From: Kallipyga gabonensis | GTDB taxonomy: Bacteria > Bacillota > Clostridia > Tissierellales > Peptoniphilaceae | DNA: 64,000 nt | Direction: 5' to 3' | NCBI RefSeq assembly: GCF_001286805.1 | Contig: NZ_CXYV01000002.1 | Coordinates: 372,001 to 436,000, forward strand | Shown here: one piece after another, positions 1 to 64,000 of the stretch | Position numbering within the stretch: position 1 is the first letter of the stretch | Layout of the letters: every line of letters starts with the position of its first letter | Program-made: the position numbers and the translations under genes | The notes under the pieces: model-generated | Told to the model about the DNA's origin: nothing | The model's database searches: none | The model's input: only the letters and a program-made list of their open reading frames with translations

Positions 1-176
1 TGGTAGTTTTTCTTTACCATAGTCCCAATAAAAGAGCTTGCCGTATCCAAAAGGAGGACATCATCTTTGAGTTGGATAGGCCGAAGGGGTTTAATCCAAT
101 TTTTAAGTTGTATGGTGTTGAGCTGGAGGTCAAGCATGTTGATCACTTCATCCCAGATCATAGCTAAGTCGGTCAT
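1..176 (-). CDS. dnaA: Chromosomal replication initiator DnaA, N-terminal part (cut by window edge)
   Basis: Reading leftwards from the ATG at 176, the frame stays open to the window edge for 58 residues. It begins MTDLAMIWDEVINMLDLQL and continues with the NWIKPLRPIQL and VLLLDTASSFI stretches typical of DnaA domain I, which mediates self-association and helicase loading. A ribosome binding site (AAAGGA) lies at 182-187. The gene points away from rpmH across a DnaA-box cluster, the usual dnaA-oriC-rpmH layout of Bacillota. The AAA+ and DNA-binding domains lie outside the window. The call rests on domain I plus context. Confidence 0.9.
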   Translation of the reverse strand, partial: MTDLAMIWDEVINMLDLQLNTIQLKNWIKPLRPIQLKDDVLLLDTASSFIGTMVKKNY

Positions 177-300
177 GGCGATCCTTTGTTTCTGTCCACT
201 TACTTCGTTTCTGTCTTTTTTATTTTCGTAAATTTGGGTCAATTTTGGACTTTTCCACGCTGAAAAGGGCATAAAAAAGCAATTCACATTCTTTTTCCAC

Positions 301-547
301 TTTTCCACATTTATTCATTCCCACTGTCCACAATCCTCTTTTCCACTGAATAAAGTCGACAATTACAGTCTTTCTCCTTGGTTATTAAGAAGATTATCCC
401 ATATTAATGTGGACAAGGAAAATAATTATCCACATTCTGTGGACAATATGTGAATAAAGTCGGTGGATTTTCATAACCCATACCTCCATATTTTACCATA
501 AATCCCTAATTTACGCGATCATTTGTGGATAAAAGGTCGGTGGATAA
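301..547. other. oriC: Probable replication origin: DnaA-box cluster
   Basis: The dnaA-rpmH intergenic region holds at least three exact TTATNCACA boxes: TTATCCACA at 426-434 (+), and the complements TGTGAATAA at 449-457 and TGTGGATAA at 524-532. One-mismatch copies lie at 301-309, 408-416, 438-446 and 539-547. The spacer is AT-rich. Clustering and position between divergent dnaA and rpmH are the hallmarks of a clostridial/bacillar oriC. The unwinding element was not pinned down. Confidence 0.85.
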
Positions 548-560
548 GTCCAATTTCTCC

Positions 561-589
561 TTGACAGTCTTTTCTCTCCTCCATATAAT
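561..589 (+). promoter_or_regulatory. Sigma-A type promoter for rpmH-rnpA operon
   Basis: A perfect -35 TTGACA (561-566) and a perfect -10 TATAAT (584-589) are separated by 17 bases, about 105 bases before rpmH. This is the best consensus promoter in the window, as expected for a ribosomal protein operon. It adjoins the DnaA boxes, so origin activity and transcription may influence each other. Confidence 0.85.
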
Positions 590-694
590 ATTTAAGATGC
601 TCTCTATGATGCCTGTTTCTACTCTAATTCACACCAGGGCTGACTGTTGAGGGCTAATTCATACTATTTTCAAGACACGAGAAGGGAGAAAGAT

Positions 695-829
695 ATGAAA
701 CGTACTTACCAGCCAAACAAAATGAAGAGAAAAAAAGACCACGGATTCCGCAAGAGAATGGCTTCTAAAGCCGGACGTCGCGTATTGAGGAGCAGAAGAC
801 GCAGAGGTCGGGCACGCCTATCCGCCTAA
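695..829 (+). CDS. rpmH: 50S ribosomal protein L34
   Basis: The 44-residue, very basic protein starts [18 protein letters not shown] and ends [10 protein letters not shown], matching L34 in length and motif throughout. It is a component of the large ribosomal subunit. The reading frame is open further upstream, but the family start and the purine-rich GGGAG site just before 695 fix the ATG at 695. It is the first gene of the origin-proximal operon, followed by rnpA 35 bases later. Confidence 0.97.
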
Positions 830-864
830 GTTCCTCTCACTATTGAAAGGATGGAGGCGGTTTG

Positions 865-1221
865 ATGGATGGAAAACAAACATGGCCGCAAGAGGTAAGA
901 CTTCGGAAGAATGAAGATTTCAACCGTGTTTATCGGAAGGGGAAATCGGCATTCAATCGGGATTTTCAAATTGTCGGTTGTAAGAATTCCGGGGGATCAA
1001 CTCGCTTTGGAATCAGCCTGTCGAAAAAGTTCGGCAAAGCCCACGACCGTAATCGGATGAAACGCCAGATTAAGGAAATTATCCGGCAAAATAGGGAATC
1101 CTTTCCCCGAGGCTTTGATTTTGTCATCCTCCCCCGCCTTAAGGCCAAGGAGCAGAACTATCAGTGGTTGGAAAAATCCCTCTTCCACTGCCTTTCTTTC
1201 TGGTCTCCCAAAAAGCAATAG
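865..1221 (+). CDS. rnpA: Ribonuclease P protein component
   Basis: The protein subunit of RNase P helps the RNA subunit cleave 5' leaders from pre-tRNAs. The 118-residue protein carries the family's RNR motif in DRNRMKRQIKEIIR (about residues 61-74) and an N-terminal LRKNEDFNRVYRKGK segment that contacts the tRNA leader. A TTG at 862 is in frame, but GGAGG at 853-857 is best spaced (7 bases) from the ATG at 865. The gene lies between rpmH and yidD as in most Bacillota. Confidence 0.96.
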   Translation: MDGKQTWPQEVRLRKNEDFNRVYRKGKSAFNRDFQIVGCKNSGGSTRFGISLSKKFGKAHDRNRMKRQIKEIIRQNRESFPRGFDFVILPRLKAKEQNYQWLEKSLFHCLSFWSPKKQ

Positions 1222-1266
1222 TTTTCCATGGAAGAAAACCATCAGAAGCAAGGAAGGACCTTTTTC

Positions 1267-1482
1267 GTGAACAAGCTTGCAGAAGGACTGATTCTTCTTT
1301 ATCAGTCTTATCTTTCCCCCCTCTTGGGGAGAGGAAAATGTCGCTATCACCCTACTTGTTCAACCTACAGTTTACAGGCTTTCCAACACTACCGTTTCTC
1401 CACCGCCCTGGTTCTTAGCCTGTGGCGGATTTTACGATGTAATCCCTGGTCTAAGGGAGGATATGACCCCTTAAGACCCTAG
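1267..1482 (+). CDS. yidD: Membrane protein insertion efficiency factor YidD
   Basis: This small membrane-associated protein assists YidC/Sec-dependent insertion at the inner membrane. Family hallmarks are visible: YQSYLSPLLG, then KCRYHPTCSTYSLQAF with its cysteines, then LRCNPWSKGGYDP at the C-terminus. The frame is open from an ATG at 1228, but that start has no ribosome binding site and would add 13 residues the family lacks. The GTG at 1267 follows AGGAAGG (1251-1257) and gives the usual 71-residue length. It lies between rnpA and yidC, its functional partner. Confidence 0.93.
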   Translation: MNKLAEGLILLYQSYLSPLLGRGKCRYHPTCSTYSLQAFQHYRFSTALVLSLWRILRCNPWSKGGYDPLRP

Positions 1483-1507
1483 GAATGCGAAAAGAGAGGG
1501 CAATAGA

Positions 1508-2230
1508 TTGAGTTCAATTTCGAATATTTTCGGCTCGATCATGCGTTTCTTCTATGAAACGCTGCAAGGTAAAGGGGCCGAGCCGGAGATGATTTCTTTC
1601 TTCGCCATATCCATCCTTCTAATGGCTGTGGTGAGTAAGTTGATTACCATCCCCCTGACCTACCAGTCCACCAAAAATTCAGCTAAAATGAAGGACTTCC
1701 AACCCCAGCTGGAGAAGCTCAAGGAAAAGTACGGCTATGACGAGCGGATCCTCCAGCAGAAGACCATGGAGTTTTATAAAGAGAATAATCTTTCTGCCGC
1801 AGGCTGTTCATCTTGTCTGCCCATGGTCATCCAACTGGTCCTCATCGTGGCCCTCTTCGCTGTACTCCGCGAACCGGGCAAGTATATCTTTGATAATCCT
1901 GACCAGTTCAACCATATCCAGAAAAACTTCTTCTGGATTCAGGACCTCTCCCAAGCAGACCCCCTCCAGTGGTTTGGTCTGCCTCTGATCAATATGATCA
2001 CGACCTACGCTTCCACCTTCCTCAACCCTGCCATGAAGATGCAGAAGGATAGCCCGGCGGGCGGTTCTGCGGCCATGTTGAAATTCATGCCTCTGATCTT
2101 TTACTTCATGTCCATTTCCTGGTCAGCCGGTCTGATTCTTTATTGGGCTTTCGGAAATATTTTGGAAGTGATTTTCCGCCTGATCTCAGGAGCGGTTCTC
2201 TCCGCAAGATCTTCCAAGGCACAAGAGTAA
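1508..2230 (+). CDS. yidC: Membrane protein insertase YidC/SpoIIIJ family
   Basis: Oxa1/YidC-type insertase that places proteins in the cytoplasmic membrane. The 240-residue protein has hydrophobic segments near residues 28-50, 104-120, 153-172 and 192-228, with a basic cytoplasmic loop (residues 51-92) after the first. Residues 44-53 (KLITIPLTYQ) occupy the place of the hydrophilic-groove arginine segment, with lysine instead of arginine. The start is TTG, preceded by GAGAGGG at 1493-1500. No lipobox is seen, unlike many Bacillus homologues. It lies directly before jag, a conserved pair. Confidence 0.94.
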   Translation: MSSISNIFGSIMRFFYETLQGKGAEPEMISFFAISILLMAVVSKLITIPLTYQSTKNSAKMKDFQPQLEKLKEKYGYDERILQQKTMEFYKENNLSAAGCSSCLPMVIQLVLIVALFAVLREPGKYIFDNPDQFNHIQKNFFWIQDLSQADPLQWFGLPLINMITTYASTFLNPAMKMQKDSPAGGSAAMLKFMPLIFYFMSISWSAGLILYWAFGNILEVIFRLISGAVLSARSSKAQE

Positions 2231-2256
2231 TGGGCAATAGATAGGAAAGGAAAGCA

Positions 2257-3153
2257 ATGACCACAGTAATTAAGACAGCAGATTCGGTAGAAAAAGCGGT
2301 TCAGCAGGCTCTTGATTCCTTACAGGTTGGTCGCGAAGAAGTGACCATCGATGTCTTAAAAGAAGCTAAGGCAGGGTTCTTAGGTTTCGGGGCTCAGGAT
2401 GCCGTTGTTCGGGTTTCCCTCAAAGAAGACCACTTCGATGACCTTCTTAAAGAAGAAAAAATCCGGGAAGAAGACCCCACCACAAGCCCTTCGTCCCTTG
2501 AAAATGAGGAAGAAGATTTTTCCTCGTTTGATGAGGAGGACGCTCAAGAAATCCTTGATTCCCCTGAGGAAGAGGATCAAGATGAGCCGGAAGAGCCTTG
2601 GGAAGAATACTCCAAGGAAGAGCTCTATGGGGATTGGGATGCCTATGTTAACCGGGAAGGGGCGGATTTTAGCCATCTTTTCCCCGATGAGGTAGAAGAT
2701 CCCTTAGCCTACTGCAAGGAATGGATGGAAACCCTTCTCTCCCTCATGCACATTGACGGTGAAGTCAAGGTGAGTAAGGAGGGCGATGCTATCCTTTTGG
2801 AGATTGTGAATATTTCAGAGACGGATACGGGGATTGTCATCGGACGCCGGGCGGAGACCTTAAATGCGATCCAGTACATTCAGTCCATCGCTGTCAACCG
2901 CTTAAGCAAGATCCACCACCAGGTTTATGTGGATGTGGGTGGCTACCGGTCACGCCGTAAGACCTCTATTCAAAAGATGGCCCAGAGGAATGCGGATAAG
3001 GTCCTCAAGACCGGACGCCCTTACCGGATGGAAGCCATGAATGCCTATGAACGTCGGTTGGTTCACACTGCCCTTCAGGATGTAGAAGGAGTGACCACAG
3101 CTTCCGAAGGCCGAGATCCCTACCGGAAGGTCGTCATCCGAATCGATGAGTAA
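2257..3153 (+). CDS. jag: RNA-binding protein Jag/KhpB
   Basis: RNA-binding protein that in Bacillota pairs with KhpA and affects cell envelope and division genes. The 298-residue protein has a Jag-N domain (about 1-50, with KEAKAGFLGFGAQDAVVRV), a long acidic linker (about 60-135), a KH domain around 150-215 (GIVIGRRAETLNAIQYI) and a C-terminal R3H domain (about 230-295, ending in the region of ERRLVHTALQ). A strong terminator follows immediately, so jag ends the first transcription unit. Confidence 0.93.
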   Translation: MTTVIKTADSVEKAVQQALDSLQVGREEVTIDVLKEAKAGFLGFGAQDAVVRVSLKEDHFDDLLKEEKIREEDPTTSPSSLENEEEDFSSFDEEDAQEILDSPEEEDQDEPEEPWEEYSKEELYGDWDAYVNREGADFSHLFPDEVEDPLAYCKEWMETLLSLMHIDGEVKVSKEGDAILLEIVNISETDTGIVIGRRAETLNAIQYIQSIAVNRLSKIHHQVYVDVGGYRSRRKTSIQKMAQRNADKVLKTGRPYRMEAMNAYERRLVHTALQDVEGVTTASEGRDPYRKVVIRIDE

Positions 3154-3157
3154 GGAC

Positions 3158-3187
3158 AAGGCACTCCTTCCGGAGTGCCTTTTTTTT
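3158..3187 (+). terminator. Rho-independent terminator after jag
   Basis: A perfect 10-bp stem AAGGCACTCC / GGAGTGCCTT with loop TTCC is followed by a run of eight T. It sits five bases after the jag stop codon and separates the rpmH-jag unit from mnmE. Confidence 0.92.
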
Positions 3188-3203
3188 ATGGAAAGGAAAG
3201 ACC

Positions 3204-4637
3204 ATGATCAACCCATCCGGATATGAAAAGAGCGGAGACAACCGGCCCATGGGCACCGTGGATGCCGACACTATTGTTGCCATCTCTACAGCTCAGGCTC
3301 CTGCCGGCATCGGGATTGTTCGCCTATCCGGCCCTGAGGCTTTTTCGTTAGCGGACCGGGCCTTTCAGGCCTATTCCGGCAGGGCATTTTCACCCTCGGA
3401 CCAAAGGAAACTCCGCTATGGCCACATTGTGGACGGGGGAAGTGTCCTTGACGAGGTTCTCTGCGTCTACATGAAAGCTCCCCATACCTATACGGCGGAA
3501 GATATTGTTGAAGTTAACTGTCATGGAGGCAGGGTTTCCGTCCAGAAGGTTCTCTCTCTTTTCCTCCGAATGGGGGCAAGAATGGCTGAGCCCGGAGAAT
3601 TTACCCGTCGAGCCTTCCTCAATGGGCGGATTGATTTAGCCCAGGCCGAAGCTGTGGAGGACATCATCCGAGCGAAGACCGGGCTTGCCCAGGAATCCGC
3701 TGTCCACCAGTTAACCGGAGGAGTCTCTAAGAAGATCAACGGTCTGAAAGAGGACCTTCTCCACCTCCTTGCCCATGTGGAGTATGCCATCAACTTTATG
3801 GAAGATGCCATGGAAGACCTCCCCAGGGAGCCCATGGAAGAAGAAGCCCGGGCTCTTATCAACCGGATGAATCAGGCCCTTTCCGGGGCCGAAACAGGAC
3901 GGCTAATCCGGGAAGGAATTAAGACGGTCATCGTGGGTCGGCCCAATGTGGGCAAGTCCTCCCTCTTAAATGCTCTTTTGGAGGATGACCGGGCCATCGT
4001 CACGGATATTCCGGGAACGACCCGGGATGCTATCGAGGAATCTTTCCAGGTAGAGGGCCTCCGACTCCGCCTGATTGATACGGCCGGGATCAGGGAAACG
4101 GATGACCTGGTCGAATCCATGGGCGTGGACCGGTCCCTGGCTCTTATGGAAGAAGCGGATTTAGTCCTGGTGATTGTCGATGGATCTCAAGCCCTTCAAA
4201 AAGAAGATAGGGAGATCCTGGAGAAGATAGGATCCCGCCTCCACCTCATCCTGGTCAATAAGGTGGATCTGGCTCTTTCCTCGGACGCCCAGGACCTGAT
4301 CAAAGGGGAAGGATCTTCCGGCCCGGTCCTGGCTATTTCCGCCATGACCGGTCAGGGAGTAGCGGAATTGGAGACTGCCTTATCCGACCTCTTTTTTGAA
4401 GGAGAGGACGGCCGGGAGGGTGCGGACTTCCTTTCCAACATTCGCCAGATCGACCTTCTGGAAAAATCCAGGGATTCTCTATCCTCCGCCCTAAGGGGAC
4501 TCGAAATCGGGGTCAGCCTGGATGCCCTGGATGTGGACCTCCAGGATGCCTACCAGGATTTGGCCGCCATCACCGGGGAGTCCATTGAAGAAGATGTTCT
4601 TAACAAAATCTTTCAAGATTTTTGCGTGGGAAAGTAG
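3204..4637 (+). CDS. mnmE: tRNA uridine-5-carboxymethylaminomethyl modification GTPase MnmE
   Basis: GTPase that with MnmG modifies U34 of certain tRNAs. In order: an N-terminal folate-binding domain (TIVAISTAQAPAGIGIVRLSG), a helical domain, then a G domain with GRPNVGKS (about 245-252), DTAGI (about 292) and NKVD (about 352). The C-terminal FCVGK carries the catalytic cysteine (residue 474 of 477). Start ATG 3204 has GGAAAGGAAAG upstream; an internal ATG at 3249 would also leave the domain intact. It is followed by mnmG after 6 bases. Confidence 0.96.
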   Translation: MINPSGYEKSGDNRPMGTVDADTIVAISTAQAPAGIGIVRLSGPEAFSLADRAFQAYSGRAFSPSDQRKLRYGHIVDGGSVLDEVLCVYMKAPHTYTAEDIVEVNCHGGRVSVQKVLSLFLRMGARMAEPGEFTRRAFLNGRIDLAQAEAVEDIIRAKTGLAQESAVHQLTGGVSKKINGLKEDLLHLLAHVEYAINFMEDAMEDLPREPMEEEARALINRMNQALSGAETGRLIREGIKTVIVGRPNVGKSSLLNALLEDDRAIVTDIPGTTRDAIEESFQVEGLRLRLIDTAGIRETDDLVESMGVDRSLALMEEADLVLVIVDGSQALQKEDREILEKIGSRLHLILVNKVDLALSSDAQDLIKGEGSSGPVLAISAMTGQGVAELETALSDLFFEGEDGREGADFLSNIRQIDLLEKSRDSLSSALRGLEIGVSLDALDVDLQDAYQDLAAITGESIEEDVLNKIFQDFCVGK

Positions 4638-4643
4638 GTCAAG

Positions 4644-6575
4644 ATGGAAAATATTCAAGGCTACCACCGTTCCGATGTGGATGTGGCTGTGGTGGGTGCC
4701 GGCCATGCCGGCATCGAAGCGGCCTTTGCTGCCGCCCGCTTGGGCAAAAAAGTGGCACTCTTTTCCATATCCCTGGATAGCGTGGCGGATATGCCCTGTA
4801 ACCCCAATATCGGGGGAACCGGCAAGGGCCACCTGGTCCGGGAAATTGACGCTTTAGGCGGGGAAATGGCCCTGGTTATTGATGAAACCTTCCTCCAATC
4901 CCGGATGCTCAATACCTCGAAAGGCCCGGCCATCCATTCTCTCCGGGTTCAGGCGGATAAAAAGCGCTACCAAGAGGTCATGAAAAGAAGACTGGAGGAA
5001 GAGGAGAATATCCAGCTGGTGGAGGCCGAAGTCGACCGGATCCTGGTGGAAGAAGGAAAAGTTCACGGCCTGACTACGGTCCAGGGGGCCATCTTCACCG
5101 CCCCCACCGTCATCCTCTGCACGGGGACCTTTCTCAACGGGACCATCCTCATGGGCCCCCTGACCTATTCTTCAGGCCCCCACAATACCAAACCGGCCCT
5201 CCACCTTTCGGAGGACCTTCGGTCCCACGGGATTGAACTCCGTCGCTTCAAGACAGGGACACCACCCCGGATCAACCGGCGGACAGTGGACTTTTCTCAG
5301 ATGATCATTCAGGAGGGGGACCAGGAGATTGTCCCTTTCTCCTTCCTCAACCAGGATAAGACCTATGATGCTGCCAACCAGTGGCCCTGCTATCTTACCC
5401 GGACCACGGCGGAGACCAAGGCCCTGATTGAAGCCAATATCACCCGGTCCACCATGTATTCGGGGGGAAAAAGAGGGGTAGGTCCTCGCTACTGCCCCTC
5501 CATCGAAGACAAGATGGTCCGCTTCCCCGACCATGAGGCCCACCAGATTTTCTTGGAGCCCGAATCCGCCTCCACTCTGGAGATCTATGTAGACGGGATG
5601 TCTTCCACCATGCCGGAGGAGGTACAAATGGAAGCCCTCCGAACCCTTCCCGGCCTGGAAAAGGCCGAGGTCATGCGGTCGGCTTATGGGATTGAATACG
5701 ATTGCATCGATGCCCGGATCCTGACCCGGTCTTTGGAGCTTCGAACCATCTCCGGCCTCTTTTTTGCCGGACAGATCAACGGGTCCTCCGGCTATGAAGA
5801 GGCCGCCTGCCAGGGACTGATGGCCGGAATTAATGCTGCCCGGAAAATCGATGGGCTCTCCCCCTTCGTCTTGGACCGGTCCCAGGCCTATATCGGGGTC
5901 CTCATCGACGCCCTGGTCACCAAGGGAACGAATGACCCCTACCGGATGATGACCTCCCGCTGTGAATACCGCCTCTCCCTCCGTCAGGACAATGCCGACC
6001 TCCGCTTGACCAAGCTGGGCTATGAGATTGGCCTGGCTTCTCGGGAAAGATACCTCCTGGCAGAGAAAAAAGCTAGGGCCATTGATGAAGAGGTCGCCCG
6101 TCTCTCCGCGGTCATGGTGACCCCAAAGGAAGAAGTTAATGCCTTCCTTGAAGGAGTGGATTCCTCTCCCCTGAAAACCGGAGCTAGCCTGGCTGACCTC
6201 CTCCGTCGGCCAGAATTAAGCTATGAAAAATTAGCACTATTGGATTCTAACCGTCCTGATCTTCCCAAGGAAGTTCGTATGGAGGTGGAGAATCGGATCA
6301 AATATGAGGGCTATATTCAAAAGCAAAATATTCAGATTGAAAAGTTCAAGAAAATGGAGTCTCGCCGCCTATCCATTGAAGATTACGGGAAGATCCATGG
6401 GTTGAAGAAGGAAGCCGCCCAGAAGCTCAACCGGGTCCAACCTGAATCGGTAGGACAGGCCTCGCGTATTTCCGGGGTTTCCCCGGCAGACATCAATGTC
6501 CTCCTGGTCTACCTGGAACAGGAGAGACGGGAAAGAAAGAAGGAGTCGGAAAGGAGGGAGGACCGTGGATGCTAG
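4644..6575 (+). CDS. mnmG: tRNA uridine-5-carboxymethylaminomethyl modification enzyme MnmG
   Basis: FAD-dependent partner of MnmE in U34 tRNA modification. The 643-residue protein has the N-terminal dinucleotide fold GAGHAG (residues 18-23), the CNPNIGGTGKGHLVREIDALGG signature region shortly after, and the family motifs GPRYCPSIEDK and GQINGSSGYEEAA. Length matches the family. The C-terminal helical domain holds YEGYIQKQ, which is conserved. The last 11 bases overlap rsmG, indicating co-transcription and translational coupling. Confidence 0.96.
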   Translation: MENIQGYHRSDVDVAVVGAGHAGIEAAFAAARLGKKVALFSISLDSVADMPCNPNIGGTGKGHLVREIDALGGEMALVIDETFLQSRMLNTSKGPAIHSLRVQADKKRYQEVMKRRLEEEENIQLVEAEVDRILVEEGKVHGLTTVQGAIFTAPTVILCTGTFLNGTILMGPLTYSSGPHNTKPALHLSEDLRSHGIELRRFKTGTPPRINRRTVDFSQMIIQEGDQEIVPFSFLNQDKTYDAANQWPCYLTRTTAETKALIEANITRSTMYSGGKRGVGPRYCPSIEDKMVRFPDHEAHQIFLEPESASTLEIYVDGMSSTMPEEVQMEALRTLPGLEKAEVMRSAYGIEYDCIDARILTRSLELRTISGLFFAGQINGSSGYEEAACQGLMAGINAARKIDGLSPFVLDRSQAYIGVLIDALVTKGTNDPYRMMTSRCEYRLSLRQDNADLRLTKLGYEIGLASRERYLLAEKKARAIDEEVARLSAVMVTPKEEVNAFLEGVDSSPLKTGASLADLLRRPELSYEKLALLDSNRPDLPKEVRMEVENRIKYEGYIQKQNIQIEKFKKMESRRLSIEDYGKIHGLKKEAAQKLNRVQPESVGQASRISGVSPADINVLLVYLEQERRERKKESERREDRGC

Positions 6576-7275
6576 TTTTGCTGACCGCCTGGAAAAAGCA
6601 GGCTTGACCCTTTCTCCCCACCAGATGGACCTCTTTGAGGTTTATCGAGCACTTATTAAAGAGTGGAATGCGAAAATTGACATTACTGCCATTACAGAAG
6701 ACCGAGAGATTGATAATAAGCATTTCATTGACTCCTTGTCTATCTTTCGCCAAATCAAGACCCCTTCTCAAGCCCGGGTCATGGATATGGGAAGCGGAGG
6801 AGGATTTCCCGGCATTCCCATGAAGATCTACGAACCCGGTCTGGAAATGACCCTGGTCGATTCCCTGAAAAAGCGGGTTGACTTTCTCCGGGAAGTCATC
6901 GACCGTCTGGGTCTGGAGGGTATCCGTTGTATCCATGCCCGTGCGGAAGATTTGCTCCGGGACCCTAAAGAAAGAGAATCTTATGACCTGGTCGTTTCCC
7001 GGGCAGTAGCTCCTCTGCCCACCTTGCTTGAATACTGTCTCCCGGGGGTAAAAATAAACGGTCAATTCATTGCCATGAAGGGCCCCGGCGGTCAGGAGGA
7101 AGTGATTCAGTCTGACCGGGCAATCAAGACCCTTGGCGGCCATCTGGAAAGAGTGGACCGCTTTCTTTGGACAGAAGACAATTACCAAAGAACCCTTGTC
7201 CTTATCCAAAAAGTGAAGGAAACTCCTGAAAAGTATCCCCGAGGTCAGGGAAAGCCCAGAAAAAATCCACTATAA
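6565..7275 (+). CDS. rsmG: 16S rRNA (guanine-527-N7)-methyltransferase RsmG
   Basis: SAM-dependent methyltransferase acting on G527 of 16S rRNA. The 236-residue protein shows KEWNAKIDITAITE, IDSLSIF, the SAM-binding motif VMDMGSGGGFPGIP (about residues 72-85), and YDLVVSRAVAPL. The frame is open from 6496, but GTG 6565 follows a strong AAGGAGGGAG site (6551-6560) and gives the usual length. It overlaps the end of mnmG by 11 bases. Loss of this enzyme is known in other bacteria to give low-level streptomycin resistance. Confidence 0.95.
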   Translation: MDASFADRLEKAGLTLSPHQMDLFEVYRALIKEWNAKIDITAITEDREIDNKHFIDSLSIFRQIKTPSQARVMDMGSGGGFPGIPMKIYEPGLEMTLVDSLKKRVDFLREVIDRLGLEGIRCIHARAEDLLRDPKERESYDLVVSRAVAPLPTLLEYCLPGVKINGQFIAMKGPGGQEEVIQSDRAIKTLGGHLERVDRFLWTEDNYQRTLVLIQKVKETPEKYPRGQGKPRKNPL

Positions 7276-7299
7276 GTGGAAATATAGAAAGGAGCAGCG

Positions 7300-8094
7300 A
7301 TGGACCAGCATCATTTTGTCGATATGGAAAACAATCTGGAAGGGATTGTTGAGAATTACGAGAAGGAAAGAGACAATCTCTTTGATGAACAGTACCAACA
7401 GAATGTGAAGAATAAGAAATGTATCCCTGCCGTCTCCAGTCGTCTACGTCACCGCTATGTCATGGTACCTGAAGTGATCTACCGGGCATCCGGGATTATG
7501 GTCATGAAAAAGAGGATTAAGTCTCTGATCTTCTCTACCGACATCGCTATTATCCGAAATAATGATGCGGGTGCGATTTTGGCGGTTTATCCTTTTACAC
7601 CGGAGATCACCATAATGCAGGCTGTTCTCCAAGCGGCTTCGGTTCCGGTTTTCCTGGGCATCGGTGGAGGGACAACAAATGGAAAACGGTCCTTACTCTT
7701 GGGCTTTCAAGCAGAATTGATGGGGGCTTATGGTGTCGTTGTGAACGCACCCATGACCAGTCAGGACATTCATGAGATCTCCAAATATGTGGACATTCCG
7801 GTCGTCGCTACGGTCATCTCACCGAATGACCCCTATAAAGAAAAAGTGCAAGCCGGTGCGAAAATTCTCAACGTATCCGCAGGTAAAGATACCGCTAACC
7901 TGGTCAAGCAGATACGAAAAGATATTGGAGAGAACTTTCCTATCATTGCGACCGGTGGTCATAGCGAGGAGCATATTCTTTCCACCATTGATGCCGGTGC
8001 CAATGCCATCTCCTATACACCGCCCTCTTCTGCCGACATTTTCGCGGTGATTATGCAGGAGTACCGCCAGAAGAAAGCTGAAGAAAATAAATAA
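7300..8094 (+). CDS. TIM-barrel-like protein of unknown function
   Basis: I do not recognise this 264-residue protein as a named enzyme. The sequence alternates short hydrophobic strands and helices (DIAIIRNNDAGAILAVYPF, VPVFLGIGGGTTNGKRS, GAYGVVVNAPM, DIPVVATVIS, KILNVSAGKD, FPIIATGGHSEEHI, GANAISYTPPS). This is the look of a (beta/alpha)8 barrel with C-terminal glycine-rich phosphate-binding loops, as in thiamine-phosphate-synthase or IGPS-like folds. It begins 25 bases after rsmG with a good AAAGGAG site and ends the operon before a terminator. The substrate is unknown. Confidence 0.7.
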   Translation: MDQHHFVDMENNLEGIVENYEKERDNLFDEQYQQNVKNKKCIPAVSSRLRHRYVMVPEVIYRASGIMVMKKRIKSLIFSTDIAIIRNNDAGAILAVYPFTPEITIMQAVLQAASVPVFLGIGGGTTNGKRSLLLGFQAELMGAYGVVVNAPMTSQDIHEISKYVDIPVVATVISPNDPYKEKVQAGAKILNVSAGKDTANLVKQIRKDIGENFPIIATGGHSEEHILSTIDAGANAISYTPPSSADIFAVIMQEYRQKKAEENK

Positions 8095-8110
8095 TCATCA
8101 CGATTTGATT

Positions 8111-8145
8111 TCCCGTGCTCGCTCTTTTGCGAACACGGGATTTTT
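8111..8145 (+). terminator. Rho-independent terminator after the TIM-barrel gene
   Basis: An interrupted stem TCCCGTG(CTCGC) / (GCGAA)CACGGGA is followed by TTTTT. It closes the mnmE-rsmG transcription unit. Its T-tract touches the first of two parS-like palindromes. Confidence 0.85.
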
Positions 8146-8161
8146 GTTTCATATGAAACAA
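8144..8161. promoter_or_regulatory. parS-like palindrome, copy 1
   Basis: TTGTTTCATATGAAACAA is a perfect 18-base palindrome. Its inner 16-mer TGTTTCATATGAAACA equals the canonical parS TGTTTCACGTGAAACA except for the central CG, which is TA. It lies upstream of the cinA-parA-parB operon and close to oriC, where ParB sites normally cluster. ParB binding is inference; a repressor operator is the alternative. Confidence 0.6.
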
Positions 8162-8187
8162 TTTGAAAGTTTCTGAACCACTTGATC

Positions 8188-8196
8188 TGATATAAT
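8188..8196 (+). promoter_or_regulatory. Extended -10 promoter for cinA-parA-parB
   Basis: TGATATAAT (8188-8196) is an exact extended -10 element, and no good -35 lies at 17 bases. Predicted transcription would start near 8203, just inside the second palindrome (8205-8224). A second TATAAT lies at 8202-8207. Both palindromes flank this promoter, so a protein bound there would be expected to repress or modulate the operon. Confidence 0.55.
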
Positions 8197-8204
8197 TGGT
8201 TTAT

Positions 8205-8224
8205 AATGTTTCATATGAAACATT
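8205..8224. promoter_or_regulatory. parS-like palindrome, copy 2
   Basis: AATGTTTCATATGAAACATT is a perfect 20-base palindrome with the same inner 16-mer as copy 1. The two centres are 62 bases apart, close to six helical turns, so both sites face the same side of the DNA. The site overlaps the predicted transcript start and ends just before the cinA ribosome binding site (AAGGAG). Confidence 0.6.
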
Positions 8225-8236
8225 AAGGAGAATAAT

Positions 8237-9487
8237 ATGATTGTTGAATTGATTTCAGTAGGAACAGAGTTGCTTCTTGGCGATATTTTGAATACAGATG
8301 TTCAATATCTATCGCAGGTTTGTGCCGAACTCGGTTTTGATATTTACCACACTTCGGTTGTCGGAGACAATGAGGGTCGATTGCTGACAGAAATCGAACA
8401 AGCCGCTTCACGATCCGATATTATCATTTTATCCGGTGGTTTAGGATCGACATCCGACGATATTACCAAACGAGTAGCCATGGATTATGTTGGCGGTCCC
8501 AGGGTAGAAGATCCTATAACCAGGGAAAGACATGCTCAGCATTATGCCAATGATCCCATTTTTTTTGCTGCGGCCAGGGATATTTATACCTTCCCGGAAA
8601 ATGCTCAGGTTCTTCGCAATCCCGTAGGTCTTTCTCCGGGAGCCTGGATGCCTTTTGATGATCAAGGCCAAGAGAAGTACCTGGTTGTTTTGCCCGGTCC
8701 GCCTAAAGAACTCAAAGGCGTGATGGAGAAAGACTTGATTGGTCTTCTTCAAGCTTTTTCGCATGCGACAACAAGATCTCGAGAGGTAAAGATTGCACTT
8801 CTGGGTGAGTGGAAGGTTTTTCAGTCCATTAAGGATTTAACAGATCATTCTATTGAACCGACCTTTGCCACCTATGTTAAGGAGGACGGCGTATTGGTGC
8901 GTTTAACGACCAAGGAACCTGATCGGGAAAAGGCTGAGGCAATATTAAACCAGGGTGAAAAACAATTGCAAGAGCGATTAGGTCATCTTGTTTTGGGTCC
9001 GTTAGAGAAAAGTCGAGAAGAAAGCTTGGTTGATTTTCTCATTCAGGAGAGGATTACCGTATCCACTGCGGAGTCTTTTACCGGTGGAATGGTGGCTTCC
9101 CGAATCATCAATGCACCGGGTGCATCTTCCGTGATAAAGGAAGCCTTTGTCGTTTATAGTGATGAAGCGAAAACCGAGATTTTGGGGGTTAATCCTCAGC
9201 TGATCAAAGAAAAGACGGCGGTCTCGGAGGAGGTCTGTCGGGCGATGCTGATCGGGCTTCAAGCAAGAACATCCTGCGATTTAGCCATAGCAACGACCGG
9301 ATTTGCCGGCCCCGGCGGTGACCGTGCCGGTCAGATCTACCTTGGCCTGGCCTACAAAGGGCGGACTCATATCTATGAATATCACTGGGACAGCCCTCGC
9401 AATCGGATTAGACAACGAGCAACGAACTGCGTGATCGACCATGCTTTGCTGATGGTGAAAGAGGGAATTCATGGGGAAGGTCATTAG
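8237..9487 (+). CDS. cinA: CinA family protein (nicotinamide-nucleotide amidohydrolase)
   Basis: Two-domain CinA, 416 residues. The N-terminal MoaB/MogA-like domain carries ELISVGTELLLGDILNTD and LSGGLGSTSDDITK. The C-terminal PncC-type amidohydrolase domain (about 255-410) carries STAESFTGGMVASRI, YSDEAKTEILGV and TGFAGPGGD. The family hydrolyses NMN in pyridine nucleotide salvage and is historically tied to competence and DNA damage. Its stop overlaps the parA start by 17 bases, so it is probably co-translated with the chromosome partition genes. Its promoter is flanked by two parS-like palindromes. Confidence 0.92.
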   Translation: MIVELISVGTELLLGDILNTDVQYLSQVCAELGFDIYHTSVVGDNEGRLLTEIEQAASRSDIIILSGGLGSTSDDITKRVAMDYVGGPRVEDPITRERHAQHYANDPIFFAAARDIYTFPENAQVLRNPVGLSPGAWMPFDDQGQEKYLVVLPGPPKELKGVMEKDLIGLLQAFSHATTRSREVKIALLGEWKVFQSIKDLTDHSIEPTFATYVKEDGVLVRLTTKEPDREKAEAILNQGEKQLQERLGHLVLGPLEKSREESLVDFLIQERITVSTAESFTGGMVASRIINAPGASSVIKEAFVVYSDEAKTEILGVNPQLIKEKTAVSEEVCRAMLIGLQARTSCDLAIATTGFAGPGGDRAGQIYLGLAYKGRTHIYEYHWDSPRNRIRQRATNCVIDHALLMVKEGIHGEGH

Positions 9488-10241
9488 TGTCTACAACCAA
9501 AAAGGTGGAGTGGGAAAAACCACCACGGTGATTAACCTGGCTGCCGCTCTGGCCTATACGGGCCTTTTTAAGAAGAAAGTCTTGGTCGTCGATTTGGACC
9601 CCCAGGGCAATGCCAGCTCAGGTTTGGGGATTGATAAGAGTCAGGTCGAATTGGATATTTATAAGGTCCTCACCGGTCAGGCGGACCTGGAGGAAGCGAT
9701 ACGGACAATCAAAGATAAACGTCTGGATATCCTTCCTTCTACCCCGGCTTTGACAGGATTTGAGATCGAGGCCATATCCATCGACCATCCTCACGATCGC
9801 CTTAAAGAAGCTCTGGATAAAGTCAGAGATAAGTATGATTTTATTCTTATCGATTGTCCCCCCTCCCTGGGCATGCTTTCGATGAATGCCTTGTCGGCTT
9901 CTGATTCCGTCCTCATTCCTATCCAGTCCGAATACTATGCCTTGGAAGGCGTAAGTCAGTTGGTCTCTACGATTGATATGGTCAAGAATCAGGTTAATCC
10001 AGACTTAACCATTGAAGGTGTTGTGCTTCAAATGGTGGATACCCGAACCAATTTATCTCAGGATGTGATCGATGAGGTGGAGAAGTTCTTCGGAGACAAG
10101 GTTTACAAGACTCATATTCCCCGGAATATCCGGGTAGCGGAAGCACCTTCTTACGGGGAATCGGTCATCACCTATGATAAAGCCTCCAAGGGGGCGAGAG
10201 CCTATATTGCCCTGGCAAAGGAAGTGAAGAAAAGAAATTAG
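9471..10241 (+). CDS. parA: Chromosome partitioning ATPase ParA/Soj
   Basis: ParA-type deviant Walker ATPase of 256 residues. Walker A is KGGVGKTTT (residues 11-19), followed by VVDLDPQGNASSGLG and IDCPPSLGMLSMNAL. Such proteins bind DNA non-specifically and work with ParB to organise the origin and regulate DnaA. The ATG at 9471 is preceded by GAGGGA and lies inside the cinA 3' end. parB follows after about 70 bases. Confidence 0.95.
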   Translation: MGKVISVYNQKGGVGKTTTVINLAAALAYTGLFKKKVLVVDLDPQGNASSGLGIDKSQVELDIYKVLTGQADLEEAIRTIKDKRLDILPSTPALTGFEIEAISIDHPHDRLKEALDKVRDKYDFILIDCPPSLGMLSMNALSASDSVLIPIQSEYYALEGVSQLVSTIDMVKNQVNPDLTIEGVVLQMVDTRTNLSQDVIDEVEKFFGDKVYKTHIPRNIRVAEAPSYGESVITYDKASKGARAYIALAKEVKKRN

Positions 10242-10314
10242 CCTAAAGGCAATGATAAAGTTAGTGAAGAAATAGAATAATAATGACATGAAATGGATAA
10301 AGATAGGAGGAACC

Positions 10315-11331
10315 ATGGTAAAAAAAGGTGGACTGGGCAGGGGATTAGGAGCCCTGATACCGGGCCTTTCTTTAGAAGAAGATAAGCAGAATGATCCGAA
10401 ACCTCCTGCAGAGAAAAAGAAAGTTCAGGAGAGGAAGTCGGCCCAAACGAAGGCGGTCAAGGACAAGACCAAAAAGGGGGAAAAAGAAGAGAAGCCCTCG
10501 ATGTCGAAAACCGGGTCCAAAAGAGAGGAAAAAGGGGATAGGACAAGTCCGGCCGGCATAAAGACTTTCGGACACCTCCTCCCTCTGGAGGAAATTGAGG
10601 CTAATCCTGATCAGCCCCGGAAGGCTTTTGATCAGGAGGCCTTGGAGGAATTGGCTGATTCAATAAAGAAGTATGGAATTCTTCAACCTCTTCTGGTGGC
10701 TAAACATACAGCCCCCGGCCGGGCACCCTATGAAATTGTAGCCGGTGAGCGCCGCTTCCGGGCAGCCAAGTTGGCCGGCCTCAAAGAGGTCCCCGTCCTT
10801 ATTCGGGAGGAAAATGTGGAAGAAGCGGCCCTCCTGTCGGTTGTGGAAAATGTCCAGCGAGAAGACCTCAACCCCTTGGAGGAAGCCCAAGCCTATCGGA
10901 CTTTAATGGAAACGTATACCTTGACCCAGCAGAAGCTGGCAGATGCTCTGGGAAAATCCCGAGCTTATGTGGCCAACACCACCCGCCTCCTCCAGCTGGA
11001 TGATGCCTCCCTTGCGGCTTTGCAGGAAGGTCGACTCACATCATCTCAGGCGAGAACCCTCCTGGGGGAGAAGGACCTGAAAAAACGGGAACGCCTCCGC
11101 CATCTCTTTATGGAAGGGAAGACCAATGTCAATAAGGAAGAAAAGCGGAAGCAGCAGAAGAAAAATAAGAATATTTATTTGATTGACCTGGAAGACCGGC
11201 TCAGCCAGACCCTGGGCAGGCAGGTACAAATTATCAAGCGTAGGAAGGGATGGGACCTTCAAGTATCCTGCTATTCGGATGAAGATCTTGACCAGCTGAC
11301 CATGTCCATCCTCCAAGGGGGGGATCAATGA
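10315..11331 (+). CDS. parB: Chromosome partitioning protein ParB/Spo0J
   Basis: ParB CTPase clamp of 338 residues. The N-terminal [13 protein letters not shown] motif is followed by an unusually long Lys/Glu-rich linker (about residues 20-80), then [21 protein letters not shown], the CTP-binding [12 protein letters not shown] and the [15 protein letters not shown] box. The helix-turn-helix has [19 protein letters not shown]. At residues 241-247 the usual LSAGHAR-type motif reads LTSSQAR, so the Gly-His pair is Ser-Gln. AGGAGG at 10305-10310 fixes ATG 10315 over an upstream in-frame ATG. It overlaps DUF4446 by ATGA. Confidence 0.95.
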
Positions 11332-12398
11332 ATACCATTCTCATTATATTGACGGTTATTTCCGTCCTGGCGGCTATTTTTTCCTATTTTACCGCCTCCA
11401 ATACCAACAAGAAGCTCAACCGCCTCCGCCGCCGCTATGACTACCTCCTTCGAGGGCGGGGAGATCTCAATTTAGAAGAGCTCATCACCCAGTTCGGAAC
11501 AGAATTGGATGAATTCAAGACCAATAATACCGCCACCATGGGGAGGTTAGGGCGGATGGAATCCTGGGTGCAGAAGACGGATACCGACCAGTCGGCAGTC
11601 ATCAATGAAAAGTACCAGGGATTGGCTCGTCAGTTGACCAGCCAGATGGATACCACTACTTCACAGATGTTATCCAACATGAAACGGCTGGATGAAGTGG
11701 TCTTTGCCCAGATGGATAAGGTGGAAAAGGAAGCAAAGGCGGATGTGGAAACCCGCTACCAGGACCTGGTCAACCAGGTTCAGGCCATGTCGGCTACCTT
11801 TGGAAGCCAGATCAAAAAGAATGAAGAAGATATTTATGTTAACCACGACACCATGGTGAAGACCTTCCAGGAGGCGGATAGCCGTTTTCAGGCTCTTCTC
11901 CAGGCCGAGGAAGAAGACCGGAAGCACCAGGTGGATGAACTCTCTCTTTTTACCAACCAGCAAATTAAAACCTACCACACCCAAACCTCCGAGTCCATGC
12001 AGGGTCTGGACCAACGTCTCTCGCAATCCATGGCCCAAATGGAGGAAAAAAATGACCAACGATGGAGGGATATGGAAGAAAAGACAACCAAGCGACTTGA
12101 TACTATGGAAGAGGAAGGCAAGGAAAACCTGAGGCGGGAAATCGGCCTCCTCAAGGACCAGCTTTATACGGCCTACCAGAAGATGGGTTTGGTCCGCTAC
12201 AATGCCTTTGACGACTTGGTTGGGGAACATTCTTTTTCCCTGGTCATGTTGGATGAACACCGGAACGGCTTTGTTCTGACCTCCATCTACGCCCGTCAGG
12301 CTTCCAACAGTTTTGCCAAGGTCATTAAGAACGGGGAATGCCTACAAAGCCTCTCTCCGGAAGAAGAGGAAGCCCTGGCCCAGGCCCTGGCCCGGTAA
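11328..12398 (+). CDS. DUF4446 family membrane-anchored coiled-coil protein
   Basis: An N-terminal membrane segment (residues 2-22) is followed by KKLNRLRRRYDYLLRGRGDLNLEELI, a long predicted coiled coil (about 65-275, rich in Gln, Glu, Met and Lys), and a C-terminal block VRYNAFDDLVGEHSFSLVMLDEHRNGF...LSPEEEEALAQAL. The first and last blocks are DUF4446 hallmarks. The family often sits next to parB, but members are typically under 200 residues; here the coiled coil makes 356. Function is unknown. ATGA overlap with parB suggests tight coupling. Confidence 0.8.
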   Translation: MNTILIILTVISVLAAIFSYFTASNTNKKLNRLRRRYDYLLRGRGDLNLEELITQFGTELDEFKTNNTATMGRLGRMESWVQKTDTDQSAVINEKYQGLARQLTSQMDTTTSQMLSNMKRLDEVVFAQMDKVEKEAKADVETRYQDLVNQVQAMSATFGSQIKKNEEDIYVNHDTMVKTFQEADSRFQALLQAEEEDRKHQVDELSLFTNQQIKTYHTQTSESMQGLDQRLSQSMAQMEEKNDQRWRDMEEKTTKRLDTMEEEGKENLRREIGLLKDQLYTAYQKMGLVRYNAFDDLVGEHSFSLVMLDEHRNGFVLTSIYARQASNSFAKVIKNGECLQSLSPEEEEALAQALAR

Positions 12399-12464
12399 AT
12401 CTTCTGAAATAGGAGAAAAAGATTGTTGATGGGGGACCTGGGTAAAAATACAGAGTCAACGAGT

Positions 12465-12493
12465 CCCTTGGGCTCGGATAAGTGAGCCAAGGG
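12465..12493 (+). promoter_or_regulatory. Hairpin in the pta leader
   Basis: CCCTTGGGCTC (12465-12475) pairs with GAGCCAAGGG (12484-12493), with one bulged G and an 8-base loop. No T-run follows, so it is not an ordinary terminator. It lies 30 bases before the pta start and may shape leader RNA stability. No known riboswitch was recognised. Confidence 0.3.
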
Positions 12494-12523
12494 TGAAGTC
12501 ATAAAAAACCATAAGGAGGAAAC

Positions 12524-13537
12524 ATGGGAATCGTTGAAAACAGAAGCTTGGGACTGATCGAAGAGTTTGTTGAAGAAATCAAGGGGTCAGACATCCGGAT
12601 CGTTTACCCGGAGGGGAATGATGAGCGAATCCTGCGTGCAGCCCGCCGTCACAAGAGGGACGGAATTATCGTTCCGATTCTGATCGGGAATCCGGAAGAG
12701 ATCAAGGCCTTAGCCAAGTCGGAAGCCTTGGATATTGAAGGGATTGAAATCATCGACCCCGAGACCTTTGAGAAGAAAGAAGAGATGATCCAGAAATTCA
12801 TCGAACGTCGGAAGGGGAAGGTGGATGAGGCCGGTGCCCGGGAGAAACTCAAGGACCGGAACTACTTCGGAACCATGCTGGTCTATATGGGTCTGGCTGA
12901 TGGACTGGTTTCTGGTGCTGTGGGCACGACCGCTGCGACCATCCTGCCCGGCCTCCAGATCATCAAGATGGGCCCCCAGTCCAAGATGGTCTCCGGCTGC
13001 TTCGTCATGATCTCCCCTGAAGATACCCACCGCTACCTCTTTGCGGACTCCGCCGTCAACTTCAACCCCAGTGCCAGCGAGATTGCGGATATTGCCAATG
13101 AGACGGCCCGGACGGCCACCCAATTCGGCATCGACCCCAAGGTTGCCCTCCTTTCCTTCTCCACCAAGGGATCGGCATCTTCTCCGGAGCAGGAGAAGAT
13201 GGAAGAGGCCACGAAGATCGCCAAAGAACGCTATCCTGAGCTGGACGTCGATGGTGAACTTCAGTTTGATGCGGCGATTGATGAAGTAGTCGGCAAGCGG
13301 AAGGCCCCCGGTTCTCCGGTGGCCGGACATGCTACAGTTTTCATCTTCCCTGACCTCCAGGCCGGGAACATCTCCTACAAGATCGCTGAGCGTCTGGGCG
13401 GCTACACGGCCCTGGGCCCCATCCTCCAAGGGATGGCCAAGCCGGTCAACGACCTTTCCCGTGGTTGCAATGTTGACGATGCCTACCAGATGGGCATCAT
13501 TACCGCCTTCCAGGCCTATAAAGCCAGAGAGGCTTAA
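12524..13537 (+). CDS. pta: Phosphate acetyltransferase
   Basis: Interconverts acetyl-CoA and acetyl phosphate; with acetate kinase it yields ATP in fermenters. The 337-residue single-domain enzyme shows VYPEGNDERILRAARRH, GLVSGAVGTTAATILPGLQII, KMVSGCFVMIS, LSFSTKGSASSPE, FDAAIDEVVGKRKAPGSPVAG and NISYKIAERLGGYTALGPILQGM. A clear AAGGAGG precedes the ATG. Phosphate butyryltransferases are related, but the length and the GPILQG C-terminus favour Pta. No ackA is adjacent in the window. Confidence 0.92.
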   Translation: MGIVENRSLGLIEEFVEEIKGSDIRIVYPEGNDERILRAARRHKRDGIIVPILIGNPEEIKALAKSEALDIEGIEIIDPETFEKKEEMIQKFIERRKGKVDEAGAREKLKDRNYFGTMLVYMGLADGLVSGAVGTTAATILPGLQIIKMGPQSKMVSGCFVMISPEDTHRYLFADSAVNFNPSASEIADIANETARTATQFGIDPKVALLSFSTKGSASSPEQEKMEEATKIAKERYPELDVDGELQFDAAIDEVVGKRKAPGSPVAGHATVFIFPDLQAGNISYKIAERLGGYTALGPILQGMAKPVNDLSRGCNVDDAYQMGIITAFQAYKAREA

Positions 13538-13625
13538 TTATCCTATCTCGGATTCAAAACGAATCCATAAAAAATCAGGCGATTTGATCAAGTAGAAAAT
13601 ACCCTCATCCAGATTCAAAAATGAT

Positions 13626-13669
13626 CCCCTAAAGTTGGACCGTAATTCCTACTTTAGGGGGTATTTTTT
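13626..13669 (+). terminator. Rho-independent terminator after pta
   Basis: A perfect 10-bp stem CCCCTAAAGT / ACTTTAGGGG with a 15-base loop is followed by GTATTTTTT. It marks the end of the origin-proximal core block; AT-rich foreign sequence begins right after. Confidence 0.88.
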
Positions 13670-13778
13670 GAAAAAATATCATGTTTATGAAATAATCTAT
13701 CCACAAGTAAAAATCTAAAAACGAACGCCTATCATTGACCAATCCACCTATAAAATGAATAGCTTCTATTGAGAATAT

Positions 13779-15251
13779 TTACTGTTTTTTTAAGGCAAGT
13801 ACTTGATAATCCTCCTTTAAAAAAGCACGATCGTGTGTAGCAATTAGTATAATTTTGTTATTGCTTCTCAAGGACTTTAACCAAGCACGTACCTCACATT
13901 GGCTTGCCTCATCCAAATAATTGGTCGGTTCATCAATAAGGTATAGGGATTTTTTTTCTTGTAGGAGAAAAGTTAACTGCGCTTTTTTTTTCTGTCCCAT
14001 GGATCCATAAGAAAACTTGTTCAGTTTTCCCAATGTGCTGATATATGCCGTAGCCGGAACATAGCACATATCTTGAAAGAAATGTTCTGGATTTTCTGAA
14101 AGATCTTTTCCGTTGATCCGAATGGTACCATGATATCTTGAGCAGAGATTAAGGATACATTCCATCAACGTCGTTTTGCCGACGCCATTTTCTCCCATCA
14201 ATAAATAGATATTCCCACGGCGTAGAGATGCATGTAAAGGAGTGTGTAAAGGTTTATTATTTGTATCTAGAGCTTGCATATCCATTAGATCAAGTGACTT
14301 GATTTTTTCTTCAGAAATGGACATGGTAGGAAGATTTAGTATCTCATTAATCTGGTTGATACTTGCTTTTGCAGCTAGCAAATCGCTTCGAATTTGGAAG
14401 AGAGATTCCACCGGCGTCCAAAAACGGCTGACGAAGAGGTTGATGGCGAATACATCACCTATCTTCATTTTACCTTTGATGACAAGAAAGGTTGAAAGAG
14501 CAAACGAAAGCGTGATCACGGCATTCAGCGGCGCATACATCATGAAATTGAGTACCTTGCTTTCATAGTGTATCTTTTTGTTTGTATTTACAGCAAAGGA
14601 GTCGAAAATATTTATAAAAGGTGGAAGCTGTTTTTGTGTTGAGAACCTCTCAACAGAATTTAGGTGTAAATCATCTATAAAATAATCTTTAATGTCTTTA
14701 CCATTCTCTAATACAAGTTGCGAATAATTTGACAAAGGTTCACCATAACGAATCGACAAGAAAACACAAAATGGAATGATGAAAAGAAAAATACAAATCA
14801 TATATGGTGAAATCGAGTAAGAAATAGCTACAATCACTAAAATTTGCAAAATATTTAAAATGATTTTAATGGGATATTCAAAAAAGAAGGGACTCGCTGT
14901 CTCGAAACTTTCTCCTAAAAATTGGTTGAGAGTTGCCTCTTTCAATTTCGCTCTCTTGGGGTCCATATTCTTCAACTTTTGATCTAACAAAAAAAACACA
15001 TTTTTTTTTGTCGCAAGCATAGCTCTACCGGATGAAATATCTTCGAAATAATTAACCAGTTGAGTCAAAATAAACAATATGAAATCGATGCCAAGGAAGG
15101 AGAAAAAATTTTTAACATCCCTTTGTTCTACTCGCATTATTATTTCTGATGAGATAAGGGGAGCGATGGACCAAATAGCAATATGACACAGATAAACAAT
15201 AATATAAAAGGAGTTCTCCTTTTTATCACTGTAGCGAAACAATTGAAACAT
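13779..15251 (-). CDS. ABC transporter (permease-ATPase fusion), probable peptide exporter
   Basis: A 490-residue exporter half-transporter. Hydrophobic segments fill the first 300 residues (such as FYIIVYLCHIAIWSIAPLI and FFSFLGIDFILFILTQLV). The ATPase domain follows with Walker A GENGVGKTT, a degenerate signature YGSMGQKKKAQ, Walker B LYLIDEPTNYLDEA and H-loop THD. The signature departs from LSGGQ. The gene overlaps the SPASM protein by 26 bases and closes a three-gene minus-strand set with a small peptide ORF, so export of a modified peptide is the likely role. Base composition is much more AT-rich than the core flanks. Confidence 0.8.
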   Translation of the reverse strand: MFQLFRYSDKKENSFYIIVYLCHIAIWSIAPLISSEIIMRVEQRDVKNFFSFLGIDFILFILTQLVNYFEDISSGRAMLATKKNVFFLLDQKLKNMDPKRAKLKEATLNQFLGESFETASPFFFEYPIKIILNILQILVIVAISYSISPYMICIFLFIIPFCVFLSIRYGEPLSNYSQLVLENGKDIKDYFIDDLHLNSVERFSTQKQLPPFINIFDSFAVNTNKKIHYESKVLNFMMYAPLNAVITLSFALSTFLVIKGKMKIGDVFAINLFVSRFWTPVESLFQIRSDLLAAKASINQINEILNLPTMSISEEKIKSLDLMDMQALDTNNKPLHTPLHASLRRGNIYLLMGENGVGKTTLMECILNLCSRYHGTIRINGKDLSENPEHFFQDMCYVPATAYISTLGKLNKFSYGSMGQKKKAQLTFLLQEKKSLYLIDEPTNYLDEASQCEVRAWLKSLRSNNKIILIATHDRAFLKEDYQVLALKKQ

Positions 15252-16011
15252 GAGTCAACTCCTTAAAAAAATCGATCCATTCTTTACTAGAATTCTCTAA
15301 ACTGTTTGACCTGTATAGAGAAAGTAGAAAAAGACATTTATTGAGCAAAGATAGCCTTTCTTTTTTGCAAGAAACATTCAAGATGCCTGTTTCGATATAT
15401 GATACATAACAGCACCCACCTTTACAATATGTGTAAAATTCGCATGTTTTTTTTCTGCAAATTGGTGCCAAATAAGCATATGGGTAATATTTAGAGTTTA
15501 GATTACCAATCTTTGTCATTTCTTTTCCGGAAAAAGAATAGCATTTTATTAAATCTCCATTTGGATTAACAACAACAGAACCGATATCCCTTATTATACA
15601 ATCACCTCCTATTGAATAGTGGCTAGGAATATTAAATCCGAGTTGTGACAAACGATAATATAAATATAAAAGTGACATTGTCGATATCGGTTCCCCCAGA
15701 AAAGATGGATGATCAGTTTCAACATCGACAACATCGCAATAAATAAGAAGTTTACATCTACTTTTCCTCTCTATTATGCTACTTATCTCATCAATAAACT
15801 GATTCAAATAACCAATATTTTGATTCATAAGATTAACACGTAAGCTCACCTTTATCTTTTTATAAATAAGTTTTTTCAAATTTTTTAGAATTATGGCATA
15901 TGTTTCTACCCTTTTTTTTCCAATTCGGATTTGATTGTGTATTTGAGAAAAACCATCAATCGATAATTGTACATTAAAATTAAAACGTAAAAATAAGAAA
16001 AGATGTCTCAT
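15226..16011 (-). pseudogene. Radical SAM/SPASM peptide maturase, N-terminally truncated
   Basis: The 261-residue frame begins inside a radical SAM barrel: NVQLSIDGFSQIHNQIRIGK is the strand that normally lies about 100 residues after the CxxxCxxC cluster motif, which is absent. The C-terminal half is a SPASM domain with GDLIKCYSF, then CRKKTCEFYTYCKGGCCYV and a later CKK. The ORF opens immediately after a stop codon, lacks a ribosome binding site, and starts only 22 bases from the peptide ORF, so there is no room for the missing domain. I infer a deletion that removed the catalytic part of a RiPP maturase. Confidence 0.75.
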
Positions 16012-16033
16012 TCAAGTGTTAGCTTAGCATCTA

Positions 16034-16117
16034 TTAAGCTCTCTTTGGACACTTGTCCTTAATTGTAGGGACAGCTTCAGTGACTATTACTTTCACTTTT
16101 ATTGGTTTCTTATCCAT
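16034..16117 (-). CDS. Small peptide, candidate RiPP precursor (27 aa)
   Basis: From ATG 16117 to TAA 16034-16036 the peptide begins MDKKPIKVKVIVTEAVPT and ends IKDKCPKRA, with a single cysteine four residues before the last alanine. AGGACGG lies about 10 bases before the ATG and a TTGACA/TAGAAT promoter lies further up. It directly precedes a SPASM maturase and an exporter on the same strand, the usual order for RiPP cassettes. The C-terminus may have been altered by the deletion that truncated the maturase. No family was recognised from sequence alone. Confidence 0.55.
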   Translation of the reverse strand: MDKKPIKVKVIVTEAVPTIKDKCPKRA

Positions 16118-16171
16118 GATATTCACCGTCCTAAATCATTCTTATTAATACTAAACTCTACTACGATTTAA

Positions 16172-16199
16172 ATTCTATCTTTTTCTTTAGTTTTGTCAA
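16172..16199 (-). promoter_or_regulatory. Promoter of the small-peptide cassette
   Basis: On the minus strand, TTGACA (16194-16199) and TAGAAT (16172-16177) are separated by 16 bases. Transcription would start near 16165, giving a leader of about 48 bases before the peptide ATG at 16117. Confidence 0.65.
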
Positions 16200-16264
16200 T
16201 CGTCTAGAAAGTAATACTAATTCTTAGTTATCCAGATATTTCATCCGATTAAATAATAAGTTAC

Positions 16265-17566
16265 TTGTATATTAAGATGGCAAATGGAGACAGCCTCAAG
16301 GAATTATTTAGATCACAAGTTGAAATAGCACTAAATATGCTCATGCAGACAGAGCGAACCGCCTTCTTGGGCTACGAGCCTTGGGATCCTGCAGGTTACC
16401 ATAAGGGTAATAGAAGAAACGGATTTTGCGAACGCACTTTGAAAACTGAAATCGGCGAATTGAAGCTACAAATCCCGCGAGATCGGTTGGGGTTATTTGA
16501 GCAGAGAACAATTAATACGTACCTGGAAAGTCAGGATAACCTTGAGCAAAGCATTATCCTCCTTTACAGAAAGGGAATTAGCACACGAAAGATTAGCGAT
16601 CTCATTGAGAAAATGTATGGTCACTATTACTCAGCCCAAACTATTTCCAACATGTCACAGATCGTTGAAGAGGAGATCGCCTTATACAAGCAAAGGCCGG
16701 TAAAACGCAGATACACGGCTCTCTTCCGTGATGCCACTTTTATTAACGTTAGACGAGATACGGTGGCCAAAGAAGCCCTGCACGTCATTATAGGGATAGA
16801 CGAATTAGGCTACAAGGAAGTATTATCGTTTGAAGTTTACCCAACAGAAGCCGCTGTCAACTACCGAGAAATGTTAGAAAATCTAAAGCAAAGAGGTCTG
16901 GAAGAAGTCCTACTCTTTGTGTCTGATGAGCTAACCGGCTTAAGTTCGGCTTTAATCGATAGTTTTCTGAAAGCACGCCACCAGAGTTGCTGGACTCACC
17001 TTCTCAGAAATACCTCAAACAAAATAAAGCCGAGAGATAAGGATGAAGTGCTAAGGGATCTCAAGCTTGTTTACAAGGCCAAGGACAAATTAGAAGCCGA
17101 GGCAAAGCTTTCCGATTTTGCGGAAAAATGGCAAAGCAAATACCCTAAGGTGACAGCCGGCTATCAGGCGAAAGATAATATCTTTAGCTTCCTCGATTTC
17201 CCGGAAACCATACGTCCAAGCCTCTACACCAATAATGTGTCTGAGAACTTTAACAAGCAGTTAAAGCGGAGAACAAAAGTAAAAGAGCAATTCCCCAGCG
17301 AGGATGCTTTGGAAAAGGCAAGCTATTGCTATGTTGGCGAATATAACGCAAAATTCGGACAAAGGATTCACAAGGGCTTCAAGCTCGCCCAATTTCAGAT
17401 AACTGAACTTTTTGAAGAAATTTACGGATCAGAAACTGGAGACAAGGAACTCAAGCAGAAAATTTCATCCCCTATGGGGATGAAGAATCTCTTGAACTTG
17501 TCTCTTAAGCTATAGAGAGTATTTTACAAGTTTGAGAGTTTACACAAGATATTTGACACTACCGAT
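16265..17566 (+). mobile_element. IS256-family insertion sequence (borders not fully defined)
   Basis: The element consists of one IS256/mutator transposase gene. Downstream, GTTTACACAAGATATTTGACA (around 17548-17568) resembles a terminal inverted repeat of this family, but I find no matching complement between the peptide cassette promoter and the transposase start. The left end therefore seems diverged or lost. The element abuts the RiPP-like cassette that has suffered a deletion. Confidence 0.6.
16277..17515 (+). CDS. IS256 family transposase
   Basis: Full-length mutator-type transposase of about 412 residues. It shows LGYEPWD near the N-terminus, YHKGNRRNGFCERTLKTEIGELKLQIPRDR, and the DDE residues in LFRDATF, VSDELTGL and NNVSENFNKQLKRR. 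The CWTHLLRN stretch (C-x2-H) is also typical. An in-frame TTG at 16265 is possible, but ATG 16277 begins the family-like sequence MANGDSLKELF. The frame is intact, so it may still be active. It lies in the AT-rich patch between the peptide cassette and core genes. Confidence 0.92.
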   Translation: MANGDSLKELFRSQVEIALNMLMQTERTAFLGYEPWDPAGYHKGNRRNGFCERTLKTEIGELKLQIPRDRLGLFEQRTINTYLESQDNLEQSIILLYRKGISTRKISDLIEKMYGHYYSAQTISNMSQIVEEEIALYKQRPVKRRYTALFRDATFINVRRDTVAKEALHVIIGIDELGYKEVLSFEVYPTEAAVNYREMLENLKQRGLEEVLLFVSDELTGLSSALIDSFLKARHQSCWTHLLRNTSNKIKPRDKDEVLRDLKLVYKAKDKLEAEAKLSDFAEKWQSKYPKVTAGYQAKDNIFSFLDFPETIRPSLYTNNVSENFNKQLKRRTKVKEQFPSEDALEKASYCYVGEYNAKFGQRIHKGFKLAQFQITELFEEIYGSETGDKELKQKISSPMGMKNLLNLSLKL

Positions 17567-17611
17567 AATCAGTGAAAATGGATAGAAGAGTTATTTATCA
17601 AAAGCATAATT

Positions 17612-17655
17612 GCTAAGAAAAGGGATGCCTTCTGCAAAATATAAAAAGGCATCCC
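17612..17655 (-). terminator. Terminator of the GntR-ABC operon (minus strand)
   Basis: On the minus strand a 10-bp perfect stem GGGATGCCTT / AAGGCATCCC with a 14-base loop is followed by TTTTCTT. It lies about 85 bases after the ABC permease stop. Confidence 0.75.
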
Positions 17656-17738
17656 ATGTAATAGAAAGGTATAAATTGCCTGTCCGGCAATCTTGGTCCC
17701 TTCAGATGGTTGGACCGTTTCTTCAGGACCTTTAAAGA

Positions 17739-18590
17739 TTAGTGAATATCAATTTTTCGGTCCGTAGTGTAGACCGTCAGGGCCCAGAAGAGGAAGGTGA
17801 AGGCCAGGCTGAGTAGGATAAGGGGGATCTGGGAAGAGAGCATTTGGTAGAACTCGTCATTGATGATCTGAAGGACTTCTTCCGAGCTGGCTGTGGCCGG
17901 TAGGCTATCCAATCTCGCTTCGAAAGAATCACCTGTTGGAATATGGAGGATAAAGCCGAAGGCGAAGCTGGCCAGGGTTTGGGCAAATTGCGTGATGATC
18001 ATGACCACAACGGGGCCGCCTGCGCCCAGCTTCCGGAAGACCCATGCCGACCCCACGGTGACGGAGAAGGAGAGGACGGCGGCGGAGCAGAGGAGGCCGG
18101 TGATCAGGGAAAGGATGAAGATAGGGGTGGCCGGGGAGAAGAAGATAGGTTTGACCATCTGGCCGATGAAGTCCAGCATTTCATCCATGGAGGGTCTTAC
18201 CGGCTCTGCTGTAAAAAGCTGGAGGGATCGAAAGACGGAAAGGAGAAGCTGGAGTCCGGCGGAGACCATGGTGAGGAGGGAGAAGGTCAGGTAGTAGAAG
18301 GTCCGGGCAGCAGTGAATTCCCGCCCGCTTGCCGGGATGGACCGGTAGAAGTAGGACCGGGTCCCCTCCATGTTTTTATAGTCCTGGACAATGGTGATGA
18401 AGTAGATGGCCAGGTGGGCGGCAAAAAGGACAAAGAATTGGATGATGAAGGTAACAGAGATCCACTCGCCCTGGCTGCTGAAAAAGCTGGAAATCAGGAA
18501 GAGGGCAAGGAAGGCCCAGGCCAGTCCCAGGGCAATCCCGATGGGCTTGAGGGTTTCCTTGCACATTTGTTGATAAAGTTTGCCGATCAT
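17739..18590 (-). CDS. ABC transporter permease
   Basis: A 283-residue integral membrane protein with six to seven hydrophobic segments, including PIGIALGLAWAFLALFLISSFF, FIIQFFVLFAAHLAIYFITI, FILSLITGLLCSAAVLSF and IPLILLSLAFTFLFWALTVY. It shares an ATGA overlap with the preceding ATPase gene and is governed with it by a GntR regulator. YtrA-linked transporters of this kind often act in cell-envelope stress or antibiotic export; the substrate is unknown. Confidence 0.85.
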   Translation of the reverse strand: MIGKLYQQMCKETLKPIGIALGLAWAFLALFLISSFFSSQGEWISVTFIIQFFVLFAAHLAIYFITIVQDYKNMEGTRSYFYRSIPASGREFTAARTFYYLTFSLLTMVSAGLQLLLSVFRSLQLFTAEPVRPSMDEMLDFIGQMVKPIFFSPATPIFILSLITGLLCSAAVLSFSVTVGSAWVFRKLGAGGPVVVMIITQFAQTLASFAFGFILHIPTGDSFEARLDSLPATASSEEVLQIINDEFYQMLSSQIPLILLSLAFTFLFWALTVYTTDRKIDIH

Positions 18591-19279
18591 TGGAAAACCT
18601 CCTCAAAAATTTGCTTGATGGACTTATTTTCCTGGGCCCGGATCATATCCGCCGGTCCATGGAGGACGATTTCTCCCCGCTTGAGGAAGATGACGTCATC
18701 GATCAGGGGTTCGATGTCGGTGATCTGGTGGGTGGAAAGGATCATGAGGGCGTCGGGGGAATAGTTTTCGATCATGACCCGGAGGATGACCTTACGAGCG
18801 GCCGGGTCGACCCCGGATATGGGCTCATCCAAAAGATAGATTTGAGCATCCCGGGCCATAGCCATGACAATGGCGATCTTCTCCTGCATGCCCTTGGACA
18901 TTTTGCCCAGTTTTTGGCTCGGATCCATGTCCAGACCTTCCAGCATCCCGTAGGCTTTTTCCTCGTTGAAGTCTTTGAAGAAGGCTTTATAGGTGGAGAT
19001 GGCTTGGGAGGGTGTCCAATGGAGGGGGATGGATGGGCGATCGGGGAGGTAGGAGACCAGAGAGCGAGAATGAGGGCCGGGCGTTTGTCCGTCAATGCGG
19101 ACATCTCCTTCATAGTAGGAGTCATAGCCTCCTAAAATTTTCAGGAGGCTGGTTTTGCCGGAACCGTTGGGTCCCATGAGACCAATAATTTTTCCCTTTT
19201 CCAGGCTCAGGTCAAGGCCTTTAAGCACTTGACAAGAGCCGTAGGACTTGACGACGTGGTTAATTTCGATAATGGCCAT
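18587..19279 (-). CDS. ABC transporter ATP-binding protein
   Basis: A 230-residue ATPase beginning MAIIEINHVVKSYGS. Walker A is GPNGSGKTS, the signature reads MSKGMQEKI rather than LSGGQ (common in YtrB/EcsA-like exporters), Walker B is QIYLLDEPISGVDPAAR and the H-loop STHQ. The frame is open further upstream, but AAGGAG spaced before ATG 19279 fixes the start. It is the middle gene of a GntR-ATPase-permease operon. Confidence 0.92.
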   Translation of the reverse strand: MAIIEINHVVKSYGSCQVLKGLDLSLEKGKIIGLMGPNGSGKTSLLKILGGYDSYYEGDVRIDGQTPGPHSRSLVSYLPDRPSIPLHWTPSQAISTYKAFFKDFNEEKAYGMLEGLDMDPSQKLGKMSKGMQEKIAIVMAMARDAQIYLLDEPISGVDPAARKVILRVMIENYSPDALMILSTHQITDIEPLIDDVIFLKRGEIVLHGPADMIRAQENKSIKQIFEEVFQ

Positions 19280-19290
19280 GGTGAATCTCC

Positions 19291-19695
19291 TTATTCTTTC
19301 TCTTGCAGGCGAAGGCGGGGATCGACTTGGTCTTCGCCGGGCCAATTGTCACGGGTTAGCTGACAGGCTCGGTCAGGGCTGACCCCAAGTTGAACCATGG
19401 TTTGGGCAAAGGTCTTGACTTCCCTCAGGGCCAATTTCTTTCGGACTTCTTCAATCCGTTCTTCATCGGTGGTGACAAAACGACCGGCGGTACGCTGGGA
19501 TTGAGCAAGCCCCAAGTCTTCCAGTTGACTGAGGGATTTTTGAACAGTATTGGGGTTCACCTCAAATTGCAGGGCCAATTGGCGAACAGAGGGGATCTTT
19601 TCGCCGGGTGGCCAGGTTCCCTGAACGATGGCAATGAGAAAGTGGTCCAGGAGCTGGATATAGATCGGGCCCGAGGAGGATAAGCGATCAGCCAT
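19291..19695 (-). CDS. GntR family regulator, YtrA subfamily
   Basis: A 134-residue regulator with an N-terminal winged helix: IYIQLLDHFLIAIVQGTWPPGEKIPSVRQLALQFEVNPNTVQKSLSQLEDLGL is the GntR signature region. The short C-terminus lacks an effector domain, as in the YtrA subfamily that controls ABC transporters. The upstream frame is longer, but AAAGGAG before ATG 19695 fixes the start. It heads the operon 11 bases before the ATPase gene, and likely represses its own promoter. Confidence 0.92.
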   Translation of the reverse strand: MADRLSSSGPIYIQLLDHFLIAIVQGTWPPGEKIPSVRQLALQFEVNPNTVQKSLSQLEDLGLAQSQRTAGRFVTTDEERIEEVRKKLALREVKTFAQTMVQLGVSPDRACQLTRDNWPGEDQVDPRLRLQEKE

Positions 19696-19797
19696 AGACA
19701 CTCCTTTCTTGCACGGGCATGGCCGCCGGAAAAACGGCCGAAGATGATGACAGAGGATGGATTGGCTATATTTCCCCGTCCCTGCCTTATCTAACAA

Positions 19798-19849
19798 TGT
19801 ATTACATAGATGATACAAGAAGTATAAGATAAGAAAAGACCGGGGTCAA
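19798..19849 (-). promoter_or_regulatory. Promoter and candidate operator of the GntR-ABC operon
   Basis: On the minus strand TTGACC (19844-19849) and TATACT (19821-19826) are separated by 17 bases. The inverted repeat TGTAT-N10-ATACA (19798-19817) overlaps the expected transcript start near 19814, where a repressor would act. A GntR operator is the natural reading but is inferred. Confidence 0.6.
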
Positions 19850-19882
19850 GACTTTTTTCCGTTTCGGTCTATTTCCCGGTCT
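19835..19882 (-). terminator. Possible terminator after pncB
   Basis: AAAGACCGGG and CCCGGTCTTT are complementary across a large loop on either strand, with T-rich tails. The hairpin lies 30 bases beyond the pncB stop and overlaps the -35 box of the next minus-strand promoter. The large loop makes it uncertain. Confidence 0.4.
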
Positions 19883-19912
19883 TTATTGAGGAGTAAAACA
19901 GAATTCAGGCGC

Positions 19913-21391
19913 CTATTCCATTTGATTACTCATCACGGAAATGGCATTGGCTTTGACTTCCGTCAGGAGTTGGTGTTTCATGTCCCAGATTTCCCGGGAG
20001 AGGTCGACCTTGTAGATATGGGGGTTATCAAAGCGGAGGTATTCATCCCAAAGGGAATCGAGTTCCTTTTGGCAGTAGTCCCGGATTTCCGGGAGGCTGG
20101 GCCGGTCATAGACCAGCTTGCCCTTGCGGAAGATTTCCTTGTGCATGGGCCGGACCTCGTACTCTTTTAGGACCATCCGCTTCCAGGTGTAGGTGGGATG
20201 GAAGATCTCATAGGGGGAACCGTCGGGCAGGGGCTCATCCTTGAGGAGGATGAGGTCGGCCAGGGCCTTGTGGTCCTTATTGTAAAAGCGGCAGAAGTGC
20301 TTGAATCCGGGGATGGTGATCTTCTCCACGTTTTCGGAGATCTTGATCTTGGGGAAAATCTCCCCATCTTTTTCCACAGCGACTAACTTGTAAACGCCGC
20401 CGAAGACGGGGTCGGATTTGGCGGTGATGAGGTTTTCGCCGACACCGAAGGAGTCCAGGCGGGCTTCCTGTTGGAGGATGTCGGAAATTCGGTACTCATC
20501 CAGGGCGTTGGAGGCGACGATTTTGGCGTCGGGGTAGCCGGCCTCATCCAACATCCGGCGAGCCTGCTTGGAGAGGTAGGCGATGTCTCCGCTGTCCAGG
20601 CGGATGCCGGCCGGCCGCTTGCCCATGGGGGTAAGAACTTCATCAAAGGTCCGGATGGCATTGGGGACGCCCGAAGCCAGGGTGTCATAGGTATCAACCA
20701 GAAGGAGGCAGTTGTCGGGATAGCTTTCGGCATAGGCCTTGAAGGCATCCAGCTCGCTGGGGAACATCATGACCCAGGAGTGGGCCATGGTCCCGAGGGC
20801 GGGGACTCCCCAACGCTGGTCGGATAAGGTATCAGCCGTCCCCACGCAGCCGGCGATGTAGGCGGCCCGGGCTCCTAGGTTAGCGGCATCCGGTCCCTGG
20901 GCCCGGCGGGAGCCGAATTCCATGATGGCCCGGCCACGGGCAGCCCGGACGATCCGGGAGGCCTTGGAAGCGATGCAGGACTGGTGGTTCATGGAGAGGA
21001 GGAGCATGGTTTCGACCAGGGAGGCCTCGATGATGGGGGCCCGGACGGTGATTAATGGCTCGTTGGGGAAGACCACGGAGCCTTCCGGAACGGCCCAGAC
21101 ATCGCCGTGGAAGCGGAAATCCTTGAGCCAGGTTAAAAAGTCTTCCTTGAAGATCCCCTTGGACCGGAGGAAGTCGATGTCTTCCGGGTCGAAGTGGAGG
21201 TCATTGAGGTAGTCAATCACCGAGTCCAGGCCGCAGGCAATGGCAAAGCCGCCGTTATCCGGGTTGGACCGGTAGTACATATCGAAGTAGCCGATGAGGT
21301 CCTTCATCCCGTGTTCAAAGTAGCCGTGGGACATGGTCATCTCATAGAAGTCAAAAAGCATGGTCAAGTTTTCATCGGAACGCGTAAACAT
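19913..21391 (-). CDS. pncB: Nicotinate phosphoribosyltransferase
   Basis: Makes nicotinate mononucleotide from nicotinate and PRPP in NAD salvage. The 492-residue protein begins with DFYEMTMSHGYFEHGM and includes ACGLDSVIDYLNDLHF, MEFGSRRAQGPDAANLGARAAYIAG, GTMAHSWVMMFPSELDAF, LLLVDTYDTLASGVPNAI and GIRLDSGDIAYLSKQAR, which are family motifs for PRPP and nicotinate binding. AAGGAGG precedes the ATG. It is a single-gene unit transcribed toward the GntR operon. CinA (NMN deamidation) elsewhere in the window belongs to the same salvage network. Confidence 0.95.
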   Translation of the reverse strand: MFTRSDENLTMLFDFYEMTMSHGYFEHGMKDLIGYFDMYYRSNPDNGGFAIACGLDSVIDYLNDLHFDPEDIDFLRSKGIFKEDFLTWLKDFRFHGDVWAVPEGSVVFPNEPLITVRAPIIEASLVETMLLLSMNHQSCIASKASRIVRAARGRAIMEFGSRRAQGPDAANLGARAAYIAGCVGTADTLSDQRWGVPALGTMAHSWVMMFPSELDAFKAYAESYPDNCLLLVDTYDTLASGVPNAIRTFDEVLTPMGKRPAGIRLDSGDIAYLSKQARRMLDEAGYPDAKIVASNALDEYRISDILQQEARLDSFGVGENLITAKSDPVFGGVYKLVAVEKDGEIFPKIKISENVEKITIPGFKHFCRFYNKDHKALADLILLKDEPLPDGSPYEIFHPTYTWKRMVLKEYEVRPMHKEIFRKGKLVYDRPSLPEIRDYCQKELDSLWDEYLRFDNPHIYKVDLSREIWDMKHQLLTEVKANAISVMSNQME

Positions 21392-21540
21392 TTGAACCTC
21401 CTTGGTTCAGAAAAAAGTCTTCTCTTCATTATAGCGGATTGGGCGAGAAATTGTGGAAAATGGGGAATTCCTCTATGGTAAAATAAGGAATGAATGCGTC
21501 AAAAGAGAAAGAATCCGGCTGGGGCCGGGGGAGGGGAACT

Positions 21541-22290
21541 ATGCAGTGGAAGCGATATAAGAAAAATGAGGGTTATTCCTATACCCTGGGACCCTTCCCC
21601 ACCCTGGAGCTGGTGGAAAGCCGGCCTGACCTGGTGGAAGAGGTCCTCATTTCCCCTTCCTTTAGGGACCTGGATAAGTTGGTCCGGACCCTGGAGGCGA
21701 AGGGACTGGCCTACCGGATCGGAGACAAGGCCATCCGCCGGTTGGCCACCAAAGGCAATACCTTTGTCGTGGGTATCTTCCGGACCGACCTGCCCGGCTT
21801 GGGCGAGGAGGGGCGGATGGCTAACCACCTGGTCCTAGACCGGGTCTCCGACTTGGGCAACCTGGGCAACATCACCCGGACCATGGTGGGGATGGGTTTG
21901 GAAGACCTGGTTACCATCGGGGAGACCTGCGACATCTACCAGCCCAAGGCGGTCCGGGCCTCCATGGGGGCCCTCTTCAAGATCCGCCACAGCCACTACG
22001 ACTCTCTGGAAGACTATGCCCGGGCTTTTAGCGGAGGAAGCCGAACCCTCTATCTTTTTTACCTGGACCCCACCGCCCAGGCCCTGCCGGATTTGGACAT
22101 CCGTGGGCCATGGTCCCTGGTCTTCGGCAACGAGGGGTCGGGCCTGGACCCCAAGGACCTTGCCCTGGGGCAGACCGTCTTCATCCCCCAGTCCGACCAG
22201 GTGGATTCCCTCAACCTGACGACGGCCTGTGCCATCGGTCTTTATGAATGTCAACAAAGGAGGAAATATGCACCCCTTTATCGTCTTTGA
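21541..22290 (+). CDS. RNA 2'-O-methyltransferase, TrmH/SpoU family
   Basis: A 249-residue SPOUT methyltransferase with an N-terminal substrate-binding domain (to about 95) and a catalytic trefoil-knot domain. Knot motifs are DLGNLGNITRTMVGMG (motif 1), SLVFGNEGSGLD (motif 2) and IPQSDQVDSLNLTTACAI (motif 3). An upstream in-frame ATG at 21490 exists, but GGAGGGG just before 21541 fixes the start. The exact rRNA or tRNA target cannot be told. Its last 23 bases overlap the next gene. Confidence 0.88.
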   Translation: MQWKRYKKNEGYSYTLGPFPTLELVESRPDLVEEVLISPSFRDLDKLVRTLEAKGLAYRIGDKAIRRLATKGNTFVVGIFRTDLPGLGEEGRMANHLVLDRVSDLGNLGNITRTMVGMGLEDLVTIGETCDIYQPKAVRASMGALFKIRHSHYDSLEDYARAFSGGSRTLYLFYLDPTAQALPDLDIRGPWSLVFGNEGSGLDPKDLALGQTVFIPQSDQVDSLNLTTACAIGLYECQQRRKYAPLYRL

Positions 22291-22945
22291 TTTGGATGGG
22301 ACCCTGATGGATACCATCGCATCCATCACCCACGAAGTTAATCGGACCTTCCAAGCCAATGGTTTGGATAGCCTCTCCGTGGAAACGGTTCAAGATCTTG
22401 TTGGCAACTCTTCGGCTTACCTCATCGACCACGGGCTCAACCTGGCCGGGGGGAAGGACCTGGGCAAGGAGGACCGGAAGCGAATTTTGGATGAGTACAA
22501 TCAAAATTATTATGACCACCCCATCGAAGGGTCTGCCCCCTATCCGGGGATCATGGACCTGGCTATTTGGCTCAAGGACAAGGGCCGGAAGCTGGGCGTC
22601 TACAGCAACAAGCCGGACCCCATCGTCCGCCGGGTCATGGACCACTTCTTCCCCAGGGGCCTCTTCGATGCCGTCTCCGGCTTCCGTGAGGACCTTCCCC
22701 GGAAACCGGACCCGACCGGCCTCCTTCAAATGATTGAAGAGGCGGGCTTCAAGCGGGAGGACACCCTTTATATCGGGGATAGTGAGGTGGACGGGATATT
22801 GGGGGAAAATGCCGGCCTGGATACCGTCCTGGTGACCTACGGCTACCGGGAGAGAGAGGACTTGGCCGCCTTTGATTTCCCCAAGGTGGACAGCGTGTCG
22901 GCCTTGACCGAATACCTGAAAACAGGAAAGGGGGCCCTCTCATGA
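22268..22945 (+). CDS. HAD superfamily hydrolase, phosphoglycolate phosphatase-like
   Basis: A 225-residue HAD phosphatase. The nucleophile motif is FDLDGTLMDT (residues about 5-14), motif II GVYSNKP, motif III around REDLPRKPDP, and motif IV YIGDSEVDG. The cap domain between motifs I and II fits Gph/PGP-type enzymes. AAAGGAGG before ATG 22268 fixes the start. It overlaps the preceding SpoU gene and couples to the next gene by ATGA. The physiological substrate is not evident. Confidence 0.88.
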   Translation: MHPFIVFDLDGTLMDTIASITHEVNRTFQANGLDSLSVETVQDLVGNSSAYLIDHGLNLAGGKDLGKEDRKRILDEYNQNYYDHPIEGSAPYPGIMDLAIWLKDKGRKLGVYSNKPDPIVRRVMDHFFPRGLFDAVSGFREDLPRKPDPTGLLQMIEEAGFKREDTLYIGDSEVDGILGENAGLDTVLVTYGYREREDLAAFDFPKVDSVSALTEYLKTGKGALS

Positions 22946-23346
22946 AGGCTGTTCACGAATTCTTTTATCTGGCGGGGGATTGGACGGCCCTCATCATCGA
23001 GTTGATTGCCCTGGCCATCGCCATCTTCACCATCCTCCACGCCCTCTATGAGCTCCTGGTGGTTTTCAAGATGGACTTCACCCGCTTCAATGAGTCCGAG
23101 ACCCTCCCGGCTGGCATGATCACCACCTTGGAGACCCTGATGGTGGCGGAGATTCTCAAGACCGTCCTCGTCACCCGGGATGCCCAAATCTACGACCTCA
23201 TCACCCTGGTCATCCTGGTCCTGGTCCGGACCTTCCTCACCCACCACCTGGAAAAATCCGTGGATAAGCGTCGGGAGAAAAAGGGGAAGAAACCGGGGGA
23301 GAACAAAGAAAATACGGAAGAATCGGTCAATATCACCGTAAAATAG
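22942..23346 (+). CDS. DUF1622 family small membrane protein
   Basis: A 134-residue protein with three hydrophobic segments (IIELIALAIAIFTILHALYEL, the TTLETLMVAEILKTVLV region, and YDLITLVILVLVRTFLTHHL). The LE-x2-(M)VAEIL-KTVLV and ILVLVRTFLT-x3-E blocks match DUF1622. The C-terminal 35 residues are charged and probably cytoplasmic. It overlaps the HAD gene by ATGA. Function is unknown. Confidence 0.75.
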   Translation: MKAVHEFFYLAGDWTALIIELIALAIAIFTILHALYELLVVFKMDFTRFNESETLPAGMITTLETLMVAEILKTVLVTRDAQIYDLITLVILVLVRTFLTHHLEKSVDKRREKKGKKPGENKENTEESVNITVK

Positions 23347-23369
23347 AAGAAGAATGATAGGAGGAAGGA

Positions 23370-23681
23370 ATGACTCAACCATTAACTGCCCAAGACTTCA
23401 AGAATCAAATTAAGGCCGGATCCGGTGTCGTCCTGGTCGACTTTTTTGCCACATGGTGCGGGCCTTGCAAGATGATGGCCCCCAGCCTGGAAGAGCTGTC
23501 GGAGGAAGGATACCAAATCTTCTCGGTCGATGTGGACCAGGAGAAGGAATTAGCCATGGAATATGGCGTTTTCTCCATCCCCACCATGATCCTCTTCAAG
23601 GACGGGGAAAAGGTGGATGAGTTCGTTGGCTTGACGCCCAAATCCACCATCAAGGAAAAGCTGGACTACCTGGATAATTAG
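23370..23681 (+). CDS. trxA: Thioredoxin
   Basis: A 103-residue thioredoxin with the active site WCGPCK (cysteines 30 and 33), VDVDQEKELAMEYGVFSIPTMILFKDG containing the conserved cis-proline, and a normal C-terminus. It reduces disulphides in the cytoplasm. GGAGG lies close before the ATG. No thioredoxin reductase lies nearby. Confidence 0.94.
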   Translation: MTQPLTAQDFKNQIKAGSGVVLVDFFATWCGPCKMMAPSLEELSEEGYQIFSVDVDQEKELAMEYGVFSIPTMILFKDGEKVDEFVGLTPKSTIKEKLDYLDN

Positions 23682-23688
23682 CCGGGAA

Positions 23689-23755
23689 GAGGCCCTTTCT
23701 GCCGGCAGGGGCGTCTTTCTGCGGACGGGGGGGCCTTTCAGCCGACAAGGGCCTC
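23689..23755 (+). terminator. Possible long-stem terminator after trxA
   Basis: GAGGCCCTT (23689-23697) pairs with AAGGGCCTC (23747-23755) around a GC-rich loop containing further partial repeats of CTTTCTGCCG type. A short CTGTTT tail follows. The U-tract is weak, so this is tentative. Confidence 0.35.
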
Positions 23756-23770
23756 TGTTTGCCGAAAAAA

Positions 23771-23880
23771 TCGTGTTGGTTTGGCGGAAATCGGGAAACC
23801 ACCACTATTATTTTGAGCGTAGAATAGTGTTGGTTTGGGTATTATTTTGGGTGTAGGATAGTGTTGGTTTGGGGAAATTT
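23771..23880. repeat. Interspersed hairpin repeat, copy 1
   Basis: CGTGTTGGTTTGG is followed after 15 bases by AAACCACCACTATT, then two more half-units, each TAGTGTTGGTTTGG, at about 40-base spacing. The same half-sites and linkers (TTTTGAGCGTAGAA here, TTTTGGGCGAGAAG at 30 kb) occur at 30.4-30.66 kb and 40.15-40.35 kb. This copy is the shortest and mostly keeps the left arms. Confidence 0.75.
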
Positions 23881-23955
23881 GGGAAATCGACATGATCTGC
23901 TTTCAAGCTAGGGTTGATTTGGGTTTAAGAAAACGTTTACATATAAGGAGGGAAA

Positions 23956-24429
23956 ATGAGTAAAAACGGCAGAAAACTTCTTTTTATGGTCGGGATCGGT
24001 GTCATTCTTCTCGGATTCGTCCTCCTCATTGAGGGCGGATTCAGGATTTCCAGGAAAAGCCTGCCCGGAATACTTGAAGAAATCGAAAGGGTAGATGGGC
24101 GGAAAGTCTCCAGCGTGGCGGAGAAGGATGACCTAGCTATCGTCTATTGTTCAGGAAATGATGAACAAAAAGCCATCATCTATGAGCTGTCACAAAATCC
24201 TATCACAAAAATGTATTCGATCTCTGATCGTAACGTAACGAATAAAAAGTGGGGTGAGTTTATGAGTGTGGTGGAATCCCCCTTCCACATCTATTGCTAT
24301 GAGGTCGATTTAACGACTGGCGGGATTTCGTTTTTTGAAGGCTCACTATGTGATCATCCTTATATTTCATGCGTTGTCATCATGTTGGGAATAATATTGG
24401 TTTACTTGAGTAAGAGGAGGACAAAATGA
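23956..24429 (+). CDS. Hypothetical two-helix membrane protein
   Basis: The 157-residue protein has one hydrophobic segment near the N-terminus (about 8-27, LLFMVGIGVILLGFVLLI) and one at the C-terminus (about 136-151), followed by KRR. The roughly 110 residues between are polar and probably extracytoplasmic. This topology resembles small membrane proteins of the DUF3592 type, but I see no diagnostic motif. GGAGGG precedes the ATG. It lies after a hairpin repeat and before the rhuM pseudogene in an accessory patch. Confidence 0.55.
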   Translation: MSKNGRKLLFMVGIGVILLGFVLLIEGGFRISRKSLPGILEEIERVDGRKVSSVAEKDDLAIVYCSGNDEQKAIIYELSQNPITKMYSISDRNVTNKKWGEFMSVVESPFHIYCYEVDLTTGGISFFEGSLCDHPYISCVVIMLGIILVYLSKRRTK

Positions 24430-24476
24430 CAGAAAAAATCTAAGTTCGAAAAAACACTAAAAAGGAGGAGGTTACG

Positions 24477-25525
24477 TTGAAACAAAAAAAAAGATGAAAT
24501 TACCATTCGTTCCAGTACAGCGGAATATTTAACTTATATTGCCTCTGTTGGGGATCAACGGGACAGCATTGAGATGCGTTATGAGGATGAAAATATTTGG
24601 CTAACACAGAGGATGATGGCCGCTTTGTATGATGTGGATGTTCGTACTATTAATGAGCATATTAAAAAGATCTATTTTGATTCTGAACTTGATGAGAATT
24701 CAACTATCCGGGATTTCCGGATAGTTCAAACGGAAGGATCTCGTCAGGTGGCTCGTGATATAAAACACTATAATCTTCAAATGATTATTGCCGTTGGATT
24801 TAAAGTGAATAATGAACGTGCAGTACAGTTTCGCAAGTGGGCCAATGGTATTGTAAAAGATTACACCATTAAGGGCTGGGTTATGGACGATGAACGTTTG
24901 AAAAACGGTGGGTCTGTGCTTACTGTAGAGTATTTCGACCGCTTGCTTGAGCAGATTCGCGAAATCCGCCTATCTGAGCGTAGGTTTTATCAGAAGATAA
25001 CTGATATTTGATGCTACATCCCTTGACTATGATCGGTCCGCGAAAACAACGAAGCTATTCTTTGCTAAGGTACAGAATAAAATGCATTATGCAGTGCACG
25101 GCCATACAGCAGCAGAGTTGATTTACGAGCGTGCAAATGCAGATAAGCCTCATATGGGATTAACCACATGGGCGGCAGGGCCGAAAGGAAAGATTGTAAA
25201 AAGTGATGTTAGCGTGGCAAAAAATTACCTAAGTGAGCAAGAGATGCATTCACTGGAGCGAATTGTATCTGCTTATCTGGATTTGGCGGAGGATCGTGCT
25301 GAACGCCATATTCCAATGACGATGGAAGATTGGTCGAAGAGACTGGATTTATTTCTAATGGCCGATGACAGAGATGTCCTTCAGAATGCAGGTAAAATCA
25401 CAGCGAAGATTTCCAAGGCAAAAGCCGAAACTGAATTTGAAAAGTACCGAATTATTCAGGATCGATTATTTATGTCAGATTTTGATAAATACATACTGGA
25501 ATTGGAAGAGCATACAAAGAAGTAG
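24477..25525 (+). pseudogene. rhuM: RhuM family protein, frameshifted
   Basis: The parts together read as one RhuM protein: DEITIRSSTAEYLTY, YEDENIWLTQRMMAALYDVDVRTINEHI, QMIIAVGFKVNNERAVQFRKWAN, then GHTAAELIYERANADKPHMGLTTW and LSEQEMHSLERIVSAYLDLAEDRA. Two single-base shifts break it. A run of nine A (24484-24492) puts the TTG start, which has a good AGGAGGAG site, out of frame. An extra G near 25009 turns what would read DIYATSLDYDRS into a stop. The family often accompanies restriction systems and pathogenicity islands; its function is unclear. Confidence 0.85.
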
Positions 25526-25543
25526 CAATACCTCAATTCTTAG

Positions 25544-25592
25544 AAAAAGAGCCCGAGCTTGGATAGTTCTCCAAATTCCGAGCTCTTTTTTT
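25544..25592. terminator. Bidirectional terminator between rhuM relic and lipoprotein gene
   Basis: AAAAAGAGCCCGAGCTTGGA pairs imperfectly with TCCAAATTCCGAGCTCTTTT around a short loop, with a T-run on the plus strand and a T-run on the minus strand. The genes on both sides converge here. Confidence 0.7.
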
Positions 25593-26329
25593 CACTCTAC
25601 TTCTATATCGCTTTCTTCTTCAATTTCCATAAGTGGGGTGGATTCTTCCTCGCTCGATTCTTTGGGCTGGGATTCCTCGGGCGGCTTTTCCGGCTTGGTG
25701 GTCGGCTTACCCGGGCCGGATGAGGGAGTCTCCCCACTTTCCTCCGGATGGGAGGAAGATGCCGATGGGGTCGGCTGGCTGCTTTCTTGGGGCGGCTTGG
25801 CGGGCTTGGGGCTGGGGCTGGCGGGCCGGGCCGGGGCCGGTGGAGGCGTGTTGGCGGCGGTTTCTTCACCGGGCTCGAACAGGCCGGCTTTCGTCAGGAC
25901 GAGCTCCAATTCCACTTCGCTTTTGGGTTGGGAATAGCCGATGGTCCGGGTGGAACCATCGGGATATTTTTCCAGGTCCCGTGGGCCAAAGTGGACAATG
26001 GCGGGCTGGGCCCGGCGGATCACCTTCTCGGACAAGGCCTCCCGGAAGAGGTCCTTTCCGTCCTGGCTGGTGATCCGGAAGAGGACTTCCGACTGGCCGC
26101 GTTGGCCCATTTGAATAATTTTCATTTCACCGGGTTCAAGATGAGCATCGGCGACCGCATGGATGGGGTATTCTTCATCCTCGATTATTTTTTCCTCACG
26201 GACCTCCTTGCGAAGGGTTTGGAGAAGGTCTTGAGGAGGTTCAACTAAGTCGTATTTTTTTCCCGGGCTGCAGGAAGTAAGAAGGAGGCCACCCAGGCAG
26301 AGAATTACAAAGGAAGTACGTCGTTTCAT
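25592..26329 (-). CDS. G5-domain lipoprotein with proline-rich tail
   Basis: A 245-residue exported lipoprotein. The signal peptide ends in the lipobox LLTSC (Cys20). Residues about 40-125 (ending VIRRAQPAIVHFGPRDLEKY) fit a G5 domain: EKIIEDEEYPIHAVADAHLEPGEMKIIQMGQRGQ, then VLFRITSQDGKDLFREALSEKV. G5 domains occur in cell-wall proteins and bind glycans or zinc. The last 85 residues are a low-complexity Pro/Ser/Glu/Lys tail. Its GC content is high, like core genes. Confidence 0.75.
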   Translation of the reverse strand: MKRRTSFVILCLGGLLLTSCSPGKKYDLVEPPQDLLQTLRKEVREEKIIEDEEYPIHAVADAHLEPGEMKIIQMGQRGQSEVLFRITSQDGKDLFREALSEKVIRRAQPAIVHFGPRDLEKYPDGSTRTIGYSQPKSEVELELVLTKAGLFEPGEETAANTPPPAPARPASPSPKPAKPPQESSQPTPSASSSHPEESGETPSSGPGKPTTKPEKPPEESQPKESSEEESTPLMEIEEESDIEVE

Positions 26330-26551
26330 TGGGGACTCCGAAATCTATAGCAAAGGTAATAAAGGATCGATGGGCATAAAAGGCTTTCAAAGGGTATCAT
26401 CTCGTGTCTTTTTATCTTCTTTTGTTTCATTATAACCCAAAGGATGTCAAGAAATTTTGAGACCGGAGGAAGAAGAGGTTTTCCCCCAAAATAATTCCCC
26501 CTGCATTCGGTATAATAAAAGCATTGATAAAGCAGGGAAAGGGGGCGGGCC

Positions 26552-28930
26552 ATGGACCGGATCCGCATGGGCGTACGGACCTTAATTGAATATGTCATGC
26601 GGTCGGGAGATATTGATGGCCGCTACCGGTCCAACCAGAGGATGCAGGAAGGGATCCGGGCCCACCGGAGGATCCAGGACCAATATGGGAAGGGCTATTC
26701 TAAGGAAGTCATCTTCCGGGACCGGACGACCCTGGAGGGGATCGAATTCGATGTCGACGGCCGGGCGGACGGGGTCTTCGAGGGGAAAGATGAGGAGGGA
26801 AAAGATCAGGTCCTCATCGATGAGATCAAGTCGACGACCCGGCCCCTGGACAGCCTGGACGGGGAGGCCAACCCCCTACACTGGGCCCAGGCCAAGTGCT
26901 ATGCCCACTTCTACTGCAAGCAGCGGGACCGGGCCTCCATCGAAGTCCGGCTGACCTATGTCAATTTGGATGAGGACCTCCTCTACCGGACCTTCACCAA
27001 GACCTTCCAGAGGGAGGAACTGGAGGCCTTCTACCTGGACCTCCTGGGCCGCTACCTGGAATTCTCCCGCCTCCTGGTGGCCTGGAAGAAAAAGAGGGAC
27101 GGGTCCCTGGCCGGTTTTCCCTTCCCCTATGAGGACTTCCGTCCCGGCCAGCGGACCATGGCGGTGGGGGTCTACCAGACCATCGAAGAGGGCGGGGCTC
27201 TTTTTGTGGAGGCCCCCACGGGGATCGGGAAGACCATCTCCGCCCTCTATCCGGCCCTCCTGGCCATGCCTCGCCTGGGGGTCAAGAAGATTTTTTACCT
27301 GACCGCCCGGACCACCACCCAAAGGGAGCCCGCCCGGGCCATGGATAGGATGCGGGACCAGGGCCTCTGTATTAAGCAGGTGACCCTGACGGCCAAGTCC
27401 AAGATCTGCCTCAACGACAAGCTGGTCTGCGACCCCAACCACTGCCCCTATGCCAAGGGCCACTTCGACCGGGTCAATGCGGCCATCCTGGACCTCTTTC
27501 AAGCGGAGGATGGGATGGACCGGGCCACCATTACGGAATATGCAGAGAAGCACCGGGTCTGTCCCCACGAATTCCAGCTGGACATGACGGACTTCGCGGA
27601 CCTGGTCCTCTGCGACTACAACTATTTCTTTGACCCCCGGGTCTACCTCCGCCGGGCCTTCGACAGCGAGGACCCCACCACGGTGGTTCTGGTGGATGAG
27701 GCCCACAATCTGGTCGACCGGGGGCGGGATATGTATTCGGCGGAAATCTCCCGGGAGGCCCTCCACCGCCTGGCTGCCCTCTTCCGGGACAAGGCCAAGG
27801 AAAGCGAGGACAAGAAAAGCAAGGCAGTCGACCGGGCCATCGCCCGCAAGGCCGACCGGGCCGGCCGAGTCATGGAGGACTTCCACCAGGCCTTGGGCCA
27901 GCCGGACCAGGTGGCCACGGAGGAGAACCCGGAGGACTTCTACCTGGCCCTCAAGGGCCTGGCCCAGGCCATGGACCCCTATTTGGCCAAAGAGGGGGAT
28001 GATCCGGACTATGAGGAGGTCCGCCAGGCCTACTTTGACATCACTGCCTACACCAAGATTGACGACTGCCGGATGGAGGGCTTCCTCAACCTCCTGACCC
28101 TCCGCCAGGGGGACCTTTATTGGAAGATCCGCTGCATCGACCCGACCGACCTCCTCCAGGCTACGATCCGGAGGGTCAAGGCCGCCATCTTCTTCTCGGC
28201 CACCTTGTCTCCCATGGCCTTCTATGCCCGGCTTTTGGGCGGGGGAGAGTCCCCCCGGGTCCTTCACCTGGACTCCCCCTTCCCGCCCGACCACCTGGAC
28301 CTGGCCCAGGTCTCTCTGTCCACCCGCTACAAGGACCGGGACCGGACCATGGAGGACCTGACCGTCCTCCTCCACCACTTCTTGGAGGGGGAAGAGGCCG
28401 GGGGCAATGCCATGGTCTTCTTTCCCTCCTATGCCTACTTGAACCAGGTGGCTCGGGTCTACCGGGACCGCTTTGGTGAGGAGGTCCTGGTCCAGGACCC
28501 TGAAGCCGGTCACAAGGACCAGGAGGGGGTTCTGGCCCGCTATATGGAGGAAGAGGGCCTGGCGGGCTTCTTTGTCCTGGGCGGGCTTTTTGCCGAGGGG
28601 ATCGACCTGCCAGGCCTGGCCCTAACCCGGGTGGCTGTGGTATCGGTGGGTCTCCCCGGCCTTTCTTTTGAACAGGATGTGATCATGGACTACTTTAACG
28701 GGGATGGCCTTTCCGGCTTCGACTACGCCTATACCTTTCCCGGGATGAACCGGGTCCTCCAGGCGGCCGGACGCCTCATCCGGACGGAAACCGACCGGGG
28801 CCGGGTTCTCCTGGTGGACGACCGCTTTGCCCAGGCCCGCTACCGGGCCCTCTACCCCAGGCACTGGAAGGGAATGCGGTATTTCTCGAGGGTGGAAGAC
28901 TATATGAATGAGGAGAGGAAGGATCAATAA
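26552..28930 (+). CDS. DinG/XPD-type ATP-dependent DNA helicase with N-terminal PD-(D/E)XK nuclease domain
   Basis: The 792-residue protein starts with a nuclease-like domain: RADG (D73), VLIDEIKS (E91, K93) and HWAQAKCYAHFY, the core of a PD-(D/E)XK fold. The SF2 helicase follows with Walker A EAPTGIGKT (about 221-229), four cysteines of an Fe-S cluster (KICLNDKLVCDPNHC and RVC, about 286-337) and VDEAH (about 381-385). C-terminal motifs include FFSATLSP and the arginine-finger region NRVLQAAGRLIR. It likely repairs DNA. It overlaps rlmD by one base (TAATG). Confidence 0.87.
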   Translation: MDRIRMGVRTLIEYVMRSGDIDGRYRSNQRMQEGIRAHRRIQDQYGKGYSKEVIFRDRTTLEGIEFDVDGRADGVFEGKDEEGKDQVLIDEIKSTTRPLDSLDGEANPLHWAQAKCYAHFYCKQRDRASIEVRLTYVNLDEDLLYRTFTKTFQREELEAFYLDLLGRYLEFSRLLVAWKKKRDGSLAGFPFPYEDFRPGQRTMAVGVYQTIEEGGALFVEAPTGIGKTISALYPALLAMPRLGVKKIFYLTARTTTQREPARAMDRMRDQGLCIKQVTLTAKSKICLNDKLVCDPNHCPYAKGHFDRVNAAILDLFQAEDGMDRATITEYAEKHRVCPHEFQLDMTDFADLVLCDYNYFFDPRVYLRRAFDSEDPTTVVLVDEAHNLVDRGRDMYSAEISREALHRLAALFRDKAKESEDKKSKAVDRAIARKADRAGRVMEDFHQALGQPDQVATEENPEDFYLALKGLAQAMDPYLAKEGDDPDYEEVRQAYFDITAYTKIDDCRMEGFLNLLTLRQGDLYWKIRCIDPTDLLQATIRRVKAAIFFSATLSPMAFYARLLGGGESPRVLHLDSPFPPDHLDLAQVSLSTRYKDRDRTMEDLTVLLHHFLEGEEAGGNAMVFFPSYAYLNQVARVYRDRFGEEVLVQDPEAGHKDQEGVLARYMEEEGLAGFFVLGGLFAEGIDLPGLALTRVAVVSVGLPGLSFEQDVIMDYFNGDGLSGFDYAYTFPGMNRVLQAAGRLIRTETDRGRVLLVDDRFAQARYRALYPRHWKGMRYFSRVEDYMNEERKDQ

Positions 28931-30384
28931 TGGCGCGCAAAAAAGACGACATGGATGTAGTGATCGACCGAGTGGACTACCCCAACCGGGCCCGGGGCTT
29001 TAAGCTGGAGTCCATCGAAGAAAATGAGGCGGACCGCCTCCTGGAGATGGACTCCTATTATGACAAGAGGCCCCAGGGCCGACCCATCGTGGCCAAGGGC
29101 GGGATCCCGGGCCAGGTCTACCGGGCTAAGGGCAAGCGGGCCCGGGGGGAGGCCAAGGAAGTCCTCCTCCTGGACCTCCTCCGCCGGTCCCCCCTGGAGA
29201 CCCCTGCCCGCTGCCCCCACTTCGACCGATGCGGGGGTTGTGTCTACCAGACCCTGTCCTATGAGACGGAGCTCATGCTCAAGGGGGGCCAGATCCGCCG
29301 CCTCTTCCAGGAGGCCGGCCTGGACCTGGACATCCCCATCTACCGGTCCCCCCTCTATGAGGGGTACCGGAACAAAATGGAATACAGCTTTGGGGATGAG
29401 GTCAAGGAGGGCCCCCTGACCCTGGGTCTCCACCGGCCGGGCCATTTTTATGAGATTGTCCCCACCCCCTTCTGCAAAATCGTTCCGGAGGATATGAACA
29501 CCATCCGCCGGGCCAGCCAGGCCTTCTTCCGGGAAAAGGGGATTTCCTATTACCACAAATCCGCCCGCCAGGGAGCCCTCCGCCACCTGGTCCTCCGGAC
29601 CGCTATGCACACCGGCCAGATCATGGTCAACCTGGTCACCACGTCCGACCCCTCCATCAGTCCCGACCTCCTCCGGGACTATGTAGACCGCCTGACCCGC
29701 CTCCCTCTGACCTTTGACCTGGTTTCCGTCTTCCACACCCAAAATGACGCCGTGGCGGATGCCGTCATCCCGGAGAAGGTCACCCTCCTCTATGGCCAGG
29801 AGGAACTCCAGGAAAGCCTCATGGGCCTGACCTTCCACATCGGCCCCTTCTCCTTCTTCCAGCCCAATGTCTTTTCGGCGGAGAACCTCTATGCCAAGGC
29901 CATGGAATTCGCCGGCGACTTGACGGGCAAGACCGTCTATGACCTCTACTCCGGGACCGGGACCCTGACCCAGCTCATGGCCAAGCGGGCCCAGCGGGCC
30001 ATCGGGGTGGAGATCGTGGAAGAGGCCGTGGATAAGGCCCGGGAGACCGCCCAAGCCAATGGCCTGGCCAACGCCAAGTTCCTGGCCGGGGACGTCTTGG
30101 ACGAACTGGACCGCCTGGCCCAGTCCGAAGACCGACCGGACCTGATTATGATCGACCCGCCTCGGGAGGGAATCCACCCCAAGGCCCTGGAAAAGATGGT
30201 CGCCGCCGGACCAGACAAGATCGTTTACATCTCCTGCAACCCCCGGACCCAGGTCCGGGACCTTCAGCTCTTCATTCAGGGAGGTTACCGCCTGGTCAAG
30301 GGCCAGGCTTTTGACCAGTTTCCGAGGACCAAGCACGCGGAGACGGTATGTTTGATGGTGCGAGATCCGCGGAGCGCAGGCTGA
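28930..30384 (+). CDS. rlmD: 23S rRNA (uracil-1939-C5)-methyltransferase, RlmD/TrmA family
   Basis: SAM-dependent m5U methyltransferase of 484 residues. A TRAM-like N-terminus is followed by the Fe-S cysteines CPHFDRCGGC (from about residue 95), the SAM motif VYDLYSGTGTLTQLMAK, IMIDPPREGIHPKAL and the catalytic YISCNPRTQVRDL. The C-terminal KHAETVCLMVR is the usual family end, but here it is extended by DPRSAG, encoded by sequence that recurs at 40.1 kb as part of a repeat. The exact target (rRNA or tRNA) is inferred from family. Confidence 0.88.
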   Translation: MARKKDDMDVVIDRVDYPNRARGFKLESIEENEADRLLEMDSYYDKRPQGRPIVAKGGIPGQVYRAKGKRARGEAKEVLLLDLLRRSPLETPARCPHFDRCGGCVYQTLSYETELMLKGGQIRRLFQEAGLDLDIPIYRSPLYEGYRNKMEYSFGDEVKEGPLTLGLHRPGHFYEIVPTPFCKIVPEDMNTIRRASQAFFREKGISYYHKSARQGALRHLVLRTAMHTGQIMVNLVTTSDPSISPDLLRDYVDRLTRLPLTFDLVSVFHTQNDAVADAVIPEKVTLLYGQEELQESLMGLTFHIGPFSFFQPNVFSAENLYAKAMEFAGDLTGKTVYDLYSGTGTLTQLMAKRAQRAIGVEIVEEAVDKARETAQANGLANAKFLAGDVLDELDRLAQSEDRPDLIMIDPPREGIHPKALEKMVAAGPDKIVYISCNPRTQVRDLQLFIQGGYRLVKGQAFDQFPRTKHAETVCLMVRDPRSAG

Positions 30385-30660
30385 GGGGCCCGATGTAGTG
30401 GTGGTTTGGGGAAAAGGAGCAAACCACCACTCTTGTTTTGGGCGAGAAGTAGTGTTGGTTTGGGGAAAACGGCCAAACCACCACTATTGTTTTCGAGCCT
30501 AGGGTAGTGTTGGTTTTGAGAAATCAGCAAACCAACACTATTTTTTGCTCTAAACTACTCCCAAAGGTAGTGGTGATTCGTCAAAAAACACTAAACCAAC
30601 ACTATTGAGGTGGGAAAAGCATAGTGTTGATTCGCCAAAAAACGCCAAACCAACACGATA
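30350..30660. repeat. Composite repeat, copy 2: rlmD 3' end plus five tandem hairpins
   Basis: From the rlmD 3' end the sequence matches 40117 onward (TTTGATGGTGCGAGATCCGC versus TTTGATAGTGCGAGAGCTGC). It then runs into five successive hairpins with arms TAGTGGTGGTTTG/CAAACCACCACT, TAGTGTTGGTTTGG/CCAAACCACCACTA, TAGTGTTGGTTT/AAACCAACACTA, TAGTGGTGATTCG/AAACCAACACTA and TAGTGTTGATTCG/AAACCAACACGA. Arms of the first and third change together, which preserves pairing. A further 30 bases (GGCAAGCTGTCGACGG, about 30719-30734) recur after the toxin-antitoxin relic at 40.9 kb. Otherwise 30661-30950 holds nothing I can identify. Confidence 0.75.
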
Positions 30661-30965
30661 TGCGCCGGACAAGGCCCCAATTTTGATGGGACAAGAGCTA
30701 TGGAGGGTCGGTTAGGCGGCAAGCTGTCGACGGCGGAGGCGGTGGCACTTTTATTCAAACTTGTTATGATAAAAATCAAATGTGGAAATTGAGATGGATG
30801 AGCTTGGCTTGATCGGTGTCGAAAGCAAAGCGATTTATGCATAAAACAAGGAGAATATTTTAGAAAAACTCGATTTTAAAGGCTCCAACATAATTGCACA
30901 GATTAATAAAGTGTAGAATTGTACTGAGGGAGTATTAGAATAAATCGAAAGTGGAGATGAAAACG

Positions 30966-31379
30966 GTGAAAAAATATCTTGGAATAGCATTGTTTTTAAT
31001 AACTATTTTGTCATTAACTGCATGTGGTAGTAATAAAAAAATAAATCTACCAAAAGCCGAAGAAGTAAAAGAAATTGAAATGATGAAAAACACTTTAGAA
31101 GATCGTTTGAAAATTGAGAGTCAAGATGAAATATCGAGCATTATTGCAGATATTGAGGAAAACACCAATGATACCGGGAGGGAAAGTGTTAACGATCAAC
31201 CTACAAATATTAAGGATTATCTCATCATTAAATTCCATCACAAAAATGCAGAAGATAGTCCAAGCATAGCGTATTTATATAAAGAAAAAAATATTAGCTA
31301 TGTTGAACAGCCATATTCAGGTATTTGGAAATTAAGAGAAGATATCTTTGATAAAATCAGTGGCAACTTGATTAAATAA
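30966..31379 (+). CDS. DUF5301-like lipoprotein
   Basis: The product begins with a signal peptide (KKYLGIALFLITILSLTAC) ending in lipobox LTAC, so it is membrane-anchored outside the cell. The C-terminal half, with YLIIKFHHKNAEDSPSIAYLYKEKNISYVEQPYSGIWKL, resembles DUF5301. Starts at GTG 30951, ATG 30957 and GTG 30966 are possible; GGAG at 30953-30956 favours 30966. It is AT-rich, unlike rlmD just before it, and is the first gene of the repeat-bracketed island. Confidence 0.65.
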   Translation: MKKYLGIALFLITILSLTACGSNKKINLPKAEEVKEIEMMKNTLEDRLKIESQDEISSIIADIEENTNDTGRESVNDQPTNIKDYLIIKFHHKNAEDSPSIAYLYKEKNISYVEQPYSGIWKLREDIFDKISGNLIK

Positions 31380-31437
31380 TGATATTCAACCAAAACCAGT
31401 TAATCACTTGAATTAAATTTGGATAAATACTTGAATT

Positions 31438-31940
31438 AAAAACGGAGCAGTCTTAATTGAAGGACCTAAATGGTGTGGTAAGAGCACAACAGCAAAAGAA
31501 AAGGCGAAAAGTTTTATATCCATGGACCAACCTGATATGACGAGACAGTATCAGCAAATGGCAGAACTTTCTCCTAGTACTTTACTTGAAGGAGAAACTC
31601 CAAGACTCATTGATGAGTGGCGAATCGCACCTAATTTATGGAGAAAAGGCTAAGAGATTACTTAAATCCTATGCAAGACATGTAGGTACACAGAGTTCGC
31701 TTGAAACGATTAGGAAAGATATGTTAGCTAATCAATCAGATACATTTGATCAGGTAACCCTTTATTCTTACCTTGATGCTTAAAAAAATTTTTCGTGATA
31801 GAAGATTCTCCGGCATGGAATCCAAATTTAAGGTCGGAAACATCCATACGAACAACGGATACTAGATACTTTTCAGACCCATCCATAGATGCTGTAAAGT
31901 CGTTGTTTGAAGAATTTCTTAATAGCCTTATGCAAATAAA
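31438..31940 (+). pseudogene. DUF4143/AAA family ATPase, decayed remnant
   Basis: Fragments read in order as one ATPase. First comes GAVLIEGPKWCGKSTTAKE (Walker A), with ETPRLIDEWRIAPNLW (Walker B region). Next is LLKSYARHVGTQSSLETI with DTFDQVTLYSYLDA, then, after a frameshift, KKIFVIEDSPAWNPNLRS and IRTTDTRYFSDPSI. The sequence jumps from IAPNLWR straight to the RLLKSYARH part, so an internal segment is deleted as well. The family is of unknown function and is common in accessory DNA. Confidence 0.8.
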
Positions 31941-31960
31941 GAGCTATTGTGGGGGAAGCT

Positions 31961-32665
31961 ATGCGAGATAAATTCAAAAAAGTTTTAAATCAAGTTATTT
32001 CAGAATATGAATCAAATGAAAACATACTAGGATTGCTCTTATTTGGATCATTAGCTAAAGGAACGGAACACTCTAGAAGTGATATTGATTTGATTGCAAT
32101 AAGTGAAGAGACTGAAGATAAGACTACAAATAAGCTTTATGGGGATATAGCTGTCCAAACCATATGGAGAAGTAAAGAGGATTTTCGATTTAAAACATCG
32201 AAAAGAACGAGATTTACTCCTGCATCTAAAAGCTACAAGGTTTTAATTGATAAAGAATCTTGGATAAAAGAATTTTTGAAATCTGATATTGTTCAAAATA
32301 CTTGGAAAGAGCCACTTCCATTGACTGAAAGAGAAAAGCTATTAATGTCTACTGATTTTGCCTCAAGTTTAGACGCTATAAAAGGTTTAGATGAGCAGGG
32401 AAAACACATTGAAATAGAAATGTTTATTAATGATTACATATATTTAGGGTTAGAACTTCTTTATAATAACCGGAAATGGTTTATTAAGCCAAAAAAATAT
32501 ATTCTTGAAGATCTGAAAGTTAAATCACCTGAAGTATGGGATCTTGTAAGAGAAATATATTATTCTAAATCGGTTGATAATAGGTTAGGTAATTTTGAAA
32601 AATTTTATTTTAGAATTATTAAATCTATTGATCAGATTCAAAGAGAATATACTATCTATTGGTAA
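31961..32665 (+). CDS. Nucleotidyltransferase domain protein
   Basis: A 234-residue protein with a Pol-beta type nucleotidyltransferase core: LLLFGSLAKGTEHSRSDIDLIAI holds the GS and DxD motifs (third aspartate not assigned). The C-terminal half is helical (IEIEMFINDYIYLGLELLYNNR), like HEPN-type or kanamycin-nucleotidyltransferase C-termini. GGGGGAAG before ATG 31961 fixes the start; GTG 31949 is also in frame. It sits before a GNAT acetyltransferase. A drug-modifying or toxin-antitoxin role is possible, but nothing in the sequence decides. Confidence 0.7.
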   Translation: MRDKFKKVLNQVISEYESNENILGLLLFGSLAKGTEHSRSDIDLIAISEETEDKTTNKLYGDIAVQTIWRSKEDFRFKTSKRTRFTPASKSYKVLIDKESWIKEFLKSDIVQNTWKEPLPLTEREKLLMSTDFASSLDAIKGLDEQGKHIEIEMFINDYIYLGLELLYNNRKWFIKPKKYILEDLKVKSPEVWDLVREIYYSKSVDNRLGNFEKFYFRIIKSIDQIQREYTIYW

Positions 32666-32716
32666 AGAATATAAAGGAGTATAGTTAGGCCTTAACGGGA
32701 TAGTTTTTGGAGATGA

Positions 32717-33178
32717 ATGATGAAATATACTTTTGAGAGACTAAACAAAGATAATTTTAGCAAGTATTTTGATTATTTATTATTGGCTAGTACATTAGAA
32801 CCGGAACTGATGTGTTCCTCTGATATAAATAAAGAAGACCTTTATGAAAGGTTGGATGATGAATTAGTAAAAAGAAGCACTTCAATATTAGCTATGTATG
32901 ACGATAAAGTGGTCGGAAGAATAGAATATCATTTTTATTCATGTTTTCAGGATGGTTATAGAATATGCTATGTCGATTGGGTGTATGTATTACCGGAGAA
33001 TAGAAATAAAGGGATAGCAAAAGAGTTGTTTAATCAAATGACTAAAGATTGCGTTAGCCATAATATTGATGAAATTCGCTTAATAAGAGCTACTAATAAA
33101 AACGCAAACGACTTTTACGATAGTTTTCAATCTGCCAAGCTCTGTGATCTTCCATTTTTTATACAACATTTACATTAG
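32717..33178 (+). CDS. GNAT family N-acetyltransferase
   Basis: A 153-residue protein with the acetyl-CoA binding motif VYVLPENRNKGIAKELF (about residues 92-108), preceded by strand ILAMYDDKVVGRIEYHFY. The late part IDEIRLIRATNKNANDFYDSF is also typical. GGAG lies 6-8 bases before the first of two adjacent ATGs. It follows the nucleotidyltransferase by 51 bases. The substrate is unknown. Confidence 0.8.
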   Translation: MMKYTFERLNKDNFSKYFDYLLLASTLEPELMCSSDINKEDLYERLDDELVKRSTSILAMYDDKVVGRIEYHFYSCFQDGYRICYVDWVYVLPENRNKGIAKELFNQMTKDCVSHNIDEIRLIRATNKNANDFYDSFQSAKLCDLPFFIQHLH

Positions 33179-33207
33179 AAGATTTAGGTGTATCCGATAA
33201 GAGATCT

Positions 33208-33330
33208 AGCTTTTTGAGGATGCACTAAACGAGGTGCTCAATGCTTAAAGTCATCCTATCCAACCGCTTCGAGAAAGATTTGAGGCTTGCCCAAAAAAGG
33301 GGACTTGATCTTCGTCTCTTCAATCTCTAA
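33208..33330 (+). pseudogene. RelB/YafQ-type toxin-antitoxin relic
   Basis: An antitoxin tail (EDALNEVLNA, stop near 33247) overlaps a toxin start at 33241 that reads MLKVILSNRFEKDLRLAQKR and ends after 29 residues. YafQ toxins begin just this way (S-x-RF-KDL-x-KRG-DL) but have about 90 residues. Both genes are therefore remnants. Confidence 0.65.
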
Positions 33331-33357
33331 AGTCACTCCTTGCGGGGTGGCTTTTTT
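33330..33357 (+). terminator. Rho-independent terminator
   Basis: AAAGTCACTCC pairs with GGGGTGGCTTT (including G-T pairs) around loop TTGC, followed by TTTTTT. It directly follows the toxin relic stop. Confidence 0.75.
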
Positions 33358-33465
33358 GTTATACCCATGTTCGCCCATAAGTGTTGTAATTCTCGAATGG
33401 CACTCACGACATGGATATGAAGAGGCCTTAAACATATGTACTAAAGGTGGCAATAATTCTAACTA

Positions 33466-33510
33466 TTGAAAATGAACATCAACAGAAATATAATGTTAGC
33501 ATAAGCTAAC
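33466..33510 (+). promoter_or_regulatory. Promoter with TetR-type operator before the hydrolase operon
   Basis: TTGAAA (33466-33471) and a perfect TATAAT (33489-33494) are 17 bases apart. Immediately after, GTTAGCATAAGCTAAC (33495-33510) forms an inverted repeat of the form GTTAG-N7-TAAC. It overlaps the transcription start, where a repressor would block initiation. The same form occurs at 35868, 36528 and 42552. The leader to the hydrolase ATG is about 160 bases with nothing else recognised. Confidence 0.75.
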
Positions 33511-33663
33511 GAAAGAAGCGGATGCGTATGCGATAATTCCTAAGGGAGGAGCGGGGCGTAAGCCATTTCAGGTGATAGGGAATGAAGCGAAGTGATAAGG
33601 ATCATTTCTAGACAGTGATTTGGCGAATTGGGATTAACGGATTACATAATGGAGTAAAATAAA

Positions 33664-34599
33664 ATGAGTTTAAATTATACAATTGCATCAGGAATAGTAA
33701 GACTGCTTGGTTTCAAAAAGATATTTTTAAAGAATAAAGAGGAGATGCTGGAGTACGCAAAAGGAGAAAATGCCAAAGTTGTATTTGACCTAGGCAAGGC
33801 AATGAGAAGGGCAAAGAGAAGGAAGTATCATCTTTTTGATCGAGACGTGATGGGATATCGGCTTCTTTCTTATCAAAATAATCTAACCCCGGCCAAGGGG
33901 GCAGTCCTCTATCTCTTCGGCGGAGGAATGATCACTCAGCCGAATCCATTGGATTTTCCCTTGGCGGAAAGAATCATGGAAAAGACGGGGAAAGATGTTT
34001 GGTTTTTATTTTATCCACTTTGCTCAGAAGATGTTAAGGTGGATAAAACCTATGAAGTATCTTTTGAAACCTATAGGTTAATGACAGAAACGTATAAGGC
34101 GGAAAATATTAGCGTACTTGGATTTTCATCAGGCGCTTGTCTATCCATCGGGATTTTTTTACACAATAATGCTTTAGGTAGACCCCTTACAATGCCAGGT
34201 AAAATCATTTCCATTTCACCGGGAGGAATTCCCGATGTCAATCTTGATGAGAATAAAGAAATATGGGAGAGAGTAAATGAACTCAACCATAAAGACATCA
34301 TGATTGACCCTACATATATTAAAACAGCAAGAGAAATAGCAAAGGGAGACGAAGATTTACCTGAATATATGTTAGACGGAACGGTGGGAGATTTTACCAA
34401 CTTTCCGAAAATTTACTTTTATTTTGGAGAAAATGAATGCCTTTATGCCTTTGCGGGAGAGTTTAGAAAGGCAATGGAAAAATACCATGTCCCCTATGAA
34501 ATCATTGTAGGTAAAGGAATGTGCCACTGCTATCCTTTGGCGAGGTTTTTTAGAGAAGGAAGAGAGGCGCAAGATCAAATTATTGAAATCTTAACCTAA
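33664..34599 (+). CDS. Alpha/beta hydrolase (esterase/lipase-like)
   Basis: The 311-residue protein has an oxyanion-hole strand VLYLFGGGMITQ and the nucleophile elbow GFSSGACLS. A histidine in MCHCYPLARFF is a plausible third triad residue and EN in YFYFGENECLYAF a plausible acid-bearing loop. This is the layout of HSL/esterase-type hydrolases. It heads an operon with two membrane proteins behind a TetR-type operator. The substrate is unknown. Confidence 0.75.
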   Translation: MSLNYTIASGIVRLLGFKKIFLKNKEEMLEYAKGENAKVVFDLGKAMRRAKRRKYHLFDRDVMGYRLLSYQNNLTPAKGAVLYLFGGGMITQPNPLDFPLAERIMEKTGKDVWFLFYPLCSEDVKVDKTYEVSFETYRLMTETYKAENISVLGFSSGACLSIGIFLHNNALGRPLTMPGKIISISPGGIPDVNLDENKEIWERVNELNHKDIMIDPTYIKTAREIAKGDEDLPEYMLDGTVGDFTNFPKIYFYFGENECLYAFAGEFRKAMEKYHVPYEIIVGKGMCHCYPLARFFREGREAQDQIIEILT

Positions 34600-34624
34600 A
34601 GACGAAGAAGGGATTTGAAAATCC

Positions 34625-35104
34625 ATGCTTTTCATTGAAATCGTCATTTTATGCTCTGCATTTTTCGCCCTCTGTTTCTTGGCTACCGGCACGGATGAGA
34701 AAAATTTAAGAAATTACATGTCCTATCCTGATGAGGTTCAAAAGCAAATCAAAGAGATTGCAGAGTATCAGGGAAAATACAAGGAAACAAGCAGATTTAC
34801 CGCGTGGATTGCAAATTTTTTACTATTTGCCATCTTATTTTTATTGTTGGGTATCACCACCCGTCAGACAAACTTTATGCATAACTTTATTCATTTGCTA
34901 ATTTTAGGTGAAACGTTAAATGTTTTTGACCTCTTCGTTATTGACTTACTATGGTGGAGAAATACAAAGAGAATTAGGTTATCAAAAATACCCCAAAAGG
35001 AGCTCTACCAAAATCCCAAAAAGCACATTGAAGCTTTTTCTAGAGCCTTGGTTTTGTATTTCCTTGTTGCGGTGGTTGATGGATATCTATTGGCTCTGTT
35101 TTGA
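34625..35104 (+). CDS. Hypothetical four-helix membrane protein A
   Basis: The 159-residue protein has hydrophobic segments at about 1-20, 62-80, 90-112 and 140-158. The motif LILGETLNVFDLFVIDLLWWRNTKRI parallels LILFEGYKLFDIIFFDYLMLTKLKL in the next gene, so the two look like distant paralogues. It follows the hydrolase by 25 bases. I do not recognise the family. Confidence 0.6.
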   Translation: MLFIEIVILCSAFFALCFLATGTDEKNLRNYMSYPDEVQKQIKEIAEYQGKYKETSRFTAWIANFLLFAILFLLLGITTRQTNFMHNFIHLLILGETLNVFDLFVIDLLWWRNTKRIRLSKIPQKELYQNPKKHIEAFSRALVLYFLVAVVDGYLLALF

Positions 35105-35275
35105 AAAATAACCCTAGGAATGTGTTTTTGGGCTACTGAAAGAATTTGCATCGAGTCTTGCTTGTCAAGTAGAACGAGATTAGGAAAATTCACACCAACG
35201 TAGTTGACATAATGAAAGAGAAAATTGCTTCCATTTCCGCAATGATTTATACCTTGAGAGAGGAGGTAAACGAAA

Positions 35276-35773
35276 TTGATAAAAACACTTGCTATGTTAC
35301 TCATTGTCTGCTTATTGGCATCAATTATGATGATGAATTTTATACTTATTATACCGAAATTTGGCTCGAAGCATTTCGGCGCACCTGATGACATCAAAGT
35401 GATGATGAGTATGTTGCCAGAAAAACCGATTTGGGTCAATATCATCGGCGGACTTATCATGATACTTGGATTGCTAGTTATTGCAGGCGTTCTGGTTTGG
35501 GCAATTGTTGATACAGTAAAATTGCATCTAACTTTTCAGCAAGCCTTTCTTAGATTTTTAATCCTATTTGAAGGCTATAAGCTTTTTGATATTATTTTTT
35601 TTGATTACCTCATGCTTACCAAGTTAAAATTACCCACTAAAGTGTACCCAGAGACGGCTGGTGCCAAGGGATATGATAATTTTGGGTTTAATGCGAAAAG
35701 TCAGATTGCAAGAGTTATCATCTTCTTTTTCGTGAGTCTCCTTTTGGCTTATTTACTTACCGTTCTGGTTTAA
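35276..35773 (+). CDS. Hypothetical four-helix membrane protein B
   Basis: The 165-residue protein has hydrophobic segments at about 3-28, 52-75, 88-112 and 145-163. It shares topology and the LF-D-x2-xFDYL loop with the preceding membrane protein. The start is TTG at 35276 behind GAGGAGGT. Between the two genes lie 170 bases without a recognised element. The pair might form a heteromeric membrane unit, an inference from pairing alone. Confidence 0.6.
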   Translation: MIKTLAMLLIVCLLASIMMMNFILIIPKFGSKHFGAPDDIKVMMSMLPEKPIWVNIIGGLIMILGLLVIAGVLVWAIVDTVKLHLTFQQAFLRFLILFEGYKLFDIIFFDYLMLTKLKLPTKVYPETAGAKGYDNFGFNAKSQIARVIIFFFVSLLLAYLLTVLV

Positions 35774-35846
35774 CGAGAAATTTATAGCTTGGCGACGCTC
35801 TTCCTCACTCCCTTGTCCTATGCTTAGCATTCGAGTCTCAATAGTG

Positions 35847-35883
35847 TTGACAAGAGAAAAACAAAGAGTTAGTATTAGCTAAC
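35847..35883 (+). promoter_or_regulatory. Promoter and operator of the first TetR gene
   Basis: TTGACA (35847-35852) and TAGTAT (35870-35875) are 17 bases apart. The repeat GTTAGTATTAGCTAAC (35868-35883, form GTTAG-N7-TAAC) covers the -10 box, which suggests autorepression. Confidence 0.72.
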
Positions 35884-35914
35884 GTAACCGACGAAACCGT
35901 CGATGGAGGAAATG

Positions 35915-36511
35915 ATGCGAGTGGTCAAATCAAAAAGGGAGCGTAAAAAGGAAATTATGGAAGCGGCGAAGTCTGTCTTCCTAGAAAAAGGTTTTGAAAA
36001 AACCACCATGGAAGATATCATTGCAGGAACCTCCCTTTCCAAGGGTGGTTTCTACCACTACTATACTTCCACCACCGATATCCTCCACGACCTCATGATT
36101 GAAGGCATCGCCTACCGCATTAACATCATAAAGCAGGCGGTCGGTCAAGCCTCTGCATGGGACAACGAAAGTTTGATCAATATGATGGTAGATAAGGTTT
36201 TGGATGAAAGCGACCTTATGAGCCTTTATGTGATCTTCCTTCAGGCCTCCCAGAGAAATCAGGCTCTGAGAGATCTTTTTCAGGAACTGAAGCAGGATAA
36301 CCGTGCCATGTATGAAGAAAGTTTTGGCAGGGAATCGCAAAAAAGTATGGAATATTTCTACTCCGATCTTTTTCTCCATTTCATGAACTCTATTATGTTG
36401 GGATCAGAAATACTAGGTGCTCGGGAAGTTTTCCGTAAAAATCGATCGCTTTTTGTGGCTATGATGAAGCTTGCCTTTGATTATGTGCGGGAGGGCAAGA
36501 TGATGACCTAA
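35915..36511 (+). CDS. TetR family regulator 1
   Basis: A 198-residue TetR repressor. The N-terminal helix-turn-helix reads RKKEIMEAAKSVFLEKGFEKTTMEDIIAGTSLSKGGFYHYY, followed by an all-helical ligand-binding domain. Three nearby ATGs exist; GGAGG (35905-35909) best fits 35915. Its HTH resembles that of the second TetR at 42.6 kb (LSKGGFYHYY versus LSAGGLYYYY). It precedes an exporter pair and probably represses that pair, itself and the upstream hydrolase set. Confidence 0.9.
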   Translation: MRVVKSKRERKKEIMEAAKSVFLEKGFEKTTMEDIIAGTSLSKGGFYHYYTSTTDILHDLMIEGIAYRINIIKQAVGQASAWDNESLINMMVDKVLDESDLMSLYVIFLQASQRNQALRDLFQELKQDNRAMYEESFGRESQKSMEYFYSDLFLHFMNSIMLGSEILGAREVFRKNRSLFVAMMKLAFDYVREGKMMT

Positions 36512-36527
36512 AAATTTTTGCCACGAT

Positions 36528-36543
36528 GTTAGTCAATGTTAAC
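36528..36543. promoter_or_regulatory. TetR-type operator before the first exporter pair
   Basis: GTTAGTCAATGTTAAC has the same GTTAG-N7-TAAC form as the sites at 33495 and 35868. It lies 16 bases after the TetR 1 stop and 53 bases before the exporter ATG. No clear promoter was seen around it. Confidence 0.6.
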
Positions 36544-36596
36544 TACCGAACCGTTTTTTGATTGTTTCTTTGAGCTTAACCAGAAAGGAGTTTTCT

Positions 36597-38336
36597 ATGT
36601 CCGTTTACAAAAAAATGAAACCCTACGTGCCCGGCATGGGAGGCATTCTCACTCTAGCCTTCTTACTTATTATCGGATCTTCTCTTGCCCTTATTGCCGA
36701 GTACCGGGCAATTTACTTATTTTTAGAGAAGATTTTGGTCGAATCCGGCCTGGAGGGGCTAGTCCATTTGGTCACCATCCTTTGCCTTTGTGCCATGGCC
36801 TACGCCTTAATCTACTTTTTCGGTTGCATGGCCACCCATCTGATCGCTTTCCGCCTGGAGGCTAACTTGAAAAAAGCCGGCATGGATGCCCTTTTGGAGG
36901 CACCCTCGGCCTTTTTTGACAAGTATCCATCCGGGAAAATCCGGAAGATGCTGGATGATAATACAGCCTTAACCCACACCAGCGTGGCCCATCTCTTGCC
37001 GGATATGGCTGCCGCCTTCCTTGTCCCCTGCTTTGGCCTCATTTTGGCCGGAATGATCGACTGGCGGCTCTGCGTCTTTATGGTTTTGACCATCGTTGTT
37101 GGTGGCTTTATTGGCAGCAAGATGATGGGGGAATCCACCTTTATGGGCGAATATATGCAGGCTCAGGAGGCTATGGGGGCTCATGCCGTGGAATATGTTC
37201 GCAATATGGGCGTGGTCAAGATTTTTAATGCCAACGTCAAGTCCATGAAGAACTTTTATGATTCCATCGCCAGCTATGCGGACAAGGTGCTGGCCTACAG
37301 TATGTCCTGCCGGCTTCCCTACGTGACCTTCCAAACCTTTTTCAACTCCGTCTACCTCTTGCTCATTCCCTTGGCCTTCTTTTTCCTGGCCCGGGGGGAA
37401 GATCCCGAACTCTACCTGACCAAGGCCATCTTTTATGTCCTCTTTTGTAACATCATCTTCGTGGCCTTCATGAAGATTATGTATGTGGGCATGCATTCCT
37501 ACCTGGCCTCATCCTCCATCGACAAGATCGAAAGCCTGATCAAGGAAATGCAGACCGGCAAGCTGGCCTCTGGCTCCGTTGACCAAGCCAAGGACTGTGC
37601 CATCGACTTCAAGCACGTCTCTTTTGCCTATGAAAAAGACAAGGTTTTAGGGGACTTGAGCTTTCATCTGGATGGGGGAAAGACCTACGCCTTGGTCGGC
37701 TCTTCCGGCGGGGGCAAGTCCACCTTGGCCAAGCTCATTTCCGGCTTCTATCCGGTCCAGGAGGGGGAAATCCTCATTGGTGGCAAAGCTCTGTCAGATT
37801 ATTCTGAATTGGCCCGAACCCAGATGTTGGCCATGGTCTTTCAAAATGCCAAGCTCTTTAAGACCACGATCTACGACAATGTCAAAATCGGCAATCCGGC
37901 AGCTTCTCGAGATGAAGTCATGGAAGCCTTGAAGCTGGCTCGCTGCGAAGAGATTTTGGACAAGTTCCCTGACCGCGAAAAGACCCTGATCGGCTCCAAG
38001 GGTGTCCACCTGTCCGGCGGTGAGATCCAGCGCATTGCCATCGCCCGGGCCATCCTGAAAAATGCCCCCATCATTATTCTAGATGAAGCTTCGGCAGCAG
38101 CCGACCCGGAAAATGAATATGAAATCCAGCAGGCCTTCAGCAACCTCATGAAGGGAAAAACTGTTATCATGATTGCCCACCGGCTCTCTTCCATCCGCCA
38201 GGCGGATGAAATTCTGGTCGTAGATGAAGGTAAGATTATCGAGCGGGGCAGCCACCAGGCTTTAATGGAAAGAAATGGCCGTTATGCCTATCTGCAGGGC
38301 CTCTATGCCCAAGCCAATGACTGGAGGGTAGCCTAA
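36597..38336 (+). CDS. ABC exporter (permease-ATPase), first pair, subunit A
   Basis: A 579-residue half-transporter: six hydrophobic segments within residues 1-310, then an ATPase domain with Walker A GSSGGGKST, signature HLSGGEIQR, Walker B IIILDEASAAADPENE and H-loop IAHRL. AGAAAGGAG before ATG 36597 fixes the start; the frame extends further up. It abuts subunit B by TAATG, so a heterodimer is likely. TetR-controlled pairs of this sort commonly export drugs or peptides; some relatives import siderophores. Confidence 0.9.
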   Translation: MSVYKKMKPYVPGMGGILTLAFLLIIGSSLALIAEYRAIYLFLEKILVESGLEGLVHLVTILCLCAMAYALIYFFGCMATHLIAFRLEANLKKAGMDALLEAPSAFFDKYPSGKIRKMLDDNTALTHTSVAHLLPDMAAAFLVPCFGLILAGMIDWRLCVFMVLTIVVGGFIGSKMMGESTFMGEYMQAQEAMGAHAVEYVRNMGVVKIFNANVKSMKNFYDSIASYADKVLAYSMSCRLPYVTFQTFFNSVYLLLIPLAFFFLARGEDPELYLTKAIFYVLFCNIIFVAFMKIMYVGMHSYLASSSIDKIESLIKEMQTGKLASGSVDQAKDCAIDFKHVSFAYEKDKVLGDLSFHLDGGKTYALVGSSGGGKSTLAKLISGFYPVQEGEILIGGKALSDYSELARTQMLAMVFQNAKLFKTTIYDNVKIGNPAASRDEVMEALKLARCEEILDKFPDREKTLIGSKGVHLSGGEIQRIAIARAILKNAPIIILDEASAAADPENEYEIQQAFSNLMKGKTVIMIAHRLSSIRQADEILVVDEGKIIERGSHQALMERNGRYAYLQGLYAQANDWRVA

Positions 38337-40057
38337 TGAAAAGAAAATTACAAGAAACTTTTGCTCTAACCGAAAAAGGGGCTAGGGGCATGATGCGGGC
38401 ATCATTCGCTTCCTTTTGCGTGAACATCACCTATATGACAGCCATGATGGCCTTTTTTGCCTTTGCCCAGGACCTTTTGACCGATGGAAAGCTAAGCCAC
38501 CTGCCCTTATATCTCCTGGCCGTGGTCGTCATTGTGGTCCTCATGTATCTGGCCTTGGATTTTGAGTATCGGGCCACCTACAATACGACCTACGCTGAGT
38601 CCCGGGACCTGCGCATTGCCATTGCCGATACCATGAAAGAACTCCCCCTGAGCTATTTTGCCAAACATGACTTGTCCGATCTGGCCCAGACCATGATGCA
38701 GGATGTCTTGGATATGGAGCATGCTTTTTCCCATGCTGTACCCCAAGCCATCGGAGCGGGGATCTTTTTGGTCATCATGGTCATCATGATTTTAATCAGC
38801 AATTTTTGGATTGGCCTGGCCATTCTTATCCCCACGGCAGTCAGCCTTGCCATCATCCTTCTTTCCAAACGCTATCAAAAAAACTTTGAGAAAAAGTTCT
38901 ATAATCAAAGCCGGAAAAATGTGGAAATCATCCAGGATGCCATCGAAATGCAGCAAGAAATTCGCTCCTACAACCTGGTGGGCGAAAAAAGACGGCAAAT
39001 TCACCAGGCCATACGGGCAGCCGAAAAAATGCACATGCAAGCCGAAGTGGGTCAGGGCATTCCGGTTATGTCGGCTATGACCATTGCCAAATTAGCCCTG
39101 GCCAGCACAATCTTGACCGTGGCCTATTTTATGGTCAAGGGCCAGATGACGGCCCTTTATGCTATTGGCTATATGATCGCCGCAACCCGTTTGACCTCCG
39201 CCATGGACGGCGTCAGCATGAACATCGCTGAACTCTTTCATATTGATGTCCGGGTCGATCGTATCAAGGAACTCAAAAACACACCGGTTCAAAGGGGACG
39301 GGAAGTGGAACTGAAAAACTTTGATATCGAAGTGAAGGACCTCTCCTTTGCTTATGGAAAAAATCCGGTTTTAAATGGCGTAAATTTCTCGGCCAAGCAG
39401 GGGGAAGTCACAGCCTTGATTGGACCTTCAGGGTCGGGCAAAACCACCATGATCCGTCTCCTCTCCCGCCTTTACGATGTTGACCAAGGCGAAATTACCA
39501 TTGGCGGTCATTCCCTAAAAGACATCGCTCCGGACTGTCTCTATCGACAGATTTCCATGGTTTTTCAAGATGTAACCCTCTTTAATGGAACGGTCATGGA
39601 AAATATCCGCATTGGCTGCAAAAGCGCCAGTGATGAAGAAGTCATGGAAGCGGCCAGGAAGGCCAACTGTGAAGACTTTATCTTAAAACTTCCCAAGGGC
39701 TACCAAACCCTGATCGGGGAGAACGGCAGCAAGCTTTCAGGAGGGGAAAGGCAAAGACTATCCATTGCCCGGGCCTTCTTAAAGGATGCCCCCATCCTCC
39801 TCCTGGACGAAATTTCAGCTTCCCTTGATGTGGAAAATGAGATGGCCATTCAAAAGAGCTTGAATGCCCTGATGAAAGACAAGACCGTGGTCATCATCTC
39901 CCACCGGATGAAGTCGATTGAAAATGTGGATCAAATTGTCGTCTTTGAAGAAGGCCGGGTGAATGGCATAGGTCGTCATGAGGAACTGATGACCAGCTCA
40001 GCGCTTTATCGGAACTTGGTTGAGAAGTCGAGTTTGACGGAAGCGTATGTTTATTAG
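38336..40057 (+). CDS. ABC exporter (permease-ATPase), first pair, subunit B
   Basis: A 573-residue half-transporter with an N-terminal membrane domain (for example FLVIMVIMILISNFWIGLAIL) and an ATPase domain with Walker A GPSGSGKTT, signature KLSGGERQR, Walker B PILLLDEISASLDVENE and H-loop ISHRM. The start shares one base with the stop of subunit A. All motifs are intact. It is the last functional gene before the second composite repeat. Confidence 0.9.
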   Translation: MKRKLQETFALTEKGARGMMRASFASFCVNITYMTAMMAFFAFAQDLLTDGKLSHLPLYLLAVVVIVVLMYLALDFEYRATYNTTYAESRDLRIAIADTMKELPLSYFAKHDLSDLAQTMMQDVLDMEHAFSHAVPQAIGAGIFLVIMVIMILISNFWIGLAILIPTAVSLAIILLSKRYQKNFEKKFYNQSRKNVEIIQDAIEMQQEIRSYNLVGEKRRQIHQAIRAAEKMHMQAEVGQGIPVMSAMTIAKLALASTILTVAYFMVKGQMTALYAIGYMIAATRLTSAMDGVSMNIAELFHIDVRVDRIKELKNTPVQRGREVELKNFDIEVKDLSFAYGKNPVLNGVNFSAKQGEVTALIGPSGSGKTTMIRLLSRLYDVDQGEITIGGHSLKDIAPDCLYRQISMVFQDVTLFNGTVMENIRIGCKSASDEEVMEAARKANCEDFILKLPKGYQTLIGENGSKLSGGERQRLSIARAFLKDAPILLLDEISASLDVENEMAIQKSLNALMKDKTVVIISHRMKSIENVDQIVVFEEGRVNGIGRHEELMTSSALYRNLVEKSSLTEAYVY

Positions 40058-40070
40058 AAAGAAACAATCT

Positions 40071-40148
40071 GTAGACACCCATCCGGGACTCTCAATCCAC
40101 GTTGAACCCCTAACTTTGATAGTGCGAGAGCTGCGGACTGCAGGCTAG
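40071..40148 (+). pseudogene. Relic of an rlmD-like 3' end
   Basis: The frame reads VDTHPGLSIHVEPLTLIVRE then LRTAG and stops. Methyltransferases of the RlmD/TrmA family end in VDxFPxTxHVExxxLLxR, and the rlmD of this window ends KHAETVCLMVRDPRSAG. Spacing between the shared CACG and TTGAT blocks is the same 23 bases in both copies. No upstream part of such a gene remains; an exporter gene stops 13 bases earlier. Confidence 0.6.
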
Positions 40149-40345
40149 GTGGCTCAACATAGTGTTGGTTTGGAAAAAAGGTTAAACCACCACTATGGTT
40201 TTTGGGCTTAGAATAGTGTTGGTTTTGAGTAATCAGTAAATCAACACTATTTTTTTGCTCCCTAAAGTAGTGGTGGTTCGACGTAAAAGCCAAGTCAACA
40301 CTAATGAGGCGGGGAAAAGTGTAGTGGTGATTCGCCCACGTCCTG
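40117..40345. repeat. Composite repeat, copy 3
   Basis: After the shared 3'-end segment the hairpins follow in the same order as at 30.4 kb: TAGTGTTGGTTTGG/AAACCACCACTAT, TAGTGTTGGTTTTGAG/AAATCAACACTA, TAGTGGTGGTTCG/AAGTCAACACTA, then a left arm TAGTGGTGATTCG. Linkers such as GAGGCGGGGAAAAG match GAGGTGGGAAAAGC at 30.6 kb. A toxin-antitoxin relic follows within 80 bases. Confidence 0.75.
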
Positions 40346-40415
40346 CATTTTGTCGGGTGAAAACATGGATAAAGTGGCGAAATAATGATAAAATTAAGCC
40401 AAAAGGAGGTACGTG

Positions 40416-40685
40416 ATGATTACGATTCGACCCGTTTCAGATTTAAGAAATAATTTCAAGGAAATTGAAAAGACGGTCCAGAATGGCACACCTATTTATC
40501 TCACGAAAAATGGCTATGGCACGATGGTGGTTATGAGTTTGGAACAATATACCGCTCTAACAGAAGATATTGAAGCTAAACTGGATGACGCCGACGACTA
40601 TGCAAAGGAGCATTCTGAGAGGTTTACAGCGGAAGAAGTGTTTTCGAGAGTCAAACAGCGGATTCAAAATCATGAAGAACTATAA
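40416..40685 (+). CDS. Phd/YefM family antitoxin
   Basis: An 89-residue antitoxin starting MITIRPVSDLRNNFKEIEK with GTPIYLTKNGYGTMVVMSLEQYTAL, the Phd/YefM fold that binds its own promoter. The C-terminal third, which would wrap the toxin, is present. AAAGGAGGT at 40402-40410 favours ATG 40416 over GTG 40413. Its 3' end overlaps the toxin start by 14 bases, but that toxin is internally deleted. Confidence 0.85.
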   Translation: MITIRPVSDLRNNFKEIEKTVQNGTPIYLTKNGYGTMVVMSLEQYTALTEDIEAKLDDADDYAKEHSERFTAEEVFSRVKQRIQNHEEL

Positions 40686-40800
40686 TCTTACTTTCTTACC
40701 GCTCTTTGAGGAAGATTTGAATCAATATGTGGTTCAGGGGACAACTATGGAAGTGCGACGCATTCTTTATGGTCGGCAGGACTGGAAAAAACATTTATAG
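40672..40800 (+). pseudogene. RelE/ParE-type toxin with internal deletion
   Basis: The 42-residue frame starts MKNYNLTFLPLFEEDLNQYV, as intact toxins do, then jumps to MEVRRILYGRQDWKKHL, the usual toxin C-terminus. About 50 central residues holding most of the fold are missing without a frameshift. The antitoxin upstream looks intact, so it could be an orphan regulator. Confidence 0.75.
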
Positions 40801-41161
40801 ATAAACCAATAGTAAGTAGCATCAATAGTAAGTCTCATTCCAAAGCGGCCCGCGAAGTCAAACGGCGCGCAGGCTAATTGGCAAGCCGCCGACGGAGACG
40901 GCGTGGTGTTGATATTGAAAGAGAAGAACTAAAAGAACAAAAAACACCTTGAAAAAGAGATGTTTATTTTTCGCACTTGATTATATAAGGCTAGAATTTG
41001 AGAAATTTGCGGTAAAATACCCTTAAATAAAGACTCGTAGATATTAAGTAGGTCATGTTAACAGTACGGATAGCAATAGAGTTATTCGTAAGTAGGTTTA
41101 TATGGAATTAGTAAAAAACAATAAAATCTTAACTTATATAAGTATATGAGAGGGGTGTAGT
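40801..41161. other. Intergenic stretch without a recognised gene
   Basis: No gene was recognised. Around 40865-40915, GCGCGCAGGCTAATTGGC and GGCAAGCCGCCGACGG resemble parts of the composite repeat at 30.37 and 30.72 kb. The rest is AT-rich leader before the next gene. Confidence 0.5.
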
Positions 41162-42358
41162 GTGATAACACATAGAGAACAAAGAAAGCTGGCAAAAGAG
41201 TTTGCAAAAAGGTGGGAAGGAGTAGGCTATGAAAAAGGTGATTCCGCTAGATTTTGGATGTCACTACTTAATGAAGTTTATGGAGTAGATAGACCTGCTG
41301 AATATATCAGATTTGAGGATAAAGTAATGCTAGATAATACGAGTTTTATCGATGGCATTATACCTTCAACCCATGTTTTAATTGAACAAAAATCAATAAA
41401 TAAAGACTTAGGAAAACCGATAAAACAGTCTGATGGATCTTTATTGTCTCCCTTCCAGCAAGCTAAAAGATATTCTATAGAATTACCATATGATGATAGA
41501 CCAAGATGGATAGTTTTAAGTAATTTCAAGGAATTTCATATTTTTGACATGAATAAACCACAGTCAGAACCTGAGATAGTATATCTAAAAAATTTAGAAG
41601 AAGATTACTATAGACTTAATTTTTTAGTTGATCAAAAAGATGATTACATAAAAAAATCTGTTGAAGTATCTATTCAAGCTGGAGCACTTGTAGGATCCTT
41701 ATATGAAGCTTTATTAAAACAATATCAAGATCCTGAAGATGAAAAAACTTTAAAGGACTTAAACGTTTTATGTGTTCGTTTAGTTTTCTGTCTCTATGCA
41801 GAGGATGCAGGATTATTTGGAAGACATAATATGTTCCATGATTACCTAGATAAATATAGCGATAATCCTGAGGGTTTTAGAGATGCCTTGATAAGGCTAT
41901 TTGAGATTTTGGATCAGAAAGAATATGAAAGAGATCCCTATTTATCCGATGAAATATTGGCATTCCCATATGTTAATGGAGAACTATTTAAAAATGAAAA
42001 TCATGTAATTCCTAGGTTTAATGAAAAAATCATTGATATTATTTTGAATAAAGCTGCTGCCAATTTTGATTGGTCAAAGATTAGTCCAACTATATTTGGT
42101 GGTCTATTTGAATCAACCTTAAATCCTGAAACCAGACGCTCTGGTGGAATGCACTATACTTCTATCGAAAACATACACAAGGTTATCGATCCTTTATTTA
42201 TGGATGCTTTGAGGGAGGAATTTAAGGAAGCTATTTCTATAAAAACATTAAATTTAAAAACCAGAAAACTAGAAGACTTGCAGAATAAGATGGCTTCTTT
42301 GAAGTTCCTGGAGAACAAAACAACATATTTGATACATTTTAACGGCACAGCCGCTTAG
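41162..42358 (+). pseudogene. MmeI-like restriction-modification enzyme, C-terminally truncated
   Basis: The 398-residue frame starts with a nuclease-like domain (D64 in SFIDGIIP, then LIEQKS with E75 and K77, resembling the DXnEXK of MmeI-type enzymes) and a helical spacer. It ends at SGGMHYTSIENIHKVIDPLF and KMASLKFLENKTT. In intact relatives ASLKF runs into the FDPACGSG SAM motif of the adenine methyltransferase, which is missing. The last 16 residues are unrelated. The start is GTG after GAGGGGTG. It probably is a remnant of a type IIG-like system. Confidence 0.75.
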
Positions 42359-42407
42359 GGTACGAACCTAATACTAAGGGGTACGAAAATTTAGTATGTG
42401 GTACGAA
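42359..42407. repeat. Three short repeats GGTACGAA
   Basis: GGTACGAA occurs at 42359-42366, 42380-42387 and 42400-42407, about 20 bases apart, right where the methyltransferase homology breaks off. Multiple short terminal repeats are a feature of IS21-family ends, so this may be the remnant of such an element. Confidence 0.5.
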
Positions 42408-42540
42408 AATCAATAAGCTCACAGCGATGTTCATCCTAAAATTAAACTAAGAAGCATTACGCGTTACAAGAATCTTGTTCTATCTGGCAGGGTTCTTTTT
42501 TATGCAACATTAGGCGAATTGCCATTACCGCATAAAATTC

Positions 42541-42600
42541 TTGACAAATAAGTTAGTCTATGATAACTTGCTCCTTACCGAGAATAATCTCGGTAAGGAG
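42541..42600 (+). promoter_or_regulatory. Promoter, TetR-type operator and leader hairpin before TetR 2
   Basis: TTGACA (42541-42546) is followed by AAGTTA-N8-TAACTT (42550-42569), which contains GTTAG-N7-TAAC as at the other three sites. A perfect 12-bp inverted repeat CTCCTTACCGAG / CTCGGTAAGGAG with loop AATAAT (42571-42600) comes next; its right arm contains the ribosome binding site AAGGAG of TetR 2. The -10 box is unclear. Confidence 0.65.
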
Positions 42601-42606
42601 AGGGAA

Positions 42607-43200
42607 ATGATGGTCAGAGAACGATTAGATCCGGAAATGCGTAAGGAAGACATTCAAAAGGCTGCTATGGCACTCTTTTCTTCTAAGGGCTTTAATAATA
42701 CGACGATGGATGATGTTCGTGAAAAATCCGGTTTATCAGCCGGTGGATTATACTACTACTACAAAAATACGGCAGAAATCCTCTACGACATTATGGACAG
42801 AGGAAGCAGGATGCGTGAAGCGACGGTAACAAACACGGTTCAACATATGGGGAACAGGCTCACACCACATGTCTTGGCTGAAGTTGTCGTCGATAAAATG
42901 TTGGCGAATAATCCTTTTACGCCTATCTATGTCATGTTTCTTGGTGAGATTAAGAAAAATGAACAGCTTAACGCATTATATGAAAAACTCAAGAGGGATT
43001 CGATTACTTACTTTAAGCATTTTATGAATGGGTACGACTGCGGATTGCTTACTGATGATGACTATGAATTTGTAACGAATCTCATCAATGCAAGCTTGTT
43101 ATCCTGTGAAATTTTAGATACGCGTGAAAATTTTCTAAAGAACAGACAGCACTTGGTATCCATGCTTGAAGGTTATTTTACTCGTTCGACTTCTCAGTAA
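42607..43200 (+). CDS. TetR family regulator 2
   Basis: A 197-residue TetR repressor with HTH RKEDIQKAAMALFSSKGFNNTTMDDVREKSGLSAGGLYYYY and a helical C-terminal domain. It parallels TetR 1 at 35.9 kb in layout and HTH. AAGGAG (42595-42600) suits ATG 42607 or the next ATG at 42610. It heads an exporter pair and an ECF transporter set that it probably regulates. Confidence 0.9.
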   Translation: MMVRERLDPEMRKEDIQKAAMALFSSKGFNNTTMDDVREKSGLSAGGLYYYYKNTAEILYDIMDRGSRMREATVTNTVQHMGNRLTPHVLAEVVVDKMLANNPFTPIYVMFLGEIKKNEQLNALYEKLKRDSITYFKHFMNGYDCGLLTDDDYEFVTNLINASLLSCEILDTRENFLKNRQHLVSMLEGYFTRSTSQ

Positions 43201-43273
43201 GCGGAAGTTTCCGGACTCTAAAATCTTCCATCAATTTCAGCATTTCATTCATTTACTAAGGAGGTTTTTTGAT

Positions 43274-44992
43274 ATGAACTTATTGAAAAAGTACATCGCC
43301 AAAAATAAGACCGGCTACTTTTTCTCGATTCTTTTTGCCGTTTTGGGTGTACTGGCAGGACTTTTTACCTATGTGCTCTTGAGCAAAATGATCATTGCCC
43401 TCATTGCAGGGAATACAGATTTTGCTTTTTATACTAAAGGAGTCCTCAGTATTCTCGCGCTGCTGTGCGCAAAAGAAGTTTTTATGGGTATTTCCACCAC
43501 GATTTCTCATACGGCGACCTATGGTGCTTTGTGTGAAATCAGGCGAGATATCATGGACAAACTTTTCAAAATGCCGTTAGGAAACATTTTGAATTTAAGC
43601 ACAGGAAAGCTAAAAGATGTCATCGTGAATCAAGTTGACAGCATGGAGACAACCCTGGCTCACCTGATTCCTGAAATGACCGCTAATATTGTTGGCCCGG
43701 TTTTACTTCTTGTTTACATGTTTGTACTCGATTGGCGCGTTTCGCTCTTGGCACTGGTTCCTCTTGTGATCGGCATGTTTTTTATGGCCGGCCCGATGAA
43801 GCGCATGCCTAAAATGTTTCCCAAAGCAGTCAAAATTGGTCAAGACATGAACAACTCGATTGTGGAATATATCAACGGCATCGAGGTCATTAAGTCTTTT
43901 AATCAAGGCGATACATCCTATAAAAAATACAGCGATAATGTTTATGCCAAAGCAGATTATTACTGCAAGTGGATGGGCTTGAACAACAACGATTATGCGG
44001 TGAGCATGTCGCTTGCACCGATGGGTATTTTAACCATCATTCCGTTTGGCCTTTTCTTCTGTATGCAAGGTAGCCTAAGCGGCGCTCATCTTTTGATGTT
44101 GATTATTTTATCGTTTGGCACAATCTCAAATATCATGCAGGTGATGTCTTATGAGGACGATATGGGTCGCATCAAAACCATTGCCGGTGAGATTGAAAAA
44201 GTTCTCAACTCAAAAGAGTTATCCCACGCAACCGGTACACAAAACATTTCACGCTATGACATCACTTTCGATCACGTGAATTTCTCTTACGATGACAACA
44301 AACAGGTTATCAAGGATGTCAATCTGCACATCAATGAAGGTAGTGTCAATGCACTCGTCGGGTATTCTGGCTCAGGGAAATCGACCGTTGCAAAGCTCCT
44401 CGCCGGATTTTGGGATACCGATAGTGGCACCATAACAATTGGTGGCATAGCTCTCAAGGATATGCCTTTAGAACAGCTTTCGGATGCTATTTCTTATGTA
44501 TCTCAAGACAATTATTTGTTTGATATTTCCATCAAAGATAATATTCGCATCGGCAAAAAAAATGCAACGGATGAGGAAATTATAGAAATCGCTAAAAAAT
44601 CGGGCTGCCACGATTTCATTATGAAGCTCTCACAAGGCTATGAAACGGTTGCCGGAGAAGGTGGCGGGCATCTCTCCGGCGGTGAGCGCCAACGCATCTC
44701 TATTGCACGCGCCATGCTCAAAGATGCACCGATTGTCATTTTGGATGAAGCCACTTCCTATATCGATCCAGAAAATGAAGCTATTTTGCAAGATGCCATC
44801 GCCACATTGGTAAAAGGCAAAACGCTCATTATTATCGCCCATCGATTGAAAACCATTGCAGATGTGGATCAAATATTTGTAGTCCATGATGGATATGTTG
44901 AAAATCACGGAACACACGATGAACTATTAAAAGATTCTCCGGTTTACCAAGAATTGTGGAGTGCGGCCATGCGAGGTGAAGAAAATGATTAA
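43274..44992 (+). CDS. ABC exporter (permease-ATPase), second pair, subunit A
   Basis: A 572-residue half-transporter with hydrophobic segments in residues 15-300 and an ATPase domain: Walker A GYSGSGKST, signature HLSGGERQR, Walker B PIVILDEATSYIDPENE and H-loop IAHRL. AAGGAGG before ATG 43274 fixes the start within a longer open frame. It overlaps the next gene by 8 bases, so the two probably form a heterodimer. It is paralogous in layout to the pair at 36.6-40.1 kb. Confidence 0.9.
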   Translation: MNLLKKYIAKNKTGYFFSILFAVLGVLAGLFTYVLLSKMIIALIAGNTDFAFYTKGVLSILALLCAKEVFMGISTTISHTATYGALCEIRRDIMDKLFKMPLGNILNLSTGKLKDVIVNQVDSMETTLAHLIPEMTANIVGPVLLLVYMFVLDWRVSLLALVPLVIGMFFMAGPMKRMPKMFPKAVKIGQDMNNSIVEYINGIEVIKSFNQGDTSYKKYSDNVYAKADYYCKWMGLNNNDYAVSMSLAPMGILTIIPFGLFFCMQGSLSGAHLLMLIILSFGTISNIMQVMSYEDDMGRIKTIAGEIEKVLNSKELSHATGTQNISRYDITFDHVNFSYDDNKQVIKDVNLHINEGSVNALVGYSGSGKSTVAKLLAGFWDTDSGTITIGGIALKDMPLEQLSDAISYVSQDNYLFDISIKDNIRIGKKNATDEEIIEIAKKSGCHDFIMKLSQGYETVAGEGGGHLSGGERQRISIARAMLKDAPIVILDEATSYIDPENEAILQDAIATLVKGKTLIIIAHRLKTIADVDQIFVVHDGYVENHGTHDELLKDSPVYQELWSAAMRGEEND

Positions 44993-46721
44993 TACATTTA
45001 AGAAGTTATGGAAATTTGCAGAGCGTGAGCAAGGAATGATTCGCTCCTCGGTGATCTGGAGTTTTTTGGGCGCGATTTTTAACGTTTTTCAATTTATGGC
45101 CATCTATTTGGTCATTGCGGCGATTATAAAGCAGGAAATTACGTGGCAGACGATTGGTATGTGCAGCGCATTCTTATTGCTTTCCTTACTGGGCATCATT
45201 ATTTCTAAGAAAAATTCCATGCTTAAGCAAACGCATGCCGGCTATTTTACAGCCGCAAATAAACGTATCGCTATGGGAGAAAAAATCAAAAAAGTGCCAA
45301 TGGGCTTTTTCAATGATTTTAGCTTAGGAAATTTAACGGCCATTGCGACGACAAAGTTGGACAGTCTCGAAACTTGGGTGCCCACACTTTTTATTATGGT
45401 ATTCGGCGGTCTGCTTGTAACCGTGGTATTTATCCTGTCCCTTTTTATGCTGCATTGGAAAATTGCACTCATTGCTATCGCTGGGTCTTTGATTTTCTTG
45501 GCAGCGGCCGCTTTAATGCAGCAAAGATCTAAAAAGAGTTCGGATCGAGTTTCTGTTGTACAAAACGATCTCACGAAAGAAGTGCTGGCAACCTTGCAAG
45601 GTATGCAGATCATCAAGTCCTATAACTTGGGCGGACAAAATAACAACAAGCTGGATCAAAGTTTTGAAGAAACAAAAAAATCGACGTTGAGCCTTGAAAA
45701 GGCCGTTACGCCTTACACGGTACTGCTGAAAATCATCATTGCGATCACGATTTCGGTTATGATTGCCACAGCACTTTCATGCTACTTTTCGGGAGAGCTT
45801 GCTTTGGACTATACTATCATGACGCTGGTTGCCAGTTTTGTGATTTTTAACAGTTTATTGGCTTCTGGTAGTGCTATGGCCATGCTTAGAACCATTGACA
45901 ACGCGATGGATTCTTATGATTACGTCAATCAAATGCAAGATATGCCGGAAGGTCATATCAATGATGCACTTCAGCAACACGATATTGAATTTAAAAATGT
46001 TTCCTTTGCCTATGGCGAAAAGCCAATCTTAAATAATGTGTCTTGCTATATCCCCGAAAGATCAATGACGGCTATCGTAGGGCCGTCTGGTTCAGGGAAA
46101 ACAACTTTTTGCAATTTGATCTCTCGCTTTTGGGATGTCAATTCAGGAGAGATTCGCCTTGGAGGAAAGAACATAAAAGATTACTCCCTCGAAAATCTCA
46201 TGAATCATATTTCGATGGTCTTCCAAGATGTCTATCTTTTTGCCGATACGATTGAAAACAACATTAAATTCGGATGCCCAAATGCCACCCGCGATGATGT
46301 GATTGCGGCGGCAAAAAAGGCTCAGTGCCATGACTTTATTTCCGCCTTGCCCGATGGCTATCAGAGCATGATCGGAGAAGGTGGAACAAGTCTTTCCGGC
46401 GGAGAAAAACAGCGCATTTCCATTGCCAGGGCAATGCTGAAAGATGCACCGATTATCATCTTTGATGAAGCTACTGCAAATGTTGATCCGGAAAACGAAG
46501 ACAAGCTGAAAGCAGCCATTGAAGCCCTTACTCAAAACAAAACCGTCATCATGATCGCGCACCGCTTGAAGACGATCCGTAATGCAAACCGGATTTTGGT
46601 ACTGAACAAAGCAGGGATTGAGCAGTGCGGTACACATGATGAATTGATGCTGCAAGGAGGTCTTTATCGAGATCTTATCGAATCGAGAAGCAAGGCGGAA
46701 AGCTGGAGATTCGCAAATTAA
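44985..46721 (+). CDS. ABC exporter (permease-ATPase), second pair, subunit B
   Basis: A 578-residue half-transporter. Membrane segments include SVIWSFLGAIFNVFQFMAIYLVI and LIAIAGSLIFLAAAAL. The ATPase has Walker A GPSGSGKTT, signature SLSGGEKQR, Walker B PIIIFDEATANVDPENE and H-loop IAHRL. ATG 44985 lies inside the end of subunit A behind AGGTGA. Downstream comes an ECF transporter set, an arrangement seen in streptococcal and clostridial accessory islands. Confidence 0.9.
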   Translation: MINTFKKLWKFAEREQGMIRSSVIWSFLGAIFNVFQFMAIYLVIAAIIKQEITWQTIGMCSAFLLLSLLGIIISKKNSMLKQTHAGYFTAANKRIAMGEKIKKVPMGFFNDFSLGNLTAIATTKLDSLETWVPTLFIMVFGGLLVTVVFILSLFMLHWKIALIAIAGSLIFLAAAALMQQRSKKSSDRVSVVQNDLTKEVLATLQGMQIIKSYNLGGQNNNKLDQSFEETKKSTLSLEKAVTPYTVLLKIIIAITISVMIATALSCYFSGELALDYTIMTLVASFVIFNSLLASGSAMAMLRTIDNAMDSYDYVNQMQDMPEGHINDALQQHDIEFKNVSFAYGEKPILNNVSCYIPERSMTAIVGPSGSGKTTFCNLISRFWDVNSGEIRLGGKNIKDYSLENLMNHISMVFQDVYLFADTIENNIKFGCPNATRDDVIAAAKKAQCHDFISALPDGYQSMIGEGGTSLSGGEKQRISIARAMLKDAPIIIFDEATANVDPENEDKLKAAIEALTQNKTVIMIAHRLKTIRNANRILVLNKAGIEQCGTHDELMLQGGLYRDLIESRSKAESWRFAN

Positions 46722-46805
46722 AGTTTGGAGCTAACAACAACATCTTCGACAAAAAAATGATTGTGCCTGATGTTGTCGAAAATTAAATATTCAGAAAGGA
46801 ATTTT

Positions 46806-47395
46806 ATGATGAAACTAAAAAATGTTGTACAGATCGCCGTATTGGCAGTAATTGGTTGTGTTGTCGCCTTTGGAATCAGTATGCTGACGGGACTTTTAGG
46901 CATGGCTGCTCTCTACATTTCAGCCGGGTTTGCCGCTTTTGTGATCGGACCGACCTTTGTGATTGCGGCTCGAAAAGTACAAAAGCGTGGCACAGCGCTT
47001 CTCTTTTGGGCTGTGCTTGGGTGTTGGTATATGCAATTTTAGGTTATGGGATCATGATTCCGATTACTCTGATTGCAGGGATTGTCTGCGAGCTGATTAT
47101 CGGAAAGTACGATAATAGCAAACGCATCGCCATTGCTTTTAGTGTTGCCATGTTTATCGATTCGATGCACAGCATTCTTTTAACAAAAATTTTAGGCGTC
47201 GAAGGTTTAGTAAAATACATGTCATCTACCTTTTCTCCAGAACAAGCAGCACAAATGGTTGCCGCCTATACAAATGAAGTGATTTTGATAGCTGCTGCCG
47301 TTAATGTTGTGCTGTGCTTGTTAGCCGGATTTTTCGGAGCATTCATCAACAATAAGTTCTTTGAGAAAAGCACTCAGCAGAGCAAGCTCAAATAA
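46806..47395 (+). pseudogene. ECF transporter S component (Trep_Strep/MptD-like), frameshifted
   Basis: The first frame gives VVAFGISMLTGLLGMAALYI through ALLFWAVLG and then stops at 47041. The continuation LVYAILGYGIMIPITLIAG and VCELIIGKYDNSKRI, then LAGFFGAFINNKFFEK, lies in the next frame. One missing G in the GGG run near 47020 would restore a single protein of about 196 residues with five to six hydrophobic segments. S components bind the substrate. This is either a true inactivation or a base-calling error. AGAAAGG precedes the ATG. Confidence 0.75.
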
Positions 47396-47396
47396 G

Positions 47397-48095
47397 ATGA
47401 GCCGATCATTTTCCCGCAGAAAAGACCAAGAGGGATATCTTCATCCGCTTACGCTATTTGCCTTAACGATCCTGTTTACCTTCTTGGTCTTTACTCGCAA
47501 TCCATGGTTATATGGAATCACCTGTGCGGCAAGCTTTTTAATCTTGCTGTCTCGTTCCACTCGAACTTGCATAAAAAATCTCGTTTTTTATGCAGGTATA
47601 TTTGGTGTGGCAGTGCTTCTGGCTCATATCTCGTCAGGTTTTACAACAGGAGCTTTTTTAGGACTTGCTATTTTAATTCTTCAGTTGTTTCCGATCATGA
47701 ATATTGGTCGTGCACTGGTCATGACAAGTTCGACTAAAATTTTTACGGCTATGCACCAGTTGCATTTACCCATAAGTCTATCGGTCGGTCTTGTTACCGC
47801 GCTGCGCTTTCTTGACGAAATACTGCTTAGACTTAAGGAAATTAAAGCCGGAATGAAAATCCGCGGTTTTCATGCTTCACTTTTGCATCCCGTCCGTACT
47901 TTTGAGCTGTACTTTGTTCCCTTGGTCTATAAATGTTTGCATGTCAGCGAAACTCTCGTCTCTTCAATTATTGCCAAAGGTATCGAGTATGAAGGAGAAA
48001 AAACCAGTTATTATGATATGCGCTTTAAATTCGCAGATGGCATCAGCCTGTTTGCCGGCGTGGCGCTTTTGGGAGTTGCACTATGGACATCATGA
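47397..48095 (+). CDS. ECF transporter T component (EcfT-like)
   Basis: A 232-residue membrane protein that couples the S component to the ATPases. Hydrophobic segments lie in HPLTLFALTILFTFLVF, NPWLYGITCAASFLILL, FYAGIFGVAVLLAHI and LGLAILILQLFP. The cytoplasmic coupling helices are marked by FLDEILLRLKEIKAGMKIRG with the ARG-like IRG, and a later SSIIAKGIEYEG. ATG 47397 follows the S gene stop by one base. It overlaps the ATPase gene by 13 bases. Confidence 0.85.
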   Translation: MSRSFSRRKDQEGYLHPLTLFALTILFTFLVFTRNPWLYGITCAASFLILLSRSTRTCIKNLVFYAGIFGVAVLLAHISSGFTTGAFLGLAILILQLFPIMNIGRALVMTSSTKIFTAMHQLHLPISLSVGLVTALRFLDEILLRLKEIKAGMKIRGFHASLLHPVRTFELYFVPLVYKCLHVSETLVSSIIAKGIEYEGEKTSYYDMRFKFADGISLFAGVALLGVALWTS

Positions 48096-49531
48096 AAGTC
48101 AATATTGAGCGCTTCACCTATCAAGGAGCAGAAAAGTCATCTTTGCATGCTATTCATTTTGCGATCGCACCGGGAAAACTGGTCGTACTCACCGGTAATT
48201 CCGGCTGCGGAAAAACAACGCTTACCAGAGTGATGAACGGACTCATACCGGATCAGTATGAAGGCACACTGGATGGCAAAGTCACATTATTGGATCAAAA
48301 TCTGCATGATTTTAAGACGGGTACCTTGGCTAAGGTCATCGGCAACGTATTTCAAAATCCATCCGATCAATTCTTTACCCGCAAGGCAGAAGATGAGGTC
48401 GCCCTTGTCGGAGAGAACCTCGGCATGCCGCAGGCGGAACTGAGAAAACGGGTGAAGAAAGCTTTTGAGTACATGAGCATTGCTCACTTAATGGATAAAA
48501 ATTTGAATGAACTTTCCGGCGGAGAAAAACAGCGGGTAGCTATTGCCTCTACCTTAGTTTATGACACAAAGATTATTTTCTTTGATGAGCCTTCAGCTTC
48601 CCTTGATCAAGAAGGTATCCGAGATTTGCAAGGCATCCTGAAATTACTCAAAGCGTCGGGTAGAACCATCATCATCGCCGAACACCGACTATATTTTTTG
48701 GAGGATCTCTACGATAAGCTCTATGTCATGAAAGACGGAACTTTTATCAAAGAATTTGATGCGGGCGAACTAAAATCATCCGATTGTAAAGACTTGGGAC
48801 TTCGAGCGATAGATTTTTCCGCACTTGTTCCGCACAACACGACAAAGACAGGTGAGCGTGTTTTTTCTGCGAAGGATGTTCATGTCTCTGTAGGCAAAAA
48901 AGAACTCATCTCGAATTTATCCTTCGACTTACATTCCGATGAAATCATGGGGATTGTCGGCACAAATGGTATCGGAAAAAGCAGTTTAGGTCGTGTTCTC
49001 TGCGGACTTGCCGGCAAGAAGCAAGATATTTCATGGGGAAAAACTCAGCGAGAACGACTGAAAAATGCCTACTACATGATGCAGGATGTAGACTACCAGC
49101 TGTTTTTTGATACCGTAGAAAACGACGCGCTCGCAAACGGCAAAAAAATAAGCGATGCTTATTTGGCGGAGGTTTCTTGGATCATTAAGCATATTGATCT
49201 TTGGAATAAACGTAGCGAGCATCCGCAAAACTTATCCGGCGGGCAAAAGCAAAGGCTGGCTCTCGCCAATGCTTTTTTGAGTGAAAAGCAAATTCTTATT
49301 TTGGATGAGCCGACCAGCGGTTTGGATTACATGCACATGGATAAAATCGCCGAGCTTATCTTTGAACTTGCCAAAGGTCGCCCGACACTTATTATTACGC
49401 ATGACATCGAACTATTACTGAAAGTCTGCCGGACGGTCCTTCTGATCAAACAAGATGGATATGAGAAACTTGATTTACAGACGGCAGAATATCATAAGCT
49501 CATTTCTTATTTTGAGCAGATGATGAAATAA
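48083..49531 (+). CDS. ECF transporter ATPase, two ABC domains in one chain
   Basis: A 482-residue duplicated ATPase. Domain 1 has Walker A GNSGCGKTT, the Q-loop region NVFQNPSDQFF, signature LSGGEKQR and FFDEPSASLD. Domain 2 has GTNGIGKSS, signature LSGGQKQR and LILDEPTSGLD. Fused EcfA-type ATPases are known in these systems. ATG 48083 and ATG 48092 are both possible. It converges on a prophage recombinase gene with only 6 bases between the two stop codons and no terminator. Confidence 0.9.
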   Translation: MDIMKVNIERFTYQGAEKSSLHAIHFAIAPGKLVVLTGNSGCGKTTLTRVMNGLIPDQYEGTLDGKVTLLDQNLHDFKTGTLAKVIGNVFQNPSDQFFTRKAEDEVALVGENLGMPQAELRKRVKKAFEYMSIAHLMDKNLNELSGGEKQRVAIASTLVYDTKIIFFDEPSASLDQEGIRDLQGILKLLKASGRTIIIAEHRLYFLEDLYDKLYVMKDGTFIKEFDAGELKSSDCKDLGLRAIDFSALVPHNTTKTGERVFSAKDVHVSVGKKELISNLSFDLHSDEIMGIVGTNGIGKSSLGRVLCGLAGKKQDISWGKTQRERLKNAYYMMQDVDYQLFFDTVENDALANGKKISDAYLAEVSWIIKHIDLWNKRSEHPQNLSGGQKQRLALANAFLSEKQILILDEPTSGLDYMHMDKIAELIFELAKGRPTLIITHDIELLLKVCRTVLLIKQDGYEKLDLQTAEYHKLISYFEQMMK

Positions 49532-49537
49532 CGGCGG

Positions 49538-51118
49538 CTAAGAGCAAATCTCGCTGCCATTTCTGAAGGTTATGCGGATATCTTCTTTGCTGAATACCGT
49601 GATATGATCTACAAGAGCACAGAAGCTCTGTTCGTCGAATGTTTGCAGAAGCCTGTCTTGTTTTTGTAGCTGCTTCAGGCAGAACTTGATATCGGCTTTG
49701 GTCGCCTGCATCTTTTTGAGCTTTCCTTCGACCTTCGCTAAGGCCACCTTTTTTTCATTGTAGAAGCCTTCCAGATCTTCGTACTTTGCTTGGTACTCGC
49801 TCTGGTCTTGCGGGATGGCAGCATTTTGGCGGATAAGGTCTTCGATCATCTTGGCACAGACATCCATCTCACTTTCCAGCTTTGCTTTTTCGCCTTCCAA
49901 GGTATGAGTATCATACACGCCTCCGAAAATCTCTTGAAAGCTATTAAGAATCTCATCTTTATTCTCTATGAGCTTGTTGGTCGCAGAAAGGACGGCAGCT
50001 TTTAGCTCTTCATCGCTGAGATGCATTCCGTTTTTGCAGGGAGAGTTTTTCTTGCAGTGCTTGTTGCATTGCCAAATGACCTGCTTGTATTTGTCTGTGG
50101 AATGCCAGACTTTTGAACCAAGCCTTGTACCGCATTCTCCGCAGTAGATTTTGCCGGAGAATAGTCTCACACCGCTGTGCCTTCCTTTTTCACTTTTGCG
50201 CCTTTCCATCTCGCGTTGTACGAGTTCCCAGACCTCCGGTTCAATGATGGCTTCATGGTTTCCCGTCACATAGTACTGCGGGATTTCGCCTTCATTTATC
50301 TTGTGCTCTTTGGTGAGAAAGTTTGTGGTGAACGACTTTTGCAAGAGTGCGTCGCCTTTATATTTTTCATTGGTAAGGATGGATTTTATGTTGCTTGGGT
50401 TCCAGCGAGGTTTTCCCGCGGGAGATGGGATGCCATCTTCACTCAGTGCTTTTGCGATGAGATGGCAGGTTTTTCCTTGAAGATACATCGCATAGATACG
50501 TTTGACGATTTTTGCTTGTTCGAGGTTGACGACGAGGTTTCCATCCTTTCCGCGGTCATAGCCTAAGAAGCGTTTGAAAGGGACGGTGACTTTGCCATCG
50601 GCAAAGCGCTTTCTTTGACCCCACGTGCAGTTTTCGGATATCGAGCGGGATTCTTCCTGAGCAAGGCTTGACATGATGGTAATCAAAAGCTCGCCTTTGG
50701 AGTCAAAGGTCCATATATTCTCTTTTTCAAAGAAGCACTCGGTGCCGTGCTCTTTAAGCTTTCGGATGGTGGTTAAGCTGTCCACGGTATTTCTGGCAAA
50801 ACGCGAGACCGATTTGGTGACGATAAGATCTATTTTTCCGTCAAGGGCATCTTTGACCATGCGTTTGAAGCCCTCTCGCTTTTTGGTATTGGTACCGGTG
50901 ATCCCTTCGTCGGTGTAGACACCCGCAAATTGCCAGTCATTTCTGGCTTTAATGTAATTTGTGTAGTAGTCTACCTGTGCCTCGTAGCTGGTAAACTGCT
51001 CATCGGAGTCCGTTGAGACGCGGGCATAGGCTGCCACGCGGCGTTTGCGTGAAGTGGTGAGCGGTGTTTTGGAGAAGGGTTTGATGCTGGCGGGTATCGT
51101 GGTTACTTGTTTGGCCAT
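49538..51118 (-). CDS. Large serine recombinase 1
   Basis: Site-specific recombinase of 526 residues. The catalytic domain has AAYARVSTDSDEQ (Ser35), YTDEGITGTNTKKR and SRFARNTVDSL. A recombinase domain (WNPSNIKSILTNEKY), a zinc ribbon (IYCGECGTRL with WQCNKHCKKNSPC) and a C-terminal coiled coil (about 400-475) follow. GAAAGGAG before ATG 51118 fixes the start. It overlaps recombinase 2 by 16 bases. It probably acts with it in integration and excision. Confidence 0.93.
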   Translation of the reverse strand: MAKQVTTIPASIKPFSKTPLTTSRKRRVAAYARVSTDSDEQFTSYEAQVDYYTNYIKARNDWQFAGVYTDEGITGTNTKKREGFKRMVKDALDGKIDLIVTKSVSRFARNTVDSLTTIRKLKEHGTECFFEKENIWTFDSKGELLITIMSSLAQEESRSISENCTWGQRKRFADGKVTVPFKRFLGYDRGKDGNLVVNLEQAKIVKRIYAMYLQGKTCHLIAKALSEDGIPSPAGKPRWNPSNIKSILTNEKYKGDALLQKSFTTNFLTKEHKINEGEIPQYYVTGNHEAIIEPEVWELVQREMERRKSEKGRHSGVRLFSGKIYCGECGTRLGSKVWHSTDKYKQVIWQCNKHCKKNSPCKNGMHLSDEELKAAVLSATNKLIENKDEILNSFQEIFGGVYDTHTLEGEKAKLESEMDVCAKMIEDLIRQNAAIPQDQSEYQAKYEDLEGFYNEKKVALAKVEGKLKKMQATKADIKFCLKQLQKQDRLLQTFDEQSFCALVDHITVFSKEDIRITFRNGSEICS

Positions 51119-52869
51119 AGCTTCTCCTTTCGTATCGGTTTGTGCCGCTCTGACGCGTAGCATTCTTTGATGGATGCTTTAAATTTCGCATGCTGTTCCT
51201 CTGTCCACTTGTGTCCTTCGTGCGTAGGTTGGATCAGCTTGCGAGCAATTTCCTTTCCATCATAAAAATGAAAGATAAGGTCTTCTCGGCTAAGGACGCT
51301 GATATGGTCGATCTTCGAAAGAAAAAAAGCGTCATCGAATGCATCAAGACCTAAGACCTCTGCGGTAAGTGAGCGCAAAAGGTCGTCTCTGAATCCTCTG
51401 GTGTCACAGCCGTTATGTTCGGCACATCGCCAGTATCTGCGTTTTCCGCTGGGAGATGTTGAACAGTTTTGTGTTTGCGCGCGGAAATTGCATCCGCAAT
51501 GTTCGCATCGGATTTTAGTGGAAAAGCAGGTAACGTCTGAGCGTTTCATGGCGTGAGTGCGCCGGTAGTCTGAGGCGCGTTTGCGCGCCGCATCATCCCA
51601 CGATTCTTTTCGGGCATTATTTTTCCAAGTTTCTCTGATCGTATGGCCATCTTTGAAATGAAAGATGAGAACACCTTGCTTAGGTACTGTAATTTTATCG
51701 ATTTGCTCATTAAAAACAGCATCATCAAAGTCTTCAAGGCCGAGCACTTTGGCACAGCAAGTTTTAAGGATTCGATCCGGGATGGCTTTTGCCGAGCATG
51801 TACTGTACTTTTTCTTGCTGGAGCCGCATACCCAGCTGAAGACTTTATCCCCAAGATTGGAGTGCTTGGCACGGTTGTTTCGGACGTTTCGCATATAGCT
51901 TTTCCCGCACAGCTCACATTTGATTTTTCCGGTAAAGCAGTAGATGTTCAGGCTCTTGTTTGCCCGAGGTCCCAGAGCACGTCTTCTTGCCATCTCTTCT
52001 TGCACATAGTCGAAAGTTTCCCTGTCGATAATCGCTTCATGGGTGTTTGCGATGAAATACTGAGGAAGCTCACCGCGGTTTTTCTTGCGCTTTTTGGTAA
52101 TGGGATCTTCGACAAACTCTTTTTGACAGAGCAAATTTCCCGTATAAGTGACATTGGTCAGAACAACCTTAATATTGGAGTCCGTCCAGCGGTTGCCCTT
52201 TCTGGTTGTAATGCCTTCCTCTGCAAATTCACGCTCGGTTTCAAGGCGGGATTTTCCATCAAGGAAGTTTTGAAAGATGCGCCGCACGATCCTTGCTTCT
52301 TCGGGAACAACAATCAGGGTGTCATCCTTCCAGCGGTAGCCATAGACGTTATTTCGCATATTCGGGTTTCCTTCAGACATGCGTTTTCGGATGGCCCATT
52401 TGACGTTGTTAGAGATGCTGATGGTTTCTTCCTGTGCGAAAGAGGCAAGGAGCGTGAGCATCAGCTCACCGTCATCCGAAAGTGAGTTGATTTTTTCCTT
52501 TTCAAATCGGACCTCGATGTTGAGGTCTTTTAACTGTCTTACGACTTTTAGGAGGTCGACCGTGTTACGCGCGAATCGGGAGATGGATTTCGTTAAGATG
52601 AGGTCTATTTTTCCGGCCTTACAGTCTTTCATCATGCGCATAAACTCGGGACGTTTTTCCACTGATGTGCCGCTGATGCCTTCATCGGCATAGACACCGG
52701 CATAATCCCACTCGGGGTTCTTCTGTATTAAATCAGAATAAAAACTGATCTGTGCCGCCAATGAGTGGTGCGGCCTTTGTGTTTCCATAGAGACACGGGC
52801 ATAGGCGGCGACTTTTTTGCGGTTTGGCAGCGGTGATTTCTTTGCTTCGATTTTTATGATTTTAGCCAT
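51103..52869 (-). CDS. Large serine recombinase 2 with duplicated zinc-ribbon module
   Basis: A 588-residue recombinase. The catalytic domain has AAYARVSMETQ (Ser27), YADEGISGTSVEKR and SRFARNTVDLL; the recombinase domain has WTDSNIKVVLTNVTY. Two similar C-terminal modules follow: zinc ribbon KCELCGKSY plus VLGLEDFDDAVFNEQIDKI and LIFHFKDG (about 316-440), then RCEHCGCNF plus VLGLDAFDDAFFLSKIDHI and LIFHFYDG (about 453-540). The repeat is unusual. It is translated before recombinase 1 and overlaps it. Confidence 0.93.
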   Translation of the reverse strand: MAKIIKIEAKKSPLPNRKKVAAYARVSMETQRPHHSLAAQISFYSDLIQKNPEWDYAGVYADEGISGTSVEKRPEFMRMMKDCKAGKIDLILTKSISRFARNTVDLLKVVRQLKDLNIEVRFEKEKINSLSDDGELMLTLLASFAQEETISISNNVKWAIRKRMSEGNPNMRNNVYGYRWKDDTLIVVPEEARIVRRIFQNFLDGKSRLETEREFAEEGITTRKGNRWTDSNIKVVLTNVTYTGNLLCQKEFVEDPITKKRKKNRGELPQYFIANTHEAIIDRETFDYVQEEMARRRALGPRANKSLNIYCFTGKIKCELCGKSYMRNVRNNRAKHSNLGDKVFSWVCGSSKKKYSTCSAKAIPDRILKTCCAKVLGLEDFDDAVFNEQIDKITVPKQGVLIFHFKDGHTIRETWKNNARKESWDDAARKRASDYRRTHAMKRSDVTCFSTKIRCEHCGCNFRAQTQNCSTSPSGKRRYWRCAEHNGCDTRGFRDDLLRSLTAEVLGLDAFDDAFFLSKIDHISVLSREDLIFHFYDGKEIARKLIQPTHEGHKWTEEQHAKFKASIKECYASERHKPIRKEKLWPNK

Positions 52870-52897
52870 AGAATCGTCTCCTTTCCGTGTCTATACA

Positions 52898-53080
52898 TCA
52901 CTCTAAAGAGCTGAAATAGCAAGTAAATAACGCACCTAAGCCGGGATGGTATCGCTTTAGGAGTGCGTGGTCGAGACGAATGAATTCCTCTTTATCGATG
53001 ATGTTTTGCTTGAGCAAAGAAAAGAGGATGGAGCGGGATACTTCATAGGCAAGCTCGGATGCGAAGGCTTCAGTCTTCAT
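52898..53080 (-). CDS. Small helical protein linked to the recombinases
   Basis: A 60-residue protein starting MKTEAFASELAYEVSRSILF with later IIDKEEFIRLDHALLKRYHP. The frame is open further up, but GGAGG just before ATG 53080 fixes the start. It overlaps the upstream zinc-finger gene by 11 bases. Small proteins like this often accompany such recombinases in Bacillota elements, some SHOCT-like; a role as excision factor is conceivable only by position. Confidence 0.6.
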   Translation of the reverse strand: MKTEAFASELAYEVSRSILFSLLKQNIIDKEEFIRLDHALLKRYHPGLGALFTCYFSSLE

Positions 53081-53477
53081 GAGAGCCTCCGAATCGGTCT
53101 TGGATATAGCAAGCATGACTGCAATACTTTCTGTGCACATTGCCATAGGAAGTGAAAGTTTTTCCGCAGCATGGGCAGGTGAATATATAGATTGCCTTTT
53201 TATTCAGCTCTTCCGGATGCTCTTTCCACCAGCTCATCCGGCAGTGCTCTGAGCAGAATTTTTGCTCTTTTCCTTTTTCCTTGACGGGCAGTGGCTTTCC
53301 GCAATACTTGCAGTAACGTAGTGTTGTTAAAGCTTTTGAGAAACCTGTTCTCAGACCTTCTTTTTGGCAAAAGGAAGCCACGGTGCTTTTCGATAGATTT
53401 AAGGTGGCAGCAATTACGGCATAACTTGCACCGTTTCGTCTCATGTTGTAAAGGCTTTGTTTTTCATCATTTGTCAT
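53070..53477 (-). CDS. HTH and zinc-finger phage regulator-like protein
   Basis: A 135-residue protein with an N-terminal helix-turn-helix (MRRNGASYAVIAATLNLSKSTVASF, sigma-70 region 4-like). Two zinc-binding units follow: YCKYCGKPL with KFCSEHCRMSWW, and CPCCGKTF with KYCSHACY. ATG 53477 follows GGAGGGATGAT; the longer frame upstream has no good start. It lies between the endolysin and the recombinases and may control their expression or bind DNA near the attachment site. Confidence 0.7.
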   Translation of the reverse strand: MTNDEKQSLYNMRRNGASYAVIAATLNLSKSTVASFCQKEGLRTGFSKALTTLRYCKYCGKPLPVKEKGKEQKFCSEHCRMSWWKEHPEELNKKAIYIFTCPCCGKTFTSYGNVHRKYCSHACYIQDRFGGSHED

Positions 53478-53607
53478 ATCATCCCTCCAGACAGAGGGCA
53501 GGTCTTGCTGTCCCTCTAACACTCCCTGAAGAGACGAGGACGTTATGGACGAATCTTTTTTTTGCCTTCTACTGTTCCACTGGAGGTTTTTGAAGAAGTT
53601 GGCGGAC

Positions 53608-53659
53608 AAAATAAAAAAGTCCGCAAGGGAGTGAAGATCTCTCCTCACTGCCTTGCGGG
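53608..53659 (-). terminator. Terminator after the endolysin gene
   Basis: On the minus strand a 17-bp imperfect stem (CCGCAAGGCAGTGAGGA / TCTTCACTCCCTTGCGG) is followed by ACTTTTTTATTTT. It separates the late structural-lysis operon from the regulator and recombinase genes. Confidence 0.85.
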
Positions 53660-53677
53660 CATATCAATGTATTCAGC

Positions 53678-54598
53678 TTACAGCAGTTCGTTTACTCTCT
53701 TTTGCACGGCGTTGTAGTCATATCCTGCCTTCGTCAGGCGGTTTACACGGTCCTTACCGTTTCCCCAGTCGCCGCGGATGACCTCTCGGGCAAGCGCATC
53801 GATGGACTTTTTCGGCTTTATGCCTAAAAGCTCGTTTACCCGTGCCTGCACCGCGTCGTAGTCGTATCCTGTTTTGGTAAGACGATTTACTCTGTCATCT
53901 CCGTTTCCCCAAGCACCGGAGATGACTTCATGGGCCAGCGTATCGACAGACTTTCTTGCGGGGGCGGAGCTTGTGCCTTTGCCATAGCCGTTAAAGCCGC
54001 CTTTCCTGATGATGGAGGGATAGTCCACATAGGCAAGATCCATATCGCATCTTCCTGCAATGCCCGGCACCGAGCCGCTCGAGGAATACTGCCAAAGACC
54101 GTACTGTCCCTGATAGGTGCAGCGACTGTTCCACTGCGCCACCCAGAAGGCGTAGCGGTTTCTCACATCAGCGGAAACGTTGTTCACTGCTGCTGAGAGC
54201 GATGTGTAGAATCCGGCAAAATAGCCGCCAGCTTCCATCTCATTGCAAAAGGCTCGAATGAGCGAGTCGCAAAAAGCCCGTCCGCGGGCAAGCTGTGACT
54301 TTTCTTCCAAATCAAAGTAGATGGGATAGTCAAACTGCTTGCCGGAGAGCACCTGTTTGCAGACACGTGCTTCTTCGCGTGCCTCTCCGGCGCTTCCCGC
54401 ATAGGAGTACCAATAGGCTCCCACGTGAAGACCTGCCGCTTTGGCGCGGGCGTAGTTCGTCTCAAACCACTTGTCCTTTTGAGATAGTGCCGATCCGTAG
54501 CCTGCACGAATAATGACAAAGTTAATCCCGCTTTGTTTTACACGGTTAAAATCAATCGATCCCTGCCAGGTTGATACATCAATTCCTTTTATAGTCAT
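53678..54598 (-). CDS. GH25 endolysin with two CW_7 repeats
   Basis: Muramidase of 306 residues. The GH25 domain (about 1-200) has GIDVSTWQGSIDF (catalytic Asp region), INFVIIRAGYG and IYFDLEEKSQ (acidic pair). Two Cpl-7 type wall-binding repeats follow at about 217-258 and 264-306: SVDTLAHEVISGAWGNG and SIDALAREVIRGDWGNG, each ending in VNELL. It lyses the host wall together with the holin, 2 bases upstream of it. Confidence 0.95.
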   Translation of the reverse strand: MTIKGIDVSTWQGSIDFNRVKQSGINFVIIRAGYGSALSQKDKWFETNYARAKAAGLHVGAYWYSYAGSAGEAREEARVCKQVLSGKQFDYPIYFDLEEKSQLARGRAFCDSLIRAFCNEMEAGGYFAGFYTSLSAAVNNVSADVRNRYAFWVAQWNSRCTYQGQYGLWQYSSSGSVPGIAGRCDMDLAYVDYPSIIRKGGFNGYGKGTSSAPARKSVDTLAHEVISGAWGNGDDRVNRLTKTGYDYDAVQARVNELLGIKPKKSIDALAREVIRGDWGNGKDRVNRLTKAGYDYNAVQKRVNELL

Positions 54599-54600
54599 AG

Positions 54601-55014
54601 TTATTTTTCCTCCTTTTCTGCGCGGTCATGAAGCTGTGCCAAGACCGCCTTGAGTTTGTCCGGGACAGGAAGTCCCAGATGAGTCGCGTTTTCCACAAGC
54701 GACAGCCCTTCGTTTGAGAGATAGAAGAAGATGACGGCCGTGCGAAGAATCGCGCCCTGTGTGATGACGTTGGTGTCAATGATGTTGGCAACGGCGACCA
54801 GAATGAAGATCACGACCTTTTTGGCGATGCCTTTAAAGCCGACTTCGCTTGAGAGCTTTTTGTCGGAGACGGCGCACATCATGCCTGTCACGTAATCGCA
54901 GATGACAAAGGCGATCAGCGCATAGAGAAGTCCGTCAAAGCCTCCTAAGTAATAGCCGAGCCAGCCTCCGATGGCAGCAAAGATAAGCTGCAAGGTGTTC
55001 CAGAATTCTTTCAT
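54601..55014 (-). CDS. Phage holin, toxin-secretion/lysis family
   Basis: A 137-residue membrane protein with three to four hydrophobic segments: LQLIFAAIGGWLGYYLGGF, LLYALIAFVICDYVTGMM and KVVIFILVAVANIIDTNVI. The DYVTGMM and the SEVGFKGIAKK stretches are typical of Cph1/holin_4 proteins. It forms membrane holes that release the endolysin encoded next. Confidence 0.88.
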   Translation of the reverse strand: MKEFWNTLQLIFAAIGGWLGYYLGGFDGLLYALIAFVICDYVTGMMCAVSDKKLSSEVGFKGIAKKVVIFILVAVANIIDTNVITQGAILRTAVIFFYLSNEGLSLVENATHLGLPVPDKLKAVLAQLHDRAEKEEK

Positions 55015-55047
55015 GAGTTCACACTTCCTTTCTTGCCTTTATGAGGC

Positions 55048-55073
55048 ATAAAAAATGCCGCTTGGAAAGCGGC
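55048..55073 (-). terminator. Terminator between tail-fibre-like gene and holin
   Basis: On the minus strand a 7-bp stem GCCGCTT / AAGCGGC with loop TCC is followed by ATTTTTT. It lies 25 bases after the stop of the upstream gene and may set the level of lysis gene expression. Confidence 0.8.
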
Positions 55074-55098
55074 TAACAAACAGATAGAAAAATAGAAT

Positions 55099-55875
55099 CT
55101 ATGCTTTGGAGATAAAGGTTATCGATCCGAGCAAGTTCAGCGGATAGGCCACAGGTCCCGGTATAAGAGCACCAACCACGCTATCGATTATAAAAGCCGG
55201 ATAGTTTGCTGCGCCATCTCCATAAGCTATTGCCGTAGCAAAGCCGATGGAGGACTCATCTTCTGCGATAGGTGAAACGCAAAGCGGCTGCAATCCGTCC
55301 GTTGAGGTATTTTCCTTTACGGTGACGCTGAAAGATAAGACACAGATTTTGCCATATTTTTTAATTTTGCTCATATCGCTTACCACAACTTTGTCGGAAG
55401 GTGCAGTAAGCGTAAAGGCCTGAAACTCCGGAATTACAGATGTTAAGCGATGGTTCACCTTGGATAATTGGTCACTGACCGCTTTGGCATCGGCGACCTG
55501 ACCTTGCTTGGTAAGCGTAGGGTCAATCAAGACCGCTCCGGCGCCGGCGATAGCCTGATCCAGCTGTTTAAGCTTGGTGTCGATGTCCGTCCTGAGTTTC
55601 GTAAACGTCGTCTGACGGGTGCTTTCCTGAGCGGTGCGCGTTGTCTCGTTATGCTTGCGGGTTTCTTCCTGCGCGGCTCTTGTTATTTCTGCAGATTTTC
55701 TTGCGTTTTCCTGTGAGATGCGCGTCTTTTCTGCAGCTATCCGCGCGCTTTCCGCCGCCGTGGTGGTTTCCACCTGCGTGTTGATGGCGGCAATCGAGTC
55801 GTGGATGGCTCCGCGCACGTCTTTGCCGTAGACGGCCGATAAAATTTTACTGAGATAGGTCTTCACGTTGGCCAT
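55099..55875 (-). CDS. Phage structural protein, fibre or baseplate-like
   Basis: The 258-residue protein has a conserved-looking N-terminus (TYLSKILSAVYGKDVRGAIHDSI), as in baseplate upper or fibre proteins of siphophages. A coiled coil of about 60 residues follows with tandem ARIAAEKTRISQEN-like heptads, then a beta-rich C-terminal domain. The start overlaps the previous gene by 29 bases and has GGAGG upstream. Receptor binding is a plausible role, not proven. Confidence 0.65.
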   Translation of the reverse strand: MANVKTYLSKILSAVYGKDVRGAIHDSIAAINTQVETTTAAESARIAAEKTRISQENARKSAEITRAAQEETRKHNETTRTAQESTRQTTFTKLRTDIDTKLKQLDQAIAGAGAVLIDPTLTKQGQVADAKAVSDQLSKVNHRLTSVIPEFQAFTLTAPSDKVVVSDMSKIKKYGKICVLSFSVTVKENTSTDGLQPLCVSPIAEDESSIGFATAIAYGDGAANYPAFIIDSVVGALIPGPVAYPLNLLGSITFISKA

Positions 55876-56086
55876 GTTCTTTTTCCTCCTTCCCGTCCGC
55901 TGCGCTGATCTGCTCGCTCATAAGGGCTATGCGCTGACCTTTTTCTTCTGAGAGCAAGGCTTCTATGAGGAGGTCAAGTAAAAAGCCGGGAAGCTCATAC
56001 TTTCCGGCAGTTTGGTTGAGTGCGTATCTCAGTTCGTTTCTCGCTTTTTCAAGGCGCAGGATGAGGGGCAGTTCGTTTTCTTTCAT
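55847..56086 (-). CDS. Small phage protein of unknown function
   Basis: A 79-residue, mostly helical, charged protein (RLEKARNELRYALNQTAG, LPGFLLDLLIEALL). It overlaps the upstream gene by ATGA and the downstream gene by 29 bases. No recognised family. Confidence 0.5.
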   Translation of the reverse strand: MKENELPLILRLEKARNELRYALNQTAGKYELPGFLLDLLIEALLSEEKGQRIALMSEQISAADGKEEKEHGQREDLSQ

Positions 56087-56316
56087 AGCGCGCCTCCGAA
56101 GAGCTTCACGAAGAAGTCGATGATCTTTCTGAAATTGCGGGCAGCCGCAATGAGCTCAGAGGCATCCTTATCTGAGATTTCTTCGTGCTTGTCGGTGCCT
56201 AAGATGATCTCGATGGCTTTTTGCCACTCATCGTCTTTGATTGGAAAGACCGTATCATCCGGCTTTGTTGCTTCTTTTTCGTTTGACTTTTGTTCGATCA
56301 GTTCATGTTCGTCCAT
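56083..56316 (-). CDS. Small acidic phage protein of unknown function
   Basis: A 77-residue acidic protein (MDEHELIEQKSNEKEATK) with a hydrophobic C-terminal helix (RKIIDFFVKLFGG). An ATG at 56331 is in frame, but GGAGG lies between it and ATG 56316, favouring the latter. Overlaps the next gene by ATGA. No recognised family. Confidence 0.5.
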   Translation of the reverse strand: MDEHELIEQKSNEKEATKPDDTVFPIKDDEWQKAIEIILGTDKHEEISDKDASELIAAARNFRKIIDFFVKLFGGAL

Positions 56317-56333
56317 TGCTGTATCCTCCATGT

Positions 56334-58331
56334 TTAAAATGTTGCTTCAATCAAAATTCCATTTTTAAACCGCATGCGACATCCGTTTGACCAGCTGGCG
56401 ACCGTACCGTCGCTGCTCATGGCATTGATCTTTACAAAATGAAAGGCTCCGTTGATGGCTCCGTCAGGCCAGCTGACATTTCTCAGTCGGTTATAGTGCA
56501 TGTCGATGTCACATCCGGCATTTAACATCCCGCCGGAGAAGTTTCCGAAAGATGATCTGGCATAGGTCCAGACCATCTCATAACTGCCACCACCCATAGG
56601 TTGCGCCGCCCATGTCATATAATCTCCGGTTCGCTCGAGGTCAAAGTTGAGGCCTGCAATGGTGTTGGAGCCGGCAAAGCCGTTTCCGCCGACAAGACCG
56701 AGTTCTTTGTTCTGGTAGTAGATGGAGAGCTTGCCATAGCCCAAACGGACTTTGGTATCCCCGGAAGAAGCAACGATACTGCCGTCAATATCGGCTCCTT
56801 TGGCGGTGAGGTGCCCATAAGTCGTGAGCTTAAAGTTCGGAGAATCCACCGAGAGCCTTTTGGCACTTAAAGCACCTGTGCTCATGTTCCAGCTGATGTT
56901 CCCGGCTCTGTCCTTTAAGGTTCCGGCACGAATCAGATCGGCATTTAGCGTGCCGGTCGTGATGTAATCGGCCACAATCGCACCGTTCATTGTGATGGCG
57001 GTGCCGTAATAGCCGTTGTAGCCGGTCTTGGAATAGCCCAGACCGTTCACGTTCCAGCGCCACACCTTTTTGGCTGTATTCTTGTCCGCCGTGTCCATGA
57101 TGAGAATCTCGTTTTTGCGGGTCACGACGTGTCCGGTCGTAGCTGCTGTGATAAGCGCGGTGGCGTTATCCTTGGCAAGGCGAAGCGTGTCGGACTGCGT
57201 GGGAAGCCGCTCGATGCGCTCGACCAGTTCTTTTTTCTCGCTGATGCTTCGCTCAGAAAGACCTGCCTTCACTTCGGTTCCAAGTACCACCGTAGAGGAT
57301 TCAGGGTGATCCAAAGCGATCGTAAGCTCCGTCAGCGGAAAGAACCTGTCCATGCCATGAGGAGGCGAGATGACACGAATACGATCTCCGATCTTCATCG
57401 CTTCCATATCGGCATGCACAAGATGCAGATCGACAGCGGTGAGCGCCAGGGTGACATCGGCAAACTGGCTGTCTTTAATATATTTTTCCGCCTTCTTCTT
57501 TAAGTTGGCAGGTACAGAGATATTTTCGAAGCTCACGGTTTTGGTGACGATACCGAAGTTTTGAATGGCGGAAGCCGACTCCACATAAGTCTTGCCACCG
57601 TTGACGCTCTTAATGGTGGTATATTCCTCAAGCGCGGCAATGCTTGATGTCTCAAGCCTTTTGCCAAGCGGAATCACACGGGTAGCGATGTCTTCTGCCA
57701 AAAGCGTGTCGGTGTAGTCAAGGAGGTTTTCTCCGAACTCAATCACCTGTGTGTTGGTGTTATCGGATTCTGCAAGATAGTCCAGATAGCGAACCTCTCC
57801 CACATGGCGCACACGAAGAAAGCCGCCCAAGCGTTTGACGAGTTTGTCGGTGATGGCATCAAGGGTAGTCTCCCAGTTGGTGTAGCGGTAAAGCGAGTCG
57901 TTGGGGTCGGTAACGGTGACCTGTCCGACCGTGAAGCGCTTATTGTGCGCGCCGTCTTTTGCCATCTGATTGTTGTGCTTGGCAATAAGCGTCTCAAGAA
58001 AAGCGCGGAGCGAGATGTCATGAAACTCAGAAGGCTCCTGCACGGAGTCCAAAAGATAGGCCAGTTCTCCTTCGCAGGTGATGCTCTTGGTGCCGTAAAA
58101 GTCCCGCTCAACCGATAAAATGCGGCCGTAAAAGAGTGCCACACCGTCACGCTCCACACGGACGGTGGAATCCAGCGCTTTGAGCTTTTCGTAGAGCGGA
58201 TTGATCTTCGGTACGCGGGCAGAAAATGTGCCGGATTTTCCAAGCGCCAGCTCCAGCACCGGATCAATAAGAACAGCCTCATCATCGCCCGGTATATAGA
58301 GCACGTGCTCATCTAAAAACACTTGGTACAT
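56334..58331 (-). CDS. Phage tail endopeptidase / tail-associated protein
   Basis: The 665-residue protein fits the Prophage_tail/Gp37-like tail protein family. The N-terminal half carries DEAVLIDPVLELALGKSGTFSARVP, VERDGVALFYGRILSVERDF and the TCEGELAYLLDSVQEP stretch. The C-terminal half is beta-rich and fibre-like (GAIVADYITTGTLNADLIRAGTL). Such proteins sit at the tail tip behind the distal tail protein. The start shares a TAATG with the Dit gene. Confidence 0.82.
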   Translation of the reverse strand: MYQVFLDEHVLYIPGDDEAVLIDPVLELALGKSGTFSARVPKINPLYEKLKALDSTVRVERDGVALFYGRILSVERDFYGTKSITCEGELAYLLDSVQEPSEFHDISLRAFLETLIAKHNNQMAKDGAHNKRFTVGQVTVTDPNDSLYRYTNWETTLDAITDKLVKRLGGFLRVRHVGEVRYLDYLAESDNTNTQVIEFGENLLDYTDTLLAEDIATRVIPLGKRLETSSIAALEEYTTIKSVNGGKTYVESASAIQNFGIVTKTVSFENISVPANLKKKAEKYIKDSQFADVTLALTAVDLHLVHADMEAMKIGDRIRVISPPHGMDRFFPLTELTIALDHPESSTVVLGTEVKAGLSERSISEKKELVERIERLPTQSDTLRLAKDNATALITAATTGHVVTRKNEILIMDTADKNTAKKVWRWNVNGLGYSKTGYNGYYGTAITMNGAIVADYITTGTLNADLIRAGTLKDRAGNISWNMSTGALSAKRLSVDSPNFKLTTYGHLTAKGADIDGSIVASSGDTKVRLGYGKLSIYYQNKELGLVGGNGFAGSNTIAGLNFDLERTGDYMTWAAQPMGGGSYEMVWTYARSSFGNFSGGMLNAGCDIDMHYNRLRNVSWPDGAINGAFHFVKINAMSSDGTVASWSNGCRMRFKNGILIEATF

Positions 58332-59071
58332 TAAAGGTTTCCTCCTCTCACAGATACGGTGACGGTGTAGGTTCCAAAAAAGCGCAGCGTGTCGCCGGAT
58401 TCAGGAATGACAAGGTCGGCGAAACGATTTGTGCCGGCATGAAGCGTCCATGACTTTCTCAGCTTGATGGAGTAGACGTAGTTTTTCCTGCCTTCGGTTT
58501 CTTGGTAGTTTCTGACATGAAACGTCGGCACCATCGGAACATGCGATCCGGGAACAAGAAGGTCGATATAAGAGCTTACGCTCACATCCCGATAGTCCCG
58601 GATGATGCCGCTTTCAAAATTGAACGTATCCCAAAGCCAATCCTCATCGCTTGCGGCAAGATCCCATTTATACGGATCGCATTCGATCTCCAGTTCAATT
58701 TGTCCCAAAGCGCGGGTGCGCTCAAAGTTTTTTACTTCGGCTCGGCCTTCAAAATAGTATTCCGGCTCGGAGTCCAAGATGACCTTGACATGCTTTCCAT
58801 GTATTTCGTTGAGGAAGGATCGGAGCCTTCCTGCCCAGCTTTCGATCTTTCCGATGCCGCCAAGCGTAAAGGAGAGCGTGCGTCCTTCGTATTCGCATCG
58901 TCCCGTCAGAGCCTCTGTGAGATCGAGGTGCTTGGATGATCCGGGAATCTCAACGATGAGTGTTTTAGGCTTTGGCATACCGACCACGTCGGTGTTGGAT
59001 ACGACAAGCCCGTAATTCTTCCATGTGTGTTTGCCGTTTAGAGTGGCTCCAAAGCTTATGTTTTGGTTCAT
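58331..59071 (-). CDS. Distal tail protein (Dit-like)
   Basis: The 246-residue protein has the siphophage Dit layout: N-terminal NGKHTWKNYGLVVSNTDVV, a ring-forming core with GRTLSFTLGG, and LEIECDPYKWD at the domain boundary, then a galectin-like C-terminal half. It joins tail tube and tip. It lies between tape measure (ATGA overlap) and tail endopeptidase, the standard position. Confidence 0.82.
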   Translation of the reverse strand: MNQNISFGATLNGKHTWKNYGLVVSNTDVVGMPKPKTLIVEIPGSSKHLDLTEALTGRCEYEGRTLSFTLGGIGKIESWAGRLRSFLNEIHGKHVKVILDSEPEYYFEGRAEVKNFERTRALGQIELEIECDPYKWDLAASDEDWLWDTFNFESGIIRDYRDVSVSSYIDLLVPGSHVPMVPTFHVRNYQETEGRKNYVYSIKLRKSWTLHAGTNRFADLVIPESGDTLRFFGTYTVTVSVRGGNL

Positions 59072-61986
59072 TTCATCCTCCTTCCTACGTAAGCGGCGCG
59101 TCTTCCCAAGGCTCCATCCAGTTTTGGTGTGAGTGCTCCGACCAGCGTACCGGAGTCCAGTACGATGTCTTTTTCCGAATTTCCGGCAATGATGGCGAGG
59201 TACTTTTCCATGAGTGTTGTGTCCCGGGCGGCAAGCATGCCTTCGAGCTTGTCGTAGAAAGACTTGAGCGGCAAAATCGCCTCCGATCCCGCTTCGCCTC
59301 CCGCCATAAGGGCACTTCCGTTCATGCCGAAAAGCGTCGGTCTCGTCATGATGCCGCCTTCCTTGTACCAGTCAATGGAAAGGTGCGGCACTCTGGGCGG
59401 CACGATGGAAAAGCCGCCGGAGATCGAAAAATGCGGCAGCTTGATATGCGGAAGCTCGATGTGAAGGCTGGAGAAGAAGCCTTTGATCTTATCGATAATG
59501 CCTTTGATGGTGTTTTTGGCCGCTTCGATCGGTGCGGTGATAGCGGACTTGATGCCGTTCCACACGGAGGTGGCCGTGCTCTTGATTCCGTTAAAGATGT
59601 TTGTCACGGTGGACTTCAAGCCGTTAAACACATTTGAGACGGTTGACTTAATCCCACCTACCACACCGGAAATCATGTTTTTGATGCCGTTCCAGATACT
59701 GGATGCCGTGGTGCTGATGGCCGTGAAAACCGAGGAGACCGTGTTGGACACAGCACTTACGGCTCCCGTGACAACAGACTTGATTCCTTCCCAGATGCCG
59801 GTGAAAAAGGAGACGATCCCGTTCCAGGTGTTCTCAAAGAAGGTCTTGATCGCCGTCCAAACCTCGCTCCAGTTCGTGCCAAACCAGCCTAAAACGGTGT
59901 TGGTGACACCGACCAGCGTCTCCCACGCGGCCGTAAAGATGCCCGAAATTGCTGTCCAGATACCGGAGAAGACTTCCTTGATGCCGTTCCACAGCTGACT
60001 CCAGTTGCCTGTGAAAAGCCCTGCGAAGATGTCAAAGATGCCCGTCAGGATGTCGAGGGCTCCTTGTAAAATCGCGGCAATCGCCGAAAAGGCGTTCTCA
60101 AACACCGGCGCCAAAAGCTCGGTGAAGCCGTTCCAGATGGCAGATACCAGCTCGCCGAAGGACTGAAAGTCAAAACCTAAGGCGTTGATGCGTTCGGTGA
60201 TGCCGGATGCGAAGTTTGAAAAAGCCTCCTTGATGGTGTTCCACGTGCCGATAATGGAATCCCTAAAACCTTCTGAGGTGTTCCAAAGATGCACAAAAGC
60301 GGCAACCAGTGTGCCGATAATGGCAACGACTGCCACCACGGGAGCGGAGATGCCGCCGATGGCAGCTCCTATTTTGCTCATGAGACCGGACATGCCGCCC
60401 ATCTTGACCATAAAGCCGGTGACCGCTTTTCCTACACTTGAAAAGGTCGTGATAAGCGATCCGATCGAAGAGGTCAGCTTGCCGATCACAATAAGCGCAG
60501 GTCCCAAGGCGGCGATAAAGAGGCCGATTTTGATGATGGTGTTACGCGTTCCTTCGTCCATGCCGTTTAACTTGTCGACGAAATTTTGAAGCCAGGTGAC
60601 GAGTTTTCTGATCGTAGGCATTAAGGCATCGCCGATGGAGATGGCAAGTTCCTGCAGCTGACTTTTTAAGATGGTGAGCTGTCCGGGCAGGTTATCCTGC
60701 ATGGTTTCTGCCATCTTTTCTGCCGAGCCGTCACAGTTATCAATAGCAGACGAGAGCTTTTCGATATCGGCAGGGGCCGCGTTCATGAGGGCGAGAAAGC
60801 CGCTCATGGCGTGCTTTCCGACTAATGACTCTGCCGCCTGTGCCTTTTCGGACTCAGAAAGTCCCGAGAAGGCCTCCCGGCAGTCGCCCAAGATGTCGGA
60901 AAGAGAGCGCATGGAACCGTCCGCATTGGTCGTGGCCACTGTGACCTCACCGATGGATTTTCCTGAAATGGTGAAGTCCTTGCTGAGGTTGGTCATGACG
61001 GTACGAAGGGCGGTGCCTGCCTGTGTGGATTTAATCCCGGAATTTGCCATAAGGCCGATGGCCTCTGCGGTATCTTCAGCGCTAAAGCCCAAGGCTCCTG
61101 CAATCGGGGCGCAGTATTTAAAGGTTTCGCCCATCATGGAGACGTTGGTGTTCGCATTGGACGACGCCGCGGCGAGGATATCGGCAAAGTGTCCGGAGTC
61201 TTTCGCGGAAAGCCCAAAGGCGGTTAAGGCATCGGTCACGATATCGGAAGTGAGGGCTAAATCTTCTCCGGATGCGGCGGCAAGGTTCATGATGCCGTCA
61301 ATACCGGAAATCATGTCTTTCGATTTCCAGCCGGCCATCGCCATGTAGTTCATGGCGTTAGCCGCGTCGGTGGCGGAGAACTTCGTCTTTTCGCCCATCT
61401 CACGCGCTTTATCGCGCAGGGCCTGAAAGTCCTCTCCGGTAGCTCCGGATATTGCAGAGACCTTCGACATTGCTTCATCGAAATCACCTGCGGTCTTGAC
61501 CGCCAGTGCGCCAAGTCCTCCCACGGCAAGAGAAACCGGCATGATCTTTTGCCCCGCGCCCGTGATAGCGTCACCCGCTTTGGTGAAAGCGGCTCCTGCC
61601 GCATCCATCTTGGAAAAGACTGCGTTGGTGTTGACCGCTTCCTGCTGGAGTCCTTTGAGCTTTTCTTCGGTTTCTGCGATCTCACGCTGGAGCGCGTCGT
61701 ATTTATCCTGCCCGAGGTCGCCGGACTCAAGCTGCGCCTTAGCCTGCTCCGAGGCAGTCTTTAAGGTGTCGAGCTTCTCTTTGGTTGCGACAATCGCGTC
61801 CTTTAGCATCTTCTGCTTTTGCGCGAGAAGCTCGGTATTTTTCGGATCAAGCTTTAAGAGCCGATTCACATCCCGAAGGGAGGACTGTGTGGTGCGAATT
61901 GTCGATTGAACGTTCTTTAAGGCCTTGTCGAGACCTGTGGTATCTCCGCCGATTTCCACGGTGATGCCTTTAATGCGAGATGCCAT
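59068..61986 (-). CDS. Phage tail tape measure protein
   Basis: A 972-residue protein that sets tail length; at about 1.5 angstrom per residue this implies a tail near 145 nm. The N-terminus has a helical region (DKALKNVQSTIRTTQSSLRD), a TP901-type core (ATGEDFQALRDKAREMGEKT, GIKSTQAGTALRTVMTNLSK), and hydrophobic segments around 490-580. A long repetitive WNGIKS/VFNGLKS helical part (about 640-830) follows. The C-terminal FGMNGSALMAGGEAGSEAILPL block is widespread in tape measures. Confidence 0.93.
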   Translation of the reverse strand: MASRIKGITVEIGGDTTGLDKALKNVQSTIRTTQSSLRDVNRLLKLDPKNTELLAQKQKMLKDAIVATKEKLDTLKTASEQAKAQLESGDLGQDKYDALQREIAETEEKLKGLQQEAVNTNAVFSKMDAAGAAFTKAGDAITGAGQKIMPVSLAVGGLGALAVKTAGDFDEAMSKVSAISGATGEDFQALRDKAREMGEKTKFSATDAANAMNYMAMAGWKSKDMISGIDGIMNLAAASGEDLALTSDIVTDALTAFGLSAKDSGHFADILAAASSNANTNVSMMGETFKYCAPIAGALGFSAEDTAEAIGLMANSGIKSTQAGTALRTVMTNLSKDFTISGKSIGEVTVATTNADGSMRSLSDILGDCREAFSGLSESEKAQAAESLVGKHAMSGFLALMNAAPADIEKLSSAIDNCDGSAEKMAETMQDNLPGQLTILKSQLQELAISIGDALMPTIRKLVTWLQNFVDKLNGMDEGTRNTIIKIGLFIAALGPALIVIGKLTSSIGSLITTFSSVGKAVTGFMVKMGGMSGLMSKIGAAIGGISAPVVAVVAIIGTLVAAFVHLWNTSEGFRDSIIGTWNTIKEAFSNFASGITERINALGFDFQSFGELVSAIWNGFTELLAPVFENAFSAIAAILQGALDILTGIFDIFAGLFTGNWSQLWNGIKEVFSGIWTAISGIFTAAWETLVGVTNTVLGWFGTNWSEVWTAIKTFFENTWNGIVSFFTGIWEGIKSVVTGAVSAVSNTVSSVFTAISTTASSIWNGIKNMISGVVGGIKSTVSNVFNGLKSTVTNIFNGIKSTATSVWNGIKSAITAPIEAAKNTIKGIIDKIKGFFSSLHIELPHIKLPHFSISGGFSIVPPRVPHLSIDWYKEGGIMTRPTLFGMNGSALMAGGEAGSEAILPLKSFYDKLEGMLAARDTTLMEKYLAIIAGNSEKDIVLDSGTLVGALTPKLDGALGRRAAYVGRRMK

Positions 61987-62014
61987 AGCTGTCCTCCTTT
62001 CCTAAAAATGAAGA

Positions 62015-62040
62015 AAGGCACCTGACGCATCAGATGCCTT
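62015..62040 (-). terminator. Weak terminator-like hairpin between chaperone and tape measure genes
   Basis: AAGGCATCTGA / TCAGGTGCCTT pair imperfectly with loop TGCG, followed on the minus strand by TCTTCATTTTT. It overlaps the end of the second chaperone frame. Given that the tape measure gene follows at once, it may only attenuate. Confidence 0.4.
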
Positions 62041-62203
62041 AGAACCTGTCGTAGTCTTCCTGCGTAGCGACTCTCTTGTAAGTCGCCGAGTCGTTTGCTT
62101 TCTCCGTCCACATGTCCAATAGCAGCCCTATGGAGATAAGATCCATGTCCCGTATGGGCACGCCGATCTCGCAGGCGCGAAGCAAAAGAAGCGGCGTGGT
62201 CAT
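62039..62203 (-). CDS. Tail assembly chaperone, second frame (gpT-like)
   Basis: A 54-residue frame starting MTTPLLLLRACEIGVPIRDM, continuing with LISIGLLLDMWTEKAND and ending in EDYDRF. The ATG overlaps the stop of the first chaperone by ATGA. In tailed phages this segment is usually produced as a C-terminal extension of the first chaperone through -1 frameshifting. The A-AAA-AAA heptamer at 62227-62233 leads exactly into this frame, so both a separate product and a fusion are possible. It lies directly before the tape measure gene as expected. Confidence 0.8.
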   Translation of the reverse strand: MTTPLLLLRACEIGVPIRDMDLISIGLLLDMWTEKANDSATYKRVATQEDYDRF

Positions 62204-62574
62204 TTCCCGTTCGCTTCGCGCTTGCCTTTTTTTGGCGTGACCTCGGTTTTGATGTTTTCTCCCCAGAGAGCGAGAATTTCCGGCAGCACCTGATAGATGG
62301 AAAACATCTCAAAGCCGTCCAGCCACTCCTCAATGGAAGACGGAACCGTGCTGTCTGCGTGAAGGGCCATGATATAGGCGACGTTTTCGAAGATCTCGAG
62401 GTCTTCAATGGGAAAGCCGCCGTCCTCGTCCTTTTTGCCTTGATAGCTTTTCTCGAGCTTGGCTAAGTCCTTGAAGATATCCCGACCGAACTTGGCGCGA
62501 TAAAGTCTCGGGATCGCGGCAGACGATCTGAACTTTACAAGCTTTCCGGAAACAGTGATGGTTTTCTCGATCAT
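62200..62574 (-). CDS. Tail assembly chaperone, first frame (gpG-like)
   Basis: A 124-residue protein beginning MIEKTITVSGKLVKFRSSAA with IPRLYRAKFGRDIFKDLAKLEK, WLDGFEMFSIYQVLPEILALW, which matches the small chaperones between major tail and tape measure genes in siphophages of Bacillota. It binds the tape measure before tail assembly. Its start shares one base with the major tail protein stop (TAATG). Its 3' end holds a -1 slippery site. Confidence 0.85.
   Translation of the reverse strand: MIEKTITVSGKLVKFRSSAAIPRLYRAKFGRDIFKDLAKLEKSYQGKKDEDGGFPIEDLEIFENVAYIMALHADSTVPSSIEEWLDGFEMFSIYQVLPEILALWGENIKTEVTPKKGKREANGK
62227..62233 (-). promoter_or_regulatory. -1 programmed frameshift site in the tail chaperone gene
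   Basis: On the minus strand the frame reads CCA AAA AAA GGC, giving the slippery heptamer A-AAA-AAA. A -1 slip continues as AGG CAA GCG CGA and reaches the MTTPLLLL frame with no stop in between. It lies about 10 codons before the zero-frame stop. Conservation of such a slip between the two chaperone frames is established for tailed phages. Confidence 0.75.
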
Positions 62575-63176
62575 TACTTGCCTCCCGTGCTCTCAGCACT
62601 CATAGTCGGCACGTAGACCGCCTTGTACCAGTTGGTATAGGTGGCAGAGTCGGTCGCATCTCCGGTCTTGGCTTTCACAAGACCGTCGGCTCTCGGATCT
62701 GCCGTCATGGAAAGCGTCTCAGTACCAGGCTCTATCGTGTCTTCCTTCGTTTCCGACTCAATCGAAGGGCGAGATGCCGTGCAGTTATATAAGGCATGTC
62801 GAATTGCCTTGACGTCGCCGTCAAACTCGAAAAGCAAAGCGAACTTTACTGACTCTGCGGTATTGGAGTTTTCGACCAGCACGCCTTTGAAATCGAGCGT
62901 CTCCTGCAGGATCTCGGTGCGAAACCACTCCGGGATGAGCGCGATCTCAAGGTCACCGGAGTAACCGTTGTTCGTGACGGTACGGAAGTAGACGATGCCG
63001 TCTGCATAGAACGGTGAGGATTCACCTTCTGCATCGAGTGACAGAGACACCGCTCCGGGGATTGCCTTCGGGGTTTCGTAGGTAAAGGTCGAAACACCGT
63101 CTTTGATGGTTTCTTCCATCTTGGCGGCATAGACGTTTTTAATGTTGTATTTGACTTTGTTGTTTTTATTTGCCAT
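62574..63176 (-). CDS. Phage major tail protein
   Basis: A 200-residue tube protein of the phi13/TP901-like family. It shows KYNIKNVYAAKMEE near the start, TYETPKAIPGAVSLSLDAEGE, FYADGIVYFRTVTNNGYSGDLEIALIPEWF and DGDVKAIRHALYNCTASRP. It polymerises into the tail tube. It is followed by the chaperone pair as expected. Confidence 0.92.
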   Translation of the reverse strand: MANKNNKVKYNIKNVYAAKMEETIKDGVSTFTYETPKAIPGAVSLSLDAEGESSPFYADGIVYFRTVTNNGYSGDLEIALIPEWFRTEILQETLDFKGVLVENSNTAESVKFALLFEFDGDVKAIRHALYNCTASRPSIESETKEDTIEPGTETLSMTADPRADGLVKAKTGDATDSATYTNWYKAVYVPTMSAESTGGK

Positions 63177-63182
63177 GTTTCA

Positions 63183-63500
63183 TCATCCTTTCAGCTCAAA
63201 TGAATAGGAAACCTCGTAGAGGTCTTCTGCGTTGATATAGACTTCGGCCTTGTCGAAAAACTGATCGTGGCGGATAAGAAGGTCTTCGATTCTTTTTTCG
63301 AGCGCACGGTCTTTTTTGTCGGTGTAAAGCTCCAGATAAAATCGGTTCACGGGAAAATACACCTGACCGTCTGCCGCAAAGTTATGCGACTCCGCTGTTA
63401 CGTAGCAGATAAAGGGCGGATCAGGTGCCTGGCCTTCTTCAAAATGGTCGTAAGCAAAGGGAAGCGCGACCTCTTTCAATATTTCTATGATTTCATCCAT
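63183..63500 (-). CDS. Phage tail terminator/completion-like protein
   Basis: A 105-residue protein (EIIEILKEVALPFAYDHFEEG, PPFICYVTAESHNFAADGQVY, FYLELYTDKKDRALEKRIE). Position between the gp10-like protein and the major tail protein, together with the length, fits the tail terminator that caps the tube. It overlaps the previous gene by 8 bases. Confidence 0.7.
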   Translation of the reverse strand: MDEIIEILKEVALPFAYDHFEEGQAPDPPFICYVTAESHNFAADGQVYFPVNRFYLELYTDKKDRALEKRIEDLLIRHDQFFDKAEVYINAEDLYEVSYSFELKG

Positions 63501-63876
63501 CTTTGATCATCCTTTCAATCTCTTTCATAAGCTGCTCTTCACCGATTGTCTCGGCTGGCGCGATATGAGGAATTGCCCTCGTCCTGCCGCCGTTCCGTTT
63601 GGCGTGGCCGTGTTCCAAGAGGTGTGCCAGCTGGTAGCGGTTACGAGAGTAGACCGTCACCTGCAGGGCATGGGAGGACTCGGAGGTTTTCTTTTGCGTC
63701 CAGCTTTTTTGATAGTCGCCGTGCTTCTTTGGCGCATGCGCCTTGATTTCATTTTTGGTGGTCGTTGCCGCTTTGGTGACGGCTTGCTTCATGCCTTCCG
63801 TTGTTGTTTTGGCATAGGCGTTGAGTTCCTCCATCACGGCATCGGCAAGGCCGGAGATTTTGATTTTTCGGCTCAT
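63493..63876 (-). CDS. HK97 gp10-like family phage protein
   Basis: A 127-residue basic protein with KNEIKAHAPKKHGDYQKSW, VTVYSRNRYQLAHLLEHGHAKRNGG and IPHIAPA, the hallmarks of the HK97 gp10 family found at the head-tail joint. The start lies on a TGATG shared with the upstream gene. Confidence 0.88.
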   Translation of the reverse strand: MSRKIKISGLADAVMEELNAYAKTTTEGMKQAVTKAATTTKNEIKAHAPKKHGDYQKSWTQKKTSESSHALQVTVYSRNRYQLAHLLEHGHAKRNGGRTRAIPHIAPAETIGEEQLMKEIERMIKDG

Positions 63877-64000
63877 CAGGTTCTCTCCTTTACGCAGAAA
63901 AACTTGATCGCCCGCTTCCTGAAAGATAGGTGGTCAATTTTTTCGATGTCGTAGGCGCAGCCCTGAAAGACGATGCGAAAGTCTGTCGTGTTCATCGCTG
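63876..64000 (-). CDS. Phage head-tail adaptor, C-terminal part (cut by window edge)
   Basis: The last 39 readable residues include TTDFRIVFQGCAYDIEKIDH and FRKRAIKFFCVKERT before the stop at 63876-63878. The YDIExI strand followed by a basic strand and CVKER is typical of SPP1 gp16-like head-tail joining proteins. The stop overlaps the next start (TGATG). An ATG occurs near the window edge, but the family is about 110 residues long, so the gene continues beyond. Confidence 0.7.
   Translation of the reverse strand, partial: AMNTTDFRIVFQGCAYDIEKIDHLSFRKRAIKFFCVKERT

Follow-up and report, generated by a model that had tools for sequence, protein, structure and literature searches.

In the freyrasin system, the precursor PapA carries six CX3D motifs in which Cys stands before Asp, and the maturase PapB rejects the transposed order DSANC (PMC9413430). 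SCIFF precursors have six cysteines in 45 residues, and their maturase CteB combines a radical SAM domain with a SPASM domain in clostridial hosts (structures 5wgg and 5why; TIGR03974); the leader of CteA lies strand-like within the RRE of CteB (PMC8326336). The streptococcal NxxC RaS-RiPPs (NxxcA/NxxcB) have one thioether, from Cys to the upstream Asn at position −3 (PMC8326336, PMC13361665). All these systems share features with the cassette analyzed here, which consists of a small peptide ORF, a radical SAM/SPASM maturase and an ABC exporter and, like SCIFF, comes from clostridial hosts.

The best NCBIfam match of both intact maturases was PapB (NF047865), with 126.9 and 106.6 bits, far below the equivalog cutoff of 340 bits. 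As in PapA, the presumed core contains Cys and Asp, but here a single Cys follows the Asp (D-K-C) and neither peptide has a CX3D motif; neither a score of at least 340 bits nor the CX3D/E motifs of PapA/PapB ranthipeptides were found. The closest solved structure by sequence was CteB (5wgg, E 1.3e-24). In comparison to SCIFF, the maturases reached 76.7 and 73.1 bits against a TIGR03974 cutoff of 425, the precursor has one Cys instead of six in 45 residues, and the SPASM spacing is CX4CX5CX3C against CX2CX5CX3C in the CteB alignment. With the NxxC RaS-RiPPs the cassette shares a single-Cys core, for which an upstream acceptor is envisaged, but position −3 is occupied by K or G (K-D-K-C, G-D-K-C) and not by Asn, and no Rgg/SHP regulator was seen beside the cassette. 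The geopeptide (TIGR04280) and Clo7bot (TIGR04334) maturases were the second- and fourth-best NCBIfam matches of the intact enzyme, which scored 123 and 103 bits where the cutoffs are 400 and 600. Judged by sequence, the maturase is thus nearest to the PapB, SCIFF, Clo7bot and geopeptide maturases, with all equivalog cutoffs missed widely. No DKCPxR peptide is described in the literature covered, which is incomplete. The cassette represents a small new subfamily of a well-known system type, distinguished by its DKCPxR core and its own maturase.

The window, the whole stretch of 64,000 nucleotides analyzed, comes from the genome of Kallipyga gabonensis (1.62 Mb in two contigs, 90% complete), where the cassette is single-copy. 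As the preliminary description had it, a promoter, a 27-aa ORF, a SPASM-domain protein and an ABC exporter follow one another on one strand, the minus strand, and every part was found where it had been placed. The stretch is AT-rich, also as described, with 33% GC against 56% in the adjoining pta. The sigma-70-type promoter at 16172–16199 (minus strand; TTGACA-16 bp-TAGAAT) has 11 of 12 consensus matches and is the best site of the region. The putative precursor peptide MDKKPIKVKVIVTEAVPTIKDKCPKRA is encoded at 16034–16117 (minus strand), with the Shine-Dalgarno-like sequence AGGACGGTGA and AGGACGGTGAATATC-ATG at its start, and has its single Cys five residues before the end. The 490-aa exporter at 13779–15251 (minus strand) is intact and includes transmembrane and ATPase domains, with no peptidase domain; Pfam confirmed it as an ABC exporter, in which the ABC signature reads GSMGQ instead of LSGGQ.

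The genome search found one close relative, the metagenome-assembled genome (MAG) SUG1733 of the same genus, in which contig JAQYCE010000032.1 carries the same cassette at about 99.5% DNA identity with the window. The promoter is present there too, with a spacer of 15 bp against 16 bp in the window, and the identical 27-aa ORF is followed by a 418-aa maturase with the CNLCCSYC and GGEP motifs and a PF04055 match (E 4e-16). As to an N-terminal RRE domain, the approximately 65 residues preceding the CxxxCxxC motif had no Pfam match, and the AlphaFold2 model of the single intact maturase had a mean pLDDT of 37, too low for use. The SUG1733 exporter (contig positions 6758–8228) has two frameshifts in comparison to the window copy, both 1-bp gaps and one of them in a run of A; decay, phase variation and assembly error are all possible reasons.

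Among the 249 genomes of the order, the same maturase was present in just two more, G232 and G234, which belong to a genus of another family than that of Kallipyga. The similarity (34% identity, E ~1e-60) stands out from the background of other maturases (~1e-18 to 1e-31), and the G234 exporter, 39% identical to the window exporter, has a reading frame that overlaps the preceding maturase. Across both genera, the [4Fe-4S] and SPASM regions have ten invariant cysteines, and the CX4CX5CX3C spacing is common to the two. Upstream of the maturase, at a distance of some 3.9 kb that includes degraded insertion sequences, both genomes have a 22-aa ORF, MVKLIEKSTINGDKCPQRSRIN, with the perfect Shine-Dalgarno sequence AAGGAGGG. 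Profile searches across the class (391 genomes) and the phylum (399 genomes) produced no more clear relatives; a match in G713 (E 3.7e-39) contains one internal stop. Searches of plasmids, phages and viral contigs with the peptide, the maturase, the exporter or the cassette DNA found nothing of the subfamily. The claim of a RiPP-type cassette is strengthened by these copies, in that the peptide ORF recurs with an intact maturase in the congener and the cassette in a second genus. The intact relatives that had been anticipated thus exist and have a peptide ORF in front of the maturase, and the peptide did not turn out to be the fused start of an unrelated protein.

The two peptides both end in T-I-x(1,2)-D-K-C-P-x-R and have nothing clear in common before it. 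The preliminary description had looked for conservation in the leader, MDKKPIKVKVIVTEAV, which was the wrong end of the peptide: the leader has 20 residues in the window and 12 residues, MVKLIEKSTING, in the other genus, and it is the C-terminal core that is conserved. Small ORFs of related genomes, the subject of the check it proposed, include the 22-aa ORF with the same C-terminal motif. The core rests on about eight common residues from two divergent versions of the peptide. Such a small ORF by a maturase, with a core conserved across independent cassettes, is what is expected of a RiPP precursor, and two independent versions of it were found. The window peptide had no match among the NCBIfam and Pfam models. 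The KKPIKVKVIV part of its leader is strand-like, in which it resembles the CteA leader within the CteB RRE (PMC8326336).

Conservation is seen also at the nucleotide level. The palindrome GGACAAGTGTCC (16047–16058, minus strand), which codes for D-K-C-P and by folding could form a mini-hairpin GGAC-AAGU-GUCC, consists of 12 nucleotides identical in both genera, and together with an upstream ATTAA it occurred only in the window genome, G232 and G234 among the 391 genomes of the class. Four viral-contig matches to ATTAAN{0,3}GGACAAGTGTCC were attributed to chance, none of them lying in a comparable small ORF. In both cassettes the D-K-C-P codons include GAC and AAG, which are rare; the joint probability of this is 6e-4, that of third-base identity alone 0.29, and the test is only suggestive of constraint at the RNA level. 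Since the nucleotides of GGACAAGTGTCC are themselves conserved and use codons that neither cassette favors, it could be the RNA and not the peptide that is under selection there. In SUG1733, a long stem starts about ten bases past the peptide stop (transcript z −4.1). The maturase Shine-Dalgarno sequence AAAGGTG falls within its far arm, with pairing values of at least 0.98, and so do two of the three bases of the start codon, with values of at least 0.95. G234 has a different stable stem after the peptide (z about −2.4 to −2.7). The Rfam search gave no match, and an interpretation of the intergenic hairpin as a MITE was rejected because the element is single-copy. The burial of the Shine-Dalgarno sequence and most of the start codon suggests translational throttling of the maturase, so that less maturase than peptide would be made; a ribosome at the end of the peptide ORF would occupy the near arm, and the maturase could in this way be throttled yet coupled to the peptide.

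The main rival to a peptide substrate follows from these elements: the small ORF might be a regulatory leader, acting in attenuation or translational coupling, with the RNA hairpins as the conserved part and the maturase acting on some other substrate. The 12 conserved nucleotides with their rare codons, the strong hairpins past the stop codon in both genera and the masked maturase start in SUG1733 would fit this explanation. However, comparable radical SAM/SPASM enzymes usually act on a peptide from an adjoining gene, and no other common small ORF was found. The indel between the two versions is in frame (3 nt), T-I and R are conserved although they lie outside the palindrome, and a lone Cys near the C-terminus fits a RiPP core. 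Both roles may also coexist. We therefore consider selection on the RNA in place of the peptide unlikely, and a RiPP precursor the preferred reading of the small ORF.

Alignment of the window with the SUG1733 contig showed that exactly 547 bp are gone from the window in a clean deletion with TTT microhomology, the junction lying at 15990–15991. The deletion took the first approximately 162 maturase residues and the 3' arm of the intergenic hairpin, of which the 5' arm survives at 15991–16023 (minus strand); lost with it were the N-terminal region, the CxxxCxxC motif that binds the [4Fe-4S] cluster and the maturase's own ribosome-binding site. What remains is a 261-aa remnant at 15226–16011 (minus strand), without GGEP, of which residues 7–261 correspond to residues 164–418 of the intact protein, 255 of the 256 positions agreeing when the stop is included. 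Its start is a chance ATG within the former intergenic region, 22 bases past the peptide stop and with no Shine-Dalgarno sequence, and its end overlaps the exporter by 26 bp. The CxxxCxxC motif and PF04055 are absent from the remnant both in the sequence and in the Pfam search, which gave no match at all; against the SPASM model TIGR04085 the remnant scored 26.7 bits, just below the cutoff of 27, and it matches the C-terminal halves of many radical SAM/SPASM maturase models. The SPASM-region cysteines C295, C314, C342, C347, C353, C357 and C372 (SUG1733 numbering) are kept. The comparison bears out the earlier view of a maturase truncated by deletion of its CxxxCxxC half and starting 22 bases from the peptide stop. 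The suggestion that the deletion also touched the 3' end of the peptide has to be dropped: the intact cassette has the very same ORF, and because the junction lies about 45 bases past its stop, the peptide loses no bases. In the window the cassette cannot modify the peptide and the modification step is dead, while the peptide may still be expressed.

It is improbable that the 547-bp gap is an error of assembly or strain mixture and that the maturase of the window organism is in fact intact. In favor of an error, neither genome is complete (90% and 81%), that of SUG1733 was assembled from a metagenome, and the 547-bp gap lies close to another gap, of 175 bp, in the neighboring insertion sequence. 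Nevertheless, both junctions are at microhomology (TTT and CCATTTGC), which is typical of real deletions, the two-contig assembly is continuous with more than 99% identity on either side, and the genome has no second copy of the maturase.

Still less probable is a spurious 27-aa ORF whose resemblance to the ORF of G232 and G234 is fortuitous. The match is short, and 2.5% of the shuffled window peptides found an equal match in any ORF of the 8.5-kb contig, but only 0.1% of them equaled the match to the 22-aa ORF itself, which has the same orientation, lies upstream of a homologous maturase and has a perfect Shine-Dalgarno sequence. The back-translated motif pattern was detected in 16 of the 249 genomes of the order, but only in four of them, representing two genera, does it fall within a small ORF that starts with ATG and accompanies this maturase; in the remaining 12, all outside these genera, nothing resembles the peptide. 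The motif was not found in any of 3000 simulated upstream regions. On these comparisons, the small peptide is probably real. A remaining function of the remnant, such as peptide binding or electron transfer in partnership with another radical SAM enzyme, is hardly credible: its 261 codons are open and the auxiliary-cluster cysteines kept, but it has no Shine-Dalgarno sequence of its own and has lost part of the TIM barrel, and with an identity of 99.6% the deletion must be so recent that selection need not be invoked for the open frame.

In a congener (G079), pta and an ABC permease gene are separated by about 86 bp, whereas the same gap is 4.2 kb in the window (13531–17743), and the whole inserted segment is absent from that congener. 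In addition to the cassette, it contains an IS256-family element (16265–17563) with its transposase at 16265–17515 (plus strand). In comparison to SUG1733, where the element is complete and flanked by the 8-bp target duplication TGATTATC, the window element lacks 175 bp at its left end between CCATTTGC repeats. The identity between the window and SUG1733 peaks over the cassette at 99.4–99.6%, against 99.0% for pta, 96% for the permease and about 86% for more distant genes, a pattern that would fit a single acquisition passed between species by recombination. The best reading is that the cassette was acquired horizontally between pta and the ABC permease gene, the site being empty in the congener, and is now decaying. 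The preliminary description had not noted the empty site, the intergenic hairpin or the damage to the flanking insertion sequence. Every copy found has some damage and none is in an undamaged arrangement: the maturase is dead and the exporter open in the window, the maturase intact and the exporter frameshifted in SUG1733, and both genes open in G232 and G234, where insertion sequences part the peptide from the maturase. It would seem that the cassette is rare and that its hosts can do without it.

Some further repeats and loci were noted. An inverted-repeat sequence of about 40 bp, GATCCCCTAAAGTTGGAC...TTTAGGGG, at 13622–13662 recurs at five or more other sites of the genome; it borders the acquired segment and resembles the end of an insertion sequence or a small repeat. 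AT-rich stretches at 32001–36000 and 40001–44000 of the window (34–39% GC against 47.5% in the whole) are possibly other acquired segments. In the same bacterial family, locus L056 (genome G030; 2023–3727, minus strand) has a 428-aa radical SAM/SPASM gene between two Cys-rich ORFs of 71–72 aa, with a Fur-like gene and rplJ/rplL-like genes upstream; the shorter ORF, of 71 aa, matched no NCBIfam model, and the locus is a candidate for a separate RiPP locus. Locus L061 (G069) has two different radical SAM/SPASM genes on the same strand within about 2.3 kb. Genome G392, which had been considered as a relative, proved to contain a Cys-every-fifth (CefA/CefB-type) cluster, in which two adjacent precursors of 124 and 122 aa are followed by a CefB-type maturase and an ABC exporter (L067, 4356–6582).

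Taken as a whole, the locus is likely to be a horizontally acquired radical SAM RiPP cassette of peptide, maturase and exporter, belonging to a narrow and uncurated subfamily, with its modification step dead in the window. In the intact copies, the maturase would bind the 22–27-aa peptide through its short N-terminal leader and modify its T-I-x(1,2)-D-K-C-P-x-R core, most likely by forming a thioether between the lone Cys and a residue close to it; the product would then leave through the exporter. By analogy with the nearest enzymes, the subfamily is probably thioether-forming. A single thioether is the simplest prediction because the core has one Cys, and an upstream acceptor has a precedent in NxxcB, which joins Cys to the Asn that precedes it. 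The acceptor might be the conserved Asp two residues before the Cys, the sole conserved acidic candidate. We put forward only tentatively the more specific proposal of a new RiPP subfamily with a single D-K-C-P-x-R core, a CX4CX5CX3C maturase, an undescribed Asp-x-Cys crosslink geometry and, between peptide and maturase, a ribosome-sensitive hairpin that sets the dosage of the enzyme.

The pair of precursor and maturase lies outside the family libraries searched and has a very short precursor with a very small candidate core, which makes a co-expression test for a new crosslink easy. The hairpin over the start site of the enzyme would be a testable means of setting the ratio of peptide to enzyme. 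The copies also show by which routes such a cassette decays: by loss of the enzyme in the window, by frameshifts of the exporter in the sister MAG and, in the other genus, by insertion sequences that have come between peptide and enzyme.
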